Positions 1 through 53,673 of a stretch of DNA of 53,673 nucleotides are shown in pieces. Source of the stretch: Immundisolibacter sp. (lineage in GTDB: Bacteria > Pseudomonadota > Gammaproteobacteria > Immundisolibacterales > Immundisolibacteraceae); the NCBI RefSeq assembly GCF_014359565.1, contig NZ_JACIZD010000015.1:1-53673 (forward strand), given 5' to 3'. Numbering within the stretch: position 1 is the stretch's first letter; each line of letters opens with the position of its first letter. The notes below the pieces were generated by a model. That model ran no database searches, was not told where the DNA came from, and saw only the letters and a program-made list of their open reading frames with translations. The position numbers were made by a program, and so were the translations under genes.

Positions 1-298
1 TGGCGTTTGCGGGCGCGGCACAGCCTCAGTGCGTCCTGAGGGAGCCCAAAACCCGAAATACCCGGCTGAAACGCGTACATTTACCCAATCCACATCCGAA
101 AACGGGCCGTTTTTCCCCCAGCTCGGTCACGCGTTGGCGCCGTCATGTCCACGGCGCCGGTTTCGGTGGATTGATCAGCGATTCCTTAAGCGCATGGATC
201 ACTCCTTCCCTGGAACGGTCGTGAACATCGAAATCAACACCGCGGACACGAGCAGCTATCGCTTGCGCTCGGAATCCGGCAACTGAAGAGAGATTGCA
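1..298. other. Left edge, no supported gene
   Basis: No convincing gene is seen in these 298 bases. A rightward open frame ends at 286, and its last 30 codons from an ATG at 194 read somewhat protein-like, but it resembles nothing I recognise. The element continues off the left edge, so this may be the tail or leader of an upstream gene. A weak purine-rich stretch (GAAGAGAGA) precedes the ATG at 299. Confidence 0.4.
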
Positions 299-661
299 AT
301 GGCCGAGAAAGTTATTCTGAAGATTTACGACATCGTTGGAAGCCCCGTATGGGTCTCAACTGACGATGGGCAAAAGGTGTTTGACAAGATCGTCGCGGCC
401 TTCAAGGCCGGTCGCGGCGTGGAGCTGTCGTTTGCCAACCGGGACAACCTGATCTCCGCCTTTCTCAACGCCGCAGTAGGCCAGCTATACGACGGCACCT
501 ACGACGAAGACTTTCTCCGGCAACATCTGAATTTCGTGGACCTTTCAGATGACGATCAGGCCATGCTGGAGCGCACGATAGAAAATGCCAAGCGGTACTT
601 CGCAAACCGCGACGGATACGACCGGGCCTGGGGAGACGTGGTCGATGAAGACGAAGAATAA
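299..661 (+). CDS. Stand-alone STAS-like (DUF4325) protein
   Basis: This 120-residue acidic protein has the pattern of the STAS-like DUF4325 domain: a short strand region, a helix with GQKVFDKIVAAF (about residues 24-35), a strand ELSFANRDNLIS (42-53) ending in the Ser-Ala-Phe turn, then a helix and a charged tail. The domain is usually found at the C-terminus of GHKL ATPases, as in the gene at 4188 of this same operon, so a free copy suggests a partner-switching role by analogy with anti-anti-sigma factors. That role is inferred. Its stop overlaps the start of the PIN gene by 17 bases, which indicates translational coupling. The family call rests on pattern recognition only. Confidence 0.7.
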   Translation: MAEKVILKIYDIVGSPVWVSTDDGQKVFDKIVAAFKAGRGVELSFANRDNLISAFLNAAVGQLYDGTYDEDFLRQHLNFVDLSDDDQAMLERTIENAKRYFANRDGYDRAWGDVVDEDEE

Positions 662-1192
662 GGCTTACGACGCTCGACACTATACGTTCAAGGAGAACGA
701 GCCGATCCTGATCGACGCTAACGTCTGGCTCTTCCTGCAACCGCCAGCCGCTCAGCCCACTCCGCAATGGGCTACGGCATATTCGAGTGTGTTCGCTGAT
801 CTTCTGAAGGCCAAGGCCACGCCAATGATGGATGCTCTGGTTCTCAGCGAATACATCAACCGGCACCTGAGGATCGAGTACGACGCGACGTGGAAGGCCC
901 GCTATCCGGGCTTCAAAGCGTTTCGTCGATCTTCTGATGGTAAGGCGCTCGCCGGTGCAACTGTTGTTGACGTCCGATCGATCTTGAAGTTCGCTGTGTT
1001 TGAGGACACTGGATTCTCCAAGATCAACATCAACGACGTATTGGACGGCGTCGCGAACGGCGATTTGGATTTCAACGACGGCGTACTGATCGAGAACTGC
1101 CGGCTTCGGGGTTGGAAGTTACTGACTCACGATGGTGACATGACACTGGGTGGTATCGACGTGCTGACCGCCAACGGCAAGCTGCTCAAGAA

Positions 1193-1202
<10 letters not shown>
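645..1202 (+). CDS. PIN-domain protein (putative ribonuclease)
   Basis: This 185-residue protein carries the acidic residues expected of a PIN nuclease: D24 in [10 protein letters not shown]69 in VLSEYINR, D145 in [10 protein letters not shown], and D163 in [12 protein letters not shown] proteins cut RNA with metal ions bound by these residues. It is longer than a typical VapC toxin (about 130 residues). An earlier in-frame ATG at 585 would lie deep inside the DUF4325 gene; the ATG at 645 overlaps that gene only slightly and opens directly onto the PIN strand, so I chose it. It overlaps the methylase start by 10 bases, so the three genes look co-translated. The partner may be the DUF4325 protein rather than a classic antitoxin, but that is inference. 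Confidence 0.75.
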
Positions 1203-4075
<2,873 letters not shown>

Positions 4076-4143
4076 GGCGCTCGCCAGCATGAGCTGCCGA
4101 ACGCGGGTAACCCATTGATATGTAGTTAGCGTCTGTTCCGGAC

Positions 4144-4173
4144 ATTGACAATAATGGAACGCTAATTGACAAT
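4144..4173 (+). promoter_or_regulatory. 9-bp direct repeat before the regulator gene (putative operator)
   Basis: The sequence ATTGACAAT occurs at 4144-4152 and again at 4165-4173, spaced 21 bp start to start, which is two helical turns. The second copy ends 14 bp before the ATG at 4188. The 112-bp gap is clearly more AT-rich than its surroundings. The repeats contain TTGACA, so they could double as -35 elements. Binding by the HTH domain of the next gene is a reasonable inference but unproven. Confidence 0.5.
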
Positions 4174-4187
4174 GAAAAGCGGATTCC

Positions 4188-5228
4188 ATGACAAAAATAT
4201 CCGCCATGCCAGACAAAGACGCCATACGCCAGCGGGCGCTGCACCTTATCGCCGCGGACGGCCACGGTGTGGCCCGTCGACTGGCGGCCGAGTTCGGAAT
4301 GTCCCGCCAGGCGGCGAACGTGCATCTGCAAGCCCTGCTGGGCAGCGGGTTGGTGCAGGCCGAGGGCAAGACCCGGGCGCAGGTTCACCGCCTGGCGACC
4401 CTGGGCGAGGCCACGCGCAGTTACCCGTGCGCGGGCCTGCGCGAGGATGTTGTGTGGCAGGAAGTGTTTGCGCCGGTGCTCGCCGGCCTGCCCGACAACC
4501 TGCTCGGTGTGTGGCAGTACGGTGTGACGGAGATGGTGAACAACGCGATTGATCATTCCGGTTCCGCGCAGGTCCACGTGGGGGTGCGGCGCAACGCCGT
4601 GGTTAGCGACGGCTGGGTGGCGGACGACGGGGAGGGCATCTTCCTGAAAATCCAGCGGGCGCTGAACTTGTACGACCCACGCGAGGCTATTCTGGAACTG
4701 GCCAAGGGCAAGCTCACCACCGACCCGGCGCGGCATTCCGGCGAGGGTATTTTCTTTACCTCCAAGGTGTTCGACGTGTTCGACATCCGCTCCGGGCGCC
4801 TGCATTTCATGCACGGCGAACATGATCCGGACGTGCTGTTGGAGCGTCCCACGGACGCCCCGGGCACGTTGGTGTTGATGCGGCTGGCCAACGACAGTCC
4901 GCGCACCGTCAGGGAGGTGTTCGATGCCTTCGCGGAGCCGGAGGAGTACAGCTTTGCAAGAACGCTGGTGCCGGTGCGCCTGGCGCAGTACGAGGGCGAA
5001 AAGCTGGTGTCGCGCTCGCAGGCCAAGCGGCTGTACCAGCGTTTCGAGCGTTTTCGCCACGTGGTGCTGGATTTCGAGGGCGTCGCGGAAATCGGGCAGG
5101 CGTTCGCGGATGAACTGTTCCGCGTTTTTCCCCTGGCGCATCCAGAGGTGATTCTGGCGCCCACGCACATGACGGCTGCGGTTGCACAGATGGCAAGCCG
5201 CGCGCGGGCACAGCGGCCTGACGCATAA
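4188..5228 (+). CDS. HTH / GHKL ATPase / STAS-like DUF4325 fusion regulator
   Basis: This 346-residue protein has three parts. Residues about 8-65 form a winged helix-turn-helix (GVARRLAAEFGMSRQAANVH). Residues about 75-225 form a GHKL (histidine-kinase-like) ATPase: the N box is EMVNNAIDHS at 115-124, the G1 box DDGEGIF at 146-152, and the G2 box HSGEGIFF at 183-190. The C-terminus (about 260-335) is a STAS-like DUF4325 domain (VVLDFEGVAEIGQAFADELF). Such fusions combine DNA binding, a switch-kinase-like ATPase and an anti-anti-sigma-like module in one chain. It sits between methylase and DUF499 ATPase and probably senses a signal and controls the operon. It may pair with the free DUF4325 protein at 299. 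ATG 4206 is an alternative start. Confidence 0.85.
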   Translation: MTKISAMPDKDAIRQRALHLIAADGHGVARRLAAEFGMSRQAANVHLQALLGSGLVQAEGKTRAQVHRLATLGEATRSYPCAGLREDVVWQEVFAPVLAGLPDNLLGVWQYGVTEMVNNAIDHSGSAQVHVGVRRNAVVSDGWVADDGEGIFLKIQRALNLYDPREAILELAKGKLTTDPARHSGEGIFFTSKVFDVFDIRSGRLHFMHGEHDPDVLLERPTDAPGTLVLMRLANDSPRTVREVFDAFAEPEEYSFARTLVPVRLAQYEGEKLVSRSQAKRLYQRFERFRHVVLDFEGVAEIGQAFADELFRVFPLAHPEVILAPTHMTAAVAQMASRARAQRPDA

Positions 5229-5258
5229 CGCATAACAACGGGTAGAGGTAGCGGACAC

Positions 5259-8588
<3,330 letters not shown>

Positions 8589-8787
8589 AGAGGCGTTGTG
8601 AAGTACCCACGACTTTGACTTCGTTCATGCGCGGCTTGCACCAGGAATACCCGGCAGGACTGGCATTCGAAGCTGCGCATATTTCCGCACCATCACTGGT
8701 AATTATATAAGGCGGACAAAAGTTGTCCTTGATCGGGCAAAAAATTAGTCTGAAGAATTTCCAATAACCGAGCCGTTTTCGACGTTT

Positions 8788-9366
8788 TCAGGTAGCCAAA
8801 TTCTGGTCCCCTGAAATCGGTTGGAGGCCAGAATTTGGCCCTGCAAAGGGGGGTTGGCGGACAAATTCTGGCCCTGAGAGGGACATTTTTTGTCCTTTCG
8901 ATTTTTTGCGGCCGGCTGCCGTTTTTGCTGCGAGTCGATCAATCGCCGCCTCGGCATCGGCGACGGTGGTAAACGCACGCCAGTCCAACGTGGCCTTGCA
9001 TGCCGCAAGACCTTGTTTAGGATGTTCGTAACACGGCAAGTCGGTGAACCTGAAGAGCGAGCAACACTTCGACAAGCTGCCCTTGCCACCCTGCCGCGTC
9101 TTTGCGATGAATCCCATTAGTTCGAGCTGCGCGAGTGCCTGATATAAAGTGGTTTTTGATCGCCATCCGCGGTGCGACATGTCGACCGGCGTGCACTCGA
9201 GATTGCCGTTATTGTATGAGTTCAGCTTTCTGCGCAGGTCGCTGTAGAGCGCCCTGGCCGAAAACGGCAATGCCCGCCATGCCGGCGAATCGAGAACATC
9301 GTGGCGAATTCGTGCGTGCGCCACGCCCTTCCATAGGGTTTCGGCCCCGAGCCCGCGCCGGCTCAT
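8788..9366 (-). CDS. Replication-initiator-like winged-helix protein of an integrative element
   Basis: This 192-residue basic protein begins with a region (ARIRHDVLDSPAWRALPFSA) that I associate with replication or accessory proteins of plasmids, phages and integrative elements. A winged-helix core follows (RGWRSKTTLYQALAQLELMGFI at about 67-88), then a basic, repeat-bearing tail. It is last in a leftward cluster of four coupled genes; its ATG overlaps the preceding stop (ATGA). The tail is encoded by short DNA repeats (8796-8878). A role in element replication or partition is inferred. It could equally be a transcriptional regulator. Confidence 0.6.
   Translation of the reverse strand: MSRRGLGAETLWKGVAHARIRHDVLDSPAWRALPFSARALYSDLRRKLNSYNNGNLECTPVDMSHRGWRSKTTLYQALAQLELMGFIAKTRQGGKGSLSKCCSLFRFTDLPCYEHPKQGLAACKATLDWRAFTTVADAEAAIDRLAAKTAAGRKKSKGQKMSLSGPEFVRQPPFAGPNSGLQPISGDQNLAT
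8796..8878. repeat. Iteron-like repeats inside the 3' end of the initiator-like gene
   Basis: The core CAAATTCTGG(T/C)CC(C)TG appears at 8797-8813 and 8862-8877 in the same orientation. Between them, at 8826-8843, is an inverted-type copy (GGCCAGAATTTGGCCCTG) that is itself a near palindrome. They encode a repeated Gly-Pro-Asn/Glu pattern at the protein's C-terminus. Clustered repeats within an initiator gene recall lambda O, where the origin lies in the gene. Origin function here is inference. Confidence 0.45.
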
Positions 9367-9587
9367 AGGGACCGGCCCAGCGTCCGTAAGGCGCGTTCAG
9401 GTGGGCAGCCGTGTGCAACAGCCATCAGACGCACAGCGCGGCGCTGTCGTGCCGTCAGGCGCCCCAGGCGGGCTTTGGCAGCCCAGCGGCGCCATGCGGC
9501 GTAACAATCTGGGTCGCAGGTGCCTTGGTAATGTGAGTCAGGCCCGCGGCCGGCTGCACCCGGCGCGGGGCCTTTTTTTGGCCTCAT
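9363..9587 (-). CDS. Small basic hypothetical protein, 74 aa
   Basis: This 74-residue protein is very Arg-rich. It has a CDPDCYAAWRRW segment in the middle and a helix-rich C-terminus (ARQRRAVRLMAVAHG). It overlaps both neighbours through ATGA junctions, which is the main reason to believe it is translated. I recognise no family. It is probably an accessory or DNA-binding protein of the element. Confidence 0.55.
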   Translation of the reverse strand: MRPKKGPAPGAAGRGPDSHYQGTCDPDCYAAWRRWAAKARLGRLTARQRRAVRLMAVAHGCPPERALRTLGRSL

Positions 9588-9787
9588 GACGCTCCCCCTG
9601 CCGCCCGGGCGATTGAGTCCTGTATGTGGTCAATGGTCAGCAGCATTCCCGCGACAACCAATTGGGCTGCAACGAGAAGTGCCAGGGCATCGTCTTCCGC
9701 GGTGCAATTGCGCTGCGTGTTTTTCGATTGATGTGTCATTGACCCCGCCACGGCCCTCACCGTGTCGGGTTTTTTTTGCGCTTCCAT
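9584..9787 (-). CDS. Small hypothetical protein with one membrane-like segment, 67 aa
   Basis: Starting at ATG 9787 the product is 67 residues: a polar N-terminus followed by a hydrophobic stretch (ALALLVAAQLVVAGMLLTI) that could be a membrane helix or a buried helix. It starts one base after the stop of the AlpA-like gene (TGACATG) and overlaps the next gene by ATGA, so it fits the operon. A longer frame starting upstream would overlap the AlpA-like gene extensively, so I prefer the short form. Function unknown. Confidence 0.5.
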   Translation of the reverse strand: MEAQKKPDTVRAVAGSMTHQSKNTQRNCTAEDDALALLVAAQLVVAGMLLTIDHIQDSIARAAGGAS

Positions 9788-9788
9788 G

Positions 9789-10076
9789 TCACGCCCCCTT
9801 CGTGCCGGAAGCGGTCCGCGCCCTCGTGCAACGCGGGGCAGGTGGTGGCGTGTAGGCTGGCCGGTTCTGGACCCATTCCAAGAGATCTGCAAACCGCCAG
9901 CCGGATTTGCCGGGGCTGATCGAGACGCGAGCCGGTACCAGTTTTTCGCCGGTTTCTTTTTCTCGCGCTTCGAGGGTTCTCCACCCTGTGCGACTCACGC
10001 CAGTCAAATCCGCCCGAACAGCCTCCCCGACGATCCGGTGCTTGGCCACGAGCTCCTGAATTTCGTCCGATGCCAT
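9789..10076 (-). CDS. AlpA-like excisionase/regulator
   Basis: This 95-residue protein has a helix-turn-helix (VRADLTGVSRTGWRTLEARE at about 20-39) followed by the wing pattern VSISPGKSGWRFADLLEWV typical of AlpA/MerR-like excisionases of tRNA-integrated elements. Such proteins bind att-site DNA or switch on the integrase for excision. It heads a leftward cluster of four tightly coupled genes ending in the initiator-like gene. The C-terminal tail after residue 73 is low-complexity. The fold call is fair; the exact role (excision or replication control) is inferred. Confidence 0.65.
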   Translation of the reverse strand: MASDEIQELVAKHRIVGEAVRADLTGVSRTGWRTLEAREKETGEKLVPARVSISPGKSGWRFADLLEWVQNRPAYTPPPAPRCTRARTASGTKGA

Positions 10077-10220
10077 GTTTCGTCACTCCGTCACGTGCCG
10101 GTACCGCGGTTGCGGTCCGGGCCTTTGCCGGCGTTTTCGACTTTGCCGGCAACTGCGTGGCGGATGATTCAGGAGACACGTTGTCCGAAATAGCCTTTTC
10201 GGACAGGGGTCAGCCGACCG

Positions 10221-11075
10221 TCATTTCTTCGGCGCTTCAACCGGCTTTCTTATCTTCCGTCGGACCGTGTCCGCAGTGAGCCCGTGCTTGTTCTCTATGG
10301 CCTCGGCGATTTCAGTCTTAGCCCAGGTCGGGTTGAGCCGCCATATCGCGTCGGCTTGCCTCTGGATGTCGGCGAGTTCCGATTTGGAGACTCCTGGTCG
10401 CCCGGGGCTTTTGCCATCGCGGCCGTACCCGATTTGCGCCAGGCCGACGACGATTGGAATCTCGAACCGCTCGGACAGGATGGCGTGATGCCATGCGTCG
10501 CTCAGTTCGATTCCGGCCAGTGCGGCCCACTGCGTGTCACCGGCGGCGAGCGCGGCTTCAAGCGACTCAGCGCGCTCCAATAGTTGGCAGGCAAACCATT
10601 CAAGTGACAACTCGCGCTTGTTGGTTGCCGCGGGGACGTCGACCGGCGGCGCCGGCAAGCTCTCGACGTGCTCCGCGATCTCCTCGAAGGTCCAACTCTC
10701 CCAGCCGCTCGGCATGTCGGTCGCGGGCTCTTGCGCATAGACCATGGTCAGGACATTCGTGACCGGGATCGACTCCCCATCCGGGATGTCATCAACATCC
10801 TTCAAGGAGTCACTGGGCAGTTCGGTCCACGTGCAATCCCGATGCATCTGCACGGTCCGCAGGGTGTCAGGCAGTCCGGCCTTACGAAGCACCCTTCCGG
10901 CCCATTCGCGCGCTGCTGACAGGCGGCCGTCAATCGCGCCTTTGCGCCGCCCAGCCGCGCTTTGTATCTCGCCGGACTCGCAACGAAGCACCCGGTTGCG
11001 GATGTAGAGCAACCCGTCGTACTCCTTGGAGTGCCCTTTTTCTGTCCTGATCTTTCGGCGAAATATCTTGCTCAT
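10221..11075 (-). CDS. Hypothetical protein of the integrative element, 284 aa
   Basis: This 284-residue protein has a basic N-terminus, an acidic Pro-rich middle (about 90-150), a helical region (about 150-215) and a C-terminal segment with a likely DNA-binding helix pair (VSKSELADIQRQADAIWRL and WAKTEIAEAIENKHGLTADT). I do not recognise a named family. Placement beside the AlpA-like cluster suggests an element-maintenance or regulatory gene. The gap 10077-10220 before the next gene contains nothing I can name. Confidence 0.55.
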   Translation of the reverse strand: MSKIFRRKIRTEKGHSKEYDGLLYIRNRVLRCESGEIQSAAGRRKGAIDGRLSAAREWAGRVLRKAGLPDTLRTVQMHRDCTWTELPSDSLKDVDDIPDGESIPVTNVLTMVYAQEPATDMPSGWESWTFEEIAEHVESLPAPPVDVPAATNKRELSLEWFACQLLERAESLEAALAAGDTQWAALAGIELSDAWHHAILSERFEIPIVVGLAQIGYGRDGKSPGRPGVSKSELADIQRQADAIWRLNPTWAKTEIAEAIENKHGLTADTVRRKIRKPVEAPKK

Positions 11076-11122
11076 CCCGCACTCCTTCGGGTGCCCTTCA
11101 AAAGGTGCCGCACCGAGCCGGC

Positions 11123-11147
11123 GAAGGGGTCCGGCTGAAGGGGTCCG
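11123..11147. repeat. Short direct repeat upstream of the hypothetical gene
   Basis: GAAGGGGTCCG occurs at 11123-11133 and 11137-11147, a 14-bp period. Near it, two CTCC-containing imperfect palindromes lie at the gene start (about 11018-11037 and 11091-11110), each followed by TGCCCTT. This looks like a binding-site cluster in the promoter of the leftward gene at 11075. No binding protein can be named. Confidence 0.35.
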
Positions 11148-11240
11148 ACTTTTCGGGGATCAGCCTAGGTGCGGTAATGCGATCAGTCGTCCAAGTGCTC
11201 CGACGGCTTTTCGGAAACCGCCTTGCGCGCCGCGCAGCGC

Positions 11241-11531
11241 TCAGGCTGCGTCCTTGTCCGGCACCAGCTTGACCACGGCGCGGCTGCCGGTCGCCTTGGC
11301 GTAGCGCTCCACCGTCAGTAGGGTAGGTTTCGTGCGGCCACCCTCCAGACGTGCCACGGTGGATTGCGTTGTCCCCATGCGCCGTGCCACCTCTGCTTGC
11401 GACAGTCCGGCTCGGGAGCGGGCCAGGATGAGCTCGCGCGCCAGGGCGAATTCTTCTTCCAGCGCGTCGTACTCGGTGCGGACTTCGGGGTTCCGCAGCC
11501 AGCGTTTCTTGATGTCCGAGAACTTGGTCAT
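11241..11531 (-). CDS. HigA-type helix-turn-helix antitoxin
   Basis: This 96-residue protein has a Cro/CI-type helix-turn-helix at about 48-75 (GLSQAEVARRMGTTQSTVAR) and a C-terminal dimer strand (SRAVVKLVP). It follows the toxin gene with an ATGA overlap, which is the toxin-first order of HigBA and related RelE-superfamily pairs. A strong Shine-Dalgarno sequence (GGAGGT) lies just before ATG 11531 inside the toxin gene, so antitoxin may be made in excess. Antitoxins of this class bind the toxin and repress their own promoter. Confidence 0.85.
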   Translation of the reverse strand: MTKFSDIKKRWLRNPEVRTEYDALEEEFALARELILARSRAGLSQAEVARRMGTTQSTVARLEGGRTKPTLLTVERYAKATGSRAVVKLVPDKDAA

Positions 11532-11851
11532 GTCACCTCCTTTGCCCGTTGCCGGGCCAGTTCCAGGGCTGTCTTCGGGGTCCGCTGCGTCTTCTTGACG
11601 AAGGCGTGCACGATCACCACGCGCCGGCCCGTCACCGTTACATAAATGGCGCGGGCAATGCCGTCCTGAGCCTTTGGGCGCATCTCCCACAGCTTGCCTT
11701 CCAGGTGCTTGACGTGTGGCTCGCCCACTTTTTCAAGGCCCAGCGCCTCGATGAGTTCGACGATGCGCGACAGGCGGGCCTGGATGGTGGTCGGCAGCGC
11801 GTCGAGTTCCGCGTCGACCGCAACGTTCAGGGTTTCGACAGTCCACGTCAT
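11528..11851 (-). CDS. HigB/RelE-superfamily toxin (phage Gp49-like)
   Basis: This 107-residue protein has the Gp49-like toxin layout: an N-terminal helical hairpin (LPTTIQARLSRIVELIEALG), then the strand motif KLWEMRPKAQDGIARAIYV and VVIVHAFVKKTQRTP, followed by a C-terminal helix (ALELARQRAKEV). Family members are ribosome-dependent mRNA interferases. It is coupled to the antitoxin gene by an ATGA overlap. Close to the integrase, it probably stabilises the element after excision, which is the usual reading of such pairs. Confidence 0.85.
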   Translation of the reverse strand: MTWTVETLNVAVDAELDALPTTIQARLSRIVELIEALGLEKVGEPHVKHLEGKLWEMRPKAQDGIARAIYVTVTGRRVVIVHAFVKKTQRTPKTALELARQRAKEVT

Positions 11852-11923
11852 GTTATATCAATTTCGCTATATTCGGCAGCACCATCACCGCGGCGCCGGT
11901 ACGGTGCAGTCGAGTGGCTGCGG

Positions 11924-13180
11924 TCACTTCCCGCGCCGCAGATGGATCACGTCGGCGGTGCGGCCACCAGGCAGCCGGCACGCATGGCGCAGGGCGTCGG
12001 CCAGCCGCTCAAGCGCGACGGTGCGCTCGGGTATCCTGTCGAATCGGTCGTAGACACGGGTGACGCTGCCGTCGGCGTGCGCCAACACGCCACCGATGTC
12101 GGCGGTCGAAACGCCTGCCCGAGCCATCAGCGTTGCAGCCGTGCGGCGCAGGTCGTGCGTTCGGGCATCGGCAATGCCAGCCGCCTGCATCACGGCTTGC
12201 GCGTAACGCGACAGGCTGCGCGGGTGCGGCGACTGATCCATCTGCTGGCCCGGAAACAGCACGGGCAGGCCACCGGTGCGGGCGCGCAGGTCGTCGATAA
12301 CCTCGACGGCGAGGCTCGAAAGCGGCACGACGTGTGCGGCGCGACGCCCCTTGATGCTGCCGCGCGGGATGGTCCATAGCCGCTGGTCGGCATCGATATC
12401 TTCCCATCGAGCGGTGACGACCGACCCGCGGCGCTGCGCCGTCACCAGTGCCAGCTTCATGGCCCAGCTGAGCGGTTCTTCCTGCCGGCGGTCGAGTTCA
12501 GTCCACAGGGCGGCGATCTCGGCATCGGCCAGCACGCGGTCCCGGCTGGTGCGGCCGACCGTCTTCTTGATCCGACCGGCCGGGTTCGCGGCGATGGTGT
12601 CGTCTTCGAGCGCCGAGTTCATCATGGCGCGTAGGACCACCAGCACCTTGTCGGCCATCGTCGGCGTGGATGCCGTCGCGACCTTGCGCAGCACTGCACG
12701 CACGTCCTGGCGTGTCACCTCGTCCGCACGCTCAGTGCCCAGCGCCGGCAGCACATGCTTGGCGATCAGGCGGCGCGCTTCATAGAGGGATGCCGCGCTG
12801 CGCTCTTGGCGCTGGACCCGGGCGGCAAGGTCATTGAGGTACTGCTCGGCGATATCGGCCACCGTCGGCGCCTGAATGCGTCCCTGCGCGCGGCGTCGCG
12901 ACTCTTGCCGCTGCTGTGCGCGCGCTTCGGCCGGGTCAGTGCCGGTGCCACGCGCCGCCAGGGCCTTGGCGAGTTCGACACGCGCCTGCGCGAGGCCCAT
13001 GGCAGGGTAGGTGCCCAGCGTGACCACGCGCTGCTTGCCGGCGGGGTCGCGGTAGCGCAGGACGAAGACCACTCGGCCACTCGGATAAACTCGCACGCGC
13101 AGGCCGCCGGGTTCGGATAGTTCGAACTGCTTGTCGGTCGGGCGCAGGGCGTCGATCTGTTTGGTCGTGAACCGGGCCAT
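11924..13180 (-). CDS. int: Tyrosine recombinase/integrase (P4-type)
   Basis: From ATG 13180 the product is 418 residues, the usual size of P4-like integrases. The N-terminal DUF4102 arm-binding domain reads FTTKQIDALRPTDKQFELS through VTLGTYPAMGLAQARVEL. A SAM-like core-binding domain follows (about 105-195). The catalytic part has the box I Arg (VTAQRRGSVVTARWEDI), the HxxR box (HDLRRTAATLMARAGV) and the C-terminal Tyr (VTRVYDRFD). A longer open frame extends upstream, but it runs through the tandem repeats and the tRNA remnant and so is not coding. It recombines the element with tRNA-Arg. The repeats just upstream may be its arm or operator sites. Confidence 0.93.
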   Translation of the reverse strand: MARFTTKQIDALRPTDKQFELSEPGGLRVRVYPSGRVVFVLRYRDPAGKQRVVTLGTYPAMGLAQARVELAKALAARGTGTDPAEARAQQRQESRRRAQGRIQAPTVADIAEQYLNDLAARVQRQERSAASLYEARRLIAKHVLPALGTERADEVTRQDVRAVLRKVATASTPTMADKVLVVLRAMMNSALEDDTIAANPAGRIKKTVGRTSRDRVLADAEIAALWTELDRRQEEPLSWAMKLALVTAQRRGSVVTARWEDIDADQRLWTIPRGSIKGRRAAHVVPLSSLAVEVIDDLRARTGGLPVLFPGQQMDQSPHPRSLSRYAQAVMQAAGIADARTHDLRRTAATLMARAGVSTADIGGVLAHADGSVTRVYDRFDRIPERTVALERLADALRHACRLPGGRTADVIHLRRGK

Positions 13181-13205
13181 GGGTGCCTCCGGCGGGCGCC
13201 AGGTT

Positions 13206-13253
13206 GTTACCGTGAGCCGCCACGGTAAACGCCACGGTAAACGCCACGGTAAC
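13206..13253. repeat. Three 12-bp tandem repeats plus an inverted copy upstream of int
   Basis: CGCCACGGTAAA is present three times head to tail at 13218-13229, 13230-13241 and 13242-13253 (last base differs). An inverted copy, GTTACCGTG, lies at 13206-13214. The block is between the integrase ATG (13180) and the att site (13381), where arm-type integrase sites or an autoregulatory operator are expected. A 12-bp period is not a full helical turn multiple, so adjacent copies would face slightly different directions. Confidence 0.7.
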
Positions 13254-13380
13254 ATTTGGCGCTTGCTAGGTTTGGACGGCTTTGAACAATTCTGCCGAAA
13301 TTTGTTATACCAGTCAAGCAATTGAGGTGACGAAGATGAAGAACTCCGAACGGGATTGGACGGGTAAAACAGCGGAATTA

Positions 13381-13424
13381 CCCTCCTAAGGGGAAGGTCA
13401 CACGTTCGAATCGTGTTCGGGGCA
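13381..13424 (+). other. Attachment site: 3' half of tRNA-Arg(CCT)
   Basis: The segment carries the anticodon loop CTCCTAA (13383-13389), the 3' side of its stem, a perfect T-arm (ACACG / CGTGT around TTCGAAT) and the acceptor 3' strand TCGGGGC with discriminator A. The matching 5' half is missing: no GCCCCGA acceptor strand or D-arm precedes it, and the 5' anticodon stem mispairs (TTACC against GGGGA). This is the duplicate left when an element integrates by crossover in the anticodon loop. The intact tRNA should be at the other end of the element, outside the window. Confidence 0.85.
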
Positions 13425-13460
13425 CGCCCCCTTGTCGAGCCGGTCCGGTCTGCACCCAGC

Positions 13461-14453
13461 ATGTCGCCGCCTTCTGCCACCAGTCTTGCCCTGCTGCGTC
13501 TGCTGGCGGACGGCGGTTGGCACTCCGGCGTCGAGCTGGCGCAGCAGTTGGGTTTGAGCCGGGCAGCGGTGTGGAAGCAGGTGCAGGGCCTGTCGCGATG
13601 GGGCGTGGCGGTGCACACGCAGCGGGCCCATGGCTATCGGCTCAGCCCCGCGCTCGACCTGCTGGATTCGCGCCGGCTGCGCCTTGCGCTGACGGGGATC
13701 GTGGCGCCTGATGAGCTCGAAGTGTTCGACAGCCTGCCATCGACCAACGCACACCTGATTGCCCGCATCGGCGCCGGGCGCGGCACGGGTGTGTGTCTGG
13801 CCGAGCATCAGAGCGCCGGTCGGGGTCGGCGCGGACGGGCGTGGCATTCGCCGTTCGGGCGCAATCTTTATCTGTCTGTCGCGCAGGCCTACGAGGCCGG
13901 CCCGGCCGCTCTGGCCGGCTTGAGCCTGGCGATCGGCGCTGCGCTGGCGCAGCTGCTGACGGCGCTGGGCATCGCCGGCGTGGGTCTGAAATGGCCGAAC
14001 GATCTGCTGTGTGGCGGCCGCAAGCTGGGCGGGATCCTGATCGAGCTGCAGGGCGACACGCAGGGGCCGTGCTGGGCGGTTGCCGGGATTGGGCTGAACG
14101 TGAACATGGACGTCGATGACGGTCCGTCCATCGACCAGCCCTGGACCAGTCTGCTGCGCCTTGCCGGCGGCAGCTGGGACCGCACCGCGCTGGCGGCGCA
14201 AGTTGTGTCAAGCGTGCGGCAGGTCATGTCTGCATTTCCCGGCGACGGGCTGGCGCCTTGGTTGGATGCCTATGCGCAGTTCGACCTGTTGGCCGGCTGC
14301 CCGGTGGACGTCGACTGGGCGGGCGAGCATATCTGCGGCGTGGCGCGCGGCATCGACGCCAGCGGGGCGCTGCTGGTGGATTGTGCCGGCGAGCGGCGCG
14401 CGCTGTGGGGTGGCGAAGTGACAGTCAGGGCGGCGCATGGATCTGCTGTTTGA
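13461..14453 (+). CDS. birA: Biotin--protein ligase / biotin operon repressor BirA
   Basis: This 330-residue protein activates biotin with ATP and attaches it to the biotin carrier protein of acetyl-CoA carboxylase. The N-terminal winged helix (WHSGVELAQQLGLSRAAVWK at about 18-37) marks the bifunctional repressor type. The catalytic part shows SLPSTNAHL, the biotinyl-AMP loop SAGRGRRGRAW, and GLKWPNDLL with the Lys-Leu-Gly-Gly-Ile-Leu strand after it. A C-terminal small domain follows. ATG 13461 matches known N-termini; the in-frame codons before it are the tRNA remnant. It overlaps coaX by 17 bases. Order birA-coaX-SPOR is shared with pseudomonads. Confidence 0.95.
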   Translation: MSPPSATSLALLRLLADGGWHSGVELAQQLGLSRAAVWKQVQGLSRWGVAVHTQRAHGYRLSPALDLLDSRRLRLALTGIVAPDELEVFDSLPSTNAHLIARIGAGRGTGVCLAEHQSAGRGRRGRAWHSPFGRNLYLSVAQAYEAGPAALAGLSLAIGAALAQLLTALGIAGVGLKWPNDLLCGGRKLGGILIELQGDTQGPCWAVAGIGLNVNMDVDDGPSIDQPWTSLLRLAGGSWDRTALAAQVVSSVRQVMSAFPGDGLAPWLDAYAQFDLLAGCPVDVDWAGEHICGVARGIDASGALLVDCAGERRALWGGEVTVRAAHGSAV

Positions 14454-15183
14454 TCTGGGGCACAGCCGCCTGAAGTGGGCCGGCTGGGCGCGCGGACGTT
14501 TGCATGCACCCGGCGCCGCCGTATGGCGTGACGAACAGGCGGCGGAGTTTTGCGAGCGTGTGCTCGCCGATCTGGAGCCGCCCCGGCGGGTGGCGATCGC
14601 CGCTGTGGTGCGTGGGCCGCTGGCGGCCACGCTGGAATCGGTGGTGCGCGCGCGCTGGGGCTGCCCGGTGTTGCGTCCGCTTTCCAGCGCGCGGTGTGGC
14701 GAGGTTCGCAATGGCTATCGCGACCCGGAGCAGCTGGGCTTCGATCGCTGGGCTGGCTTGATCGGCGCCTGGGCGCGCAGCCCGGGCCGCGCGGCGGTAG
14801 TCGTGGACTGCGGGTCGGCGGTCACGGTGGATGGCCTGCGGGAGGACGGCCAGCATCTGGGCGGGGTGATTTTCCCCGGGCTGGAGATGATGGCCGAGGC
14901 GTTTTATGCCCGCACCGGTTTGGAGCGCGCGGTCATTGGCAGTGATGCCGATGTTGCAGCCGGCTCGACCGCAGACGCCGTGGCGGCCGGCGCCCGGCAG
15001 GCGGTGCTCGGCGGTATCGAGCGGGCCGTGCAGGCCTGGTGCCAGCACCTGCCCGGCGCGGCGCTGTGGCTGACCGGCGGCGCTGCGCCCGGCTTGGCAC
15101 CGGACTTGCCGGCAACGCTGCAGGCGGCGCCGCACCTGGTGCTCGAAGGTTTGGGGCAGATACTGCAACGGGAGGGAAAATGA
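14437..15183 (+). CDS. coaX: Type III pantothenate kinase CoaX
   Basis: This 248-residue kinase phosphorylates pantothenate in the first step of coenzyme A synthesis. Seen in the sequence: the N-terminal phosphate motif FDLGHSRLKW with D6, LGFDRWAGLIGAW in the middle, VDCGSAVTVD (second phosphate/metal motif) and the glycine-rich GGVIFPGLEMM. The C-terminus has the usual LTGGAAPGL motif. It lies between birA and the SPOR gene, overlapping both (17 and 4 bases), so the three are one operon. Confidence 0.95.
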   Translation: MDLLFDLGHSRLKWAGWARGRLHAPGAAVWRDEQAAEFCERVLADLEPPRRVAIAAVVRGPLAATLESVVRARWGCPVLRPLSSARCGEVRNGYRDPEQLGFDRWAGLIGAWARSPGRAAVVVDCGSAVTVDGLREDGQHLGGVIFPGLEMMAEAFYARTGLERAVIGSDADVAAGSTADAVAAGARQAVLGGIERAVQAWCQHLPGAALWLTGGAAPGLAPDLPATLQAAPHLVLEGLGQILQREGK

Positions 15184-16040
15184 GAACGATGCTGTGGCTA
15201 TTGCTGCTGCTCAACGGCGTGCTGGCGTCGTTATGGATGGCCGGTTTCAGCATCCCGGCAAGGCCGGTGGCCGAGCCGACGGCGCCCACGCCATCGGCCA
15301 AGCGGCTGCAGCTGCTCAGCGAACTGCCGGCACCGCCGCAACGACTCGATTCCCTGCCGCTGGACGGGGTGATGGCAGCCGATGTCGCCGCCCCGGAAAG
15401 CGCGGTCGAGGTCGAGACGCCAGCGCCCGAACTTGCGGCCGCACCGGCCATTGAGCCGTCCATCGTCACGTTGGCGGCGCCGGTCGAAACCGCAACCGAG
15501 CCGAGTGCACCGAAACTCGCGCCGCCGGTGACCGAAACGGCGCCGTCGGCCCAGCTTGGCCCGTCGGCGCCCGACATGGCCACACCGCCGCCTGCCGATG
15601 CCGCGGTCTGTTACCGCACCGCAGCCCTGGCCGGCGACGCTTACGAGGCAGCGGGTGCGCTGCTGCGTCAAGTGGGTCTGGGCGAGCCGGTTCTGCAAGC
15701 TCAGGACCGGGCCCGGTCTCGTCACTGGGTTTATTGGACCGGCACCGCCGACGCTGTCACCGACGTCGAGGAACGCCTGCGGGCTGCCGGCGTGCGCGAC
15801 TGGTACCGCCTGCGCGCCGCCGACGGAACGGTGCGAATCTCGCTCGGCGTCTATGGGCAGGCGGATGGTGCGCGCCGTCGCCAGCGTGAGCTGGCCGCCA
15901 AGGGTATCCAGACGCAGATCAGCGAGCGTTACGCGCCGCAGGCCAGGCTGCGCTGGACCGTCACAGCCACCGCCGCAGCGGTGGCAGCAGCCAGTGACAG
16001 TCTGCGCGCGCAGGGCCTGCAACTGGAAGCGTGTCCCTGA
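15180..16040 (+). CDS. SPOR-domain membrane protein
   Basis: The 286-residue product starts in an ATGA overlap with coaX. Residues 4-22 form a single membrane helix (MLWLLLLLNGVLASLWMAGF). A long Pro/Ala/Thr/Glu-rich linker (about 25-140) follows, and the C-terminal 140 residues contain a SPOR-like peptidoglycan-binding domain with the pattern LGVYGQADGARRRQRELAAKG. SPOR domains bind denuded glycan strands at division sites. An equivalent gene follows coaX in pseudomonads. The exact cell-wall role is not known. Confidence 0.8.
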   Translation: MRTMLWLLLLLNGVLASLWMAGFSIPARPVAEPTAPTPSAKRLQLLSELPAPPQRLDSLPLDGVMAADVAAPESAVEVETPAPELAAAPAIEPSIVTLAAPVETATEPSAPKLAPPVTETAPSAQLGPSAPDMATPPPADAAVCYRTAALAGDAYEAAGALLRQVGLGEPVLQAQDRARSRHWVYWTGTADAVTDVEERLRAAGVRDWYRLRAADGTVRISLGVYGQADGARRRQRELAAKGIQTQISERYAPQARLRWTVTATAAAVAAASDSLRAQGLQLEACP

Positions 16041-16149
16041 CCGGCGAGCTCGCCGCATCGCCGCTGCATAATGTGCGCCGGCCCGCGCCCGCAGCGGCCG
16101 GTGCGGCCGACCGTTGGCGTTGGCGCTTTCACTTCGAGCCGACGCCACC

Positions 16150-17592
16150 ATGACCGAACCCGTCAGTCCGGCCCCCGACGACGTGCAGCAGCACCTGCGT
16201 GAGGTGCAGGAACTGCTGGCGCGTCACCGGCTGGTCGAAAACCTCGTGCACCGGCAGGACATGCCGCGCCACGACCTGGTCGAGAGCCTGGTCCACAAGC
16301 AGCATGTGGCGAGCCTGCAGGAGCGCCTCGACAGCCTGCATCCGGCCGATATCGCCTTCATTCTGGAAGCGCTGCCGCTCGATGACCGGCGCTTTGTCTG
16401 GGATCTGGTCAAGGCCGAGCGCGACGGCGAGATCCTGATCGAAGTCTCGGATGCGATTCGCGAATCGCTGATCGAGGCCATGGACCCGGCCGAGCTGCGT
16501 GCGGCAGCGCAGTCGCTGGACGCGGACGAACTGGCCGACCTGGTGCCCGACTTGCCGGCGCAGGTCGTCGAGGACGTGTTCCAGTCGCTGGACTTGACCG
16601 AACGCGAGCAGTTGCGCGCGGCCATGTCCTACCCGCAGGACTCGGTCGGTGCGCTGATGAACTTCGACCTGGTCAGTGTGCGCGAGGACGTCAGCCTGGA
16701 GGCGGTCCTGCGCTACCTGCGCCGCTTCGATGCCCTGCCGGATCACACCGACGCGCTGTACGTGGTGGACCGCGAGGCACACCTGAAGGGCCTGCTGTCG
16801 CTGGAGGCGCTGCTGATCAACGACCCCGACCACTCGGTGGGCGAGGTCATGACCCGTGACGGGGTGATCAGCTTCGAGCCGCAGGATGACGCCGGCGAAG
16901 CGGCACAGGCCTTCGAGCGCTACGACCTGATCTCGGCGCCGGTGGTGGACGGGCAGGGGCGGGTGGTCGGTCGGCTGACAGTCGACGACGTGGTCGACTT
17001 CATTCGCGAGGAAAGCCAGGCCGAGCTGCTGGCGCGCGCCGGTCTGCGCGAGGGCGAGGACATCTTTGCCTCGGTCTGGGATTCGGTCCGCAACCGCTGG
17101 TCGTGGCTGGCGGTGAATCTGGTGACGGCGTTCGTTGCCTCGCGCGTGATTGGCCTGTTCGAGGACTCGATCGAAAAGCTGGTGGCCTTGGCAACCCTGA
17201 TGCCCATCGTCGCCGGTATCGGTGGCAACTCCGGCAACCAGACCATCACCATGATCGTGCGTGCCAGCGCCACCGGGCAGGTGACGCCGGACGCCTTCAT
17301 GCGGCTGCTGAAAAAGGAACTGGGCGTGGCCAGCATCAATGGCCTGATCTGGGGTGGCCTGCTGGGGCTTCTGGCGTGGTTGCTTTACCGCAACGCCTCG
17401 CTTGGCCTGGTGATGACCGCCGCCATGACCCTGAATCTGTTGCTGGCGGCCACTGCCGGCGTGGCGATTCCGATGCTGCGTATCCGCCTGGGCGCCGATC
17501 CGGCCCTCGGTGGCTCGGTCATGATCACGGCGCTGACGGATTCGGGCGGATTCTTCATTTTTCTGGGCCTGGCGACGCTGCTGTTGCTGTAG
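16150..17592 (+). CDS. mgtE: Magnesium transporter MgtE
   Basis: This 480-residue inner-membrane channel takes up Mg2+. It has the acidic N domain (about 40-145, with LHPADIAFILEALP), a pair of CBS domains that sense Mg2+ (about 150-275), a plug helix, and five membrane helices from about 315. The pore motif PIVAGIGGNSGNQT is present at about residue 354. ATG 16150 is preferred over an upstream in-frame ATG at 16114 because the N-terminus then matches the family. The N-terminus contains a duplicated LVE-(N/S)LVHRQ phrase. It converges with the DegS-like gene 33 bases away. Confidence 0.95.
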   Translation: MTEPVSPAPDDVQQHLREVQELLARHRLVENLVHRQDMPRHDLVESLVHKQHVASLQERLDSLHPADIAFILEALPLDDRRFVWDLVKAERDGEILIEVSDAIRESLIEAMDPAELRAAAQSLDADELADLVPDLPAQVVEDVFQSLDLTEREQLRAAMSYPQDSVGALMNFDLVSVREDVSLEAVLRYLRRFDALPDHTDALYVVDREAHLKGLLSLEALLINDPDHSVGEVMTRDGVISFEPQDDAGEAAQAFERYDLISAPVVDGQGRVVGRLTVDDVVDFIREESQAELLARAGLREGEDIFASVWDSVRNRWSWLAVNLVTAFVASRVIGLFEDSIEKLVALATLMPIVAGIGGNSGNQTITMIVRASATGQVTPDAFMRLLKKELGVASINGLIWGGLLGLLAWLLYRNASLGLVMTAAMTLNLLLAATAGVAIPMLRIRLGADPALGGSVMITALTDSGGFFIFLGLATLLLL

Positions 17593-17625
17593 CGGTCTGC
17601 GCCGACATCCCGGCGAGAAGGGCAT

Positions 17626-18771
17626 TCAGTCCGGCTGGCGGATGGTCGTCGCGCGCGTCTCGATGCGTCGTCCGCCACGTTGCAGGGTGAGTCTGACTTC
17701 CTGTTCGCGGGGCAGCGTGGCCAGCGCGGCCAGCGCGTCGCGGGCGCGCTGAAATGTGCGCCCTTCGAGCGCCACCAGCAGGTCCCCGGGCTGCACGCCG
17801 GCGCGGGCCGCCGGCGAGCCACGATAGACGCCCGCCACCAGCGCTCCGCCGGTGTCCTCCAGACCCAGGGAGGCGGCAAGCTGCGGCGTCAGTTCCTGTA
17901 ATTCCAGCCCCAGCCAGCCGCGGGGAACTTCGCCGTGTTCCCGCAGCTGCGCGGTGATCTGGCGCACCGTACTGACCGGCACTGCAAAGCCGATGCCCTC
18001 CGAACCGCCACTGCGGCTGTAGATGGCGGTGTTGATACCGATCAGTTCGCCGGCCGAATTCACCAGCGCGCCGCCGGAATTGCCCGGATTGATGGCCGCA
18101 TCGGTCTGGATGAAGTCGCTGACCGTGCTGATGCCGGGCGCTTCGCGGCCAACCGCCCCGACCACGCCCAGCGTCACCGTCTGGCCGACGCCGAACGGGT
18201 TGCCGATCGCCAGTACCAGATCGCCGATGCGTGTCTGCTGATCGTCACCCAGCGCGATGGCCGGCACTTGCGCCAGGTCGATGCGCAGCAGCGCCAGGTC
18301 GGTGAGCGTATCGCTGCCGATCAGCCTGGCGTGGGCGCTGCGCCCGTCGCGCAGCGCCACCTCGATTTCGTCCGCATCGGCGATGACGTGATGGTTGGTC
18401 ACGATGTAGCCGTCGCGGTCGAGCACCACGCCCGAACCGAGGCTCGATTCCAGGCGCTGGCGCGGCACCGGCGCACGACCGAAGAAGCGCTGGAACACCG
18501 GATCGTCCAGCAGCGGGTTGTACGAGCGGGTGATGACCTTGGTGCTGTAGATGTTCACCACCGACGGCGCGGCGCGCTCCACGGCCGGGGCAAAGCTGTT
18601 TGCGGTGGGTTCGGTATGTGCCACGGGGGCAGTCACCGCCGCCGGATCGCCGGCAGGCGGCGCCGAGTCAAGTCGGGGGCGTGGCCACAGCACGCTGATC
18701 GCCAATCCTGCCACGAGGCCGAAGGCCGCCGCCTGCAGTAGATAACGGCGCAAATTGCGGCTGCTTGCCAT
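17626..18771 (-). CDS. degS: DegS/AlgW-like membrane-anchored serine protease
   Basis: This 381-residue periplasmic protease has an N-terminal membrane anchor (residues about 10-29), the trypsin-like triad H128 (TNHHVI), D158 (TDLALLRI) and S232 (NPGNSGGAL), and one PDZ domain (about 278-365, starting RGWLGLELQ). One PDZ plus an anchor is the DegS/AlgW layout; DegP and DegQ have two PDZ domains. DegS starts the cleavage cascade that releases the envelope stress sigma factor RpoE. It is transcribed away from petABC, with 236 bases between the two starts that must hold both promoters. I see no clear promoter there. Confidence 0.88.
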   Translation of the reverse strand: MASSRNLRRYLLQAAAFGLVAGLAISVLWPRPRLDSAPPAGDPAAVTAPVAHTEPTANSFAPAVERAAPSVVNIYSTKVITRSYNPLLDDPVFQRFFGRAPVPRQRLESSLGSGVVLDRDGYIVTNHHVIADADEIEVALRDGRSAHARLIGSDTLTDLALLRIDLAQVPAIALGDDQQTRIGDLVLAIGNPFGVGQTVTLGVVGAVGREAPGISTVSDFIQTDAAINPGNSGGALVNSAGELIGINTAIYSRSGGSEGIGFAVPVSTVRQITAQLREHGEVPRGWLGLELQELTPQLAASLGLEDTGGALVAGVYRGSPAARAGVQPGDLLVALEGRTFQRARDALAALATLPREQEVRLTLQRGGRRIETRATTIRQPD

Positions 18772-19007
18772 GTCGGGTCTCCGTGAGGGGCGGCAATCCT
18801 AGCAGCCGCGACCGGCACGGTGGCACCCAGGTCATGGTCCGGTTTGGCGCTGCGGCGCCGTGTTTGGCACAATACCGCGGCTTTTTCACTTGCCCCGGAC
18901 GAGTCTTGCCGGCCGCCGCTTCCCCAAGGCGGCGCGCACCGCTCGCATTCCTGGGCTTGCAGCTTATCGCGGGCAACGCTGGCCCGCCTTCAGGGGGATC
19001 GTGATCT

Positions 19008-19604
19008 ATGGCAAACGATGCGGTTGATCCCGCGCGCCGTCGGCTGCTGGCCGGCACGGCCGGGGCGGTGGGAGGGGTGGGTCTGGCTACCATGGCGGTG
19101 CCGTTCATCTCGAGCATGCAGCCCAGCGCCAAGGCGCAGGCGGCCGGTGGGCCGGTGGAGGTCGACATCAGCAAGCTTGGCCCCGGCGAGCTGATGGTGA
19201 TCGAGTGGCGGCGCCGTCCGGTGTGGATCCTGCGTCGCACGCAGGAGGAGCTCGACAACCTGGCCAAGGTGTCGGCTGACGCGCTGCGCGATCCGGATTC
19301 GCACGAATCCGAACAACCGGCCTACGCCAAGAACGCCGACCGTTCCATCAAGCCCGAGTATCTGGTGCTGATTGGCGTGTGCACGCATCTGGGCTGTTCG
19401 CCCAAATACCGGCCGGAGGTGGCCCCGGCCGACCTTGGCGCCGACTGGAAGGGCGGCTTTCTGTGTCCCTGCCACGGTGGGCGCTATGACCTCGCCGGGC
19501 GCGTGTTCAAGGGCGTGCCGCCGCCGCTCAATCTGGCCGTGCCGCCCCACAAGTACCTGAGCGATACCCGCTTGGTCGTCGGCGAAGATCAGGAGACCGC
19601 GTAA
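19008..19604 (+). CDS. petA: Ubiquinol--cytochrome c reductase Rieske subunit
   Basis: This 198-residue protein is the iron-sulfur subunit of the bc1 complex. The N-terminus has a twin-arginine signal/anchor (ARRRLLAG then a hydrophobic stretch, about 10-36). The 2Fe-2S cluster ligands lie in CTHLGC (about 124-129) and CPCHGGRYD, the two Rieske boxes. A Shine-Dalgarno-like GGGGGAT lies just upstream. Its last base is shared with the petB start (TAATG), so the two are coupled. The electron it takes from ubiquinol passes to cytochrome c1, encoded two genes on. Confidence 0.97.
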   Translation: MANDAVDPARRRLLAGTAGAVGGVGLATMAVPFISSMQPSAKAQAAGGPVEVDISKLGPGELMVIEWRRRPVWILRRTQEELDNLAKVSADALRDPDSHESEQPAYAKNADRSIKPEYLVLIGVCTHLGCSPKYRPEVAPADLGADWKGGFLCPCHGGRYDLAGRVFKGVPPPLNLAVPPHKYLSDTRLVVGEDQETA

Positions 19605-20830
19605 TGGCCAATCGCAGTTCGGGTCTGGCGCGCTGGATCGACGACCGTTTCCCCATCTTCGACTGGTGGGACGACCACATCGGTCAGTACTACGCACCCA
19701 AGAATTTCAACTTCTGGTACTTCTTCGGCTCGCTGGCGCTGGCGGTGCTGGTATTGCAGATCGTTACCGGCATCTTCCTGACGATGCACTACAAGCCGTC
19801 CGAGGATCTGGCGTTCGCCTCGGTCGAGTACATCATGCGCGACGTCAACTGGGGTTGGCTGATCCGCTACCTGCACTCGACCGGTGCGTCGATGTTCTTC
19901 GTAGTGGTCTACCTGCACATGTTCCGCGGCATCATCTACGGCTCCGGCAAGGGTCCGCGCGAGCTGGTGTGGCTGTTCGGCATGGTCATCTACGTGCTGC
20001 TGATGGCCGAGGCCTTCATGGGCTACCTGCTGCCGTGGGGCCAGATGTCGTACTGGGGCGCGCAGGTGATCATCTCGCTGTTTGGCGCCATACCGATCAT
20101 CGGCGACGGCCTGTCGCTGTGGATCCGCGGTGACTTTGCGGTCGGCGACCCGACCCTGAACCGCTTCTTCGCGCTGCATGTGGCGGCGGTACCACTGCTG
20201 ATCATCGCGCTGGTGTTCTTCCATATCATCGCGCTGCACGAGACCGGCTCGAACAACCCGGACGGCGTCGAGATCAAGAAAAAGAAGGGCGCCGACGGCA
20301 AACCGCTGGACGGCATCCCGTTCCACCCGTACTACACGGTCAAGGACATCTGGGGCCTGGCGGTGTTCGCCATCATTTTTGCCGCCATCGTGTTCTTCGT
20401 GCCGGAAATGTGGGGCAAGTTCCTGGAGCCGGACAATTTCAAGCCGGCCGATCCGATGGTCACGCCGCCGCACATTGCGCCGCTGTGGTACTTCGCGCCC
20501 TTCTACTCGATCCTGCGCGCCGTGCCGGACAAGTTCCTGGGCGTGGTGGCGATGGGCGCGGCCATCTTTGTGCTGTTCCTGGTGCCGTGGCTGGATCGCA
20601 GCCCGGTCAAGTCGATCCGCTACCGCGGAATCCTGAACCGCATCGCGCTGGCCATCTTCGTGGTCAGCTTCATCGGCCTGGGCTATCTGGGCACTCAGCC
20701 GGTGTCGGATTTGTACACGCTGATCGCGCGGGTACTGGCGGTGCTGTATTTCCTGTTCTTCCTCGCCATGCCGATCTACACCAGGATCGACCGTACCAAG
20801 CCGGTTCCGGACAGGGTGACGACAAAATGA
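19604..20830 (+). CDS. petB: Cytochrome b of the bc1 complex
   Basis: This 408-residue multi-spanning protein carries the two b hemes and the quinol sites. Helix B has HSTGASMFFVVVYLHMFRG with two heme histidines, and helix D has the matching pair (HVAAVPLLIIALVFFHIIALH). The Qo-site motif appears as PFYSILRAVP instead of the more usual PEWY region. The loop ADGKPLDGIPFHPYYTVKD is normal for proteobacterial cytochrome b. It overlaps petA by one base and petC by four. Confidence 0.97.
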   Translation: MANRSSGLARWIDDRFPIFDWWDDHIGQYYAPKNFNFWYFFGSLALAVLVLQIVTGIFLTMHYKPSEDLAFASVEYIMRDVNWGWLIRYLHSTGASMFFVVVYLHMFRGIIYGSGKGPRELVWLFGMVIYVLLMAEAFMGYLLPWGQMSYWGAQVIISLFGAIPIIGDGLSLWIRGDFAVGDPTLNRFFALHVAAVPLLIIALVFFHIIALHETGSNNPDGVEIKKKKGADGKPLDGIPFHPYYTVKDIWGLAVFAIIFAAIVFFVPEMWGKFLEPDNFKPADPMVTPPHIAPLWYFAPFYSILRAVPDKFLGVVAMGAAIFVLFLVPWLDRSPVKSIRYRGILNRIALAIFVVSFIGLGYLGTQPVSDLYTLIARVLAVLYFLFFLAMPIYTRIDRTKPVPDRVTTK

Positions 20831-21522
20831 GAAAACTGATTCTGGCGTGTTTGCTGGGCGCCACACCGTTGCTTGGCGTGGCCGCCGACGGCGCGGCGCT
20901 GCCGGGTTTCAAGACCGACCTGTCCAACCGGGCGGCTCTGCAGCGCGGCGCGCGCACCTTCGTCAACTACTGCGTCAGCTGCCACAGTGCCGAGTTCATG
21001 CGCTACTCGCGCATGGCGCAGGACCTTGGGCTGACGCCCGAGCAGGTGCAGGCCAACATGGTCTTCAACGGCGGCGACGTCAACCAGGCCATGCACGTGG
21101 CACTGGGCAAGAAGGACGGCGCCAAATGGTTTGGTCAGGCGCCGCCGGATCTGACCCTGGCCGCTCGCTCGCGCGGCGCGGACTGGTTGTATGGTTATCT
21201 GCGCAGCTTCTACCTTGACCCGACGCGGCCGTTTGGCGTCAACAACACGGTGTTCCCGAATGCTGCCATGCCGCATGTGCTGGCCGGTTTGCAGGGCACG
21301 CAGGCGTTGCAGGACGGGCACCTGAAGCCGGTTGCGGAAGGTACGCTCAAGCCTGCCGAATACGATGCCGTGGTGCGCGATCTGGTCAATTTCATGGTCT
21401 ACATGGGCGAGCCTGCCAAGCTGGTCCGCTACAGCCTCGGCGTCAAGGTTCTGCTTTTCCTGCTGGTGTTCGCCGGCCTGGCCTACATGGTCAAGCACGA
21501 ATACTGGCGTGATGTTCACTGA
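20827..21522 (+). CDS. petC: Cytochrome c1
   Basis: This 231-residue protein passes electrons from the Rieske centre to soluble cytochrome c. It has a signal peptide (residues 1-20, LLGATPLLGVAA), a heme-attachment CVSCHS motif (about 49-54), a candidate Met ligand in NAAMPHVLAGL, and one C-terminal membrane anchor (VLLFLLVFAGLAYMV). The ATG overlaps the petB stop (ATGA). SspA/SspB genes follow, an order common in beta- and gammaproteobacteria. Confidence 0.96.
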   Translation: MRKLILACLLGATPLLGVAADGAALPGFKTDLSNRAALQRGARTFVNYCVSCHSAEFMRYSRMAQDLGLTPEQVQANMVFNGGDVNQAMHVALGKKDGAKWFGQAPPDLTLAARSRGADWLYGYLRSFYLDPTRPFGVNNTVFPNAAMPHVLAGLQGTQALQDGHLKPVAEGTLKPAEYDAVVRDLVNFMVYMGEPAKLVRYSLGVKVLLFLLVFAGLAYMVKHEYWRDVH

Positions 21523-21536
21523 TTCAGGATTTATCC

Positions 21537-22262
21537 TTGTCCTCAAAAACGCCCAAGAAAGAGTCCGCCTCAGCCAAGGCCGCGCCCAAGGTCGAGCCGC
21601 TGGATTACGGCAACGATGCCGACGGTTTCACCACCGAACGCATCCGTAACATGAAGCTCTACGCCGGTGTGGTGTGCCCCCACAGCCACCGCACCCGGCT
21701 GGTGCTGTGCGAGAAGGACATCTCGATCGAGATCGAGTCGGTCGACCCGGCGGCGATGCCGGAGGATTTGCGCGAGCTCAATCCCTACGGCGAGCTGCCG
21801 GTGCTGGTCGATCGCGGTCTGGTGCTCTACAACTCCGCGATCATCATGGAGTACCTGGACGAGCGCTTCCCGCACCCGCCACTGATGCCGGTGGATCCGA
21901 TCCAGCGGGCCCAGGCGCGGCTGATGCTGTGGCGTATCGATCGGGATTGGTTCAGCCTGCACCGGACGTTGACGGAGCAGGAGAAAAAATCCGACGTCGC
22001 CGGCGCCCGCAAGACCCTGCGCGACGGCCTGACCTCGATTGCGCCGCTGTTCCAGCAGCACGAGTTCGTGTTCGGCGAGGGGCCGACCCTGGTCGACTGC
22101 GCGCTGTCGGTGCTGCTGTGGCGCCTGCCGGTGTACGGCATCGAATTGCCGCCCCCCGCGCGGCCGATGCTGCGCTATGCCGAGCGTATGTTCGCCCGGC
22201 CGGCGTTTCGCAGCAGCCTGACCGAGCAGGAATTCGAGATGCGGCACGGCCCGTCTGCCTGA
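21537..22262 (+). CDS. sspA: Stringent starvation protein A (GST-fold RNA polymerase-associated)
   Basis: SspA binds RNA polymerase and helps transcription under starvation and acid stress. The thioredoxin-like N domain begins MKLYAGVVCPHSHRTRLVL, followed by ELNPYGELPVLVDRG and the all-helical GST C domain. From TTG 21537 the protein is 241 residues; from ATG 21651 it would be 203, closer to the usual 205-215. I chose TTG because an AGGA lies about 8 bases upstream of it and none precedes the ATG, and the extra 38 residues (Lys/Ala/Ser-rich) look translated. The start is therefore uncertain. Confidence 0.9.
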   Translation: MSSKTPKKESASAKAAPKVEPLDYGNDADGFTTERIRNMKLYAGVVCPHSHRTRLVLCEKDISIEIESVDPAAMPEDLRELNPYGELPVLVDRGLVLYNSAIIMEYLDERFPHPPLMPVDPIQRAQARLMLWRIDRDWFSLHRTLTEQEKKSDVAGARKTLRDGLTSIAPLFQQHEFVFGEGPTLVDCALSVLLWRLPVYGIELPPPARPMLRYAERMFARPAFRSSLTEQEFEMRHGPSA

Positions 22263-22272
22263 CGGCGTGCCA

Positions 22273-22662
22273 ATGGAGGAAAAGCTGCCGTCAGCCAAGC
22301 CGTACCTGCTGCGCGGCATGGTCCAGTGGATGGAGGACAACGGCCTGACGCCGCAGATCCTGGTCGACGCCACCCTGCCGGGTGTGAGCGTGCCTCAGGA
22401 GCACGTCAAGGCCGGCAAGATCGTGCTGAACATCGCGGCCCGGGCCACCGGGCGGCGTGATCTGGCCAACGAGCATGTGTCGTTCGGCGCCCGCTTCGGC
22501 GGCGTGGCGCGCGAGGTGTGGGTGCCGATGGCCGCCGTGCTGGCCGTGTACGCGCGCGAAAATGGCCAGGGCATGACCTTCCCGACCGACGAAACGGACA
22601 CGCCGCCCAGTGCGCCCGAACCGCCGGCGCCCGAGCGGCCGAAGCTGCGCGTCGTCAAATAA
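22273..22662 (+). CDS. sspB: ClpXP adaptor SspB
   Basis: SspB delivers ssrA-tagged and other substrates to ClpXP. The 129-residue protein has the substrate-binding domain (KPYLLRGMVQWMEDNGLTPQ, LPGVSVPQEHV, GKIVLNIAARA, SFGARFGGVAREVWVP) to about residue 100. A flexible tail ends in the Pro/Lys-rich ERPKLRVVK, which matches the ClpX-binding XB motif. A GTG two codons upstream (22267) is an alternative start. It converges with the 149-residue gene, leaving only 15 bases. Confidence 0.93.
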   Translation: MEEKLPSAKPYLLRGMVQWMEDNGLTPQILVDATLPGVSVPQEHVKAGKIVLNIAARATGRRDLANEHVSFGARFGGVAREVWVPMAAVLAVYARENGQGMTFPTDETDTPPSAPEPPAPERPKLRVVK

Positions 22663-22677
22663 GGCTATAAAAACCGC

Positions 22678-23127
22678 TCAGCCTCGGCGCACCGTCACCA
22701 CATGGCGGTCGGGGCCGAATTCAAGCTGCGCGGTAATGCCGGCGTTTTCGGTCAGCGCCCGCCAGAAGCCGCGATTCATGTCCTGCAAGGCCGCGGCGGG
22801 CATCTGCCAATGCGCGAGCTGCCCGGCTGCGGCAGCCTCGACAGGCGGCATCTGGAAGCACAGCGTGCCGTTTTCGGTGCTGACCTGCAGCGCGCCTCCG
22901 AAGCCGTAGGTCACCTGGTAGTGCTCGTAAAAGATGCGCGCGATCCGCTCCAGGTCGCCGCTCAAGCGGCTCCAGTTGATGCCCTGCTCCATCATCATCC
23001 GAAAGCCGAATTCCTCGGCGCTGATGCCAAGGCCGCAGGCCACCTTGAGGCCGCCGATCAGCGTGCCCTGACATTCCTGCAGGCGCAGCCGGGCCAGGTC
23101 GTCGATGCTCAGCTCGGGCAGGTTCAT
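22678..23127 (-). CDS. Conserved-looking hypothetical protein, 149 aa
   Basis: I do not recognise this family. The 149-residue product has no signal peptide or membrane segment. It is mixed alpha/beta with a cluster of aromatic residues (INWSRLSGDLERIARIFYEH and VTYGFGGALQVS). Its ATG overlaps the stop of the HAD/riboflavin-kinase gene (ATGA), so the two form an operon and may share a flavin- or nucleotide-related job. ATG 23127 is used because longer in-frame starts run back through the preceding gene. Confidence 0.75.
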   Translation of the reverse strand: MNLPELSIDDLARLRLQECQGTLIGGLKVACGLGISAEEFGFRMMMEQGINWSRLSGDLERIARIFYEHYQVTYGFGGALQVSTENGTLCFQMPPVEAAAAGQLAHWQMPAAALQDMNRGFWRALTENAGITAQLEFGPDRHVVTVRRG

Positions 23128-24206
23128 GGCCAGGATTCCTCCAGGGTCAGGTAGCGCACGTCCAGCACGGCGCCGTCGGTCAGCGCCCAGCGGGTGCGCA
23201 GCGGAATGGGGCAGATCAGTTCGAACTTGTCGTCCGGGTAACCGGGTACTTGCGGCCACAGCAGCAGCGCCGGGGTGCGCATGGCGCGGTGCGTCAGCTC
23301 CACCGCGTGCAGCAGCGCCGGGCAAAAGCCATCGCGCGCGGCAAGTTCGAAGCGCTTCAGCCGTACGTCGTGGCGCAGGCCCACCGCCAGCACGGCACTG
23401 TCCGGGTCGGCGGCGAGGTTGACGGTGCCGGGGTAGAACGGGCCGCCGAGCCGGGCTTCGATGGCCTCGCGCACCCAGCTTATGGCAAGAAAGCCGCTCG
23501 CCTCACCAAGTCCGCTGACCAGTTCACCGCGCACCGTGGGCGCGGGAGCCGTCTCGGCCAGGTGCGCGTGCAGCTGCGTCAGCGAATCGAGCACCGCATA
23601 TGGGTTGTGCGGCAGCAGATCCTCGCGCCGCGAAGCGCCGGTGGTGATGCCAAAGGCCCGCACCCCGGCGCCGTGGGCGGCCTTGATGTCGATCGGGTTG
23701 TCGCCGACGTAGATTGCGGCCTCGGGCGCCAGCCCGAGCCGCTGCAGGGCAAGCGCGATGCCGCTGGGCGAGGGCTTGCGGGCCGGCGCCTCGTCGCGCG
23801 TGACGATGACGTCGATCGGCGGGCAGCCGGGCGCTTCGGTCAGCCGGCTGACCACGAAGTGATTCGAGTCGGTGACGATGCCCAGGCGCCAGCCCGTGGC
23901 CGCCAGCCGCTGCAGCACCGGCAGCGTGTCGTGAAACAGGCGCGCTTCCGCGGCGAACACGTCCTTCCAGAGGTTCTGGCTGGCGGCGCTCAACGCGCGG
24001 TGTCGGGCGTCGGCATCGGCAACCGGCCCCAGCAAGGCCTCGATGGGCGAGCGGCCCAGCGTCATCACCTCGCGAATGTAGCCGGGCGCCGGCTGCGGCC
24101 AGCCCAGCTCGCGGCAGGCGCGACGGGTGATGGCAAGAAACGCCGGGATGGAATCCAGCAGTGTGCCGTCAAGATCGAACAGCGCGGCGCGTGATGGTGC
24201 GGACAT
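23124..24206 (-). CDS. HAD phosphatase fused to a CTP-dependent riboflavin kinase-like domain
   Basis: From ATG 24206 the product is 360 residues. Residues 1-220 are a HAD hydrolase: motif I LFDLDGTLLDS, motif II IVTDSN, motif III with Lys in ARKPSPSG, and motif IV YVGDNPIDIKAA. Residues about 235-360 match the archaeal CTP-dependent riboflavin kinase family (DUF120): the glycine-rich start ELVSGLGEASGFLAIS, YPGTVNL, and the end FELICPIPLRTRWALTDGAVLDV. Bacteria normally make FMN with the unrelated RibF. The fusion could make and dephosphorylate a flavin nucleotide, or modify another substrate; this is inference. The C-terminal assignment is from motif memory. Confidence 0.8.
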   Translation of the reverse strand: MSAPSRAALFDLDGTLLDSIPAFLAITRRACRELGWPQPAPGYIREVMTLGRSPIEALLGPVADADARHRALSAASQNLWKDVFAAEARLFHDTLPVLQRLAATGWRLGIVTDSNHFVVSRLTEAPGCPPIDVIVTRDEAPARKPSPSGIALALQRLGLAPEAAIYVGDNPIDIKAAHGAGVRAFGITTGASRREDLLPHNPYAVLDSLTQLHAHLAETAPAPTVRGELVSGLGEASGFLAISWVREAIEARLGGPFYPGTVNLAADPDSAVLAVGLRHDVRLKRFELAARDGFCPALLHAVELTHRAMRTPALLLWPQVPGYPDDKFELICPIPLRTRWALTDGAVLDVRYLTLEESWP

Positions 24207-24342
24207 GCGTGCCTGATGGGGTGGTCGAAGCGCCGCCCAGCTTACCGTTGCCTGCGGCGGGACGGTGATTTTTCCACGCCGGTTGCCGCGGGCCCCGGCC
24301 CGTGTCGACAATGGCCCCACCATTTCATCCGAGCTTTCCCCC

Positions 24343-26979
24343 ATGCGTGACGCCGCCCCCCGTGCCATCGAACTGAAAGACTACCGCCCGCCGGAATTCT
24401 TGGTCGGCTCCGCGCAGCTCGAATTCGATCTCGATCCGGCTCGCACGCGCGTGCGCAGCCGGCTGGAACTGCGCCGCAACCCATCCGGCCAGCGCGACGC
24501 GCCGCTGGTGCTCGACGGCCAGGGACTGAAGCTGCGCCGGGTCAGTCGCGACGGCTACCCCATGCGCCCGAGCGAGTACGAGGTCACCGCCGACACGCTC
24601 ACCATCCCCGGCCTGCCCGATGCGGTGTGCATCGAAACCGAGGTCGAGATCGACCCGTCCGCCAACAGCGCGCTGGAGGGGCTGTACACCTCGCGCGGCA
24701 TGCTGTGCACGCAGTGTGAGGCCGAGGGCTTTCGGTGCATCACCTATTTTCCGGACCGCCCGGACGTGCTGGCCCGCTTCACCACCACGCTGCGGGCCGA
24801 CCGCGGCGCCTATCCGCTGCTGCTGTCGAACGGCAACCGCGTGGCCGAGGGCGAACTGCCCGACGGGCGCCATTACGCCACCTTCGACGATCCGTTCCCG
24901 AAGCCCTGCTATCTGTTCGCGCTGGTGGCCGGCCAACTCGAAGCCCTCACCGACACCTTCGTCACGGCCAGCGGGCGCACGGTGCAGCTGTACATCCACA
25001 CCGAACCGGCCTATGTGGCGCAGTGTGGCCATGCCATGGCGGCGCTGAGAAAGGCCATGGCCTGGGACGAGCGCGTGTACGGGCGCGAGTACGACCTGGA
25101 CGTGTTTCACATCGTGGCCGTGGACGACTTCAACATGGGGGCGATGGAGAACAAGGGCCTGAACATCTTCAACGCCAAGTACGTCATGGCCGAGCCGTCA
25201 CGCGCCACGGATCTGGACTACCAGTACATCGAGGGCATCATCGCGCACGAGTACTTCCACAACTGGACCGGCAACCGCATCACCTGCCGCGACTGGTTCC
25301 AGCTGTCGCTCAAGGAAGGCCTCACCGTGTTCCGCGACCAGCAGTTCTCGGCCGACATGGGCTCGCCGGCGGTCAAGCGCATAGCCGACGTGCGCAACCT
25401 GCGCACCGTGCAGTTTGCCGAGGACGGCGGGCCACTGGCGCATCCGGTGCGGCCGCAGGCCTACGTCGAGATCAACAACTTCTACACCAGCACCGTCTAC
25501 CAGAAGGGCGCCGAGGTGGTGCGTATGCTGCATACCGTGCTCGGGCCGCAGGGCTTTCGGCGTGGCATGGACTGCTACTTCGCCCGCCACGACGGGCAGG
25601 CGGTGACGGTGGAGGACTTCGTCGCTGCGCTGGCCGATGCCAATGACGTGGACTTGGAGCCCTTCATGGGCTGGTACCGCCAGGCCGGCACGCCGCAGCT
25701 TACGGTGCAGCATCGCCATGACCCTTCGGCGCAGCGCTATTACCTGACGCTGAGTCAGCACACGCCGCCGACGCCGGGGCAGCCCGACAAGCAGCCGCTG
25801 CCGATTCCGGTCGCACTCGGTCTGCTGGCTGCGGACGGGCGCGAGCTGCCGCTGCGTCTGGAAGGGGAGGCCACGGCCACCGGCACGCAGCGCGTACTGC
25901 AACTGCGCGAAGCCGAACAGACCTTCGTGTTCGAAGACATTCCGGCGCCGCCGGTGCCCTCGCTGCTGCGCGGCTTCTCGGCGCCGGTTCGCTTGCAAAT
26001 CGATTTCGACGATGTGCAGCTCGCGCACCTGCTGGCGCACGATACTGATCCCTGCGCCCGCTACGATGCCGGCCAGCTGCTATACCTGCGCCTGATACGC
26101 CGTTTGCTGGCGGCGCACGGTAAGGGCGAGGCCCTGTGGCTGGATGACGGGCTGCTGGCCGCAGTCCAGCGTTGCCTGACCGACACGAGTCTCGACCCGG
26201 CGCTCGTGACCGAGCTGCTGACGTTGCCGTCAGAAACCTTCATCGCCGGCGAACTGGACGTGGTTGACCCACAGGCCATCCACGAGGTCCGCCGCTTCCT
26301 GCGCCTGGCGCTGGCGCAGGCCCTGCGCGAGCCGCTTTTGGAGCGCTACAAGGCTCTCGCGCCGACCGGCCCGTATCAGTTCGAGGGCGCCCAGGTCGGC
26401 CGACGCAGCCTGCGCAACCTGTGCCTGGGCTACCTGGCGGAACTGGACGACATCGGCGCCGTCCTGTGCCTGACGCAGTTCCAGGCGGCCGACAACATGA
26501 CCGACAGCAACGCGGCGCTGGCACTGCTGGCCCAGCTGGACGCGCCCGAGCGCGAACAGGCGCTGGCCGCCTTCTACCAGCGCTGGCAGGGCGAAGCGAT
26601 CGTGCTGGACCGCTGGTTTAGCGTGCAGGCCGGCTCGCGCCGCCTGCAGGCACTGGACGACGTGAAGGCCCTGCTGAACCACCCGGCCTACGCACCGCGC
26701 AATCCCAACCGCGTGCGCGCCCTGGTCGGTGCCTTCGTGCACGGCAACCCGGCGCGCTTTCATGCGGCGGATGGGTCCGGCTACGCCTTCCTGGCCGATC
26801 AGGTGCTGGCCATCGATGCCTTCAATCCCATGCTGGCGGCGCGCCTGGTGCAGGCCTTTGCCCGCTGGCGCCGTTTCGAGCCCGGCCGGCAGGCCCTGAT
26901 GCGCGCGCAATTGGAACGCCTGGCGGCGGCGCAGTTGTCCAAAGACGTCTACGAGGTGGTCAGCAAGGCGCTGGCGTAA
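24343..26979 (+). CDS. pepN: Aminopeptidase N (M1 family, E. coli PepN type)
   Basis: This 878-residue zinc enzyme removes N-terminal residues from peptides in the cytoplasm. The substrate-anchoring GAMEN motif is at 266-270 and the zinc site HEYFH at 302-306 with the third ligand E325 (LKEGLTV). The C-terminal ARM-like domain (about 540-878) is complete, and the length matches E. coli PepN (870). ATG 24343 is preferred; upstream in-frame codons to 24265 do not match the family. It is divergent from the HAD gene, with 136 bases between the starts. Confidence 0.96.
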   Translation: MRDAAPRAIELKDYRPPEFLVGSAQLEFDLDPARTRVRSRLELRRNPSGQRDAPLVLDGQGLKLRRVSRDGYPMRPSEYEVTADTLTIPGLPDAVCIETEVEIDPSANSALEGLYTSRGMLCTQCEAEGFRCITYFPDRPDVLARFTTTLRADRGAYPLLLSNGNRVAEGELPDGRHYATFDDPFPKPCYLFALVAGQLEALTDTFVTASGRTVQLYIHTEPAYVAQCGHAMAALRKAMAWDERVYGREYDLDVFHIVAVDDFNMGAMENKGLNIFNAKYVMAEPSRATDLDYQYIEGIIAHEYFHNWTGNRITCRDWFQLSLKEGLTVFRDQQFSADMGSPAVKRIADVRNLRTVQFAEDGGPLAHPVRPQAYVEINNFYTSTVYQKGAEVVRMLHTVLGPQGFRRGMDCYFARHDGQAVTVEDFVAALADANDVDLEPFMGWYRQAGTPQLTVQHRHDPSAQRYYLTLSQHTPPTPGQPDKQPLPIPVALGLLAADGRELPLRLEGEATATGTQRVLQLREAEQTFVFEDIPAPPVPSLLRGFSAPVRLQIDFDDVQLAHLLAHDTDPCARYDAGQLLYLRLIRRLLAAHGKGEALWLDDGLLAAVQRCLTDTSLDPALVTELLTLPSETFIAGELDVVDPQAIHEVRRFLRLALAQALREPLLERYKALAPTGPYQFEGAQVGRRSLRNLCLGYLAELDDIGAVLCLTQFQAADNMTDSNAALALLAQLDAPEREQALAAFYQRWQGEAIVLDRWFSVQAGSRRLQALDDVKALLNHPAYAPRNPNRVRALVGAFVHGNPARFHAADGSGYAFLADQVLAIDAFNPMLAARLVQAFARWRRFEPGRQALMRAQLERLAAAQLSKDVYEVVSKALA

Positions 26980-27480
26980 CAGGCAGTTGCGGTGCAGGAG
27001 CTGGGCTGCCAACAACCGGCACGCCCAGCCGCCACCCTTGTGCCTCTATGCTGGCCGATCGTTGCGGCGCCCGGCCGGGGCATCTCCCCGGTTCCGCCCC
27101 GTCATCCGGCAAAAATAAATTTTCGCGACGCCGTGCGCAGTCTCAGGAAATAAGACCCCTCCCATGTACGGTGACGATCGTCTGTCCACTTTGCAGGCGT
27201 CGTTATGTGTGCTTATATCCAATTTTTGCGCGTTGGGTCTGGCTACGACCGATGGAGCCCTGGGGGTTCCAAGCGACTCGCCACGCATCTCGGCTGGAAC
27301 GGTGGGTCTGGGGTGATGGCTTGATTGCGGGCACCCCACAGACCTGTCCGGGCCCCGCAAAGACCGCTGCGGGCTGCTGCTGGTGCGGCGGTGCTGACCA
27401 CATGCCCATTTGCGCCCGTCGTTGTTGCTGTAGCGATGCCCAGATATGATCTACCGATCTGGCATCGATAGGAGTTTCGT
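26980..27480. other. 500-bp gene-free stretch after pepN
   Basis: I see no gene here. The stretch is less GC-rich in places (around 27110-27150 and 27190-27240) than pepN, which suggests acquired or decaying DNA. The last 50 bases hold the vapB operator and Shine-Dalgarno sequence. No strong terminator after pepN is visible. Confidence 0.5.
27435..27466. promoter_or_regulatory. Inverted repeat upstream of vapB (putative operator)
   Basis: Arm GATGCCCAGAT (27435-27445) pairs with ATCTGGCATC (27457-27466) with one bulged base, around an 11-base centre. It lies 14 bases before the vapB ATG and partly overlaps where a -10 element would be. VapBC complexes typically bind such palindromes to repress their own promoter. 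Confidence 0.65.
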
Positions 27481-27687
27481 ATGACGACGGTGACCGTGTC
27501 CGAAAAATATCAGGTGGTGATTCCCAAGGCGGTGCGGGAGTCGCTGCAAATCAAGCCGGGGCAGAAGCTCGACGTGATCGTCTACGAGGGGCGTGCGGAG
27601 TTCGTCCCGGTGCAGGATATGCGCGCGGCACGCGGCTTCCTGCGCGGCATCGACACGGACGTGCCGCGGGAAGCCGACCGGGTATGA
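27481..27687 (+). CDS. vapB: VapB antitoxin, AbrB/SpoVT type
   Basis: This 68-residue protein has the swapped-hairpin AbrB fold (VTVSEKYQVVIPKAVRESL then GQKLDVIVYEGRAEFVPV) that binds DNA as a dimer, followed by a tail (about 45-68) that would block the VapC active site. A good Shine-Dalgarno (AGGAG) precedes the ATG by 6 bases. Its stop overlaps the vapC start (ATGA). Confidence 0.9.
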   Translation: MTTVTVSEKYQVVIPKAVRESLQIKPGQKLDVIVYEGRAEFVPVQDMRAARGFLRGIDTDVPREADRV

Positions 27688-28073
27688 ACCTGGTCGATTC
27701 GTCCGGCTGGCTGGAGTATTTCGCCGATGGACCCAATGCCACGTTCTTTGCGTCGGCGATCCTCGATACGGAACAGTTGGTTGTCCCGACGCTATCCCTG
27801 CTGGAGGTCTTCAAGCGCGTGTTGCAGCAACGGGGGGAGGGCGATGCCCTTCAAGCAGTGGCGCTGATGCGACAGGGGCAGGTGGTCGAGCTGGATTCCG
27901 TACTAGCGCTTTCGGCAGCGCGCTTGGGTGTGGAACATCGGCTCGCGCTTGCCGATTCGGTCATTTACGCCACCGCTCGCAGCTTTGGCGCGCTGCTGTG
28001 GACCCAGGATGCCGATTTCGAAGATCTACCCGGTGTGCGTTTTGTGGCGAAGTCACGCGGTCACGGCGGCTGA
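27684..28073 (+). CDS. vapC: VapC toxin, PIN-domain ribonuclease
   Basis: This 129-residue PIN protein has acidic residues at D5 (LVDSSGWLEYF), the helix Glu in LSLLEVFKRVL, the LALADSVIYATAR motif that carries the third acidic residue, and WTQDADFEDLPGV near the end. VapC toxins cut tRNA or rRNA. The pair sits between pepN and a relic CRISPR locus, and nothing in the sequence suggests it is broken. It is distinct from the PIN protein at 645, which is longer and has no AbrB partner. Confidence 0.9.
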   Translation: MNLVDSSGWLEYFADGPNATFFASAILDTEQLVVPTLSLLEVFKRVLQQRGEGDALQAVALMRQGQVVELDSVLALSAARLGVEHRLALADSVIYATARSFGALLWTQDADFEDLPGVRFVAKSRGHGG

Positions 28074-28082
28074 CCCGCGGCT

Positions 28083-28388
28083 GACCTGCTGCCGCCGCTG
28101 CGCCCCATTCCGATCAAAGAGCGCCTGTCCGTGCTCTACATCGAGCGCGGCCAGCTCGACGTGCTCGATGGCGCCTTCGTGGTAGTGCATGTCATCGGCG
28201 TGCGCACGCCTTCCGGTCGGTGGCGTGGCCTGCCTGATGCTGGAGCCCGGCGCGCGGGTTTCCCATGCTGCGGTCACGCGCGCCGCCCGCGTCGGCACCC
28301 TGCTGGTGTGGATCGGCGAAGCCGGTGTGCGGCTCTATTCCGCCGGCCAGCCGGGCGGCGCGCGGTCGGATCGGCTGCTGTATCAGGC
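28083..28388 (+). pseudogene. cas1: Type I-E cas1 remnant, frameshifted and truncated
   Basis: The reading LPPLRPIPIKERLSVLYIER through GQLDVLDGAFVVVH matches the start of type I-E Cas1. Around 28207-28213 the frame shifts, and the next frame continues LPVGGVACLMLEPGARVSH, then GTLLVWIGEAGVRLYSAG and ARSDRLLYQA, all typical of Cas1e residues about 35-95. No ATG opens it. The homology ends abruptly at 28388, where a CRISPR repeat begins, so the remaining two-thirds of cas1 and all of cas2 are gone. Cas1 is the spacer-integrating nuclease. This copy cannot work. Confidence 0.9.
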
Positions 28389-28478
28389 GCGTTCGCCGCA
28401 CTCGCGGGGATGAACTGGCAACGCAGAATCTGAGGGTCCACAAAGGCAAGCGTTCCCCGCCCCGCGGATGGGGAACTC
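28389..28478 (+). CRISPR. Relic type I-E CRISPR unit: repeat, one spacer, decayed repeat
   Basis: The 29-base segment 28389-28417 matches the type I-E repeat pattern: GCGTTCGCCGCACTCGCGGG then GATGAACTG, against the usual GTGTTCCCCGC...GCGGGGATGAACCG. Exactly 61 bases later, 28450-28478 begins GCGTTCCCCGCCCCGCGG and is otherwise rearranged. This leaves a 32-base interval (28418-28449), the standard type I-E spacer size. The second copy has diverged like a leader-distal terminal repeat. No further copy follows at the expected 28511. The orientation matches cas1. Too short for automated CRISPR finders. Confidence 0.75.
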
Positions 28479-28631
28479 GCGCCGCAGGCGAGCAATACGC
28501 CCGCCAGTGCCCGACCATCTGAGTTGGTTGGCTAATATCCTGGCTCTACTGGCCGTGGGTTTTGGGCGGCGGAATATGGCGCTTCATAGCAGTCAGGTGC
28601 CAGCACCATGCCTGCAAATCGTCGCTTGAAA

Positions 28632-28707
28632 TGGCGTCCCCAAGGGGATTCGAACCCCTGTTGCCGCCGTGAAAGGGCAGTGTCCTAGGCCTCTAGACGA
28701 TGGGGAC
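28632..28707 (-). tRNA. tRNA-Glu(TTC)
   Basis: The leftward 76-base gene folds as a standard cloverleaf: acceptor GTCCCCA/TGGGGAC, anticodon stem TGCCC/GGCGG-type arm with loop holding TTC, T-loop TTCGAAT, and an encoded GCCA 3' end at 28632. Its neighbours are tRNA-Ala and gltX, the enzyme that charges tRNA-Glu, all on the same strand. Confidence 0.95.
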
Positions 28708-28750
28708 TTGCAGACGGCCGGGCGGGGAGGCACCCGCGGCGGAGGGGATT

Positions 28751-28826
28751 TGGTGGAGCCAGGCGGGATCGAACCGCCGACCTCAACACTGCCAGTGTTG
28801 CGCTCTCCCAGCTGAGCTATGGCCCC
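28751..28826 (-). tRNA. tRNA-Ala(GGC)
   Basis: The 76-base leftward gene starts GGGGCCATAGCTCAGC, has the anticodon loop with GGC inside the perfect stem AACAC/GTGTT, T-loop TTCGATC and encoded CCA. It lies 43 bases upstream of tRNA-Glu in the transcription sense and 41 bases downstream of the gltX stop, so the two tRNAs may be co-transcribed with gltX. Confidence 0.95.
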
Positions 28827-28867
28827 ATGCAAGGGGCGCGCAATGTACTGATTTTCGGCCGGCAGTG

Positions 28868-30280
28868 TCAAGCAGAGCCTTGGCCTTGCAGCCATTGAAT
28901 GGCGCGCTCCAGGCGGCCGAGCACCCGGCCGCGGCCGATCAGCTCCAGGGTGATGTCGATGGCCGGCGACACGGCGCTGCCGCACAGGGCCACGCGCAGC
29001 GGCTGCGCCAGCTGGCCGAACTTGCGCCCGTGCTGCGCGGCCACGTCCTCTACGGTTTGATGCAGCGCCGCGGCCTGCCAGTCGGCGAGCTGCTCGAAGC
29101 GGGTGTGCAGGGCCAGCAGCGGTTCGATGGCATCCGGCGTCAAGTGTTTCAGTGCGGCCGGATCGTAGTCCTGGAACTCGCGGTAGAACGGCAGGGCCTT
29201 CTGGGCCATCTCGACCAGTGTCTTGCTGCGTTCGCGCAGCGCCAGCACTACCTGCGCCAGCGGCGGGCCGTCGAGTGCCGGATCGATGCCGTGCAGGCCC
29301 ATGAAGGGGCTCAGGTGCCTCGCCACATGGTCGGGGTCGCTGGTCTTCAGGTAATGCTGGTTCAGCCACAGCAGCTTGTCCGGATTGACCGCCGCGGCGG
29401 CGCGGTTGACGTGCTCCACCTCGAACAGCGTGACCAGTTCGTCCAGCGAGAACACTTCCTGATCGCCGTGCGACCAGCCCAGGCGCACCAGATAGTTCAG
29501 CAGCGCCTCCGGCAAAAAGCCCTCGTCGCGGTACTGCAGCACGCTGACGGCGCCGTGCCGCTTGGACAGCCGCGCGCCGTCGGGGCCAAGGATCATCGGC
29601 ACGTGCGCGTACTGCGGCACCGGCGCGCCCAGTGCACGCAGGATGTTGATCTGCCGCGGCGTGTTGTTGAGGTGGTCATCGCCGCGGATGACGCAGGTCA
29701 CCCCCATGTCCATGTCGTCCACGACCACGGTGAAGTTGTAGGTCGGCGTGCCGTCGCTGCGCGCCAGCACCAGGTCGTCGAGTTCGGTGTTGCTGAACGC
29801 CACCCGGCCGCGGATCAGGTCGTCCACCACCACGTCGCCGTCCAGCGGATTGCGAAAGCGGATCACCGACGGCGGATTGCCGGGCGGCGGCGCGGTCAGG
29901 TTGCGGCAGCGGCCGTCGTAGCGGGGTTTTTCCTTGCGCGCCAGCTGCGCCTCGCGCCGGGCGGCCAGGTCTTCCTGTGTGCAGTAGCAGCGGTAGGCCT
30001 GGCCGGCATCCAGCATGCGGTCCAGCACGGCGCGGTAGTGATCGAAACGGTGGGTCTGATAGAACGGACCCTCGTCGTAGTTCAGACCCAGCCAGGCCAT
30101 GCCTTCCAGGATGGCGTTGACCGATTCCACGGTGGAGCGCTCGCGGTCCGTGTCCTCGATGCGCAGGATGAAGGTGCCGCCGTGGTGGCGGGCGTGCAGC
30201 CAGGCGAACAGGGCGGTGCGCGCACCGCCGATGTGCAGGTAGCCGGTGGGACTGGGCGCGAAACGGCTGCGGACACTCAT
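28868..30280 (-). CDS. gltX: Glutamate--tRNA ligase
   Basis: This 470-residue class I synthetase charges tRNA-Glu. It has the HIGH-type motif in FAPSPTGYLHIGGARTALF (residues about 7-25) and the KMSKS-type loop RLSKRHGA (about 238-245). A helical anticodon-binding C-terminal half follows. The zinc-type cysteines in YRCYCTQEDL are only partly kept (CYC present, partner C near CRN). The ATG at 30280 gives the standard start MSVRSRFAPSPTG. tRNA-Ala and tRNA-Glu follow on the same strand. Confidence 0.97.
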   Translation of the reverse strand: MSVRSRFAPSPTGYLHIGGARTALFAWLHARHHGGTFILRIEDTDRERSTVESVNAILEGMAWLGLNYDEGPFYQTHRFDHYRAVLDRMLDAGQAYRCYCTQEDLAARREAQLARKEKPRYDGRCRNLTAPPPGNPPSVIRFRNPLDGDVVVDDLIRGRVAFSNTELDDLVLARSDGTPTYNFTVVVDDMDMGVTCVIRGDDHLNNTPRQINILRALGAPVPQYAHVPMILGPDGARLSKRHGAVSVLQYRDEGFLPEALLNYLVRLGWSHGDQEVFSLDELVTLFEVEHVNRAAAAVNPDKLLWLNQHYLKTSDPDHVARHLSPFMGLHGIDPALDGPPLAQVVLALRERSKTLVEMAQKALPFYREFQDYDPAALKHLTPDAIEPLLALHTRFEQLADWQAAALHQTVEDVAAQHGRKFGQLAQPLRVALCGSAVSPAIDITLELIGRGRVLGRLERAIQWLQGQGSA

Positions 30281-30401
30281 GGCTCGGCCTGGGGCGAAAA
30301 ACGGGGCGGCTATTGTAGCGGCGCGGGTTGGGCCGACTCGCGGCTGAGCGCTCCCGTTTGACCCGGTCAGGGCAGACGCCTAGAATTCGCGACCCCCACG
30401 G

Positions 30402-30476
30402 GGGCGATTAGCTCAGCGGTAGAGCACTACCTTCACACGGTAGGGGTCGCTGGTTCGATCCCAGCATCGCCCACCA
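30402..30476 (+). tRNA. tRNA-Val(CAC)
   Basis: The 75-base rightward gene starts GGGCGATTAGCTCAGCGG, with stem CTACC/GGTAG around the loop TTCACAC (anticodon CAC), T-arm with loop TTCGATC, acceptor end TCGCCC, discriminator A and encoded CCA. A hairpin terminator follows 9 bases later. It is an extra valine isoacceptor that reads GUG. Confidence 0.95.
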
Positions 30477-30485
30477 CGTTTCCTG

Positions 30486-30514
30486 AAAACGCCTGGCCTC
30501 GTGCCGGGCGTTTT
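30486..30514 (+). terminator. Intrinsic terminator after tRNA-Val
   Basis: AAAACGCC-T-GGC at 30486-30497 pairs with GCC-G-GGCGTTTT at 30503-30514 around a CTCGT loop. The A-rich 5' and T-rich 3' arms would allow termination on either strand, giving the tRNA a defined 3' end. Confidence 0.85.
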
Positions 30515-30608
30515 GCGTTTCGGGGCGCGTTCCGGCGGTGGGTCTGGTCCAGCCGATACAATGCGCGGCCCCGTTTGCCCCGATTTTTCGCTGACAGGCC
30601 GTGCCGCC

Positions 30609-31679
30609 ATGGACAAGCTGACCAACATCAATGTCGTCGAGCAGAAGCTGATGCCGACCCCGGCCGAGGTGCGCGCCCGCCTACCGCTGACGCCGGCCGC
30701 CGAGCGCACGGTGCTGGAAGGCCGCGCCGCCGTGCAGGCCATCCTGGACCGGCTCGATCCGCGCCGCTTCGTGGTGGTCGGCCCGTGTTCGATTCACGAC
30801 CTGGACGCTGCCCGCGACTATGCGCGGCGCCTGCGGGCCCTGGCCCACGAGGTGAAGGACACGCTGCTGATCATCATGCGTGTGTACTTCGAGAAGCCCC
30901 GTACCTCCACTGGCTGGAAGGGCCTGATCAACGACCCGCGTATGGACGACTCCTTCCACATCGAGGAGGGGGTGCTGATGGCCCGCGGGCTGCTGCTGGA
31001 GCTGGCCCAGATGGGCCTGCCGGCCGGCACCGAGGCGCTGGACCCGATCATGCCGCAGTACCTGCATGATCTGATCACCTGGACCGCCATCGGCGCCCGC
31101 ACCACCGAATCCCAGACCCACCGCGAGATGTCGAGCGGCCTGTCGACGGCGGTCGGCTTCAAGAACGGCACCGACGGCGGTATCGATGTCGCCATCAACG
31201 CCATGAAGTCGGCGGCCAGCCCGCACAGCTTTCTGGGCATCAACCTGCAGGGCCAGTCGGCGGTGATCCGCACCCGCGGCAATCCCTACGGGCATCTGGT
31301 GCTGCGTGGTGGCCACGACCGGCCCAATTACGATTCGGTCGCGGTGGCCCTGTGCGAGGAGGCACTCGCCAAGGCCAGGTTGCCGCGCAACATCGTCGTC
31401 GATTGCAGCCACGCCAACTGCAGCAAGAAGCCCGAACTGCAGGGCCTGGTGCTGGAGAACTGCGTGAACCAGATGCTGGAGGGCAACCGTTCCATCGTCG
31501 GCCTGATGCTGGAGAGCAACCTCGAGGCCGGCAACCAGCCGATTCCGGCGGACCTGTCGCAGCTGCGCTACGGCGTGTCGGTGACCGACCCGTGCATCGA
31601 CTGGCCGACCACGGAGGCCCTGCTGCGCGGCATGCACAACAAGCTGCTGCCGCTGGTGCGCGCCGCCAAGGTCGCCTGA
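30609..31679 (+). CDS. aroG: 3-deoxy-7-phosphoheptulonate synthase (AroG/F/H type)
   Basis: This 356-residue enzyme joins phosphoenolpyruvate and erythrose 4-phosphate in the first step of aromatic amino-acid synthesis. It has the type I-alpha motifs: VVGPCSIHDLDAA, the MRVYFEKPRTSTGWKGL loop with the phosphate-binding Arg-Thr, and VDCSHANCSKKPE with metal-binding residues. The N-terminal extension present in E. coli isoforms (about 45 residues) is there, so feedback inhibition by one aromatic amino acid is likely, but which one cannot be read from sequence. An in-frame upstream ATG at 30501 lies in the tRNA terminator and is rejected. Confidence 0.95.
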   Translation: MDKLTNINVVEQKLMPTPAEVRARLPLTPAAERTVLEGRAAVQAILDRLDPRRFVVVGPCSIHDLDAARDYARRLRALAHEVKDTLLIIMRVYFEKPRTSTGWKGLINDPRMDDSFHIEEGVLMARGLLLELAQMGLPAGTEALDPIMPQYLHDLITWTAIGARTTESQTHREMSSGLSTAVGFKNGTDGGIDVAINAMKSAASPHSFLGINLQGQSAVIRTRGNPYGHLVLRGGHDRPNYDSVAVALCEEALAKARLPRNIVVDCSHANCSKKPELQGLVLENCVNQMLEGNRSIVGLMLESNLEAGNQPIPADLSQLRYGVSVTDPCIDWPTTEALLRGMHNKLLPLVRAAKVA

Positions 31680-31801
31680 GCGCAACCGGCCGTCTGGCCG
31701 GACGGCTTGCCCCGCGGCCGGCGGCGGCCCGACAATCCCGCGTCGATAAAACATTCGGGCGGGTCATGGCCTGACCGATCCACAAAGGGGAGGGGACAGG
31801 C

Positions 31802-33301
31802 ATGGGCATCCGCACCGGCGCGCAGTACATCGCGAGCCTCAGGGACGACCGGGCGCTCTACATCGCCGGCCAGCGCGTGCGCGACGTGACGGCGTACGCG
31901 CCGCTGGCCGGCATTCTGGGCAGCATCGGCGAGCACTTCGACGCGTTTCACAGGCCCGAGCTGCAAGCCGATTACACCTATCCCTCCCCCAGGGACGGCA
32001 AGCCGGTCAGCAATTCCTTCCTGCCGGCGCGCACCTGGGACGAGGTGCAGCAGCGCCTGCGCGGCGAGTCGCTGCGCAAGGAGGCCACCTTTGGCCTGAT
32101 GGGCCGCCTGCCGGATTTCATGAACGCCTTCGTCACCGACGCGGCGGTGATTGCCCCGCACGTGCTGGGGCACAAGGACAAGGCCTTCGCCGAGAACGCC
32201 ATCCGCTACTGGGAATACTGCCGGGACGAGGATATCTGCCTCACGCACACGCTGGTCGATCCCAAGCGCGATTATGGCAAGGACCTGGCGGCGCAGCGGG
32301 CGCTGAAGGTGGTGCGCGAGACCGATGCCGGCATCGTGGTCAGCGGCGCGCGCATGCTGTCCACCCTGGCGCCGGTCAGTAACGAAATCTGGGTCGGTCC
32401 GTTCATGCCGCGCCGGCCAGGCGAGGAGGACTACGCGCTGTCCTTCGCCGTGCCGGTGGCGACGCCGGGATTGAAGTTCATCGCCCGTGAGAGCTATGCC
32501 CGCGGCGGCAGCCGCTTCGATCGCCCGCTCGCCGAACGCTTCGACGAGGGCGACGCGCTGGCCGTATTCGAGGACGTGCTGGTGCCCTGGGAGCGGGTGT
32601 TCATCTACCGCGACATCGTCGCCTACAACATGATGGCGCCGAGCTTTCCCGGTTACCTGTTGCTGCAGGCCAACGCCCGCGGCCGGGCCAAGCTGCGCTT
32701 CATGACCGGTCTGGCCAGCAAGATGGCCGACGTGCTCGGCCGCAGCGAGCTGCCGCGCTATCAGGAGCTGCTGGGCGAGTTCCTGGCGCTGAACGAGCTC
32801 GCCGACGGGCTGCTCGAGGCCAGCGCCCGCGAACTGGTGGTGCATGCGCAGGAGGAGTTCGCCAAACAGACCGATGCGGGTTTTGTGCTGGAGGACGTGG
32901 CGCGCGAGACGGCCTCGCTGTTTGCTTCGCCCAATCGGGGCATGGTCGGCATCTCGATGCTGCGCTTCTTCCTGCCGGAGGTGAACACCAAGGTCAACGA
33001 GCTGATCCGTCTGATGGGCAGCTCCAGCCTGGTGATGACCGTCACGGAAGCCGATTTCGCCAACCCGGAAACGGCGACCGATCTTGAACAGTTCCTCGGC
33101 AACGACAGGGCGTCCGCCCGCGAGCGCGTGCAGGTGATGAAGCTGGCCTGGGACGCGGTGGCCAGCGAATTCGGCGGCCGGCAGGAGATCTACGAGATCT
33201 TCTTCGCAGGCGATCCGTTCCTGTCCCGCCAGCTGCATTACTTCACGCCGCGCCGCGGCCAGTACCAGGCGATGGTCGACCGGCTGCTGGGGGAACGCTG
33301 A
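31802..33301 (+). CDS. hpaB: HpaB-type FADH2-dependent aromatic monooxygenase
   Basis: This 499-residue protein belongs to the 4-hydroxyphenylacetate 3-hydroxylase large-subunit family, which hydroxylates phenolic rings with FADH2 and O2. It begins with the family start MGIRTGAQYIASLRDDR, has DICLTHTLVDPKRDYGKDLA in the flavin-binding middle, ALSFAVPVATPGLKFIARES, and SSSLVMTVTEADF near the C-terminus. A good Shine-Dalgarno (AGGGGAGGGG) precedes it. No HpaC flavin reductase or other catabolic gene is adjacent, so it must use a reductase made elsewhere. The true substrate may be another phenol or a polyketide-like compound. Confidence 0.9.
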   Translation: MGIRTGAQYIASLRDDRALYIAGQRVRDVTAYAPLAGILGSIGEHFDAFHRPELQADYTYPSPRDGKPVSNSFLPARTWDEVQQRLRGESLRKEATFGLMGRLPDFMNAFVTDAAVIAPHVLGHKDKAFAENAIRYWEYCRDEDICLTHTLVDPKRDYGKDLAAQRALKVVRETDAGIVVSGARMLSTLAPVSNEIWVGPFMPRRPGEEDYALSFAVPVATPGLKFIARESYARGGSRFDRPLAERFDEGDALAVFEDVLVPWERVFIYRDIVAYNMMAPSFPGYLLLQANARGRAKLRFMTGLASKMADVLGRSELPRYQELLGEFLALNELADGLLEASARELVVHAQEEFAKQTDAGFVLEDVARETASLFASPNRGMVGISMLRFFLPEVNTKVNELIRLMGSSSLVMTVTEADFANPETATDLEQFLGNDRASARERVQVMKLAWDAVASEFGGRQEIYEIFFAGDPFLSRQLHYFTPRRGQYQAMVDRLLGER

Positions 33302-33639
33302 GCCATCCAACGTTTTCCACGACATAGGGAGGCACAGCCCGACCGGTGGTCGCGCTTCCCCGATGGCAGGCCCGGAAAATGCCGGATCGATTCGTTCAGC
33401 GCCTCACGCTGTCCGGTGCCGGGAGTCGGCGCTGCCAAACGGCGTGCGCTGCCGTGCACAGGGTTGATGACGATCACGAAATCGCGATCCCGTTCCGCTA
33501 CGGATAGGGTTGATAATCGTTATCATTGGCGAGCCCGTACCCGCCGCGAGTGGGCCCAGTTCGGCAGCAGCCTGATCACTGGCCGATTGGCGGCGGCGGG
33601 CTTCGGGCAGGCGCGTATTTCCGACTGAGACATCGCTAC
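33302..33639. other. Intergenic region before feoA
   Basis: The 338 bases hold no gene I can support. A short frame from 33416 to 33628 has no family features. The Fur box at 33511-33525 is the only clear element, so the feoAB promoter is expected near 33480-33560. Confidence 0.6.
33511..33525. promoter_or_regulatory. Fur box upstream of feoAB
   Basis: TGATAATCGTTATCA is a perfect palindrome (6-bp arms around TCG) at 33511-33525 and matches the core of the Fur consensus built from GATAAT hexamers; TTATCATTGG continues a third, partial hexamer. It lies 114 bases before the feoA ATG. Fur with Fe2+ would repress feoAB when iron is plentiful. Confidence 0.85.
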
Positions 33640-33909
33640 ATGGATACCGAAGTCAAGGATTCGTCACACCTGACGCTCGACGCGCTGGATCTGCGCCAGC
33701 CCATGCGCGTGGTGGCGGTCCAGGTGCCCGACGCGCAGCCGCAATGGCAGCTGTGGCTGGAGGAAATCGGTTTCGTACCGGGTGAGCCGGTAACGGTGCT
33801 GGCCCGCGGCGTGCCCGGTGGCGATCCGCTGGTGGTGCGGATCGGCGCATCCACCTTCGCCCTGCGCCGCGCCGAAGCGGCGTGCGTGCTGGTGCAGGAC
33901 TGCGCATGA
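33640..33909 (+). CDS. feoA: Ferrous iron transport protein FeoA
   Basis: This 89-residue SH3-like cytoplasmic protein supports FeoB. It shows the family pattern: LDLRQPMRVVAVQVP, a LEEIGFVPGEPVTVLARG beta-barrel stretch and DPLVVRIGASTFALRRAEAACV at the end. ATG 33640 is chosen over upstream codons because it starts the known domain and follows the Fur box by a normal leader. Its stop overlaps the feoB start (ATGA). Confidence 0.92.
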   Translation: MDTEVKDSSHLTLDALDLRQPMRVVAVQVPDAQPQWQLWLEEIGFVPGEPVTVLARGVPGGDPLVVRIGASTFALRRAEAACVLVQDCA

Positions 33910-35792
33910 GTGAGGCGGTCCTGCACTTCAAGCCTGGCGGCACGCTGGTGGCGCTGGTCGGCAATCCGAACTGTGGCAAGACCGCGCTGTTCAACCTGCT
34001 GACCGGCAGCCGGCAGAAGGTTGCCAACTATGCCGGGGTGACGGTCGAACGCAAGGAAGGACGCTTGTTCGACCGCGCCGGCAAGGTGGTGCGGGTGCTC
34101 GATCTGCCGGGTACTTACAGTCTGCATCCGCGCTCGCCCGACGAGCGGGTGACCTGCGATGTGCTGTCCGGCCAGGCGGCCGGCGAGAAGCGGCCGGATC
34201 TGGTGGTGTGCGTCGTCGACGCCACCAATTTGCGCCGCAACCTGCGCCTGGTTCTGGCGGTAAAGCGCCTGAAATTGCCGTGCGTGGTGGCGCTGAACAT
34301 GGCCGATATGGCGCAGCGGCGCGGACTGCGGGTGGACGCCGCCGCGTTGGCGGCCGAGCTTGGCGTGCCGGTGGTGTCGACGGTTGCCGTCAGGGGCGAG
34401 GGCGCCGCTGCCTTGCGCGCGATCCTGGATCAGCCCGGCACATGGCCGAAGGTTCCGATCACTGGCGACGCCGGCAGCGGCCCGGAAGCCGATCCGCACG
34501 GCGACCATGAGGCGGTGCGGGCCATCCTGGCGCGCCTGGGTCTGGACGAGGCGGTGCCGCACCTGCTCAGCGACCGCATCGACCGCGTGGTGCTCCATCC
34601 GCTGGTGGGTCCGCTGGTGCTGGGCGCGTTGCTGTTCCTCGTCTTTCAGGCGGTGTTTGCCTGGGCTGAAGCGCCCATGGGCTGGATCGAGGCCGGTACC
34701 GCGTGGCTGGGCGATTGGGTGACCAACGTCGCGCCGGCAGGCTGGCTGCGCAGCCTGCTGGTCGATGGGGTGATCGCCGGTGCCGGCGGTGTGCTGGTGT
34801 TTCTGCCGCAGATCGTGATCCTGTTTTTTTTCATCCTGGCGCTGGAGGAATCCGGCTACCTGCCGCGGGCGGCTTTCCTGCTGGACCGCCTGATGGGCGG
34901 CGTGGGTTTGTCGGGGCGCTCGTTCATCCCGCTGCTGTCCAGTTTTGCCTGCGCGATTCCCGGCATCATGGCCGCGCGCACGATCGCCAATCCGCGCGAT
35001 CGTCTGGTCACGATCATGATTGCGCCGCTGATGACGTGTTCGGCGCGGTTGCCGGTTTATGCGTTGCTGATCGGCGCCTTCATTCCGCGGCGGCAGGTGT
35101 GGGGCGGCATCGAACTGCAGGGTCTGGTGCTGTTTTGTCTGTATGTGGCCGGGATTGTCGGTGCGCTGGGCGTGGCCTGGGTGCTGAAGCGTTTCACCGC
35201 CCGTCGCCAGGTGCGCACCCTGATGATGGAACTGCCCACGTATCACTGGCCGACGCTGCGCAATCTGGCCATCGGCTTGTGGCAGCGGATCACGATTTTC
35301 GTTCGCCGCGTGGGCGGGATCATTCTGGCGCTGACGGTATTGCTCTGGTTCCTGGCCAGTTTCCCAGCGCCCCCGGCCGGGGCGACCGGGCCGGCAATCG
35401 AATACAGTCTGGCCGGTGTTCTGGGCAGTGCCCTGGCGGTGGTTTTCGAGCCGATCGGTTTCAATTGGCAGATCAGCATCTCGCTGGTGCCGGGGCTGGC
35501 CGCACGCGAGGTCGCGGTCGGTGCGCTGGGCACCGTCTACGCCCTGTCGGCCACCGGCGAGGACACCGCCGGCGCGTTGACGCCGCTGATCGCGCAGGGC
35601 TGGAGCCTGGCCACCGGTCTGTCACTGCTGGCGTGGTACGTATTTGCGCCGCAGTGCCTGAGTACGCTGGCGACCATCAAGCGCGAAACCGGCGGCTGGC
35701 GGATGCCGCTGCTGGCGGCCGGCTACCTGTTTGCGCTGGCCTATCTGGCGTCGTTCATTACCTATCGCACCGCCCTTTGGCTGGGCGGCTGA
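33906..35792 (+). CDS. feoB: Ferrous iron transporter FeoB
   Basis: This 628-residue inner-membrane Fe2+ transporter has an N-terminal G domain: G1 GNPNCGKT at 19-26, the switch region TVERKEGR, G3 DLPGTYSL, and NMAD as G4. The membrane part contains the Gate repeats (LPRAAFLLDRLMGGVGLSG, SFACAIPGIMAARTI, MTCSARLPVYALLI) and the second repeat (GLAAREVAVGALGTVYAL). It is shorter than E. coli FeoB (773) but in the normal bacterial range. No feoC follows. It converges with dusA, with both stop codons in one 12-base palindrome. Confidence 0.96.
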   Translation: MSEAVLHFKPGGTLVALVGNPNCGKTALFNLLTGSRQKVANYAGVTVERKEGRLFDRAGKVVRVLDLPGTYSLHPRSPDERVTCDVLSGQAAGEKRPDLVVCVVDATNLRRNLRLVLAVKRLKLPCVVALNMADMAQRRGLRVDAAALAAELGVPVVSTVAVRGEGAAALRAILDQPGTWPKVPITGDAGSGPEADPHGDHEAVRAILARLGLDEAVPHLLSDRIDRVVLHPLVGPLVLGALLFLVFQAVFAWAEAPMGWIEAGTAWLGDWVTNVAPAGWLRSLLVDGVIAGAGGVLVFLPQIVILFFFILALEESGYLPRAAFLLDRLMGGVGLSGRSFIPLLSSFACAIPGIMAARTIANPRDRLVTIMIAPLMTCSARLPVYALLIGAFIPRRQVWGGIELQGLVLFCLYVAGIVGALGVAWVLKRFTARRQVRTLMMELPTYHWPTLRNLAIGLWQRITIFVRRVGGIILALTVLLWFLASFPAPPAGATGPAIEYSLAGVLGSALAVVFEPIGFNWQISISLVPGLAAREVAVGALGTVYALSATGEDTAGALTPLIAQGWSLATGLSLLAWYVFAPQCLSTLATIKRETGGWRMPLLAAGYLFALAYLASFITYRTALWLGG

Positions 35793-35796
35793 GGCC

Positions 35797-36825
35797 TCAG
35801 CCCGACGGTTGGGGTTGCTCCACCGCGGCGGGTTCGTCTCCGGCCGCAAGCACGCGCCGGCCGGCGGCCATGATCTGCGCCATGGCGCGCTCACCGCTGG
35901 CCGGCGCGCTCAGCGCCCGCCGCCAGGCGCGGGCACCCGGTTCGCCCTGGAACAGTCCGAGCAGCGGCCGCGTGAGGGCGCTCAGTGGCGTGCCCAGGCC
36001 GCGGCGCGCCTGCATGTAGTCCAGGTAACTCGCCAGCACGGCGGCGCGCTCGGGCAGGGGTGTGATTTGTCCGAACACAAGCCGGTCGGCCTCGGCCAGC
36101 AGCCAGGGCGAGTGATAGGCGGCGCGGCCGATCATCACGCCGTCAACGTGCTGCAGGTGCGCCAGCGCCTGGTCGAGGTCGGTTACGCCGCCGTTGATGA
36201 CGATTTCAAGCTCCGGCCGCAGGCGCTTCAACCGGTACACGGTTTCATAACGCAGCGGCGGAATCTCCCGGTTCTGGCGCGGCGACAGGCCATCCAGCCA
36301 GGCCTTGCGGGCATGCACCGTGAAGTGCCGGCAGCCGGCTGCGGCGACGATCTCGACGAATTCGAACAAGTCCTCGTCGCGGTCGGTGCGGTCGATGCCG
36401 ATGCGGCATTTGACCGTTATCGGGATGGATACCGCCGCCTGCATGGCCGCCACGCACTCGCCGACCAGCGCGGGTTCGGCCATCAGGCAGGCGCCGAAGC
36501 GGCCAGACTGCACCCGATCCGACGGGCAGCCGACATTCAGGTTGATCTCGTCGTAACCGAAATCGGCGCCGATGTGCGCCGCCTGCGCCAGCTGCGCCGG
36601 ATCGCTGCCACCCAGTTGCAGCGCCAGCGGGTGCTCGGCCTGGCTGTAGCCGATGAGGTAATCCGCATCGCCGCGCAGCAGGGCCTGCGCCGTCACCATT
36701 TCGGTGTACAGCAGCGCATGGCGCGAAATCAGGCGCAGCAGATACCGCGCGTGGCGGTCGGTGCAGTCCATCATCGGCGCCACCGACAGGCGGCGCGACA
36801 GCGGGGCGGGGCAGGCGGGTGGCAA
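35797..36825 (-). CDS. dusA: tRNA-dihydrouridine synthase A
   Basis: This 342-residue FMN enzyme reduces uridine to dihydrouridine in the D-loop of tRNAs (positions 20/20a for DusA). It starts RRLSVAPMMDCTDRHARYLL, has the catalytic Cys in NLNVGCPSDRVQ, HFTVHARKAWLDGLSP, and VINGGVTDL with GVMIGRAAYHSPW for phosphate binding. No ATG lies upstream of APMMD in a sensible place. TTG 36825 with GGAG six bases before it gives a normal length, so I use it. Confidence 0.93.
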   Translation of the reverse strand: MPPACPAPLSRRLSVAPMMDCTDRHARYLLRLISRHALLYTEMVTAQALLRGDADYLIGYSQAEHPLALQLGGSDPAQLAQAAHIGADFGYDEINLNVGCPSDRVQSGRFGACLMAEPALVGECVAAMQAAVSIPITVKCRIGIDRTDRDEDLFEFVEIVAAAGCRHFTVHARKAWLDGLSPRQNREIPPLRYETVYRLKRLRPELEIVINGGVTDLDQALAHLQHVDGVMIGRAAYHSPWLLAEADRLVFGQITPLPERAAVLASYLDYMQARRGLGTPLSALTRPLLGLFQGEPGARAWRRALSAPASGERAMAQIMAAGRRVLAAGDEPAAVEQPQPSG

Positions 36826-36985
36826 GCGTGTCTCCGGTGCGGCGGGGTCGGCATTGTGCCAGCAGCGCCGGCGGGGGCGCGTTGCTTGACACTGCCGGTT
36901 GGCGCGTGTTCCATCGTTCGCGCGCCGGGCCGGTTCGTGGCCGGTCGGCGACAGCACCATCAGTCATCCAGAGCAGGAGTCCGAC

Positions 36986-37222
36986 ATGTCCGATCCGCAG
37001 GTTGCCCAGAAGAGTCCTTACGTCGAACAGACCGAGCCCGGCACCTACTGGTGGTGCGCCTGCGGCAAGTCGGGCGATCAGCCGTTCTGCGACGGCGCGC
37101 ACAAGGGCACCGCCTTCACGCCCCTGCAGCACGAGGTGACGGAAACCGGCACCCTGGCCTGGTGCGGCTGCAAGCATACGAAGACGCCGCCGTTCTGTGA
37201 CGGCTCGCACCGCGCGCTGTAA
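36986..37222 (+). CDS. Double CDGSH iron-sulfur protein
   Basis: This 78-residue protein has two CDGSH-type 2Fe-2S motifs: CACGKSGDQPFCDGAHKG and CGCKHTKTPPFCDGSHRA. Each gives three Cys and one His as ligands. The family is like mitochondrial Miner2/CISD3, with two clusters in one chain. A redox or iron-related role is likely, but the target is unknown. A strong terminator follows at 37241. Confidence 0.93.
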   Translation: MSDPQVAQKSPYVEQTEPGTYWWCACGKSGDQPFCDGAHKGTAFTPLQHEVTETGTLAWCGCKHTKTPPFCDGSHRAL

Positions 37223-37240
37223 TACCCGCCCCGCTTGCCC

Positions 37241-37283
37241 CGGCGCCCGCGTTTTCAGGCGAAAGCGCGGGCGCCGTTATTTT
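37241..37283 (+). terminator. Strong intrinsic terminator after the CDGSH gene
   Basis: CGGCGCCCGCG (37241-37251) pairs perfectly with CGCGGGCGCCG (37266-37276) around a 14-base loop and is followed by TTATTTT. It is a textbook rho-independent terminator. Only five bases separate it from the ATG at 37289 of the next gene. Confidence 0.9.
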
Positions 37284-37288
37284 CGGAT

Positions 37289-39232
37289 ATGGCCATGACC
37301 GAAACGACTAGCCCGCTGTGGCAGCCGGACGCCCGGCGCGTCGCGAATGCGAATCTGACGGCCTTCATCGACCGCTATCTGCCAGGCGCCGATTACGCGC
37401 GGCTGTATGACTGGTCGGTGGCCGAGCCGGCGGCCTTCTGGGCGGCGGTGTGGGAGTTCTGCGGCATCGTCCACCACGCGCCGGCGCAGGCGGTGCTCGA
37501 ACATGCTGACCGCATGCCGGGGGCGGTGTGGTTTCGCGGTGCGACACTGAACTTTGCCGAGAACCTGCTGCGCTATCGCGACGACCACCCGGCGCTGGTG
37601 TTTCGTGACGAGACCGGCGCGCGGCGCGAACTGAGTTATGCCGAGCTCGCCGCGCAGGTCGGCGCGCTGACGGCGGCGCTGCGGGCCTTTGGCGTGCAGC
37701 CCGGTGACCGGGTGGCGGGTTATCTGCCGAACATTCCCGAGGCGATCATCGCCATGCTGGCGGCGGCCAGTCTGGGTGCCGTCTGGTCGTCCTGCTCGCC
37801 GGATTTCGGCGCCCGGGCGGTGCTGGACCGCTTCGGCCAGATCGCGCCCAGAGTCGCGTTCGTCTGCGACGGCTATCACTACAACGGCAAGGCGCAGGAC
37901 CGCCGGGTCGCGGTGGCGGAAATCCTCGCCGGCCTGCCGAGCGCCGAGCAGGTGGTGGCGGTGTCCTGCGGCGGTGGGCGCGTATCGCAGGCACCCGTGC
38001 CGCTGCACGACTGGGACGATTTGCTTGCCAAGCACGCCGGCGCGGAGTCTGCCTTCACGCCGCTGCCGTTCGACCATCCGCTGTACGTGCTGTATTCGTC
38101 CGGCACCACGGGCGTGCCCAAGGGCATCGTGCACGGCGCCGGCGGCACGCTGCTGCAGCACCGCAAGGAACACACGCTGCACGCGGATCTGAAGCGCGAT
38201 GACCGGCTGATCTACTTCACCACCACCGGCTGGATGATGTGGAACTGGCTGGCCAGCGCCCTGGCCACCGGCTGCACGCTGATCCTGTACGACGGCGCGC
38301 CGTTCGTCCGCCCGGCTGAGCTGTTCGACATCGCGCAGCAGGAACGCGTGACCGTGTTCGGCACCAGCGCCAAGTACCTGGCCGCGGCCGAGAAGGCCGG
38401 CCTGAAACCGGCGCAAACCCACGATCTTTCGGCCCTGCGCACGTTGCTGTCGACCGGCTCGCCGCTGGCGCCGGAGGGTTTCGATTACGTCTACCGCGAC
38501 ATCAAGGCCGATCTGCTGCTGTCGTCGATCAGTGGCGGCACCGACATCTGCGGCTGTTTCATCGCCGGCAACCCGATCGGCCCGGTCTATCGCGGCGAGC
38601 TGCAGGCGCGCGCGCTGGGCATGGCGGTGCGCGTCTATGACGAAGCCGGTCATGAACTGCTGGGCCAGAAGGGCGAGCTGGTGTGCGTGAAGCCCTTCCC
38701 GAGCATGCCGGTCGGCTTCTGGAACGATCCCGACGGCAGCCGCTACCGGGCCGCCTATTTCGACAAGTTCCCCGGCGTGTGGTGTCACGGCGATTATGTG
38801 GAACTGACCGCCCGCGGCGGCATGATCGTGCACGGTCGCTCGGATGCCGTGCTCAATCCCGGCGGCGTGCGCATCGGCACCGCCGAGCTGTATCGCGAGG
38901 TGGAGCGCTTTCCCGAGATTCAAGAGGCGGTGGCCGTGGGCCACCAGATCGACGACGACGTCGAGGTGGTGCTGTTCGTGCGCCTGGTGGACGGCCTGAC
39001 GCTGGACGATGCCCTGCGCCAGCGTCTGCGCGCGGCTATCCGCGCCGATGTCAGCCCGCGCCACGTGCCGGCGCACATCCTGCAGGTGGCCGACATCCCG
39101 CGCACCATCAGCGGCAAGATCGCCGAACTGGCGGTGCGCGAGGCCATACATGGGCGGCCGGTCAAGAACCTGGATGCGCTGGCGAACCCGCAGGCGATTG
39201 CCCAGTTCCAGGGTTTGTTCGACGCTTCCTGA
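37289..39232 (+). CDS. aacS: Acetoacetyl-CoA synthetase
   Basis: This 647-residue adenylating enzyme makes acetoacetyl-CoA from acetoacetate, ATP and CoA. The ATP loop is [18 protein letters not shown]. It has the ACS-type start ([19 protein letters not shown], then [18 protein letters not shown]), the [11 protein letters not shown] stretch, [12 protein letters not shown] and the [21 protein letters not shown] hinge. The PRTISGK motif near the C-terminus holds the acetylation-sensitive Lys. A second ATG at 37295 (MTETTSPLW) fits the family start just as well. Probable role: polyhydroxybutyrate or ketone-body recycling. Confidence 0.93.
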
Positions 39233-39339
39233 AGCTCGGCAGGGCCGCGGCGCCCTTGTGGGCGGCGCCCTCGCTGCGAATCCCCCGGGCAGCCTCGTTC
39301 GGCCCGAGGGCGGGCCTCCTACGGGTGTCAAATTCCTGT

Positions 39340-39378
39340 CGCCGGAACCGGGGCTATGGGGATTCATGCCGGCGACAC
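39340..39378. terminator. Hairpin after aacS, terminator-like
   Basis: GTCGCCGG (39340-39347) pairs with CCGGCGAC (39371-39378) around a 23-base loop in the 256-base gap between aacS and fliL. No T-run follows directly, so it may be a rho-dependent pause or a REP-like element. A second hairpin, GGCCCGAGGGCGGGCC, lies upstream at about 39301-39316. Confidence 0.4.
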
Positions 39379-39433
39379 GGCGCCATGGGCGCAGGAAAAA
39401 TTTATAACTTATTGAAAAAATTAAATAAATAAA

Positions 39434-39450
39434 TTGGCATTACGCTTGCT
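39434..39450 (+). promoter_or_regulatory. Sigma-54 promoter of the flagellar operon
   Basis: TTGGCATTACGCTTGCT matches the -24/-12 consensus TGGCAC-N5-TTGC. The GG and GC dinucleotides are 10 bases apart as required (CATTACGCTT). It ends 39 bases before the fliL ATG. It is preceded by a very AT-rich tract (39395-39434), which could bind IHF or hold activator contacts. In Pseudomonas such promoters depend on RpoN and FleQ. Confidence 0.9.
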
Positions 39451-39488
39451 TAGTCTCGGCCTGACCCTTACACAGGAGCGGATCAGGC

Positions 39489-40001
39489 ATGGCGACTCGG
39501 GAAGCGGATCTGGATCTCGGCGGCGACGCCAAAAAGAAGTCCGGCAGTAAAAAATCGCTGCTGATGATGGGCGGCGGTGCGCTGGCGCTGGTGGCCGTCA
39601 GCATCGGCGCCACGGTGTTCCTGGTCGGCGGCAAGTCGGGGCCAGCGCCGGCTGCCGAGCACACCGCGGCGAAGGTCGAGGCACCAGCCACCTATACCGC
39701 CCTGGAACCGCCCTTCGTGGTGAATTTCGAGGACGAGGGAGCGATCCGCTTCCTGCAGGTCACGATCGAGGTCATGAGCCGTGACCCAAAGGTCGCCGAG
39801 GCGGTCAAGCTGCACATGCCGGCCATCCGCGATCAGCTGATCGTGCTGTTCAGCGGTTCCGATTACGCCACGCTCGCCAGCCGCGAAGGCAAGGATCAGC
39901 TGCGCCAGCAGGCCCTTGAGACGCTGAAGAAGATCCTCAAGGCCCAGGGTGCGCCGGACGCCATCGAAGGCCTGTATTTCACCAACTTCGTGATGCAGTG
40001 A
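39489..40001 (+). CDS. fliL: Flagellar basal-body protein FliL
   Basis: This 170-residue inner-membrane protein sits around the stators and modulates motor output. It has a cytoplasmic charged N-terminus with KKKSGSKK, one membrane helix (about 25-44), and a periplasmic domain with PPFVVNFEDEGAIRFLQVTIEV and the end VEGLYFTNFVMQ-like pattern (EGLYFTNFVMQ). A GGAG lies six bases before the ATG. It is the first gene of the operon read from the sigma-54 promoter at 39434, one base before fliM. Confidence 0.93.
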   Translation: MATREADLDLGGDAKKKSGSKKSLLMMGGGALALVAVSIGATVFLVGGKSGPAPAAEHTAAKVEAPATYTALEPPFVVNFEDEGAIRFLQVTIEVMSRDPKVAEAVKLHMPAIRDQLIVLFSGSDYATLASREGKDQLRQQALETLKKILKAQGAPDAIEGLYFTNFVMQ

Positions 40002-40002
40002 C

Positions 40003-40995
40003 ATGGCTCAGGACGAGCTGGTGTCCCAGGCTGAGCTGAGCGCCCTGCTGGACGCCGCGCCGTCTGCGGCGCGGTCCGGCGCACGGGGCGTCGAGCCGTA
40101 CGACCTGACCTGCCGCGTGCCGGCGCTGGACGGTGCCGATCTGCCGGCGCTGACCCGCATCACCGAGTACTTCTGCGAAGGCATGACCCGCAGCCTGACC
40201 CGCTACCTGGGCCGCGACACGCTGGTGACGATGCGCGGCTCGCAGGTTCGCGAGTTTCGGGATTTCGTGCATGCCCTGCCCGAGCGCGCCAGCGTGCGCG
40301 GCCTGGACATCGCTCCGCTGGCCGGTTCCGGCGTGCTGGTCCTGGAGCCGGCGCTGCTGTTCACGGTGGTGGAGAGTTTCTTCGGCGGCGGGCGCGCCTC
40401 GTCACCGCCCAGCAACCGCGACCTGACCCCGACCGAGCGACGCATGCTCGGCAACCTGCTCGATCTGCTGCTGCCGGAGTTGCAGACCGCCTGGGCGCCG
40501 GTGTTGCCGCTGAGCCCCGCCGTGGCCGCGAACGACGTCGACCCGCTGCTGGTGTCGCTGGTCGACCCGGCCGAGATGGTGCTGCTGCAAAGCTACGAAG
40601 TGGCGCTGCTGGGCGGCGGCGGTGATTTTCATCTGGCGCTGCCGATGTCGGCCCTGCAGGGCGTGTGGCCGGCACTGCGGGCCGGCGCCCCGGCCGCGGT
40701 GCCCGATGACAGCGCCTGGCGCTCCGCCTTGCAGGCGCGCGTTCTCGACAGCAGCCTGTCGCTCACGGCGGTGGTGGCGCGCCGCCAGTCGACCCTGCGC
40801 CATGTGCTGGGCTTGCAGGTGGGCGAGCTGCTGACCTTCGAGCGGGCCGACGGGGCGCGGCTGGAAGTGGCCGGCAAGCCCCTGTTCACCGGCGAGTTCG
40901 GTGTCTTTAACGGTAACAACGCCGTGTCGGTGACGGGCCCGGTGCGCCGTCCACCCACCGGCCCCGCAGATGGAACCCAGGGAGAACCCCGCTGA
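40003..40995 (+). CDS. fliM: Flagellar motor switch protein FliM
   Basis: This 330-residue C-ring protein links FliG to FliN and binds phospho-CheY. The N-terminal CheY-binding peptide reads LVSQAELSALLDAAPS. The middle CheC-like domain starts LTRITEYFCEGMTRSLTRYL and ends before the C-terminal SpoA domain (VVARRQSTLRHVLGLQVGELL). The N-terminal motif lacks the acidic core LSQDEID of the E. coli protein (here LVSQAELS), so CheY contact may differ. Confidence 0.93.
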   Translation: MAQDELVSQAELSALLDAAPSAARSGARGVEPYDLTCRVPALDGADLPALTRITEYFCEGMTRSLTRYLGRDTLVTMRGSQVREFRDFVHALPERASVRGLDIAPLAGSGVLVLEPALLFTVVESFFGGGRASSPPSNRDLTPTERRMLGNLLDLLLPELQTAWAPVLPLSPAVAANDVDPLLVSLVDPAEMVLLQSYEVALLGGGGDFHLALPMSALQGVWPALRAGAPAAVPDDSAWRSALQARVLDSSLSLTAVVARRQSTLRHVLGLQVGELLTFERADGARLEVAGKPLFTGEFGVFNGNNAVSVTGPVRRPPTGPADGTQGEPR

Positions 40996-41342
40996 TGGAA
41001 CTCGAACTCGACCAGAACCTGGCGAATGACGCCCAGACGGCCGCCGCGGGCGCTGAACCGGCGCTCCCGCGCAGCGGCGCCGACGTGGGCCTGGGGATGA
41101 TCATGGACATCCCGATCACGCTGACGGTGGAAGTCGGCCAGGCGCGCATGAGCATCGGTCGCCTGCTGGCGCTCGGCCAGGGCGCGGTGGTGGAGCTGGA
41201 CCGCGTGGCCGGCGAGCCGCTCGACGTGCTGGCCAATGGCACGCTGGTGGCGCGCGGCGAAGTGGTGGTGGTGGAGGACAAGTTCGGCATCCGCCTGACC
41301 GAGGTCATCAGCCCTACCGATCGCGCCAAGGGCGTGCGCTGA
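40995..41342 (+). CDS. fliN: Flagellar motor switch protein FliN
   Basis: This 115-residue SpoA-domain protein forms the lower C-ring. The family core is present: [42 protein letters not shown] and [15 protein letters not shown]. The N-terminal 35 residues are low-complexity and poorly conserved. It shares a TGATG junction with fliM and another with fliO, so all are translated together. Confidence 0.95.
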
Positions 41343-41734
41343 TGCGTGTCGTGCCGGCCCTGTTGCTGCTGTGCCCGCTGCCGGCGCTGGCGGCGCCGTC
41401 GGTGCTGGCCGCCGGTGGTCAGATGCTGGTCAGCCTGGCGCTGGTGGTGGCGCTGATCGGCGGCGTGTTCGTGCTGCTGCGCCGCCTGCAGCTGCGCACC
41501 GGTGGTGCCGGCAGCATCCGCACGTTGGCGGCGCACAGCGTCGGCACCCGCGAGCGGGTGGTGCTGCTGGAAGTGGCCGGCCGGCAACTGCTGGTCGGCG
41601 TCGCGCCGGGACGCGTGCAGGCGCTGCTGGTGCTCGGCGACGCTCCGGCCAAGGTGCCGACAAGCGTTCCGGCCGAGTCGTTTGCGGCCAGTCTGGATGC
41701 GGCCGTCGGCGCGGCCGGGCAGGGCGCACCATGA
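41342..41734 (+). CDS. fliO: Flagellar biosynthesis protein FliO
   Basis: This 130-residue small membrane protein assists assembly of the FliP ring of the export gate. A signal-like N-terminus ([14 protein letters not shown]) is followed by a membrane helix (about 28-46). A cytoplasmic FliO domain follows ([21 protein letters not shown], then [13 protein letters not shown]). It is short and poorly conserved, but position between fliN and fliP makes the call secure. Confidence 0.9.
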
Positions 41735-42468
41735 AACGCCTGCTGCTTGCCTTGCTGCTGCTGGCGCCGCTGCCGGCGCTGGCACAGGCCGGCCTGCCGG
41801 CCCTGACGCTGACGCAGGCCGCCGGTGGCGGCCAGACCTGGAGCGTCAGCCTGCAGGTGCTGGCGGTGATGACCTTCCTGACGCTGCTGCCCGGCGTGCT
41901 GCTGGCGATGACCTCCTTCACGCGCATCGTGATCGTGCTGGCCATCCTGCGCCAGGCGCTGGGCACCGGCCAGACGCCGTCGAGCCAGATCCTGGCCGGC
42001 CTGGCGCTGCTGCTGACGCTGTTCGTGATGGGGCCGGTTCTGAACCGGATCAACGGCGAGGCGCTGCAGCCGTACATGGAAGAAAAGCTCAGCCTGCCGG
42101 ATGCCGCCCTCAAGGCCGCGGCGCCGCTACGGCAGTTCATGCTGGCACAAACCCGCGAGAGCGACATTGCCACCTTCGCCCGCATCTCGGGCCGGGAAGC
42201 GGCCTTCGAGAGCCCGGACGCGGTGCCGTTCACGCTGCTGACGGCGGCCTTCGTGACCAGCGAGCTCAAGACCGCGTTCCAGATCGGCTTTCTGCTGTTC
42301 ATCCCGTTCGTGGTCATCGACCTGGTGGTGGCCAGCGTGCTGATGTCGCTGGGCATGATGATGCTCTCGCCGATGATCATTTCCCTGCCGTTCAAGATCA
42401 TGCTGTTCGTGCTGGTCGACGGTTGGGCGCTGGTCATGGGCACGCTGGCCGGCAGCTTTTACCAGTGA
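41731..42468 (+). CDS. fliP: Flagellar export gate protein FliP
   Basis: This 245-residue membrane protein forms the export pore with FliQ and FliR. It has a cleavable signal peptide ([17 protein letters not shown]), the [20 protein letters not shown] helix, then a periplasmic stretch with QLMLAQ-type helix ([15 protein letters not shown]), and the [19 protein letters not shown] region that is nearly invariant. Its ATG overlaps the fliO stop by four bases. Confidence 0.96.
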
Positions 42469-42478
42469 GCATGGGCCG

Positions 42479-42748
42479 ATGACTACGCAAACCGTGCTCG
42501 ACGTCGGCCGCGACGCGCTGTGGATGTGCCTGCTGCTGGCCGGCGGGCCGCTGCTGGCGATGCTGCTGGTCGGTCTGCTGGTGGGCATGCTGCAGGCCGC
42601 CACGCAGATCAACGAAATGACCTTGAGCTTCGTGCCCAAGCTGATCGTGATGGCCCTGCTGCTGGTGCTGACCGGCCCGTGGCTGGTGCAGACGCTGGTC
42701 GACTACACGCAGCGGCTGGTCACCGGCATTCCGGGTCTGATCGGCTGA
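42479..42748 (+). CDS. fliQ: Flagellar export gate protein FliQ
   Basis: This 89-residue protein has two membrane helices (about 15-40 and 50-75) with the family pattern GGPLLAMLLVGLLVGMLQAA, TQINEMTLSFVPKLIVM. It packs around FliP in the export pore. It starts 11 bases after fliP and shares TGATG with fliR. Confidence 0.95.
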   Translation: MTTQTVLDVGRDALWMCLLLAGGPLLAMLLVGLLVGMLQAATQINEMTLSFVPKLIVMALLLVLTGPWLVQTLVDYTQRLVTGIPGLIG

Positions 42749-43524
42749 TGGACATCGACAGTGCCCGCATCGGCGCCTGGGTCGGCCAGTTCTTCTGGCC
42801 GTTCCTGCGCCTGTCGGCATTCTTGCTGGCGGCGCCGGTGTTCGGTGCCCGCAGCGTGCCGGTGCGGGTGCGCATCACCATCGGCCTGGCGCTGACGGTG
42901 GTGCTGCTGCCCACGCTGCCGGCCGCGCCGGCGCTGGACGTGCTGTCGCCGCTCGGCTTGCTCACGGCCGTGCAGCAAATCGGCATCGGCGTGCTGGGCG
43001 GTTTCCTGCTGCAACTGTTCCTGGCTGCACTCAGCTTTGCCGGCGAGATGGTGTCGCTGGGCATGGGCCTGGGTTTCGCGTCGCTGGTCGATCCGCAAAA
43101 CGGCGTCAGCGTGCCGCTGCTGGCGCAGCTGTACGTGATGCTGGTGATCCTGCTCATGCTGGCGGTCGACGGCCACCTGCTGCTGCTGGAGCTGCTGGCG
43201 AGGAGCTTCAGCACGCTGCCGGTGGGGCCGGTCGGGCTGCGCTTCGAGGATTTCCGGGCCGTGGCCGGTTTCGTCAGCGACATGTTTGCGCTCGGCCTGC
43301 TGGTGGCGCTGCCGGCGGTCACGGTGCTGCTGGTGGTGAATCTGGCCTTTGCGGTCATCAGCCGGGCAGCGCCGCAGCTGAACCTGTTTGCGATCGGCTT
43401 CCCGGTGTCGCTGCTGGTCGGCCTGCTGATCGTGCTGCTCACGCTGCCGGCGCTGCCCGGTCAGTGGGACGGCATCTTCGGGCAGGCCATGGGGCGCCTC
43501 TCGGCGCTGCTCGGAGCGCGCTGA
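42748..43524 (+). CDS. fliR: Flagellar export gate protein FliR
   Basis: This 258-residue protein completes the FliP5-Q4-R1 export pore. The motifs are FLRLSAFLLAAPVFGARSVP, the long central helices with FAGEMVSLGMGLGFASLVDP, and LNLFAIGFPVSLLVGLL near the end. The ATG overlaps the fliQ stop and the gene is one base from flhB. Confidence 0.95.
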   Translation: MDIDSARIGAWVGQFFWPFLRLSAFLLAAPVFGARSVPVRVRITIGLALTVVLLPTLPAAPALDVLSPLGLLTAVQQIGIGVLGGFLLQLFLAALSFAGEMVSLGMGLGFASLVDPQNGVSVPLLAQLYVMLVILLMLAVDGHLLLLELLARSFSTLPVGPVGLRFEDFRAVAGFVSDMFALGLLVALPAVTVLLVVNLAFAVISRAAPQLNLFAIGFPVSLLVGLLIVLLTLPALPGQWDGIFGQAMGRLSALLGAR

Positions 43525-43525
43525 C

Positions 43526-44674
43526 ATGGCCGAAGAAAGCGCGCAGGAACGCACAGAAAAGGCCACCCCCAAGCGCCTGCAGGACGCCCGTGACAAGGGC
43601 CAGGTGGCGCGCTCGCGCGAGCTCAATTCGGCCGCGCTGGTGCTGCTGGGTGCCGGCGGGCTGTGGGCGCTGGGCGATCGCATCGGCGGCAGCCTGCTGG
43701 GGTTGATGCGGCATGGTTTTGCGTTCGACCGGGCGACCGCGCTCGATCCGGCGGCCCTGGCGACGCGTCTGGGCGAGGCCAGCGGGCAGGCTCTGCTGGC
43801 GCTGGCGCCGTGGCTGGTGCTGGCGGTGGTGGTGGCCGCCGCGGCGCCGCTGCTGCTGGGCGGTTTTCTGCTGTCGGGCGAGAACCTGCAACCGAAATTC
43901 GAACGCCTCGATCCGGTCAAGGGCATCAAGCGCGTGTTCTCGGCCCAGGGCGCGATGGAGACCGGCAAGGCGCTGGCCAAATTCGTGGTGCTGGGCGGAA
44001 TCGCCCTGCTGGTGATGCGCCAGATGACGCCGGCTTTGCTCGGCCTGGGCGGCGAACCGGTGCCGGCGGCCCTGCTGCACGCGGCGCAGCTGACGGCGCG
44101 GGCGTTTTTCCTGACCGCCCTCGGGCTGCTGCTGATCGCCGCCGTGGACGTGCCGTTCCAGTTGTGGAACCACGCCAAGCAGCTGCGCATGACCCGCCAG
44201 GACATCAAGGACGAGATGAAGGAAAGCGAGGGCCGCCCGGAAGTGCGCGGCCGCATCCGCCAGCGCCAGCAGGAGCTGTCGCGCCGCCGGATGATGCAGG
44301 ACGTGCCGACCGCGTCGGTGGTGGTGACCAACCCCACGCACTACGCCATCGCCCTGCGTTACGACGTGGGTGGCAACGGCGCGCCGCGGCTGGTGGCCAA
44401 GGGCGCCGACCTGGTGGCGGCGCAGATCCGCGCGCTGGCCAAGGAGCACAACGTGCCGATCCTGGAGCAGCCGCCGCTGGCGCGCGCCCTGTACTACAGC
44501 ACCAAGTTGGGCGCCGAGGTGCCGCGCGAGCTGTACGCCGTGGTGGCGCAGGTGCTGGCCTATGTCTACCAGCTGCGCACGCTGATGGCGGCCGGTCGCT
44601 ACAAGCTGCCGGACCTGCAGCCGCTGCCGGTGCCCGATGAACTGCAGCGCCCGCGCGGCGGCGTTGCGCACTGA
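43526..44674 (+). CDS. flhB: Flagellar export switch protein FlhB
   Basis: This 382-residue protein controls the change of export from hook to filament subunits by self-cleavage. The cytoplasmic N-terminus (AEESAQERTEKATPKRLQDA) leads into four membrane helices, and the self-cleaving NPTH motif lies at about residues 269-272 (VVVTNPTHYAIALRYD). The C-terminal tail continues past EVPRELYAVVAQVLAYVYQL. Confidence 0.96.
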   Translation: MAEESAQERTEKATPKRLQDARDKGQVARSRELNSAALVLLGAGGLWALGDRIGGSLLGLMRHGFAFDRATALDPAALATRLGEASGQALLALAPWLVLAVVVAAAAPLLLGGFLLSGENLQPKFERLDPVKGIKRVFSAQGAMETGKALAKFVVLGGIALLVMRQMTPALLGLGGEPVPAALLHAAQLTARAFFLTALGLLLIAAVDVPFQLWNHAKQLRMTRQDIKDEMKESEGRPEVRGRIRQRQQELSRRRMMQDVPTASVVVTNPTHYAIALRYDVGGNGAPRLVAKGADLVAAQIRALAKEHNVPILEQPPLARALYYSTKLGAEVPRELYAVVAQVLAYVYQLRTLMAAGRYKLPDLQPLPVPDELQRPRGGVAH

Positions 44675-44695
44675 TGACGCCAAGGAGCACCTGAC

Positions 44696-46780
44696 GTGAA
44701 TACCGCAGTCGGCATGGGCAACAACGTACGTGCTCTGGTCGGGCTGGGTCTGGGCACCCCGCTGCTGGTGCTGACGCTGCTCGGCATGATGCTGGTGCCG
44801 CTGCCGCCGTTGCTGCTGGACCTGCTGTTCACGTTCAACATCGCGCTGTCGCTGGTGGTGCTGCTGGTGGCGGTGTACGCGCTGCGGCCGCTGGACTTTG
44901 CGGTGTTCCCGACCCTGCTGCTGGTGGCGACCTTGCTGCGCCTGGCGCTGAACGTCGCCTCGACGCGGCTGGTGCTGCTGGACGGCCACACCGGCCCCGG
45001 CGCCGCCGGGCATGTGATCGAGGCCTTCGGCGCCTTCGTCATCGGCGGCAATTACGCCGTCGGCCTGGTGGTGTTCATCATCCTCATGATCATCAACTTC
45101 GCGGTGGTCACCAAGGGCGCCGGGCGGGTGTCGGAAGTCAACGCCCGCTTCACCCTGGACGCCATGCCCGGCAAGCAGATGGCGATCGATGCGGATCTGT
45201 CGGCCGGCGTCATCACCCAGCAGCAGGCGCAGGTCCGACGCGAGGAAGTGCGCCAGGAAGCCGATTTCTACGGCGCCATGGACGGCGCCAGCAAGTTCGT
45301 GCGCGGCGATGCGGTGGCCGGCGTGCTGATCCTGATCATCAACATCCTGGGCGGCATCGCCATCGGCATGGGCCAGCACGGCATGAGCGCCGGCGACGCC
45401 GTGCGCGTGTTCAGCCTGCTGACCATCGGCGACGGCCTGGTGGCGCAGGTGCCCTCGCTACTGCTGTCGGTGGCGGCGGCCATCCTGGTGACGCGCGTGT
45501 CGCAGTCGCAAAACGTCGCCACCCAGGTCAGCAAGCAGCTGCTGGCCAACCCTACGGCGCTGGCCATGGCCGGCGGCCTGGTTGGCATTCTTGGGGTGGT
45601 GCCGGGCATGCCGCACTTCGCCTTTTTGGCCCTGGGCGCGGGACTGGGTGGCGCCGCCTGGCGTATCGGCAAGCGCCAATCCACCGCTGCCGCCAGCCCG
45701 GATGCTGGCGCCCAGGCCCTGCCGGGGCCCGACGAACACAAGGAACTGGGCTGGGAAGAGGTCGCCGGCGTGGACCTGGTGGGTCTGGAGGTCGGCTATC
45801 GGCTGATTCCGCTGGTCGACAAGGCGCAGGGTGGCGAGCTGCTGACCCGCATCAAGGGGGTGCGCAAGAAGCTGTCGAAGGAACTGGGCTTTCTGCTGCA
45901 GCCGGTGCACATCCGCGACAACCTGGACCTGCCGCCGGGCGGCTACCGCATCACGCTGATGGGCGCGACGGCCGGGCAGGGCGAGCTGCTGCCGGACCGC
46001 GACCTTGCCATCAACCCCGGCCACGTCACCACGCCGGTGCCGGGCATCGCTACCAGGGATCCGAGCTTTGGCCTGGACGCGCTGTGGATCGAACGCGGTC
46101 TGCGCGAGCAGGCGCAGATGGCCGGCTACACCGTGGTCGATCCGGCCACCGTGGTGGCCACGCACCTTTCGCAGGTGCTGATGCGCTCGGCCCACGAGCT
46201 GCTGGGACACGAGGAAGTGCAGCACCTGCTCGACCGCCTGGCGGCGCAGGCGCCCAAGTTGGTCGAGAACCTCACGCCCAAGGTGCTGCCGCTGGGCACG
46301 GTGCTGCGCGTGCTGCGCAACCTGCTGCAGGAAGGCGTGCCGATCCGCGATCTGCGCAGCATTGCCGAGTCTTTGGCGGAGCACGGGACGCGCAGTCAAG
46401 ATCCCGACGTCCTGACCGCCCTGGTGCGGGTGGCGATCGGTCGAAGCATCGTGCAGGAGATCTTCGGAATGGCGCCAGAGCTAGCACTGATGACGCTTGA
46501 CCCGGAGTTGGAACGCATCTTGCTGAAGGCCGTTCAAGGCGGCGACGGCGCCCTGGGTCTGGAGCCGGGCCTCGCCGAACGCCTGCGCGGCCTGCTGGCC
46601 GACGCGGCGCAGCGCCAGGAGCTGCTCGGTCAGCCGGCGGTGCTGGTGGCCCCGAATGCGCTGCGGCTGTGGCTGGCGCGCTTCGTGCGCCACCTGGCGG
46701 TGGACCTGAAGGTGCTGGCTTACGAAGAGCTGCCGGAGAACCGCCAGGTGCGGGTGGTTGCAAACATCGGTGGGCGCTGA
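44696..46780 (+). CDS. flhA: Flagellar export gate protein FlhA
   Basis: This 694-residue protein is the nonameric export gate that binds chaperone-substrate complexes. It starts with GTG, preceded by AAGGAG. Eight membrane helices span about 20-330, with the family signature VSEVNARFTLDAMPGKQMAI and DADLSAGVITQQQAQ. The cytoplasmic domain shows PVHIRDNLDLPPGGYRITL and DLRSIAESLAEHG. The gap to flhB is 21 bases. Confidence 0.97.
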   Translation: MNTAVGMGNNVRALVGLGLGTPLLVLTLLGMMLVPLPPLLLDLLFTFNIALSLVVLLVAVYALRPLDFAVFPTLLLVATLLRLALNVASTRLVLLDGHTGPGAAGHVIEAFGAFVIGGNYAVGLVVFIILMIINFAVVTKGAGRVSEVNARFTLDAMPGKQMAIDADLSAGVITQQQAQVRREEVRQEADFYGAMDGASKFVRGDAVAGVLILIINILGGIAIGMGQHGMSAGDAVRVFSLLTIGDGLVAQVPSLLLSVAAAILVTRVSQSQNVATQVSKQLLANPTALAMAGGLVGILGVVPGMPHFAFLALGAGLGGAAWRIGKRQSTAAASPDAGAQALPGPDEHKELGWEEVAGVDLVGLEVGYRLIPLVDKAQGGELLTRIKGVRKKLSKELGFLLQPVHIRDNLDLPPGGYRITLMGATAGQGELLPDRDLAINPGHVTTPVPGIATRDPSFGLDALWIERGLREQAQMAGYTVVDPATVVATHLSQVLMRSAHELLGHEEVQHLLDRLAAQAPKLVENLTPKVLPLGTVLRVLRNLLQEGVPIRDLRSIAESLAEHGTRSQDPDVLTALVRVAIGRSIVQEIFGMAPELALMTLDPELERILLKAVQGGDGALGLEPGLAERLRGLLADAAQRQELLGQPAVLVAPNALRLWLARFVRHLAVDLKVLAYEELPENRQVRVVANIGGR

Positions 46781-46811
46781 AGCGCGTTCGCCCAGACACG
46801 GAGACACGAGC

Positions 46812-48014
46812 ATGCAGATCAAGCGCTACAGCGCCCCCGACATGCGCCGGGCATTGCACCTGGTGCGTCAGGCCCAGGGCTCGCAGGCCGTCATCCTGTC
46901 CAGTCGGCGCCTGCCGGACGGCGTCGAGGTGATCGCCGCCGACGAGTACGACGCGGCCCTGGTCGAGCGCCTGGCGGCCGGCGGCGACGGCGACGCCTTG
47001 CCGCCCGGCACCGGCAGGGAACTGCCGTCTCCCGGCCACGGCGATCTGCCTGGCCCGGCCGATCTGGATCGACTCGCCTGGGCGGTCGACCCGGCCATCG
47101 CCCAGCTGCGCAGCGAACTGACCACCCTGCGCGCGCTGCTCGAAACAGAACTGCGCCAGTCCGCGCTGGCCCGCCGCAGCCCGCTGCAGGCGCAGCTGGC
47201 GCAGTACCTGGAGCAACTGGGTCTGGCTGCGCCGCTGATCGGCTCGCTGCTGGAACAGCTCACCGAAACGCAGGACCTGGGCGCCGCCTGGCGCGAGGTG
47301 CTGGGCCAGCACCTGAGCGCGCGCATCCCGATCGCCGCCGACGACATGTTGACCGAAGGCGGCGTGGTGGCCTTGCTCGGCCCGACCGGCGTCGGCAAGA
47401 CCACGACCATTGCCAAGCTGGCCTCGCGCTTCGTGCGCGAGCACGGCGCCAAGCACCTGGGCCTGCTGACTACCGACAACTACCGCATCGGCGCTCACGA
47501 ACAGCTGCAGAACTACGGCCGCCTGCTGGGCGTGCCGGTGCAGATGGTGGATTCGGCGGAGGACCTGACCACCGCCCTGGCGGCGCTGGCCAACAAGCGC
47601 CTGGTGCTGGTCGACACCGCCGGCATGAGCCAGCGTGACCTGCGCCTGGGCGAGGCCCTGGCCGGCCTGCAGCGCAGCGGCCTGCGCAGCTACCTGACCC
47701 TGGCCAGCAACGCCCACGAGACGATGCTGGACGAGACCATCAGCGCCTTTGGCAAGCTGCCGCTGGCCGGCTGCGTGCTGACCAAGCTCGACGAATGCCC
47801 GAGCCTTGGCGCCGCCCTGTCGGCGGTGATCCGCCACCGCCTGCCGGTGGCCTGCGTCACCGACGGCCAGCGCGTGCCCGAGGACCTGCGCCCGGCGCGC
47901 GCCCGCGATCTGGTCAGCGTCGCCGCCCAGCGCATGCATGCCCGCGCCGAGCAGGCGGCGGCGGTCGCGCCGGTGCCGGCCGTCGCTGCCCGCCGGGTGG
48001 CCGCCCATGCTTGA
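46812..48014 (+). CDS. flhF: Flagellar placement GTPase FlhF
   Basis: This 400-residue SRP-type GTPase sets where polar flagella are built. It has the N-terminal B-like region (MQIKRYSAPDMRRALHLVR), a proline-rich linker, an NG domain with P-loop GPTGVGKT at 190-197, the LLTTDNYRIGAHEQLQ motif, DTAGMSQRD, and TKLDE as the guanine-specificity loop. The ATG at 46812 matches other FlhF starts. Presence of flhF and flhG predicts polar flagella. Confidence 0.96.
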   Translation: MQIKRYSAPDMRRALHLVRQAQGSQAVILSSRRLPDGVEVIAADEYDAALVERLAAGGDGDALPPGTGRELPSPGHGDLPGPADLDRLAWAVDPAIAQLRSELTTLRALLETELRQSALARRSPLQAQLAQYLEQLGLAAPLIGSLLEQLTETQDLGAAWREVLGQHLSARIPIAADDMLTEGGVVALLGPTGVGKTTTIAKLASRFVREHGAKHLGLLTTDNYRIGAHEQLQNYGRLLGVPVQMVDSAEDLTTALAALANKRLVLVDTAGMSQRDLRLGEALAGLQRSGLRSYLTLASNAHETMLDETISAFGKLPLAGCVLTKLDECPSLGAALSAVIRHRLPVACVTDGQRVPEDLRPARARDLVSVAAQRMHARAEQAAAVAPVPAVAARRVAAHA

Positions 48015-48879
48015 GGCGGCCTTCGACCAGGCGCGCGGCCTGCGCGCCACCAAGCCGGTGCAGGTGGTTGCCATCACCGGCGGCAAGGGCGGTGTCGGCA
48101 AGACCAATGTGTCGGTCAACCTGGGCGTGGCGCTGGCCCAGCGCGGCCGCGGCGTGATGCTGCTCGACGCCGACCTGGGTCTGGCCAACGTGGACGTGCT
48201 GCTGGGCCTGAAGCCGCGCTGGACCCTGGCCCATGTGCTCAGCGGCGAGCGCGAGCTGCCGGAGGTCATCGTCGAGGGTCCGGCCGGGCTGCGCATCGTG
48301 CCGGCGGCATCCGGCGTAGCCGGCATGGCCGATCTGCCGCCCAGTGTCTACGGCGGCCTCATCCAGGCCTTCGGGCAGCTGGCGATCGACCTTGACGTAC
48401 TGCTGGTGGATACCGCCGCCGGCGTGTCGGAAGGGGTGATGAGCTTCGCCCGGGCGGCGCAGGACGTGCTGGTGGTGGTGTGCGACGAGCCGGCCTCACT
48501 GGCCGATGCCTACGCCCTGATCAAGCTGCTGAGCACCCAGCACGGCGTGAGTCGGTTCCGGGTGCTGACCAACATGGTCCGCCGCGCCCGCGACGGGCGC
48601 GAGCTGTTTCACAAGCTGCTGTCGGTGTGCGATCAGTATCTGGACGTGGTGCTGGAGTTCGCCGGCGCGGTGCCGTTCGACGACTACCTGCGCAAGGCCG
48701 TGCAGCAACGCCAGTCGGTGCTGGAAGCCTACCCGCGCAGCCCGGCCGCCTTCGCCCTGCGCCAACTGGCCGAGCAGGTGGGGCACTGGCCGCGCGTCAG
48801 CGGCGCCAGCGGGCATCTGGAATTTTTCTTCGAGCGCATGTTGCGGCCGGCCCCGGCCGCGGTGGGAGGTTCAGCATGA
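48007..48879 (+). CDS. flhG: Flagellar number regulator FlhG (FleN)
   Basis: This 290-residue MinD-like ATPase limits flagellar number, antagonising FlhF and, in Pseudomonas, the activator FleQ. The deviant Walker A is GGKGGVGKT at 25-33, followed by LLDADLGLANVDVLLGL and VLLVDTAAGVSEGVMSF. It starts inside flhF (8-base overlap) and overlaps fliA by four bases. Confidence 0.95.
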   Translation: MLEAAFDQARGLRATKPVQVVAITGGKGGVGKTNVSVNLGVALAQRGRGVMLLDADLGLANVDVLLGLKPRWTLAHVLSGERELPEVIVEGPAGLRIVPAASGVAGMADLPPSVYGGLIQAFGQLAIDLDVLLVDTAAGVSEGVMSFARAAQDVLVVVCDEPASLADAYALIKLLSTQHGVSRFRVLTNMVRRARDGRELFHKLLSVCDQYLDVVLEFAGAVPFDDYLRKAVQQRQSVLEAYPRSPAAFALRQLAEQVGHWPRVSGASGHLEFFFERMLRPAPAAVGGSA

Positions 48880-49616
48880 GCGCAGTTCTCGCCTACAACA
48901 AGGCCGGTCGGCCCGAGGTGGCGGCACAGGAAGTGGACCGGCTGGTGCGCGCTCACGCGCCGCTGGTCAAGCGTATCGCCTATCACCTGCTGGCGCGCCT
49001 GCCGGCCAGCGTGCAGGTCGATGACCTGATCCAGGCCGGCATGATGGGCCTGATGGAAGCGGCCCGCCGTTACGAGGAAGGCCACGGCGCCAGCTTCGAG
49101 ACCTACGCCGGCATTCGCATCCGCGGCACCATGCTTGACGAGCTGCGCCGCGGCGGCTGGCTGCCGCGCACCGCCCTGCGCAAGCTGCGCCAGCTGACCG
49201 AAGCGACCCGCGCCGCCGAGCGCGAACTCGGCGGCGAGGCTTCGCCGGAGGCTATTGCCCGCCAGCTGGGCATGGACATGGACGGTTACTACACGCTGGC
49301 GCGCGAGGCGTCCGAGTTCGGCGTGGTGCGCTTCGCGGACCTGGGCGGCGAGGACGACGAACCCTGGGAAAACGGCATCGCCGACACCAGCCCCGGCCCG
49401 CAGGCGCAGGTGGAGGACGACGACCTGCGCACGCGCATCGCCGGCGCCGTGGACCTGCTGCCGGAGCGCGAAAAACTGGTCATGTCCCTGTACTACGAAC
49501 AGGACCTGAACCTGCGCGAGATCGGCGAGGTGCTGGGCGTGAGCGAGTCGCGCGTGTGTCAGATCCACGGCCAGGCACTGATCCGCCTGCGCGCCCGGCT
49601 CGGCGGCCGGGATTGA
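48876..49616 (+). CDS. fliA: Flagellar sigma factor FliA (sigma-28)
   Basis: This 246-residue sigma factor reads late flagellar and chemotaxis promoters. Regions 2 to 4 are all visible: VDDLIQAGMMGLMEAARRYE and FETYAGIRIRGTMLDELRRG (region 2), HTH-like region 3 (EASPEAIARQLGMDMDGYY), and the region 4 HTH LNLREIGEVLGVSESRVCQI. The activity of FliA is normally held by FlgM, which is not in the window. Confidence 0.96.
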   Translation: MSAVLAYNKAGRPEVAAQEVDRLVRAHAPLVKRIAYHLLARLPASVQVDDLIQAGMMGLMEAARRYEEGHGASFETYAGIRIRGTMLDELRRGGWLPRTALRKLRQLTEATRAAERELGGEASPEAIARQLGMDMDGYYTLAREASEFGVVRFADLGGEDDEPWENGIADTSPGPQAQVEDDDLRTRIAGAVDLLPEREKLVMSLYYEQDLNLREIGEVLGVSESRVCQIHGQALIRLRARLGGRD

Positions 49617-49641
49617 GCCCTAGCGGCGCAGGGCCAGACAC

Positions 49642-50382
49642 ATGGACATTCTGAGTTTTGCCGGCGTGGCGATGGCCTTCATCGCCATCCTGGGCGGCAA
49701 CGCGCTCGAGGGCGGGCATCTGAGCTCGCTGGTGCAGCCAACGGCCTTTCTGATCGTCGGCGGCGGCACCTTCGGGGCGGTGATGGTGCAGACGCCGCTG
49801 CCGACCTTCCTGAAAGCCATGAAGATGACCGCCTGGGTGTTTGTGCCGCCCAAGCTCGATTTTGCGGCGGCCATCGACAAGATCGTCGAATGGGGCAACG
49901 TCGCCCGCCGCGAGGGTCTGCTTGGCCTGGAGACGATGGCCGAGTCCGAGACCGACCCGTTCGTGAAGAAGGGCCTGCAATTGCTGGTCGACGGCAGCGA
50001 GCCGGACACCATTCGCGGCGTGCTGGAGGTCGAGCTGTCGGCCGCCGAGCACCAGGAAAACGCCGCCGCCAAGGTGTACGACGGCTTTGGCGGCTACTCG
50101 CCGACCATCGGCATCATCGGCGCCGTGATGGGCCTGATCCACGTCATGGAGAACCTGTCGGACCCGAGCAAGCTCGGCGGCGGCATCGCGGTCGCCTTCG
50201 TGGCCACCATCTACGGCGTGGCGCTGGCCAACCTGTTCTTCCTGCCGATGGCCAACAAGCTTAAGGGCGTGGTGCACCACCGCAGCCAGTTCAAGGAGCT
50301 GACCATCGAGGGCCTGGCGGCCATTGCCGCCGGCGAGAACCCGCGCAACATCGAGCTGAAACTGCAGGGCTACCTGCACTGA
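49642..50382 (+). CDS. motC: Flagellar stator protein MotA-type (MotC)
   Basis: This 246-residue protein is the MotA-family ring of a proton channel. Four membrane helices are present (about 5-22, 30-48, 148-168, 180-200). The ATVGGGxFG-like motif (LIVGGGTFGAVMVQTP) and the loop GFGGYSPTIGIIGAVMGLIHVM match the family. It pairs with the MotB-type gene 10 bases on. The equivalent in Pseudomonas after fliA-che is MotC, hence the symbol. Confidence 0.93.
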   Translation: MDILSFAGVAMAFIAILGGNALEGGHLSSLVQPTAFLIVGGGTFGAVMVQTPLPTFLKAMKMTAWVFVPPKLDFAAAIDKIVEWGNVARREGLLGLETMAESETDPFVKKGLQLLVDGSEPDTIRGVLEVELSAAEHQENAAAKVYDGFGGYSPTIGIIGAVMGLIHVMENLSDPSKLGGGIAVAFVATIYGVALANLFFLPMANKLKGVVHHRSQFKELTIEGLAAIAAGENPRNIELKLQGYLH

Positions 50383-50392
50383 CGCCGCCGTC

Positions 50393-51457
50393 ATGGCCCG
50401 CAAGAAAAAGCACGAGGAGCACGAGAACCACGAGCGTTGGCTGGTCTCGTACGCCGATTTCATCACCCTGCTGTTCGCCTTCTTCGTGGTGATGTATGCC
50501 GTCTCCTCGGTCAACGAGGGCAAGTACCGCGTGCTGTCGGACTCGATGGTGGCGGCCTTTCGCTCGCCCACCAAGTCGATCATGCCGATCCAGGTCGGCA
50601 ACATCGTCAAGAGTCCGTCGGGCAGTGCCGTCGAGCTGCCGCCGATGGCCACCAACCGCATGATCGACAAGACCCGGCGCGGGAAGGTCGGCGGCGGTGA
50701 GGGCGCCGGCGCCGGTTCCGCCGACGGCGATGTCGTGCAGGCCGCCCTGCACCGGGTGGCCAACGACCTTGCCAAGGCTTTCGAAGCGCTGATTGCGCAG
50801 GATCTGGTCACCGTGCGCGAGGGCCAGCTGTGGCTGGAGGTGGAAATCCGCGCCGCGGTGCTGTTCGATTCCGGCAGCGCCCAGGTCAAGCCCGAGGCCC
50901 TGCCGGTGGTCGATCAGGTGGTCGACATCCTGGCCGGCATCCCCAACTCCGTGCGCGTGGAGGGTTACACCGACAACGTGCCGATCAGTACCGGTCAGTA
51001 CCGCTCCAACTGGGACCTGTCGGCCGCCCGCGCCGGCAGCATGGTGCATCGCCTGCTGCAGCGCGGCCTGGACCCGCTGCGCCTGTCGCTGGCCGGCTAC
51101 GGCGAGTACCGGCCGATTGCCGACAACGCCACGGCGGATGGACGCAGCCGCAACCGGCGCGTGGTGCTGGTGGTGCTGGCGACGCCCGGCGCAGTCGCGC
51201 AGCGCGAACTGGAACTGAGCCTGATTCGGCAGGGACCGGACGACGTCGGTTTCCGTTTGCCGGACGGGACGCCGGACGCAGTGTCGATCGTGACGCAGGC
51301 GATGGCGCCCACCGCGACGGCCCAGTCGGCGCCCGGCCAGACAGTTCCGGCCGCGAAGACTGACACCCCCCGCTGGCCTGCCGATCGGCGCGCCGCCGGC
51401 CAGGTGCCGGACTTCGTGCCCTCGCCGCTGCCGCCGCAGCTGGTACCGCCGTTGTGA
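50393..51457 (+). CDS. motD: Flagellar stator protein MotB-type (MotD)
   Basis: This 354-residue protein anchors the stator to peptidoglycan. The N-terminus is charged (RKKKHEEHENHERWLV), followed by the single helix SYADFITLLFAFFVVMYAVS, where the Asp is the proton-binding residue. The OmpA-type domain follows at about 140-260 (VRVEGYTDNVPIS, NWDLSAARAGSMVHRL). The C-terminal 80 residues are a Pro/Ala-rich tail. It has no promoter of its own that I can see. Confidence 0.93.
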   Translation: MARKKKHEEHENHERWLVSYADFITLLFAFFVVMYAVSSVNEGKYRVLSDSMVAAFRSPTKSIMPIQVGNIVKSPSGSAVELPPMATNRMIDKTRRGKVGGGEGAGAGSADGDVVQAALHRVANDLAKAFEALIAQDLVTVREGQLWLEVEIRAAVLFDSGSAQVKPEALPVVDQVVDILAGIPNSVRVEGYTDNVPISTGQYRSNWDLSAARAGSMVHRLLQRGLDPLRLSLAGYGEYRPIADNATADGRSRNRRVVLVVLATPGAVAQRELELSLIRQGPDDVGFRLPDGTPDAVSIVTQAMAPTATAQSAPGQTVPAAKTDTPRWPADRRAAGQVPDFVPSPLPPQLVPPL

Positions 51458-51635
51458 GCTGAACGCCACGCCCGGCGGCGCGGTGTCGGTGGCTACCCGG
51501 GTCGCAGTCACGCGGCAGGAAAAAACCGCAGCATGCTGCCCGGCAAACGCGGACATACCCACGTGCCCAGCAGAAGATTCAGGCACTACCACAATATATG
51601 GCCATAGCCGTTTGATTATTAATGCTATCGTAAGA

Positions 51636-51690
51636 CTGTAGGAGCCCGGCTATGCCGGGCGATCATCCCGCAGCAAAGCCGCGCCTACAG
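51636..51690. repeat. REP-like palindrome
   Basis: An outer pair CTGTAGG (51636-51642) and CCTACAG (51684-51690) encloses an inner hairpin GCCCGGCTATGCCGGGC. The region 51458-51810 has no gene. The layout of a short inverted outer pair around a GC hairpin is that of REP/REPIN elements in gammaproteobacteria. Confidence 0.65.
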
Positions 51691-51711
51691 GAACTGGGGA
51701 AGCGGAGGCCT

Positions 51712-51778
51712 CTGTGGGAGACCCGCCTTGGGGCCGAATGTTGGTGGGAAGATTCGCGGCGGGGCGCCGCTCCCACAG
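51712..51778. repeat. REP-like palindrome, second type
   Basis: Outer pair CTGTGGGAG (51712-51720) and CTCCCACAG (51770-51778). The inner part GATTCGCGGCGGGGCGCCGC is repeated at 52659-52679. It follows a related palindrome by 21 bases, which gives a small REP cluster just before wecG. Confidence 0.65.
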
Positions 51779-51810
51779 GACAACCATGGCTGCTTTAGGA
51801 ATCAATCTCG

Positions 51811-52599
51811 ATGCGGACGGGTCTTCGAATGCCACTGAGTGACAATCTGCAGTCTGTCCGTCGGGTCGGCAATGTGCTCGGCGCGCAGGTCGATGTCCTG
51901 TCGTGGGATGTCGCGCTGGAGCGCCTGCTCGGCTGGGCGCGGGCGCGCGAGTCGCGCTATGTGACGATCTGCAACGTGCACGTGGTGGTGAGCGCGGCGC
52001 AGGATGCGGCGTATCGCGACATCATCAACGGTTCCGACATGGCGACGCCGGACGGGGCGCCGGTGGCGTGGATGTTGCGCCGCCTGGGCTTTGCCGGGCA
52101 GTCGCGCATCAGCGGGCCGGATCTGATGTGGGCGCTGTGCGAGCGTGCGGCGCAGGAAAATTTGCCCATCTATTGCTATGGCAGCACCGAGGCGACGCTG
52201 GGTTTGTTGGAGCGGCGTTTGCGTGAGGCGTTTCCGGCGCTGCGGGTGGCGATGGAATCGCCGCCGTTCCGCGCGCTGACACCGCAGGAAGACGCGGCGG
52301 CGGTGGAGCGGATCAACGCCAGCGACACGGGCATTGTGTTCGTCGGCCTGGGCTGCCCCAAGCAGGAACGCTGGATAGCCGAGCACCGCGGGCGGGTGCA
52401 GGCGGTGATGATCGGCGTGGGCGCGGCCTTCGATTTCCACGCCGGGACCGTGCAACGGGCGCCGCTGTGGATGCAGCGCCGGGGGCTGGAGTGGCTGCAC
52501 CGGCTGGCCAGCGAGCCGCGGCGGCTGTGGAGGCGCTATCTGGTGACCAATACGCTGTTCGTGTGGCTGGCCGCAGGGCAGTTGTGGCGCAGCAGGTGA
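51811..52599 (+). CDS. WecG/TagA/CpsF family glycosyltransferase
   Basis: This 262-residue protein is a GT26-family enzyme that adds a sugar to an undecaprenyl-diphosphate carrier. It shows the family order: RYVTICNVHVVVSAAQDAA, NGSDMATPDGAPVAWMLRRLG, RISGPDLMWALCERA, YCYGSTEATLGLLERRL and IVFVGLGCPKQERWIAEHRG, then GVGAAFDFHAGTVQRAPLWM and LEWLHRLASEPRRLWRRYL. I chose ATG 51811 because AGGA precedes it by about 10 bases; a second ATG lies at 51829. No other polysaccharide genes are in view, though PEP-CTERM proteins often go with such loci. Confidence 0.92.
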   Translation: MRTGLRMPLSDNLQSVRRVGNVLGAQVDVLSWDVALERLLGWARARESRYVTICNVHVVVSAAQDAAYRDIINGSDMATPDGAPVAWMLRRLGFAGQSRISGPDLMWALCERAAQENLPIYCYGSTEATLGLLERRLREAFPALRVAMESPPFRALTPQEDAAAVERINASDTGIVFVGLGCPKQERWIAEHRGRVQAVMIGVGAAFDFHAGTVQRAPLWMQRRGLEWLHRLASEPRRLWRRYLVTNTLFVWLAAGQLWRSR

Positions 52600-52639
52600 G
52601 CGACGCAGGGCTGGCTGATCGCCCCCTGAGAGGTCGTCC

Positions 52640-52684
52640 GGGCCGAATGCTTGATCGAAGATTCGCGGCGGGGCGCCGCTCCCA
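52640..52684. repeat. REP-like repeat, second copy after wecG
   Basis: This 45-base segment repeats the sequence at 51731-51775: GGGCCGAATG at the start and GATTCGCGGCGGGGCGCCGC near the end, with a few changes. The two copies flank wecG in the same orientation, which is typical of dispersed REP elements. Confidence 0.7.
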
Positions 52685-52795
52685 TAGGGTTCTGAGCCCG
52701 TGCCCATCGGCCGGTGGCTGTCGCCGGAACGTAAAAAATGCCGGCTACAGTTGCCTCGCCCATCGAGGGAATTCAGACGACCTGAGGATAGTGCG

Positions 52796-53332
52796 ATGAG
52801 GAAGAATCTTGGCGCCTTGTTTCTGACAGCCGCAGTGGCGCATGCCGGGGCGGCTGCGGCGGATACCATCGTTTACTATGCCGAGACTGGCAGTGGCGGT
52901 GCTCGACAGGATGTCGATGTGACGTTGGTGTCCCCGAGCACGCGAAATATCTCCATCGCCTACGACAGCTCGCTGTGGGCCTCGATCAACTCTGCGACTC
53001 TGACCATGTTGTTGGGCGATGACGGGGGCGATGGACCGAACGAATTTGCGGACGTGGCGGCGATCGAAGGCGTTGATCCGATGGTCAATCCGGAACAAGT
53101 TGTTGGCGCAGCTACAAAGGATTACTGGGCCATCGATGTTTCTGACAAACTTCTACCGCCCAATCATCTCACTCCGCTTATGTTCACTCTCCAGGCCGTT
53201 AGTGGAGATTTCGACTATCGCAACGCGGTTCTGACGGTGGATTTCACCCCGGTTCCCGAGCCCGCCACGACCGCCTTGCTGGGCAGCGGCCTGCTGGTAG
53301 CCGGGCTGGCCCTGCGTCGACGCGCTTCCTGA
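52796..53332 (+). CDS. PEP-CTERM exported protein
   Basis: This 178-residue secreted protein has a signal peptide (residues 1-22, ending AAAADT) and a C-terminal PEP-CTERM tail: VPEPATTALLGSGLLVAGLA then RRRAS. The tail is cut by exosortase (EpsH/XrtA type) and the protein is placed in the extracellular matrix. The mature part (about 23-150) is beta-rich with Asp-rich turns and is not recognisable as an enzyme. An exosortase gene should be elsewhere in the genome. ATG 52796 starts the signal peptide cleanly. Confidence 0.88.
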   Translation: MRKNLGALFLTAAVAHAGAAAADTIVYYAETGSGGARQDVDVTLVSPSTRNISIAYDSSLWASINSATLTMLLGDDGGDGPNEFADVAAIEGVDPMVNPEQVVGAATKDYWAIDVSDKLLPPNHLTPLMFTLQAVSGDFDYRNAVLTVDFTPVPEPATTALLGSGLLVAGLALRRRAS

Positions 53333-53599
53333 TCGGTCGGGTCTGCGTTATGCGGCGCGGTGCTCGTTCGGGTGCCGTGCCATGTCTTCCAGAAGGCAAG
53401 GTCCTCGTCGCTGCGCTCCTCAGGACGACGGGGTGTTGTGCGGCGCAGCGCGCCGGCACGACGTAGCGTAGCAACCCTGCCAGTTGACGCTACAAGACCC
53501 GATATCGGCAGACAGGGCTCGGCACGTCAGGTTCAACTCTCCGATCAGGCTTAGACTCAAGTTCCAAGTGCAACACCCTGCTGCAGGTAAGGTATTGCG
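53333..53599. other. Intergenic stretch before the IS30 transposase
   Basis: No gene is seen in these 267 bases. The left terminal inverted repeat of the insertion sequence is probably near 53550-53577 (starting CTTAGACTCAAGTTCC), but its partner is outside the window and it cannot be confirmed. Confidence 0.4.
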
Positions 53600-53673
53600 A
53601 TGGGAACGACGTACAGCCATTTGAGCAGCGAAGAGCGCGCAGTGATCATGATCGAACGGCGGCGAGGCCGCAG
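53600..53673 (+). CDS. IS30-family transposase, 5' end only
   Basis: The window ends after 24 codons. The start MGTTYSHLSSEERAVIMIER is the usual N-terminus of IS30-family transposases (helix-turn-helix region). The gene is cut by the window edge rather than shown to be broken. It marks a possible mobile element beyond the PEP-CTERM gene. Confidence 0.85.
   Translation, partial: MGTTYSHLSSEERAVIMIERRRGR

Follow-up and report, generated by a model that had tools for sequence, protein, structure and literature searches.

The window (the whole stretch of DNA that was analysed, 53,673 nucleotides of an Immundisolibacter sp. contig) carries on its minus strand a gene for a two-domain protein, in which a HAD phosphatase is joined to a CTP-dependent riboflavin kinase domain (DUF120), and directly after it a gene for a small partner protein. 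The features of the locus are:

23124-24206, minus strand: HAD–DUF120 fusion protein of 360 aa, with the start codon ATG at 24206
23649-24182, minus strand: HAD_2 phosphatase domain, residues 9-186 of the fusion (PF13419, E 5.9e-30)
23157-23519, minus strand: CTP-dependent riboflavin kinase domain (PF01982/DUF120), residues 230-350 of the fusion, as matched in Pfam
23415-23435, minus strand: YPGTVNL motif, of which GTxN aligns with GTLN of MJ0056
23193-23240, minus strand: YPDDKFELICPIPLRT, containing the conserved E and LR, and the bacterial Y-P-x-x-K that replaces the archaeal T-x-H
22678-23127, minus strand: partner protein of 149 aa, directly after the fusion, with a predicted Bet3/TRAPP-like fold

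Elsewhere in the window, the plus-strand stretches 1193-3142, 4188-5228, and 5259-8588 include strong matches to proteins of the Hma defence system, with HmaB (a DNA-adenine methylase) at 1148 bits and HmaC (an AAA+ ATPase) at 1178 bits. The HmaC match features an N-terminal Swt1-like HEPN domain, and a protein with DUF4325 and a weak HATPase-like match lies between the HmaB and HmaC matches. At 27481-28073 (plus strand), a MazE/AbrB-type antitoxin gene overlaps a PIN-domain gene; the pair is a probable VapBC-type toxin–antitoxin. The gene run at 39489-51457 resembles, by eye, homologs of flagellar fliL/M/N, flhB/A, and motA/B. In the host, ORFs near the UbiDs look like aromatic-degradation genes.

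The preliminary description had read the gene as a HAD phosphatase fused to a DUF120 domain; its coordinates and this reading are correct, with both domains matched in Pfam. The PF01982 search that it had proposed yields an E-value of 1.4e-12 and 48.1 bits against a curated cut-off of 25, and its reservation that such a match might be missing is thus inapplicable. This is the single PF01982 match in the genome. The AlphaFold model of the fusion has a mean pLDDT of 86. The fusion is present in six genomes of one family (f1): the window's own, G150 and G369 of the same genus, and G262, G370, and G372 of the sister genus (g2). Among the sampled genomes of this family, G371, which is 60% complete, is the only one with no match to it. 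The six orthologs align over their full length with 42-95% identity to the window's protein; GLG, GTxN, E, and R, the landmarks of DUF120, do not vary in this alignment. Contamination or a one-off assembly artefact is ruled out because the fusion and its partner recur in five more genomes.

The HAD domain carries the motifs D11, D13, T112, K144, D169, and D173, which are intact and invariant in the alignment of the six orthologs, and, with its DxD, T/S, K, and acidic motif IV, belongs to the HAD_2 (HAD-IA) phosphatases. In a structural comparison of the predicted model, the HAD part superposes on 2ah5 with a Z-score of 23.4 and 2.5 Å over 206 residues; the HAD phosphatases on which the model is superposed include a pyrophosphatase. 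The phosphoglycolate phosphatase equivalog TIGR01449 is matched at 92.9 bits, under its cut-off of 180, and every equivalog cut-off among the matches listed lies well above the scores of this domain.

The DUF120 domain aligns with MJ0056 of M. jannaschii at GLG, GTxN, and (P)LR (phmmer E 5.5e-7). The Gly-rich loop, GTxN, and LR, which we take from the MJ0056 structures to be assigned to CDP and Mg, are all in place. The ribK_Meth equivalog of NCBIfam is matched under its cut-off of 168 bits by the fusion (32.8 bits) and likewise by the stand-alone DUF120 proteins of Azoarcus (60.5) and G014 (61.4); the fusion therefore belongs to the PF01982 family without qualifying as an equivalog of the enzyme from methanogens. 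With the PF01982 model, the stand-alone members score 101-102 bits and the divergent domains of family f1 43-53 bits. Ten bacterial rows were compared with three archaeal sequences. GxG, GTxN, E, and LR are unchanged between the two sets. The T-x-H motif common to the three archaeal sequences, which presumably lies on the side of the acceptor, has no counterpart in the bacterial rows: its position is taken by Y-P-x-x-K in nine of them and by Y-P-x-x-R in G120. All ten have F/Y/W-C where the archaea have F-G or F-F, and most have a W after the Gly-rich loop. The preliminary description had made its reading depend on the CTP- and flavin-binding residues; the presumed nucleotide/Mg side is kept, and the presumed flavin side only in part. 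In MJ0056, T and H presumably touch the flavin; if so, the bacterial acceptor pocket is altered, and an altered pocket makes another acceptor conceivable, e.g., prenol or a prenylated flavin. Riboflavin is a plausible but not proven acceptor, since Y-P-x-x-K stands in for T-x-H. From homology and the kept landmarks, CTP and riboflavin would, on balance, be the substrates of the domain.

An ordinary RibF kinase domain (PF01687, 136.9 bits) is encoded in the window's genome at C1:777074-777442. Hence, the housekeeping flavokinase is a protein other than the fusion, and a replacement of RibF by DUF120 in this genome is ruled out; the archaeal situation evoked by the preliminary description, in which this kinase takes the place of the RibF kinase half, does not apply here, as the check for ribF that it had suggested reveals. 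Archaeal RibK (MJ0056; PDB 2p3m, 2vbs-2vbv) features PF01982 with GLGE, GTxN, E, and LR, the same as the fusion. Unlike RibK, the fusion occurs in a bacterium that has RibF, is joined to a HAD domain, lacks T-x-H, and is linked to UbiD/UbiX.

The start of the partner gene overlaps the stop of the fusion gene in ATGA (CCATGAAC), which is, as read from the sequence, a signature of translational coupling. The attached 149-residue partner named in the preliminary description is a real gene, conserved beside the fusion in five other genomes. Its product has 147-149 aa across the six genomes and always adjoins the fusion; five sequences make up the alignment, and the sixth copy is that of G369 (L017 10605-10159, 81% identical). 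It has no match in Pfam or NCBIfam and none in a plasmid search. Its AlphaFold model (mean pLDDT 87.5) finds its best structural match in 2bjn, a TRAPP/Bet3 subunit, with a Z-score of 9.8 and 3.5 Å over 123 residues, followed by matches with Z-scores of 8-8.7, mostly TRAPP subunits, and more weakly by H-NOX domains (Z about 5.4). The predicted fold thus most resembles Bet3/TRAPP and suggests a ligand-binding domain; that the partner aids by binding a ligand is a rather doubtful proposal. LpdD (PMC10865409) and PhdC (PMC13040415) are small like the partner and serve in cofactor delivery to or maturation of UbiD, acting downstream of UbiX. However, LpdD resembles the Pba3/4 chaperone, whereas the partner is predicted to be Bet3/TRAPP-like; neither LpdD nor another known prenylated-FMN (prFMN) protein matches it in sequence or occurs in its list of structural matches, although on that list such an identity is still conceivable.

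The fusion lies directly behind ubiD in G262, G370, and G372 (L014, L015, and L016); this UbiD has about 536 aa and, in G262, matches PF01977 at 181.8 bits. In the window's own genome and genus, the fusion does not adjoin ubiD. The ubiD ortholog of the window's genome (73% identical) is found on another contig, C6 (L068 8342-9907), and so the adjacency was either lost or never there in this genome. In genome G000, UbiD is matched five times and UbiX once.

Three clusters for anaerobic phenol degradation, all of the phenylphosphate carboxylase kind, have a stand-alone DUF120 gene beside UbiD/UbiX. One lies on the Azoarcus sp. KH32C plasmid pAZKH, one on a Rhodocyclaceae contig (L003), and one in G014 (L018). 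The annotation of pAZKH reads ppcB-ppcD-ppcA-ppcG-UbiD-UbiX-DUF120-NUDIX-AMP-binding, with a four-nt overlap between UbiX and DUF120. The DUF120 gene of G014, the best-scoring one with 102 bits, overlaps ubiD in a phenylphosphate carboxylase cluster, in which the alpha, beta, and delta subunits score above their NCBIfam cut-offs and gamma reaches 122.5 against 135.6. In all three clusters, a Nudix gene directly follows DUF120 (L053 20401-20946; L003 8381-8890; L018 about 9961-10464). A transcript of UbiD, UbiX, and Nudix has been reported, with the Nudix protein taken as a hydroxylase candidate and not as part of cofactor supply (PMC5852087). The phenylphosphate carboxylase clusters of the Azoarcus/Thauera type hence have, like the fusion, a DUF120 from this branch, which in their case lies next to UbiD, UbiX, and Nudix. 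They differ from it in that DUF120 is unfused and Nudix stands where the HAD domain would be; no such cluster surrounds the fusion in the window. A ubiD or ubiX neighbour is thus found in independent lineages (genus g2 of family f1; G014; L003; Azoarcus). A search of open-access literature for DUF120 in connection with UbiD, UbiX, or phenylphosphate carboxylase returned nothing relevant.

A second fusion is found in G120 in reverse order, with DUF120 at residues 10-127 and HAD at 137-317, the latter about 31% identical to the window's HAD. Because of the opposite domain order, the two HAD fusions arose separately. G120 shows an unusual UbiD expansion: its 5 Mb genome yields 14 matches, several of which form close pairs. 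Searches across the orders of G014 and G120 covered just those genomes. The co-occurrence of DUF120 and UbiD was counted in 369 genomes drawn evenly from the class. DUF120 occurs in five of the six UbiD-rich genomes, i.e., those with at least four UbiD matches, vs 1 of the 363 others (Fisher p 6e-10 by genome); UbiD-rich G368 lacks such a match. With taxonomic families as the unit, DUF120 is carried by three of the four UbiD-rich ones vs 1 of 179 others, the divergent G180 counted (p 1.6e-5, calculated once the pattern had been noticed and with the family number, 183, read from genome labels). This value by family is the fairer measure because the five genomes belong to only three lineages.

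The UbiD-linked bacterial DUF120 rows fall on one side of an unrooted tree with 82/81 support, short of the starred level; on the other side are the archaeal and divergent rows. G180, the sole DUF120 genome among the 363, and G491 form a separate, strongly divergent branch (35% mutually identical, 100/98 support) and have no UbiD in their genomes; they were set aside. Their domains are located at L020 9045-10634 (minus strand) and L022 1456-2019; in G180, DUF120 is fused N-terminally to a group 1 glycosyltransferase. A match in G216 was likewise set aside, being under the cut-off (E 8.1e-4, 19.4 bits) in a protein that looks unrelated.

UbiX joins FMN with a dimethylallyl phosphate; some UbiX enzymes need the monophosphate (DMAP) and others DMAPP (PMC6541611). 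DMAP for UbiX can be made from DMAPP by the Nudix enzyme NudJ or from prenol by ThiM (PMC12359138), and NudJ thereby gives a phosphohydrolase beside DUF120 a role. Since UbiX uses FMN and DMAP or DMAPP, a riboflavin kinase and a phosphohydrolase in its vicinity fit its two substrates. A tie of the fusion to prFMN (UbiX/UbiD) metabolism as such appears probable from comparative genomics because of the ubiD/ubiX adjacency in two independent settings, the two HAD fusions, and the co-occurrence with UbiD. The more specific reading, to which we give an even chance, is a bifunctional enzyme that would supply UbiX, the flavin prenyltransferase, in a bacterial host that has several UbiD decarboxylases/carboxylases. 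DUF120 would move phosphate from CTP onto riboflavin, or a close flavin, to form FMN, and HAD would remove one phosphate from the second UbiX precursor, with DMAPP to DMAP as the likeliest reaction, in the place occupied by Nudix in the phenol clusters. DMAPP as the HAD substrate is a tentative prediction from position; the likeness of the domain to pyrophosphatases, among others, is in line with it. UbiX would then build prenylated FMN for the UbiDs, which would use it as the cofactor for adding CO2 to or removing it from aromatic compounds. The new flavin-nucleotide or related pathway anticipated in the preliminary description is broadly borne out, and the specific link to prFMN had escaped it.

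The UbiX sequences bear on the DMAP step in two ways. The UbiX of the window's genome (C1:631379-631924), as those of its family, has a His where the O157 enzyme has His164, and the latter accepts both DMAP and DMAPP (PMC6541611). The phenol-cluster UbiX has a Gln where the DMAPP-specific A. niger enzyme has Gln203, which argues against a DMAP need there, although specificity is not set by this position on its own (PMC6541611).

The main rival reading for the HAD domain, itself unlikely, is a flavin switch, in which DUF120 would make FMN and HAD would hydrolyse FMN back to riboflavin, convergent with the plant enzyme AtFMN/FHy. The phenol-cluster Nudix would then be an FAD pyrophosphatase, and the module would set the level of FMN, not DMAP, for UbiX. 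Consistent with this, the residues at the 181-equivalent position of UbiX do not demand DMAP, and the Azoarcus Nudix features an N-terminal zinc-ribbon-like stretch (PF14803, 19.9 bits) and has NAD(+) diphosphatase as its nearest NCBIfam model, both under cut-off. Plants have a bifunctional FMN hydrolase/riboflavin kinase, AtFMN/FHy (Sandoval & Roje 2005, reference 13 in PMC9678776). Like the fusion, it unites a HAD phosphatase with a riboflavin kinase in a single chain. However, opposing activities in one supply enzyme require tight regulation, of which none is seen. AtFMN/FHy, unlike the fusion, has no known UbiX/UbiD link. Its domain order, HAD–kinase, is the same as that of the fusion. The plant kinase belongs to an unrelated, ATP-dependent flavokinase family, and the likeness is therefore merely functional.

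The bacterial changes, with conserved F-C and Y-P-x-x-K and mostly W in place of archaeal residues including T-x-H, would also suit a DUF120 domain that has switched its acceptor and uses CTP to phosphorylate a different small alcohol or a flavin in prenylated or reduced form, with HAD as the matching phosphatase. Conversion of prenol to DMAP, a known route by ThiM (PMC12359138), or the salvage of dephospho-prFMN are examples, and FMN is already made by RibF. Since the stand-alone members reach 101-102 bits with PF01982, the pocket may well still take riboflavin, and we regard a changed acceptor as improbable. The divergence of the kinase domain in family f1 (43-53 bits) and the resemblance of HAD to phosphoglycolate phosphatases could further point to an ordinary metabolite phosphatase, in which DUF120 is a mere ligand sensor or relic and has no significance for a pathway. 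This is very unlikely in view of the catalytic landmarks kept in six orthologs at 42-95% identity, the repeated UbiD/UbiX association, and the two independent HAD fusions.

The link to prFMN is the new element of this locus, and the bare fusion is less interesting than the fusion in its context. Possibly, though only tentatively on present sequence grounds, there is an unnamed bacterial prFMN module in UbiD-rich aromatic degraders. In it, this DUF120 branch, a bacterial one of the archaeal kinase family, would be paired with Nudix or fused in either order to HAD, and would provide UbiX with both of its substrates, FMN and DMAP, or else act directly as the kinase of a prenyl-flavin precursor. 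The supply of DMAP and FMN to UbiX in bacteria is ill-defined, and in heterologous hosts many UbiDs are difficult to get active. If the proposed supply of UbiX holds true, the kinase/phosphatase module beside the UbiDs would be a candidate for a missing part, and a kinase known from archaea would enter a specific bacterial cofactor pathway.
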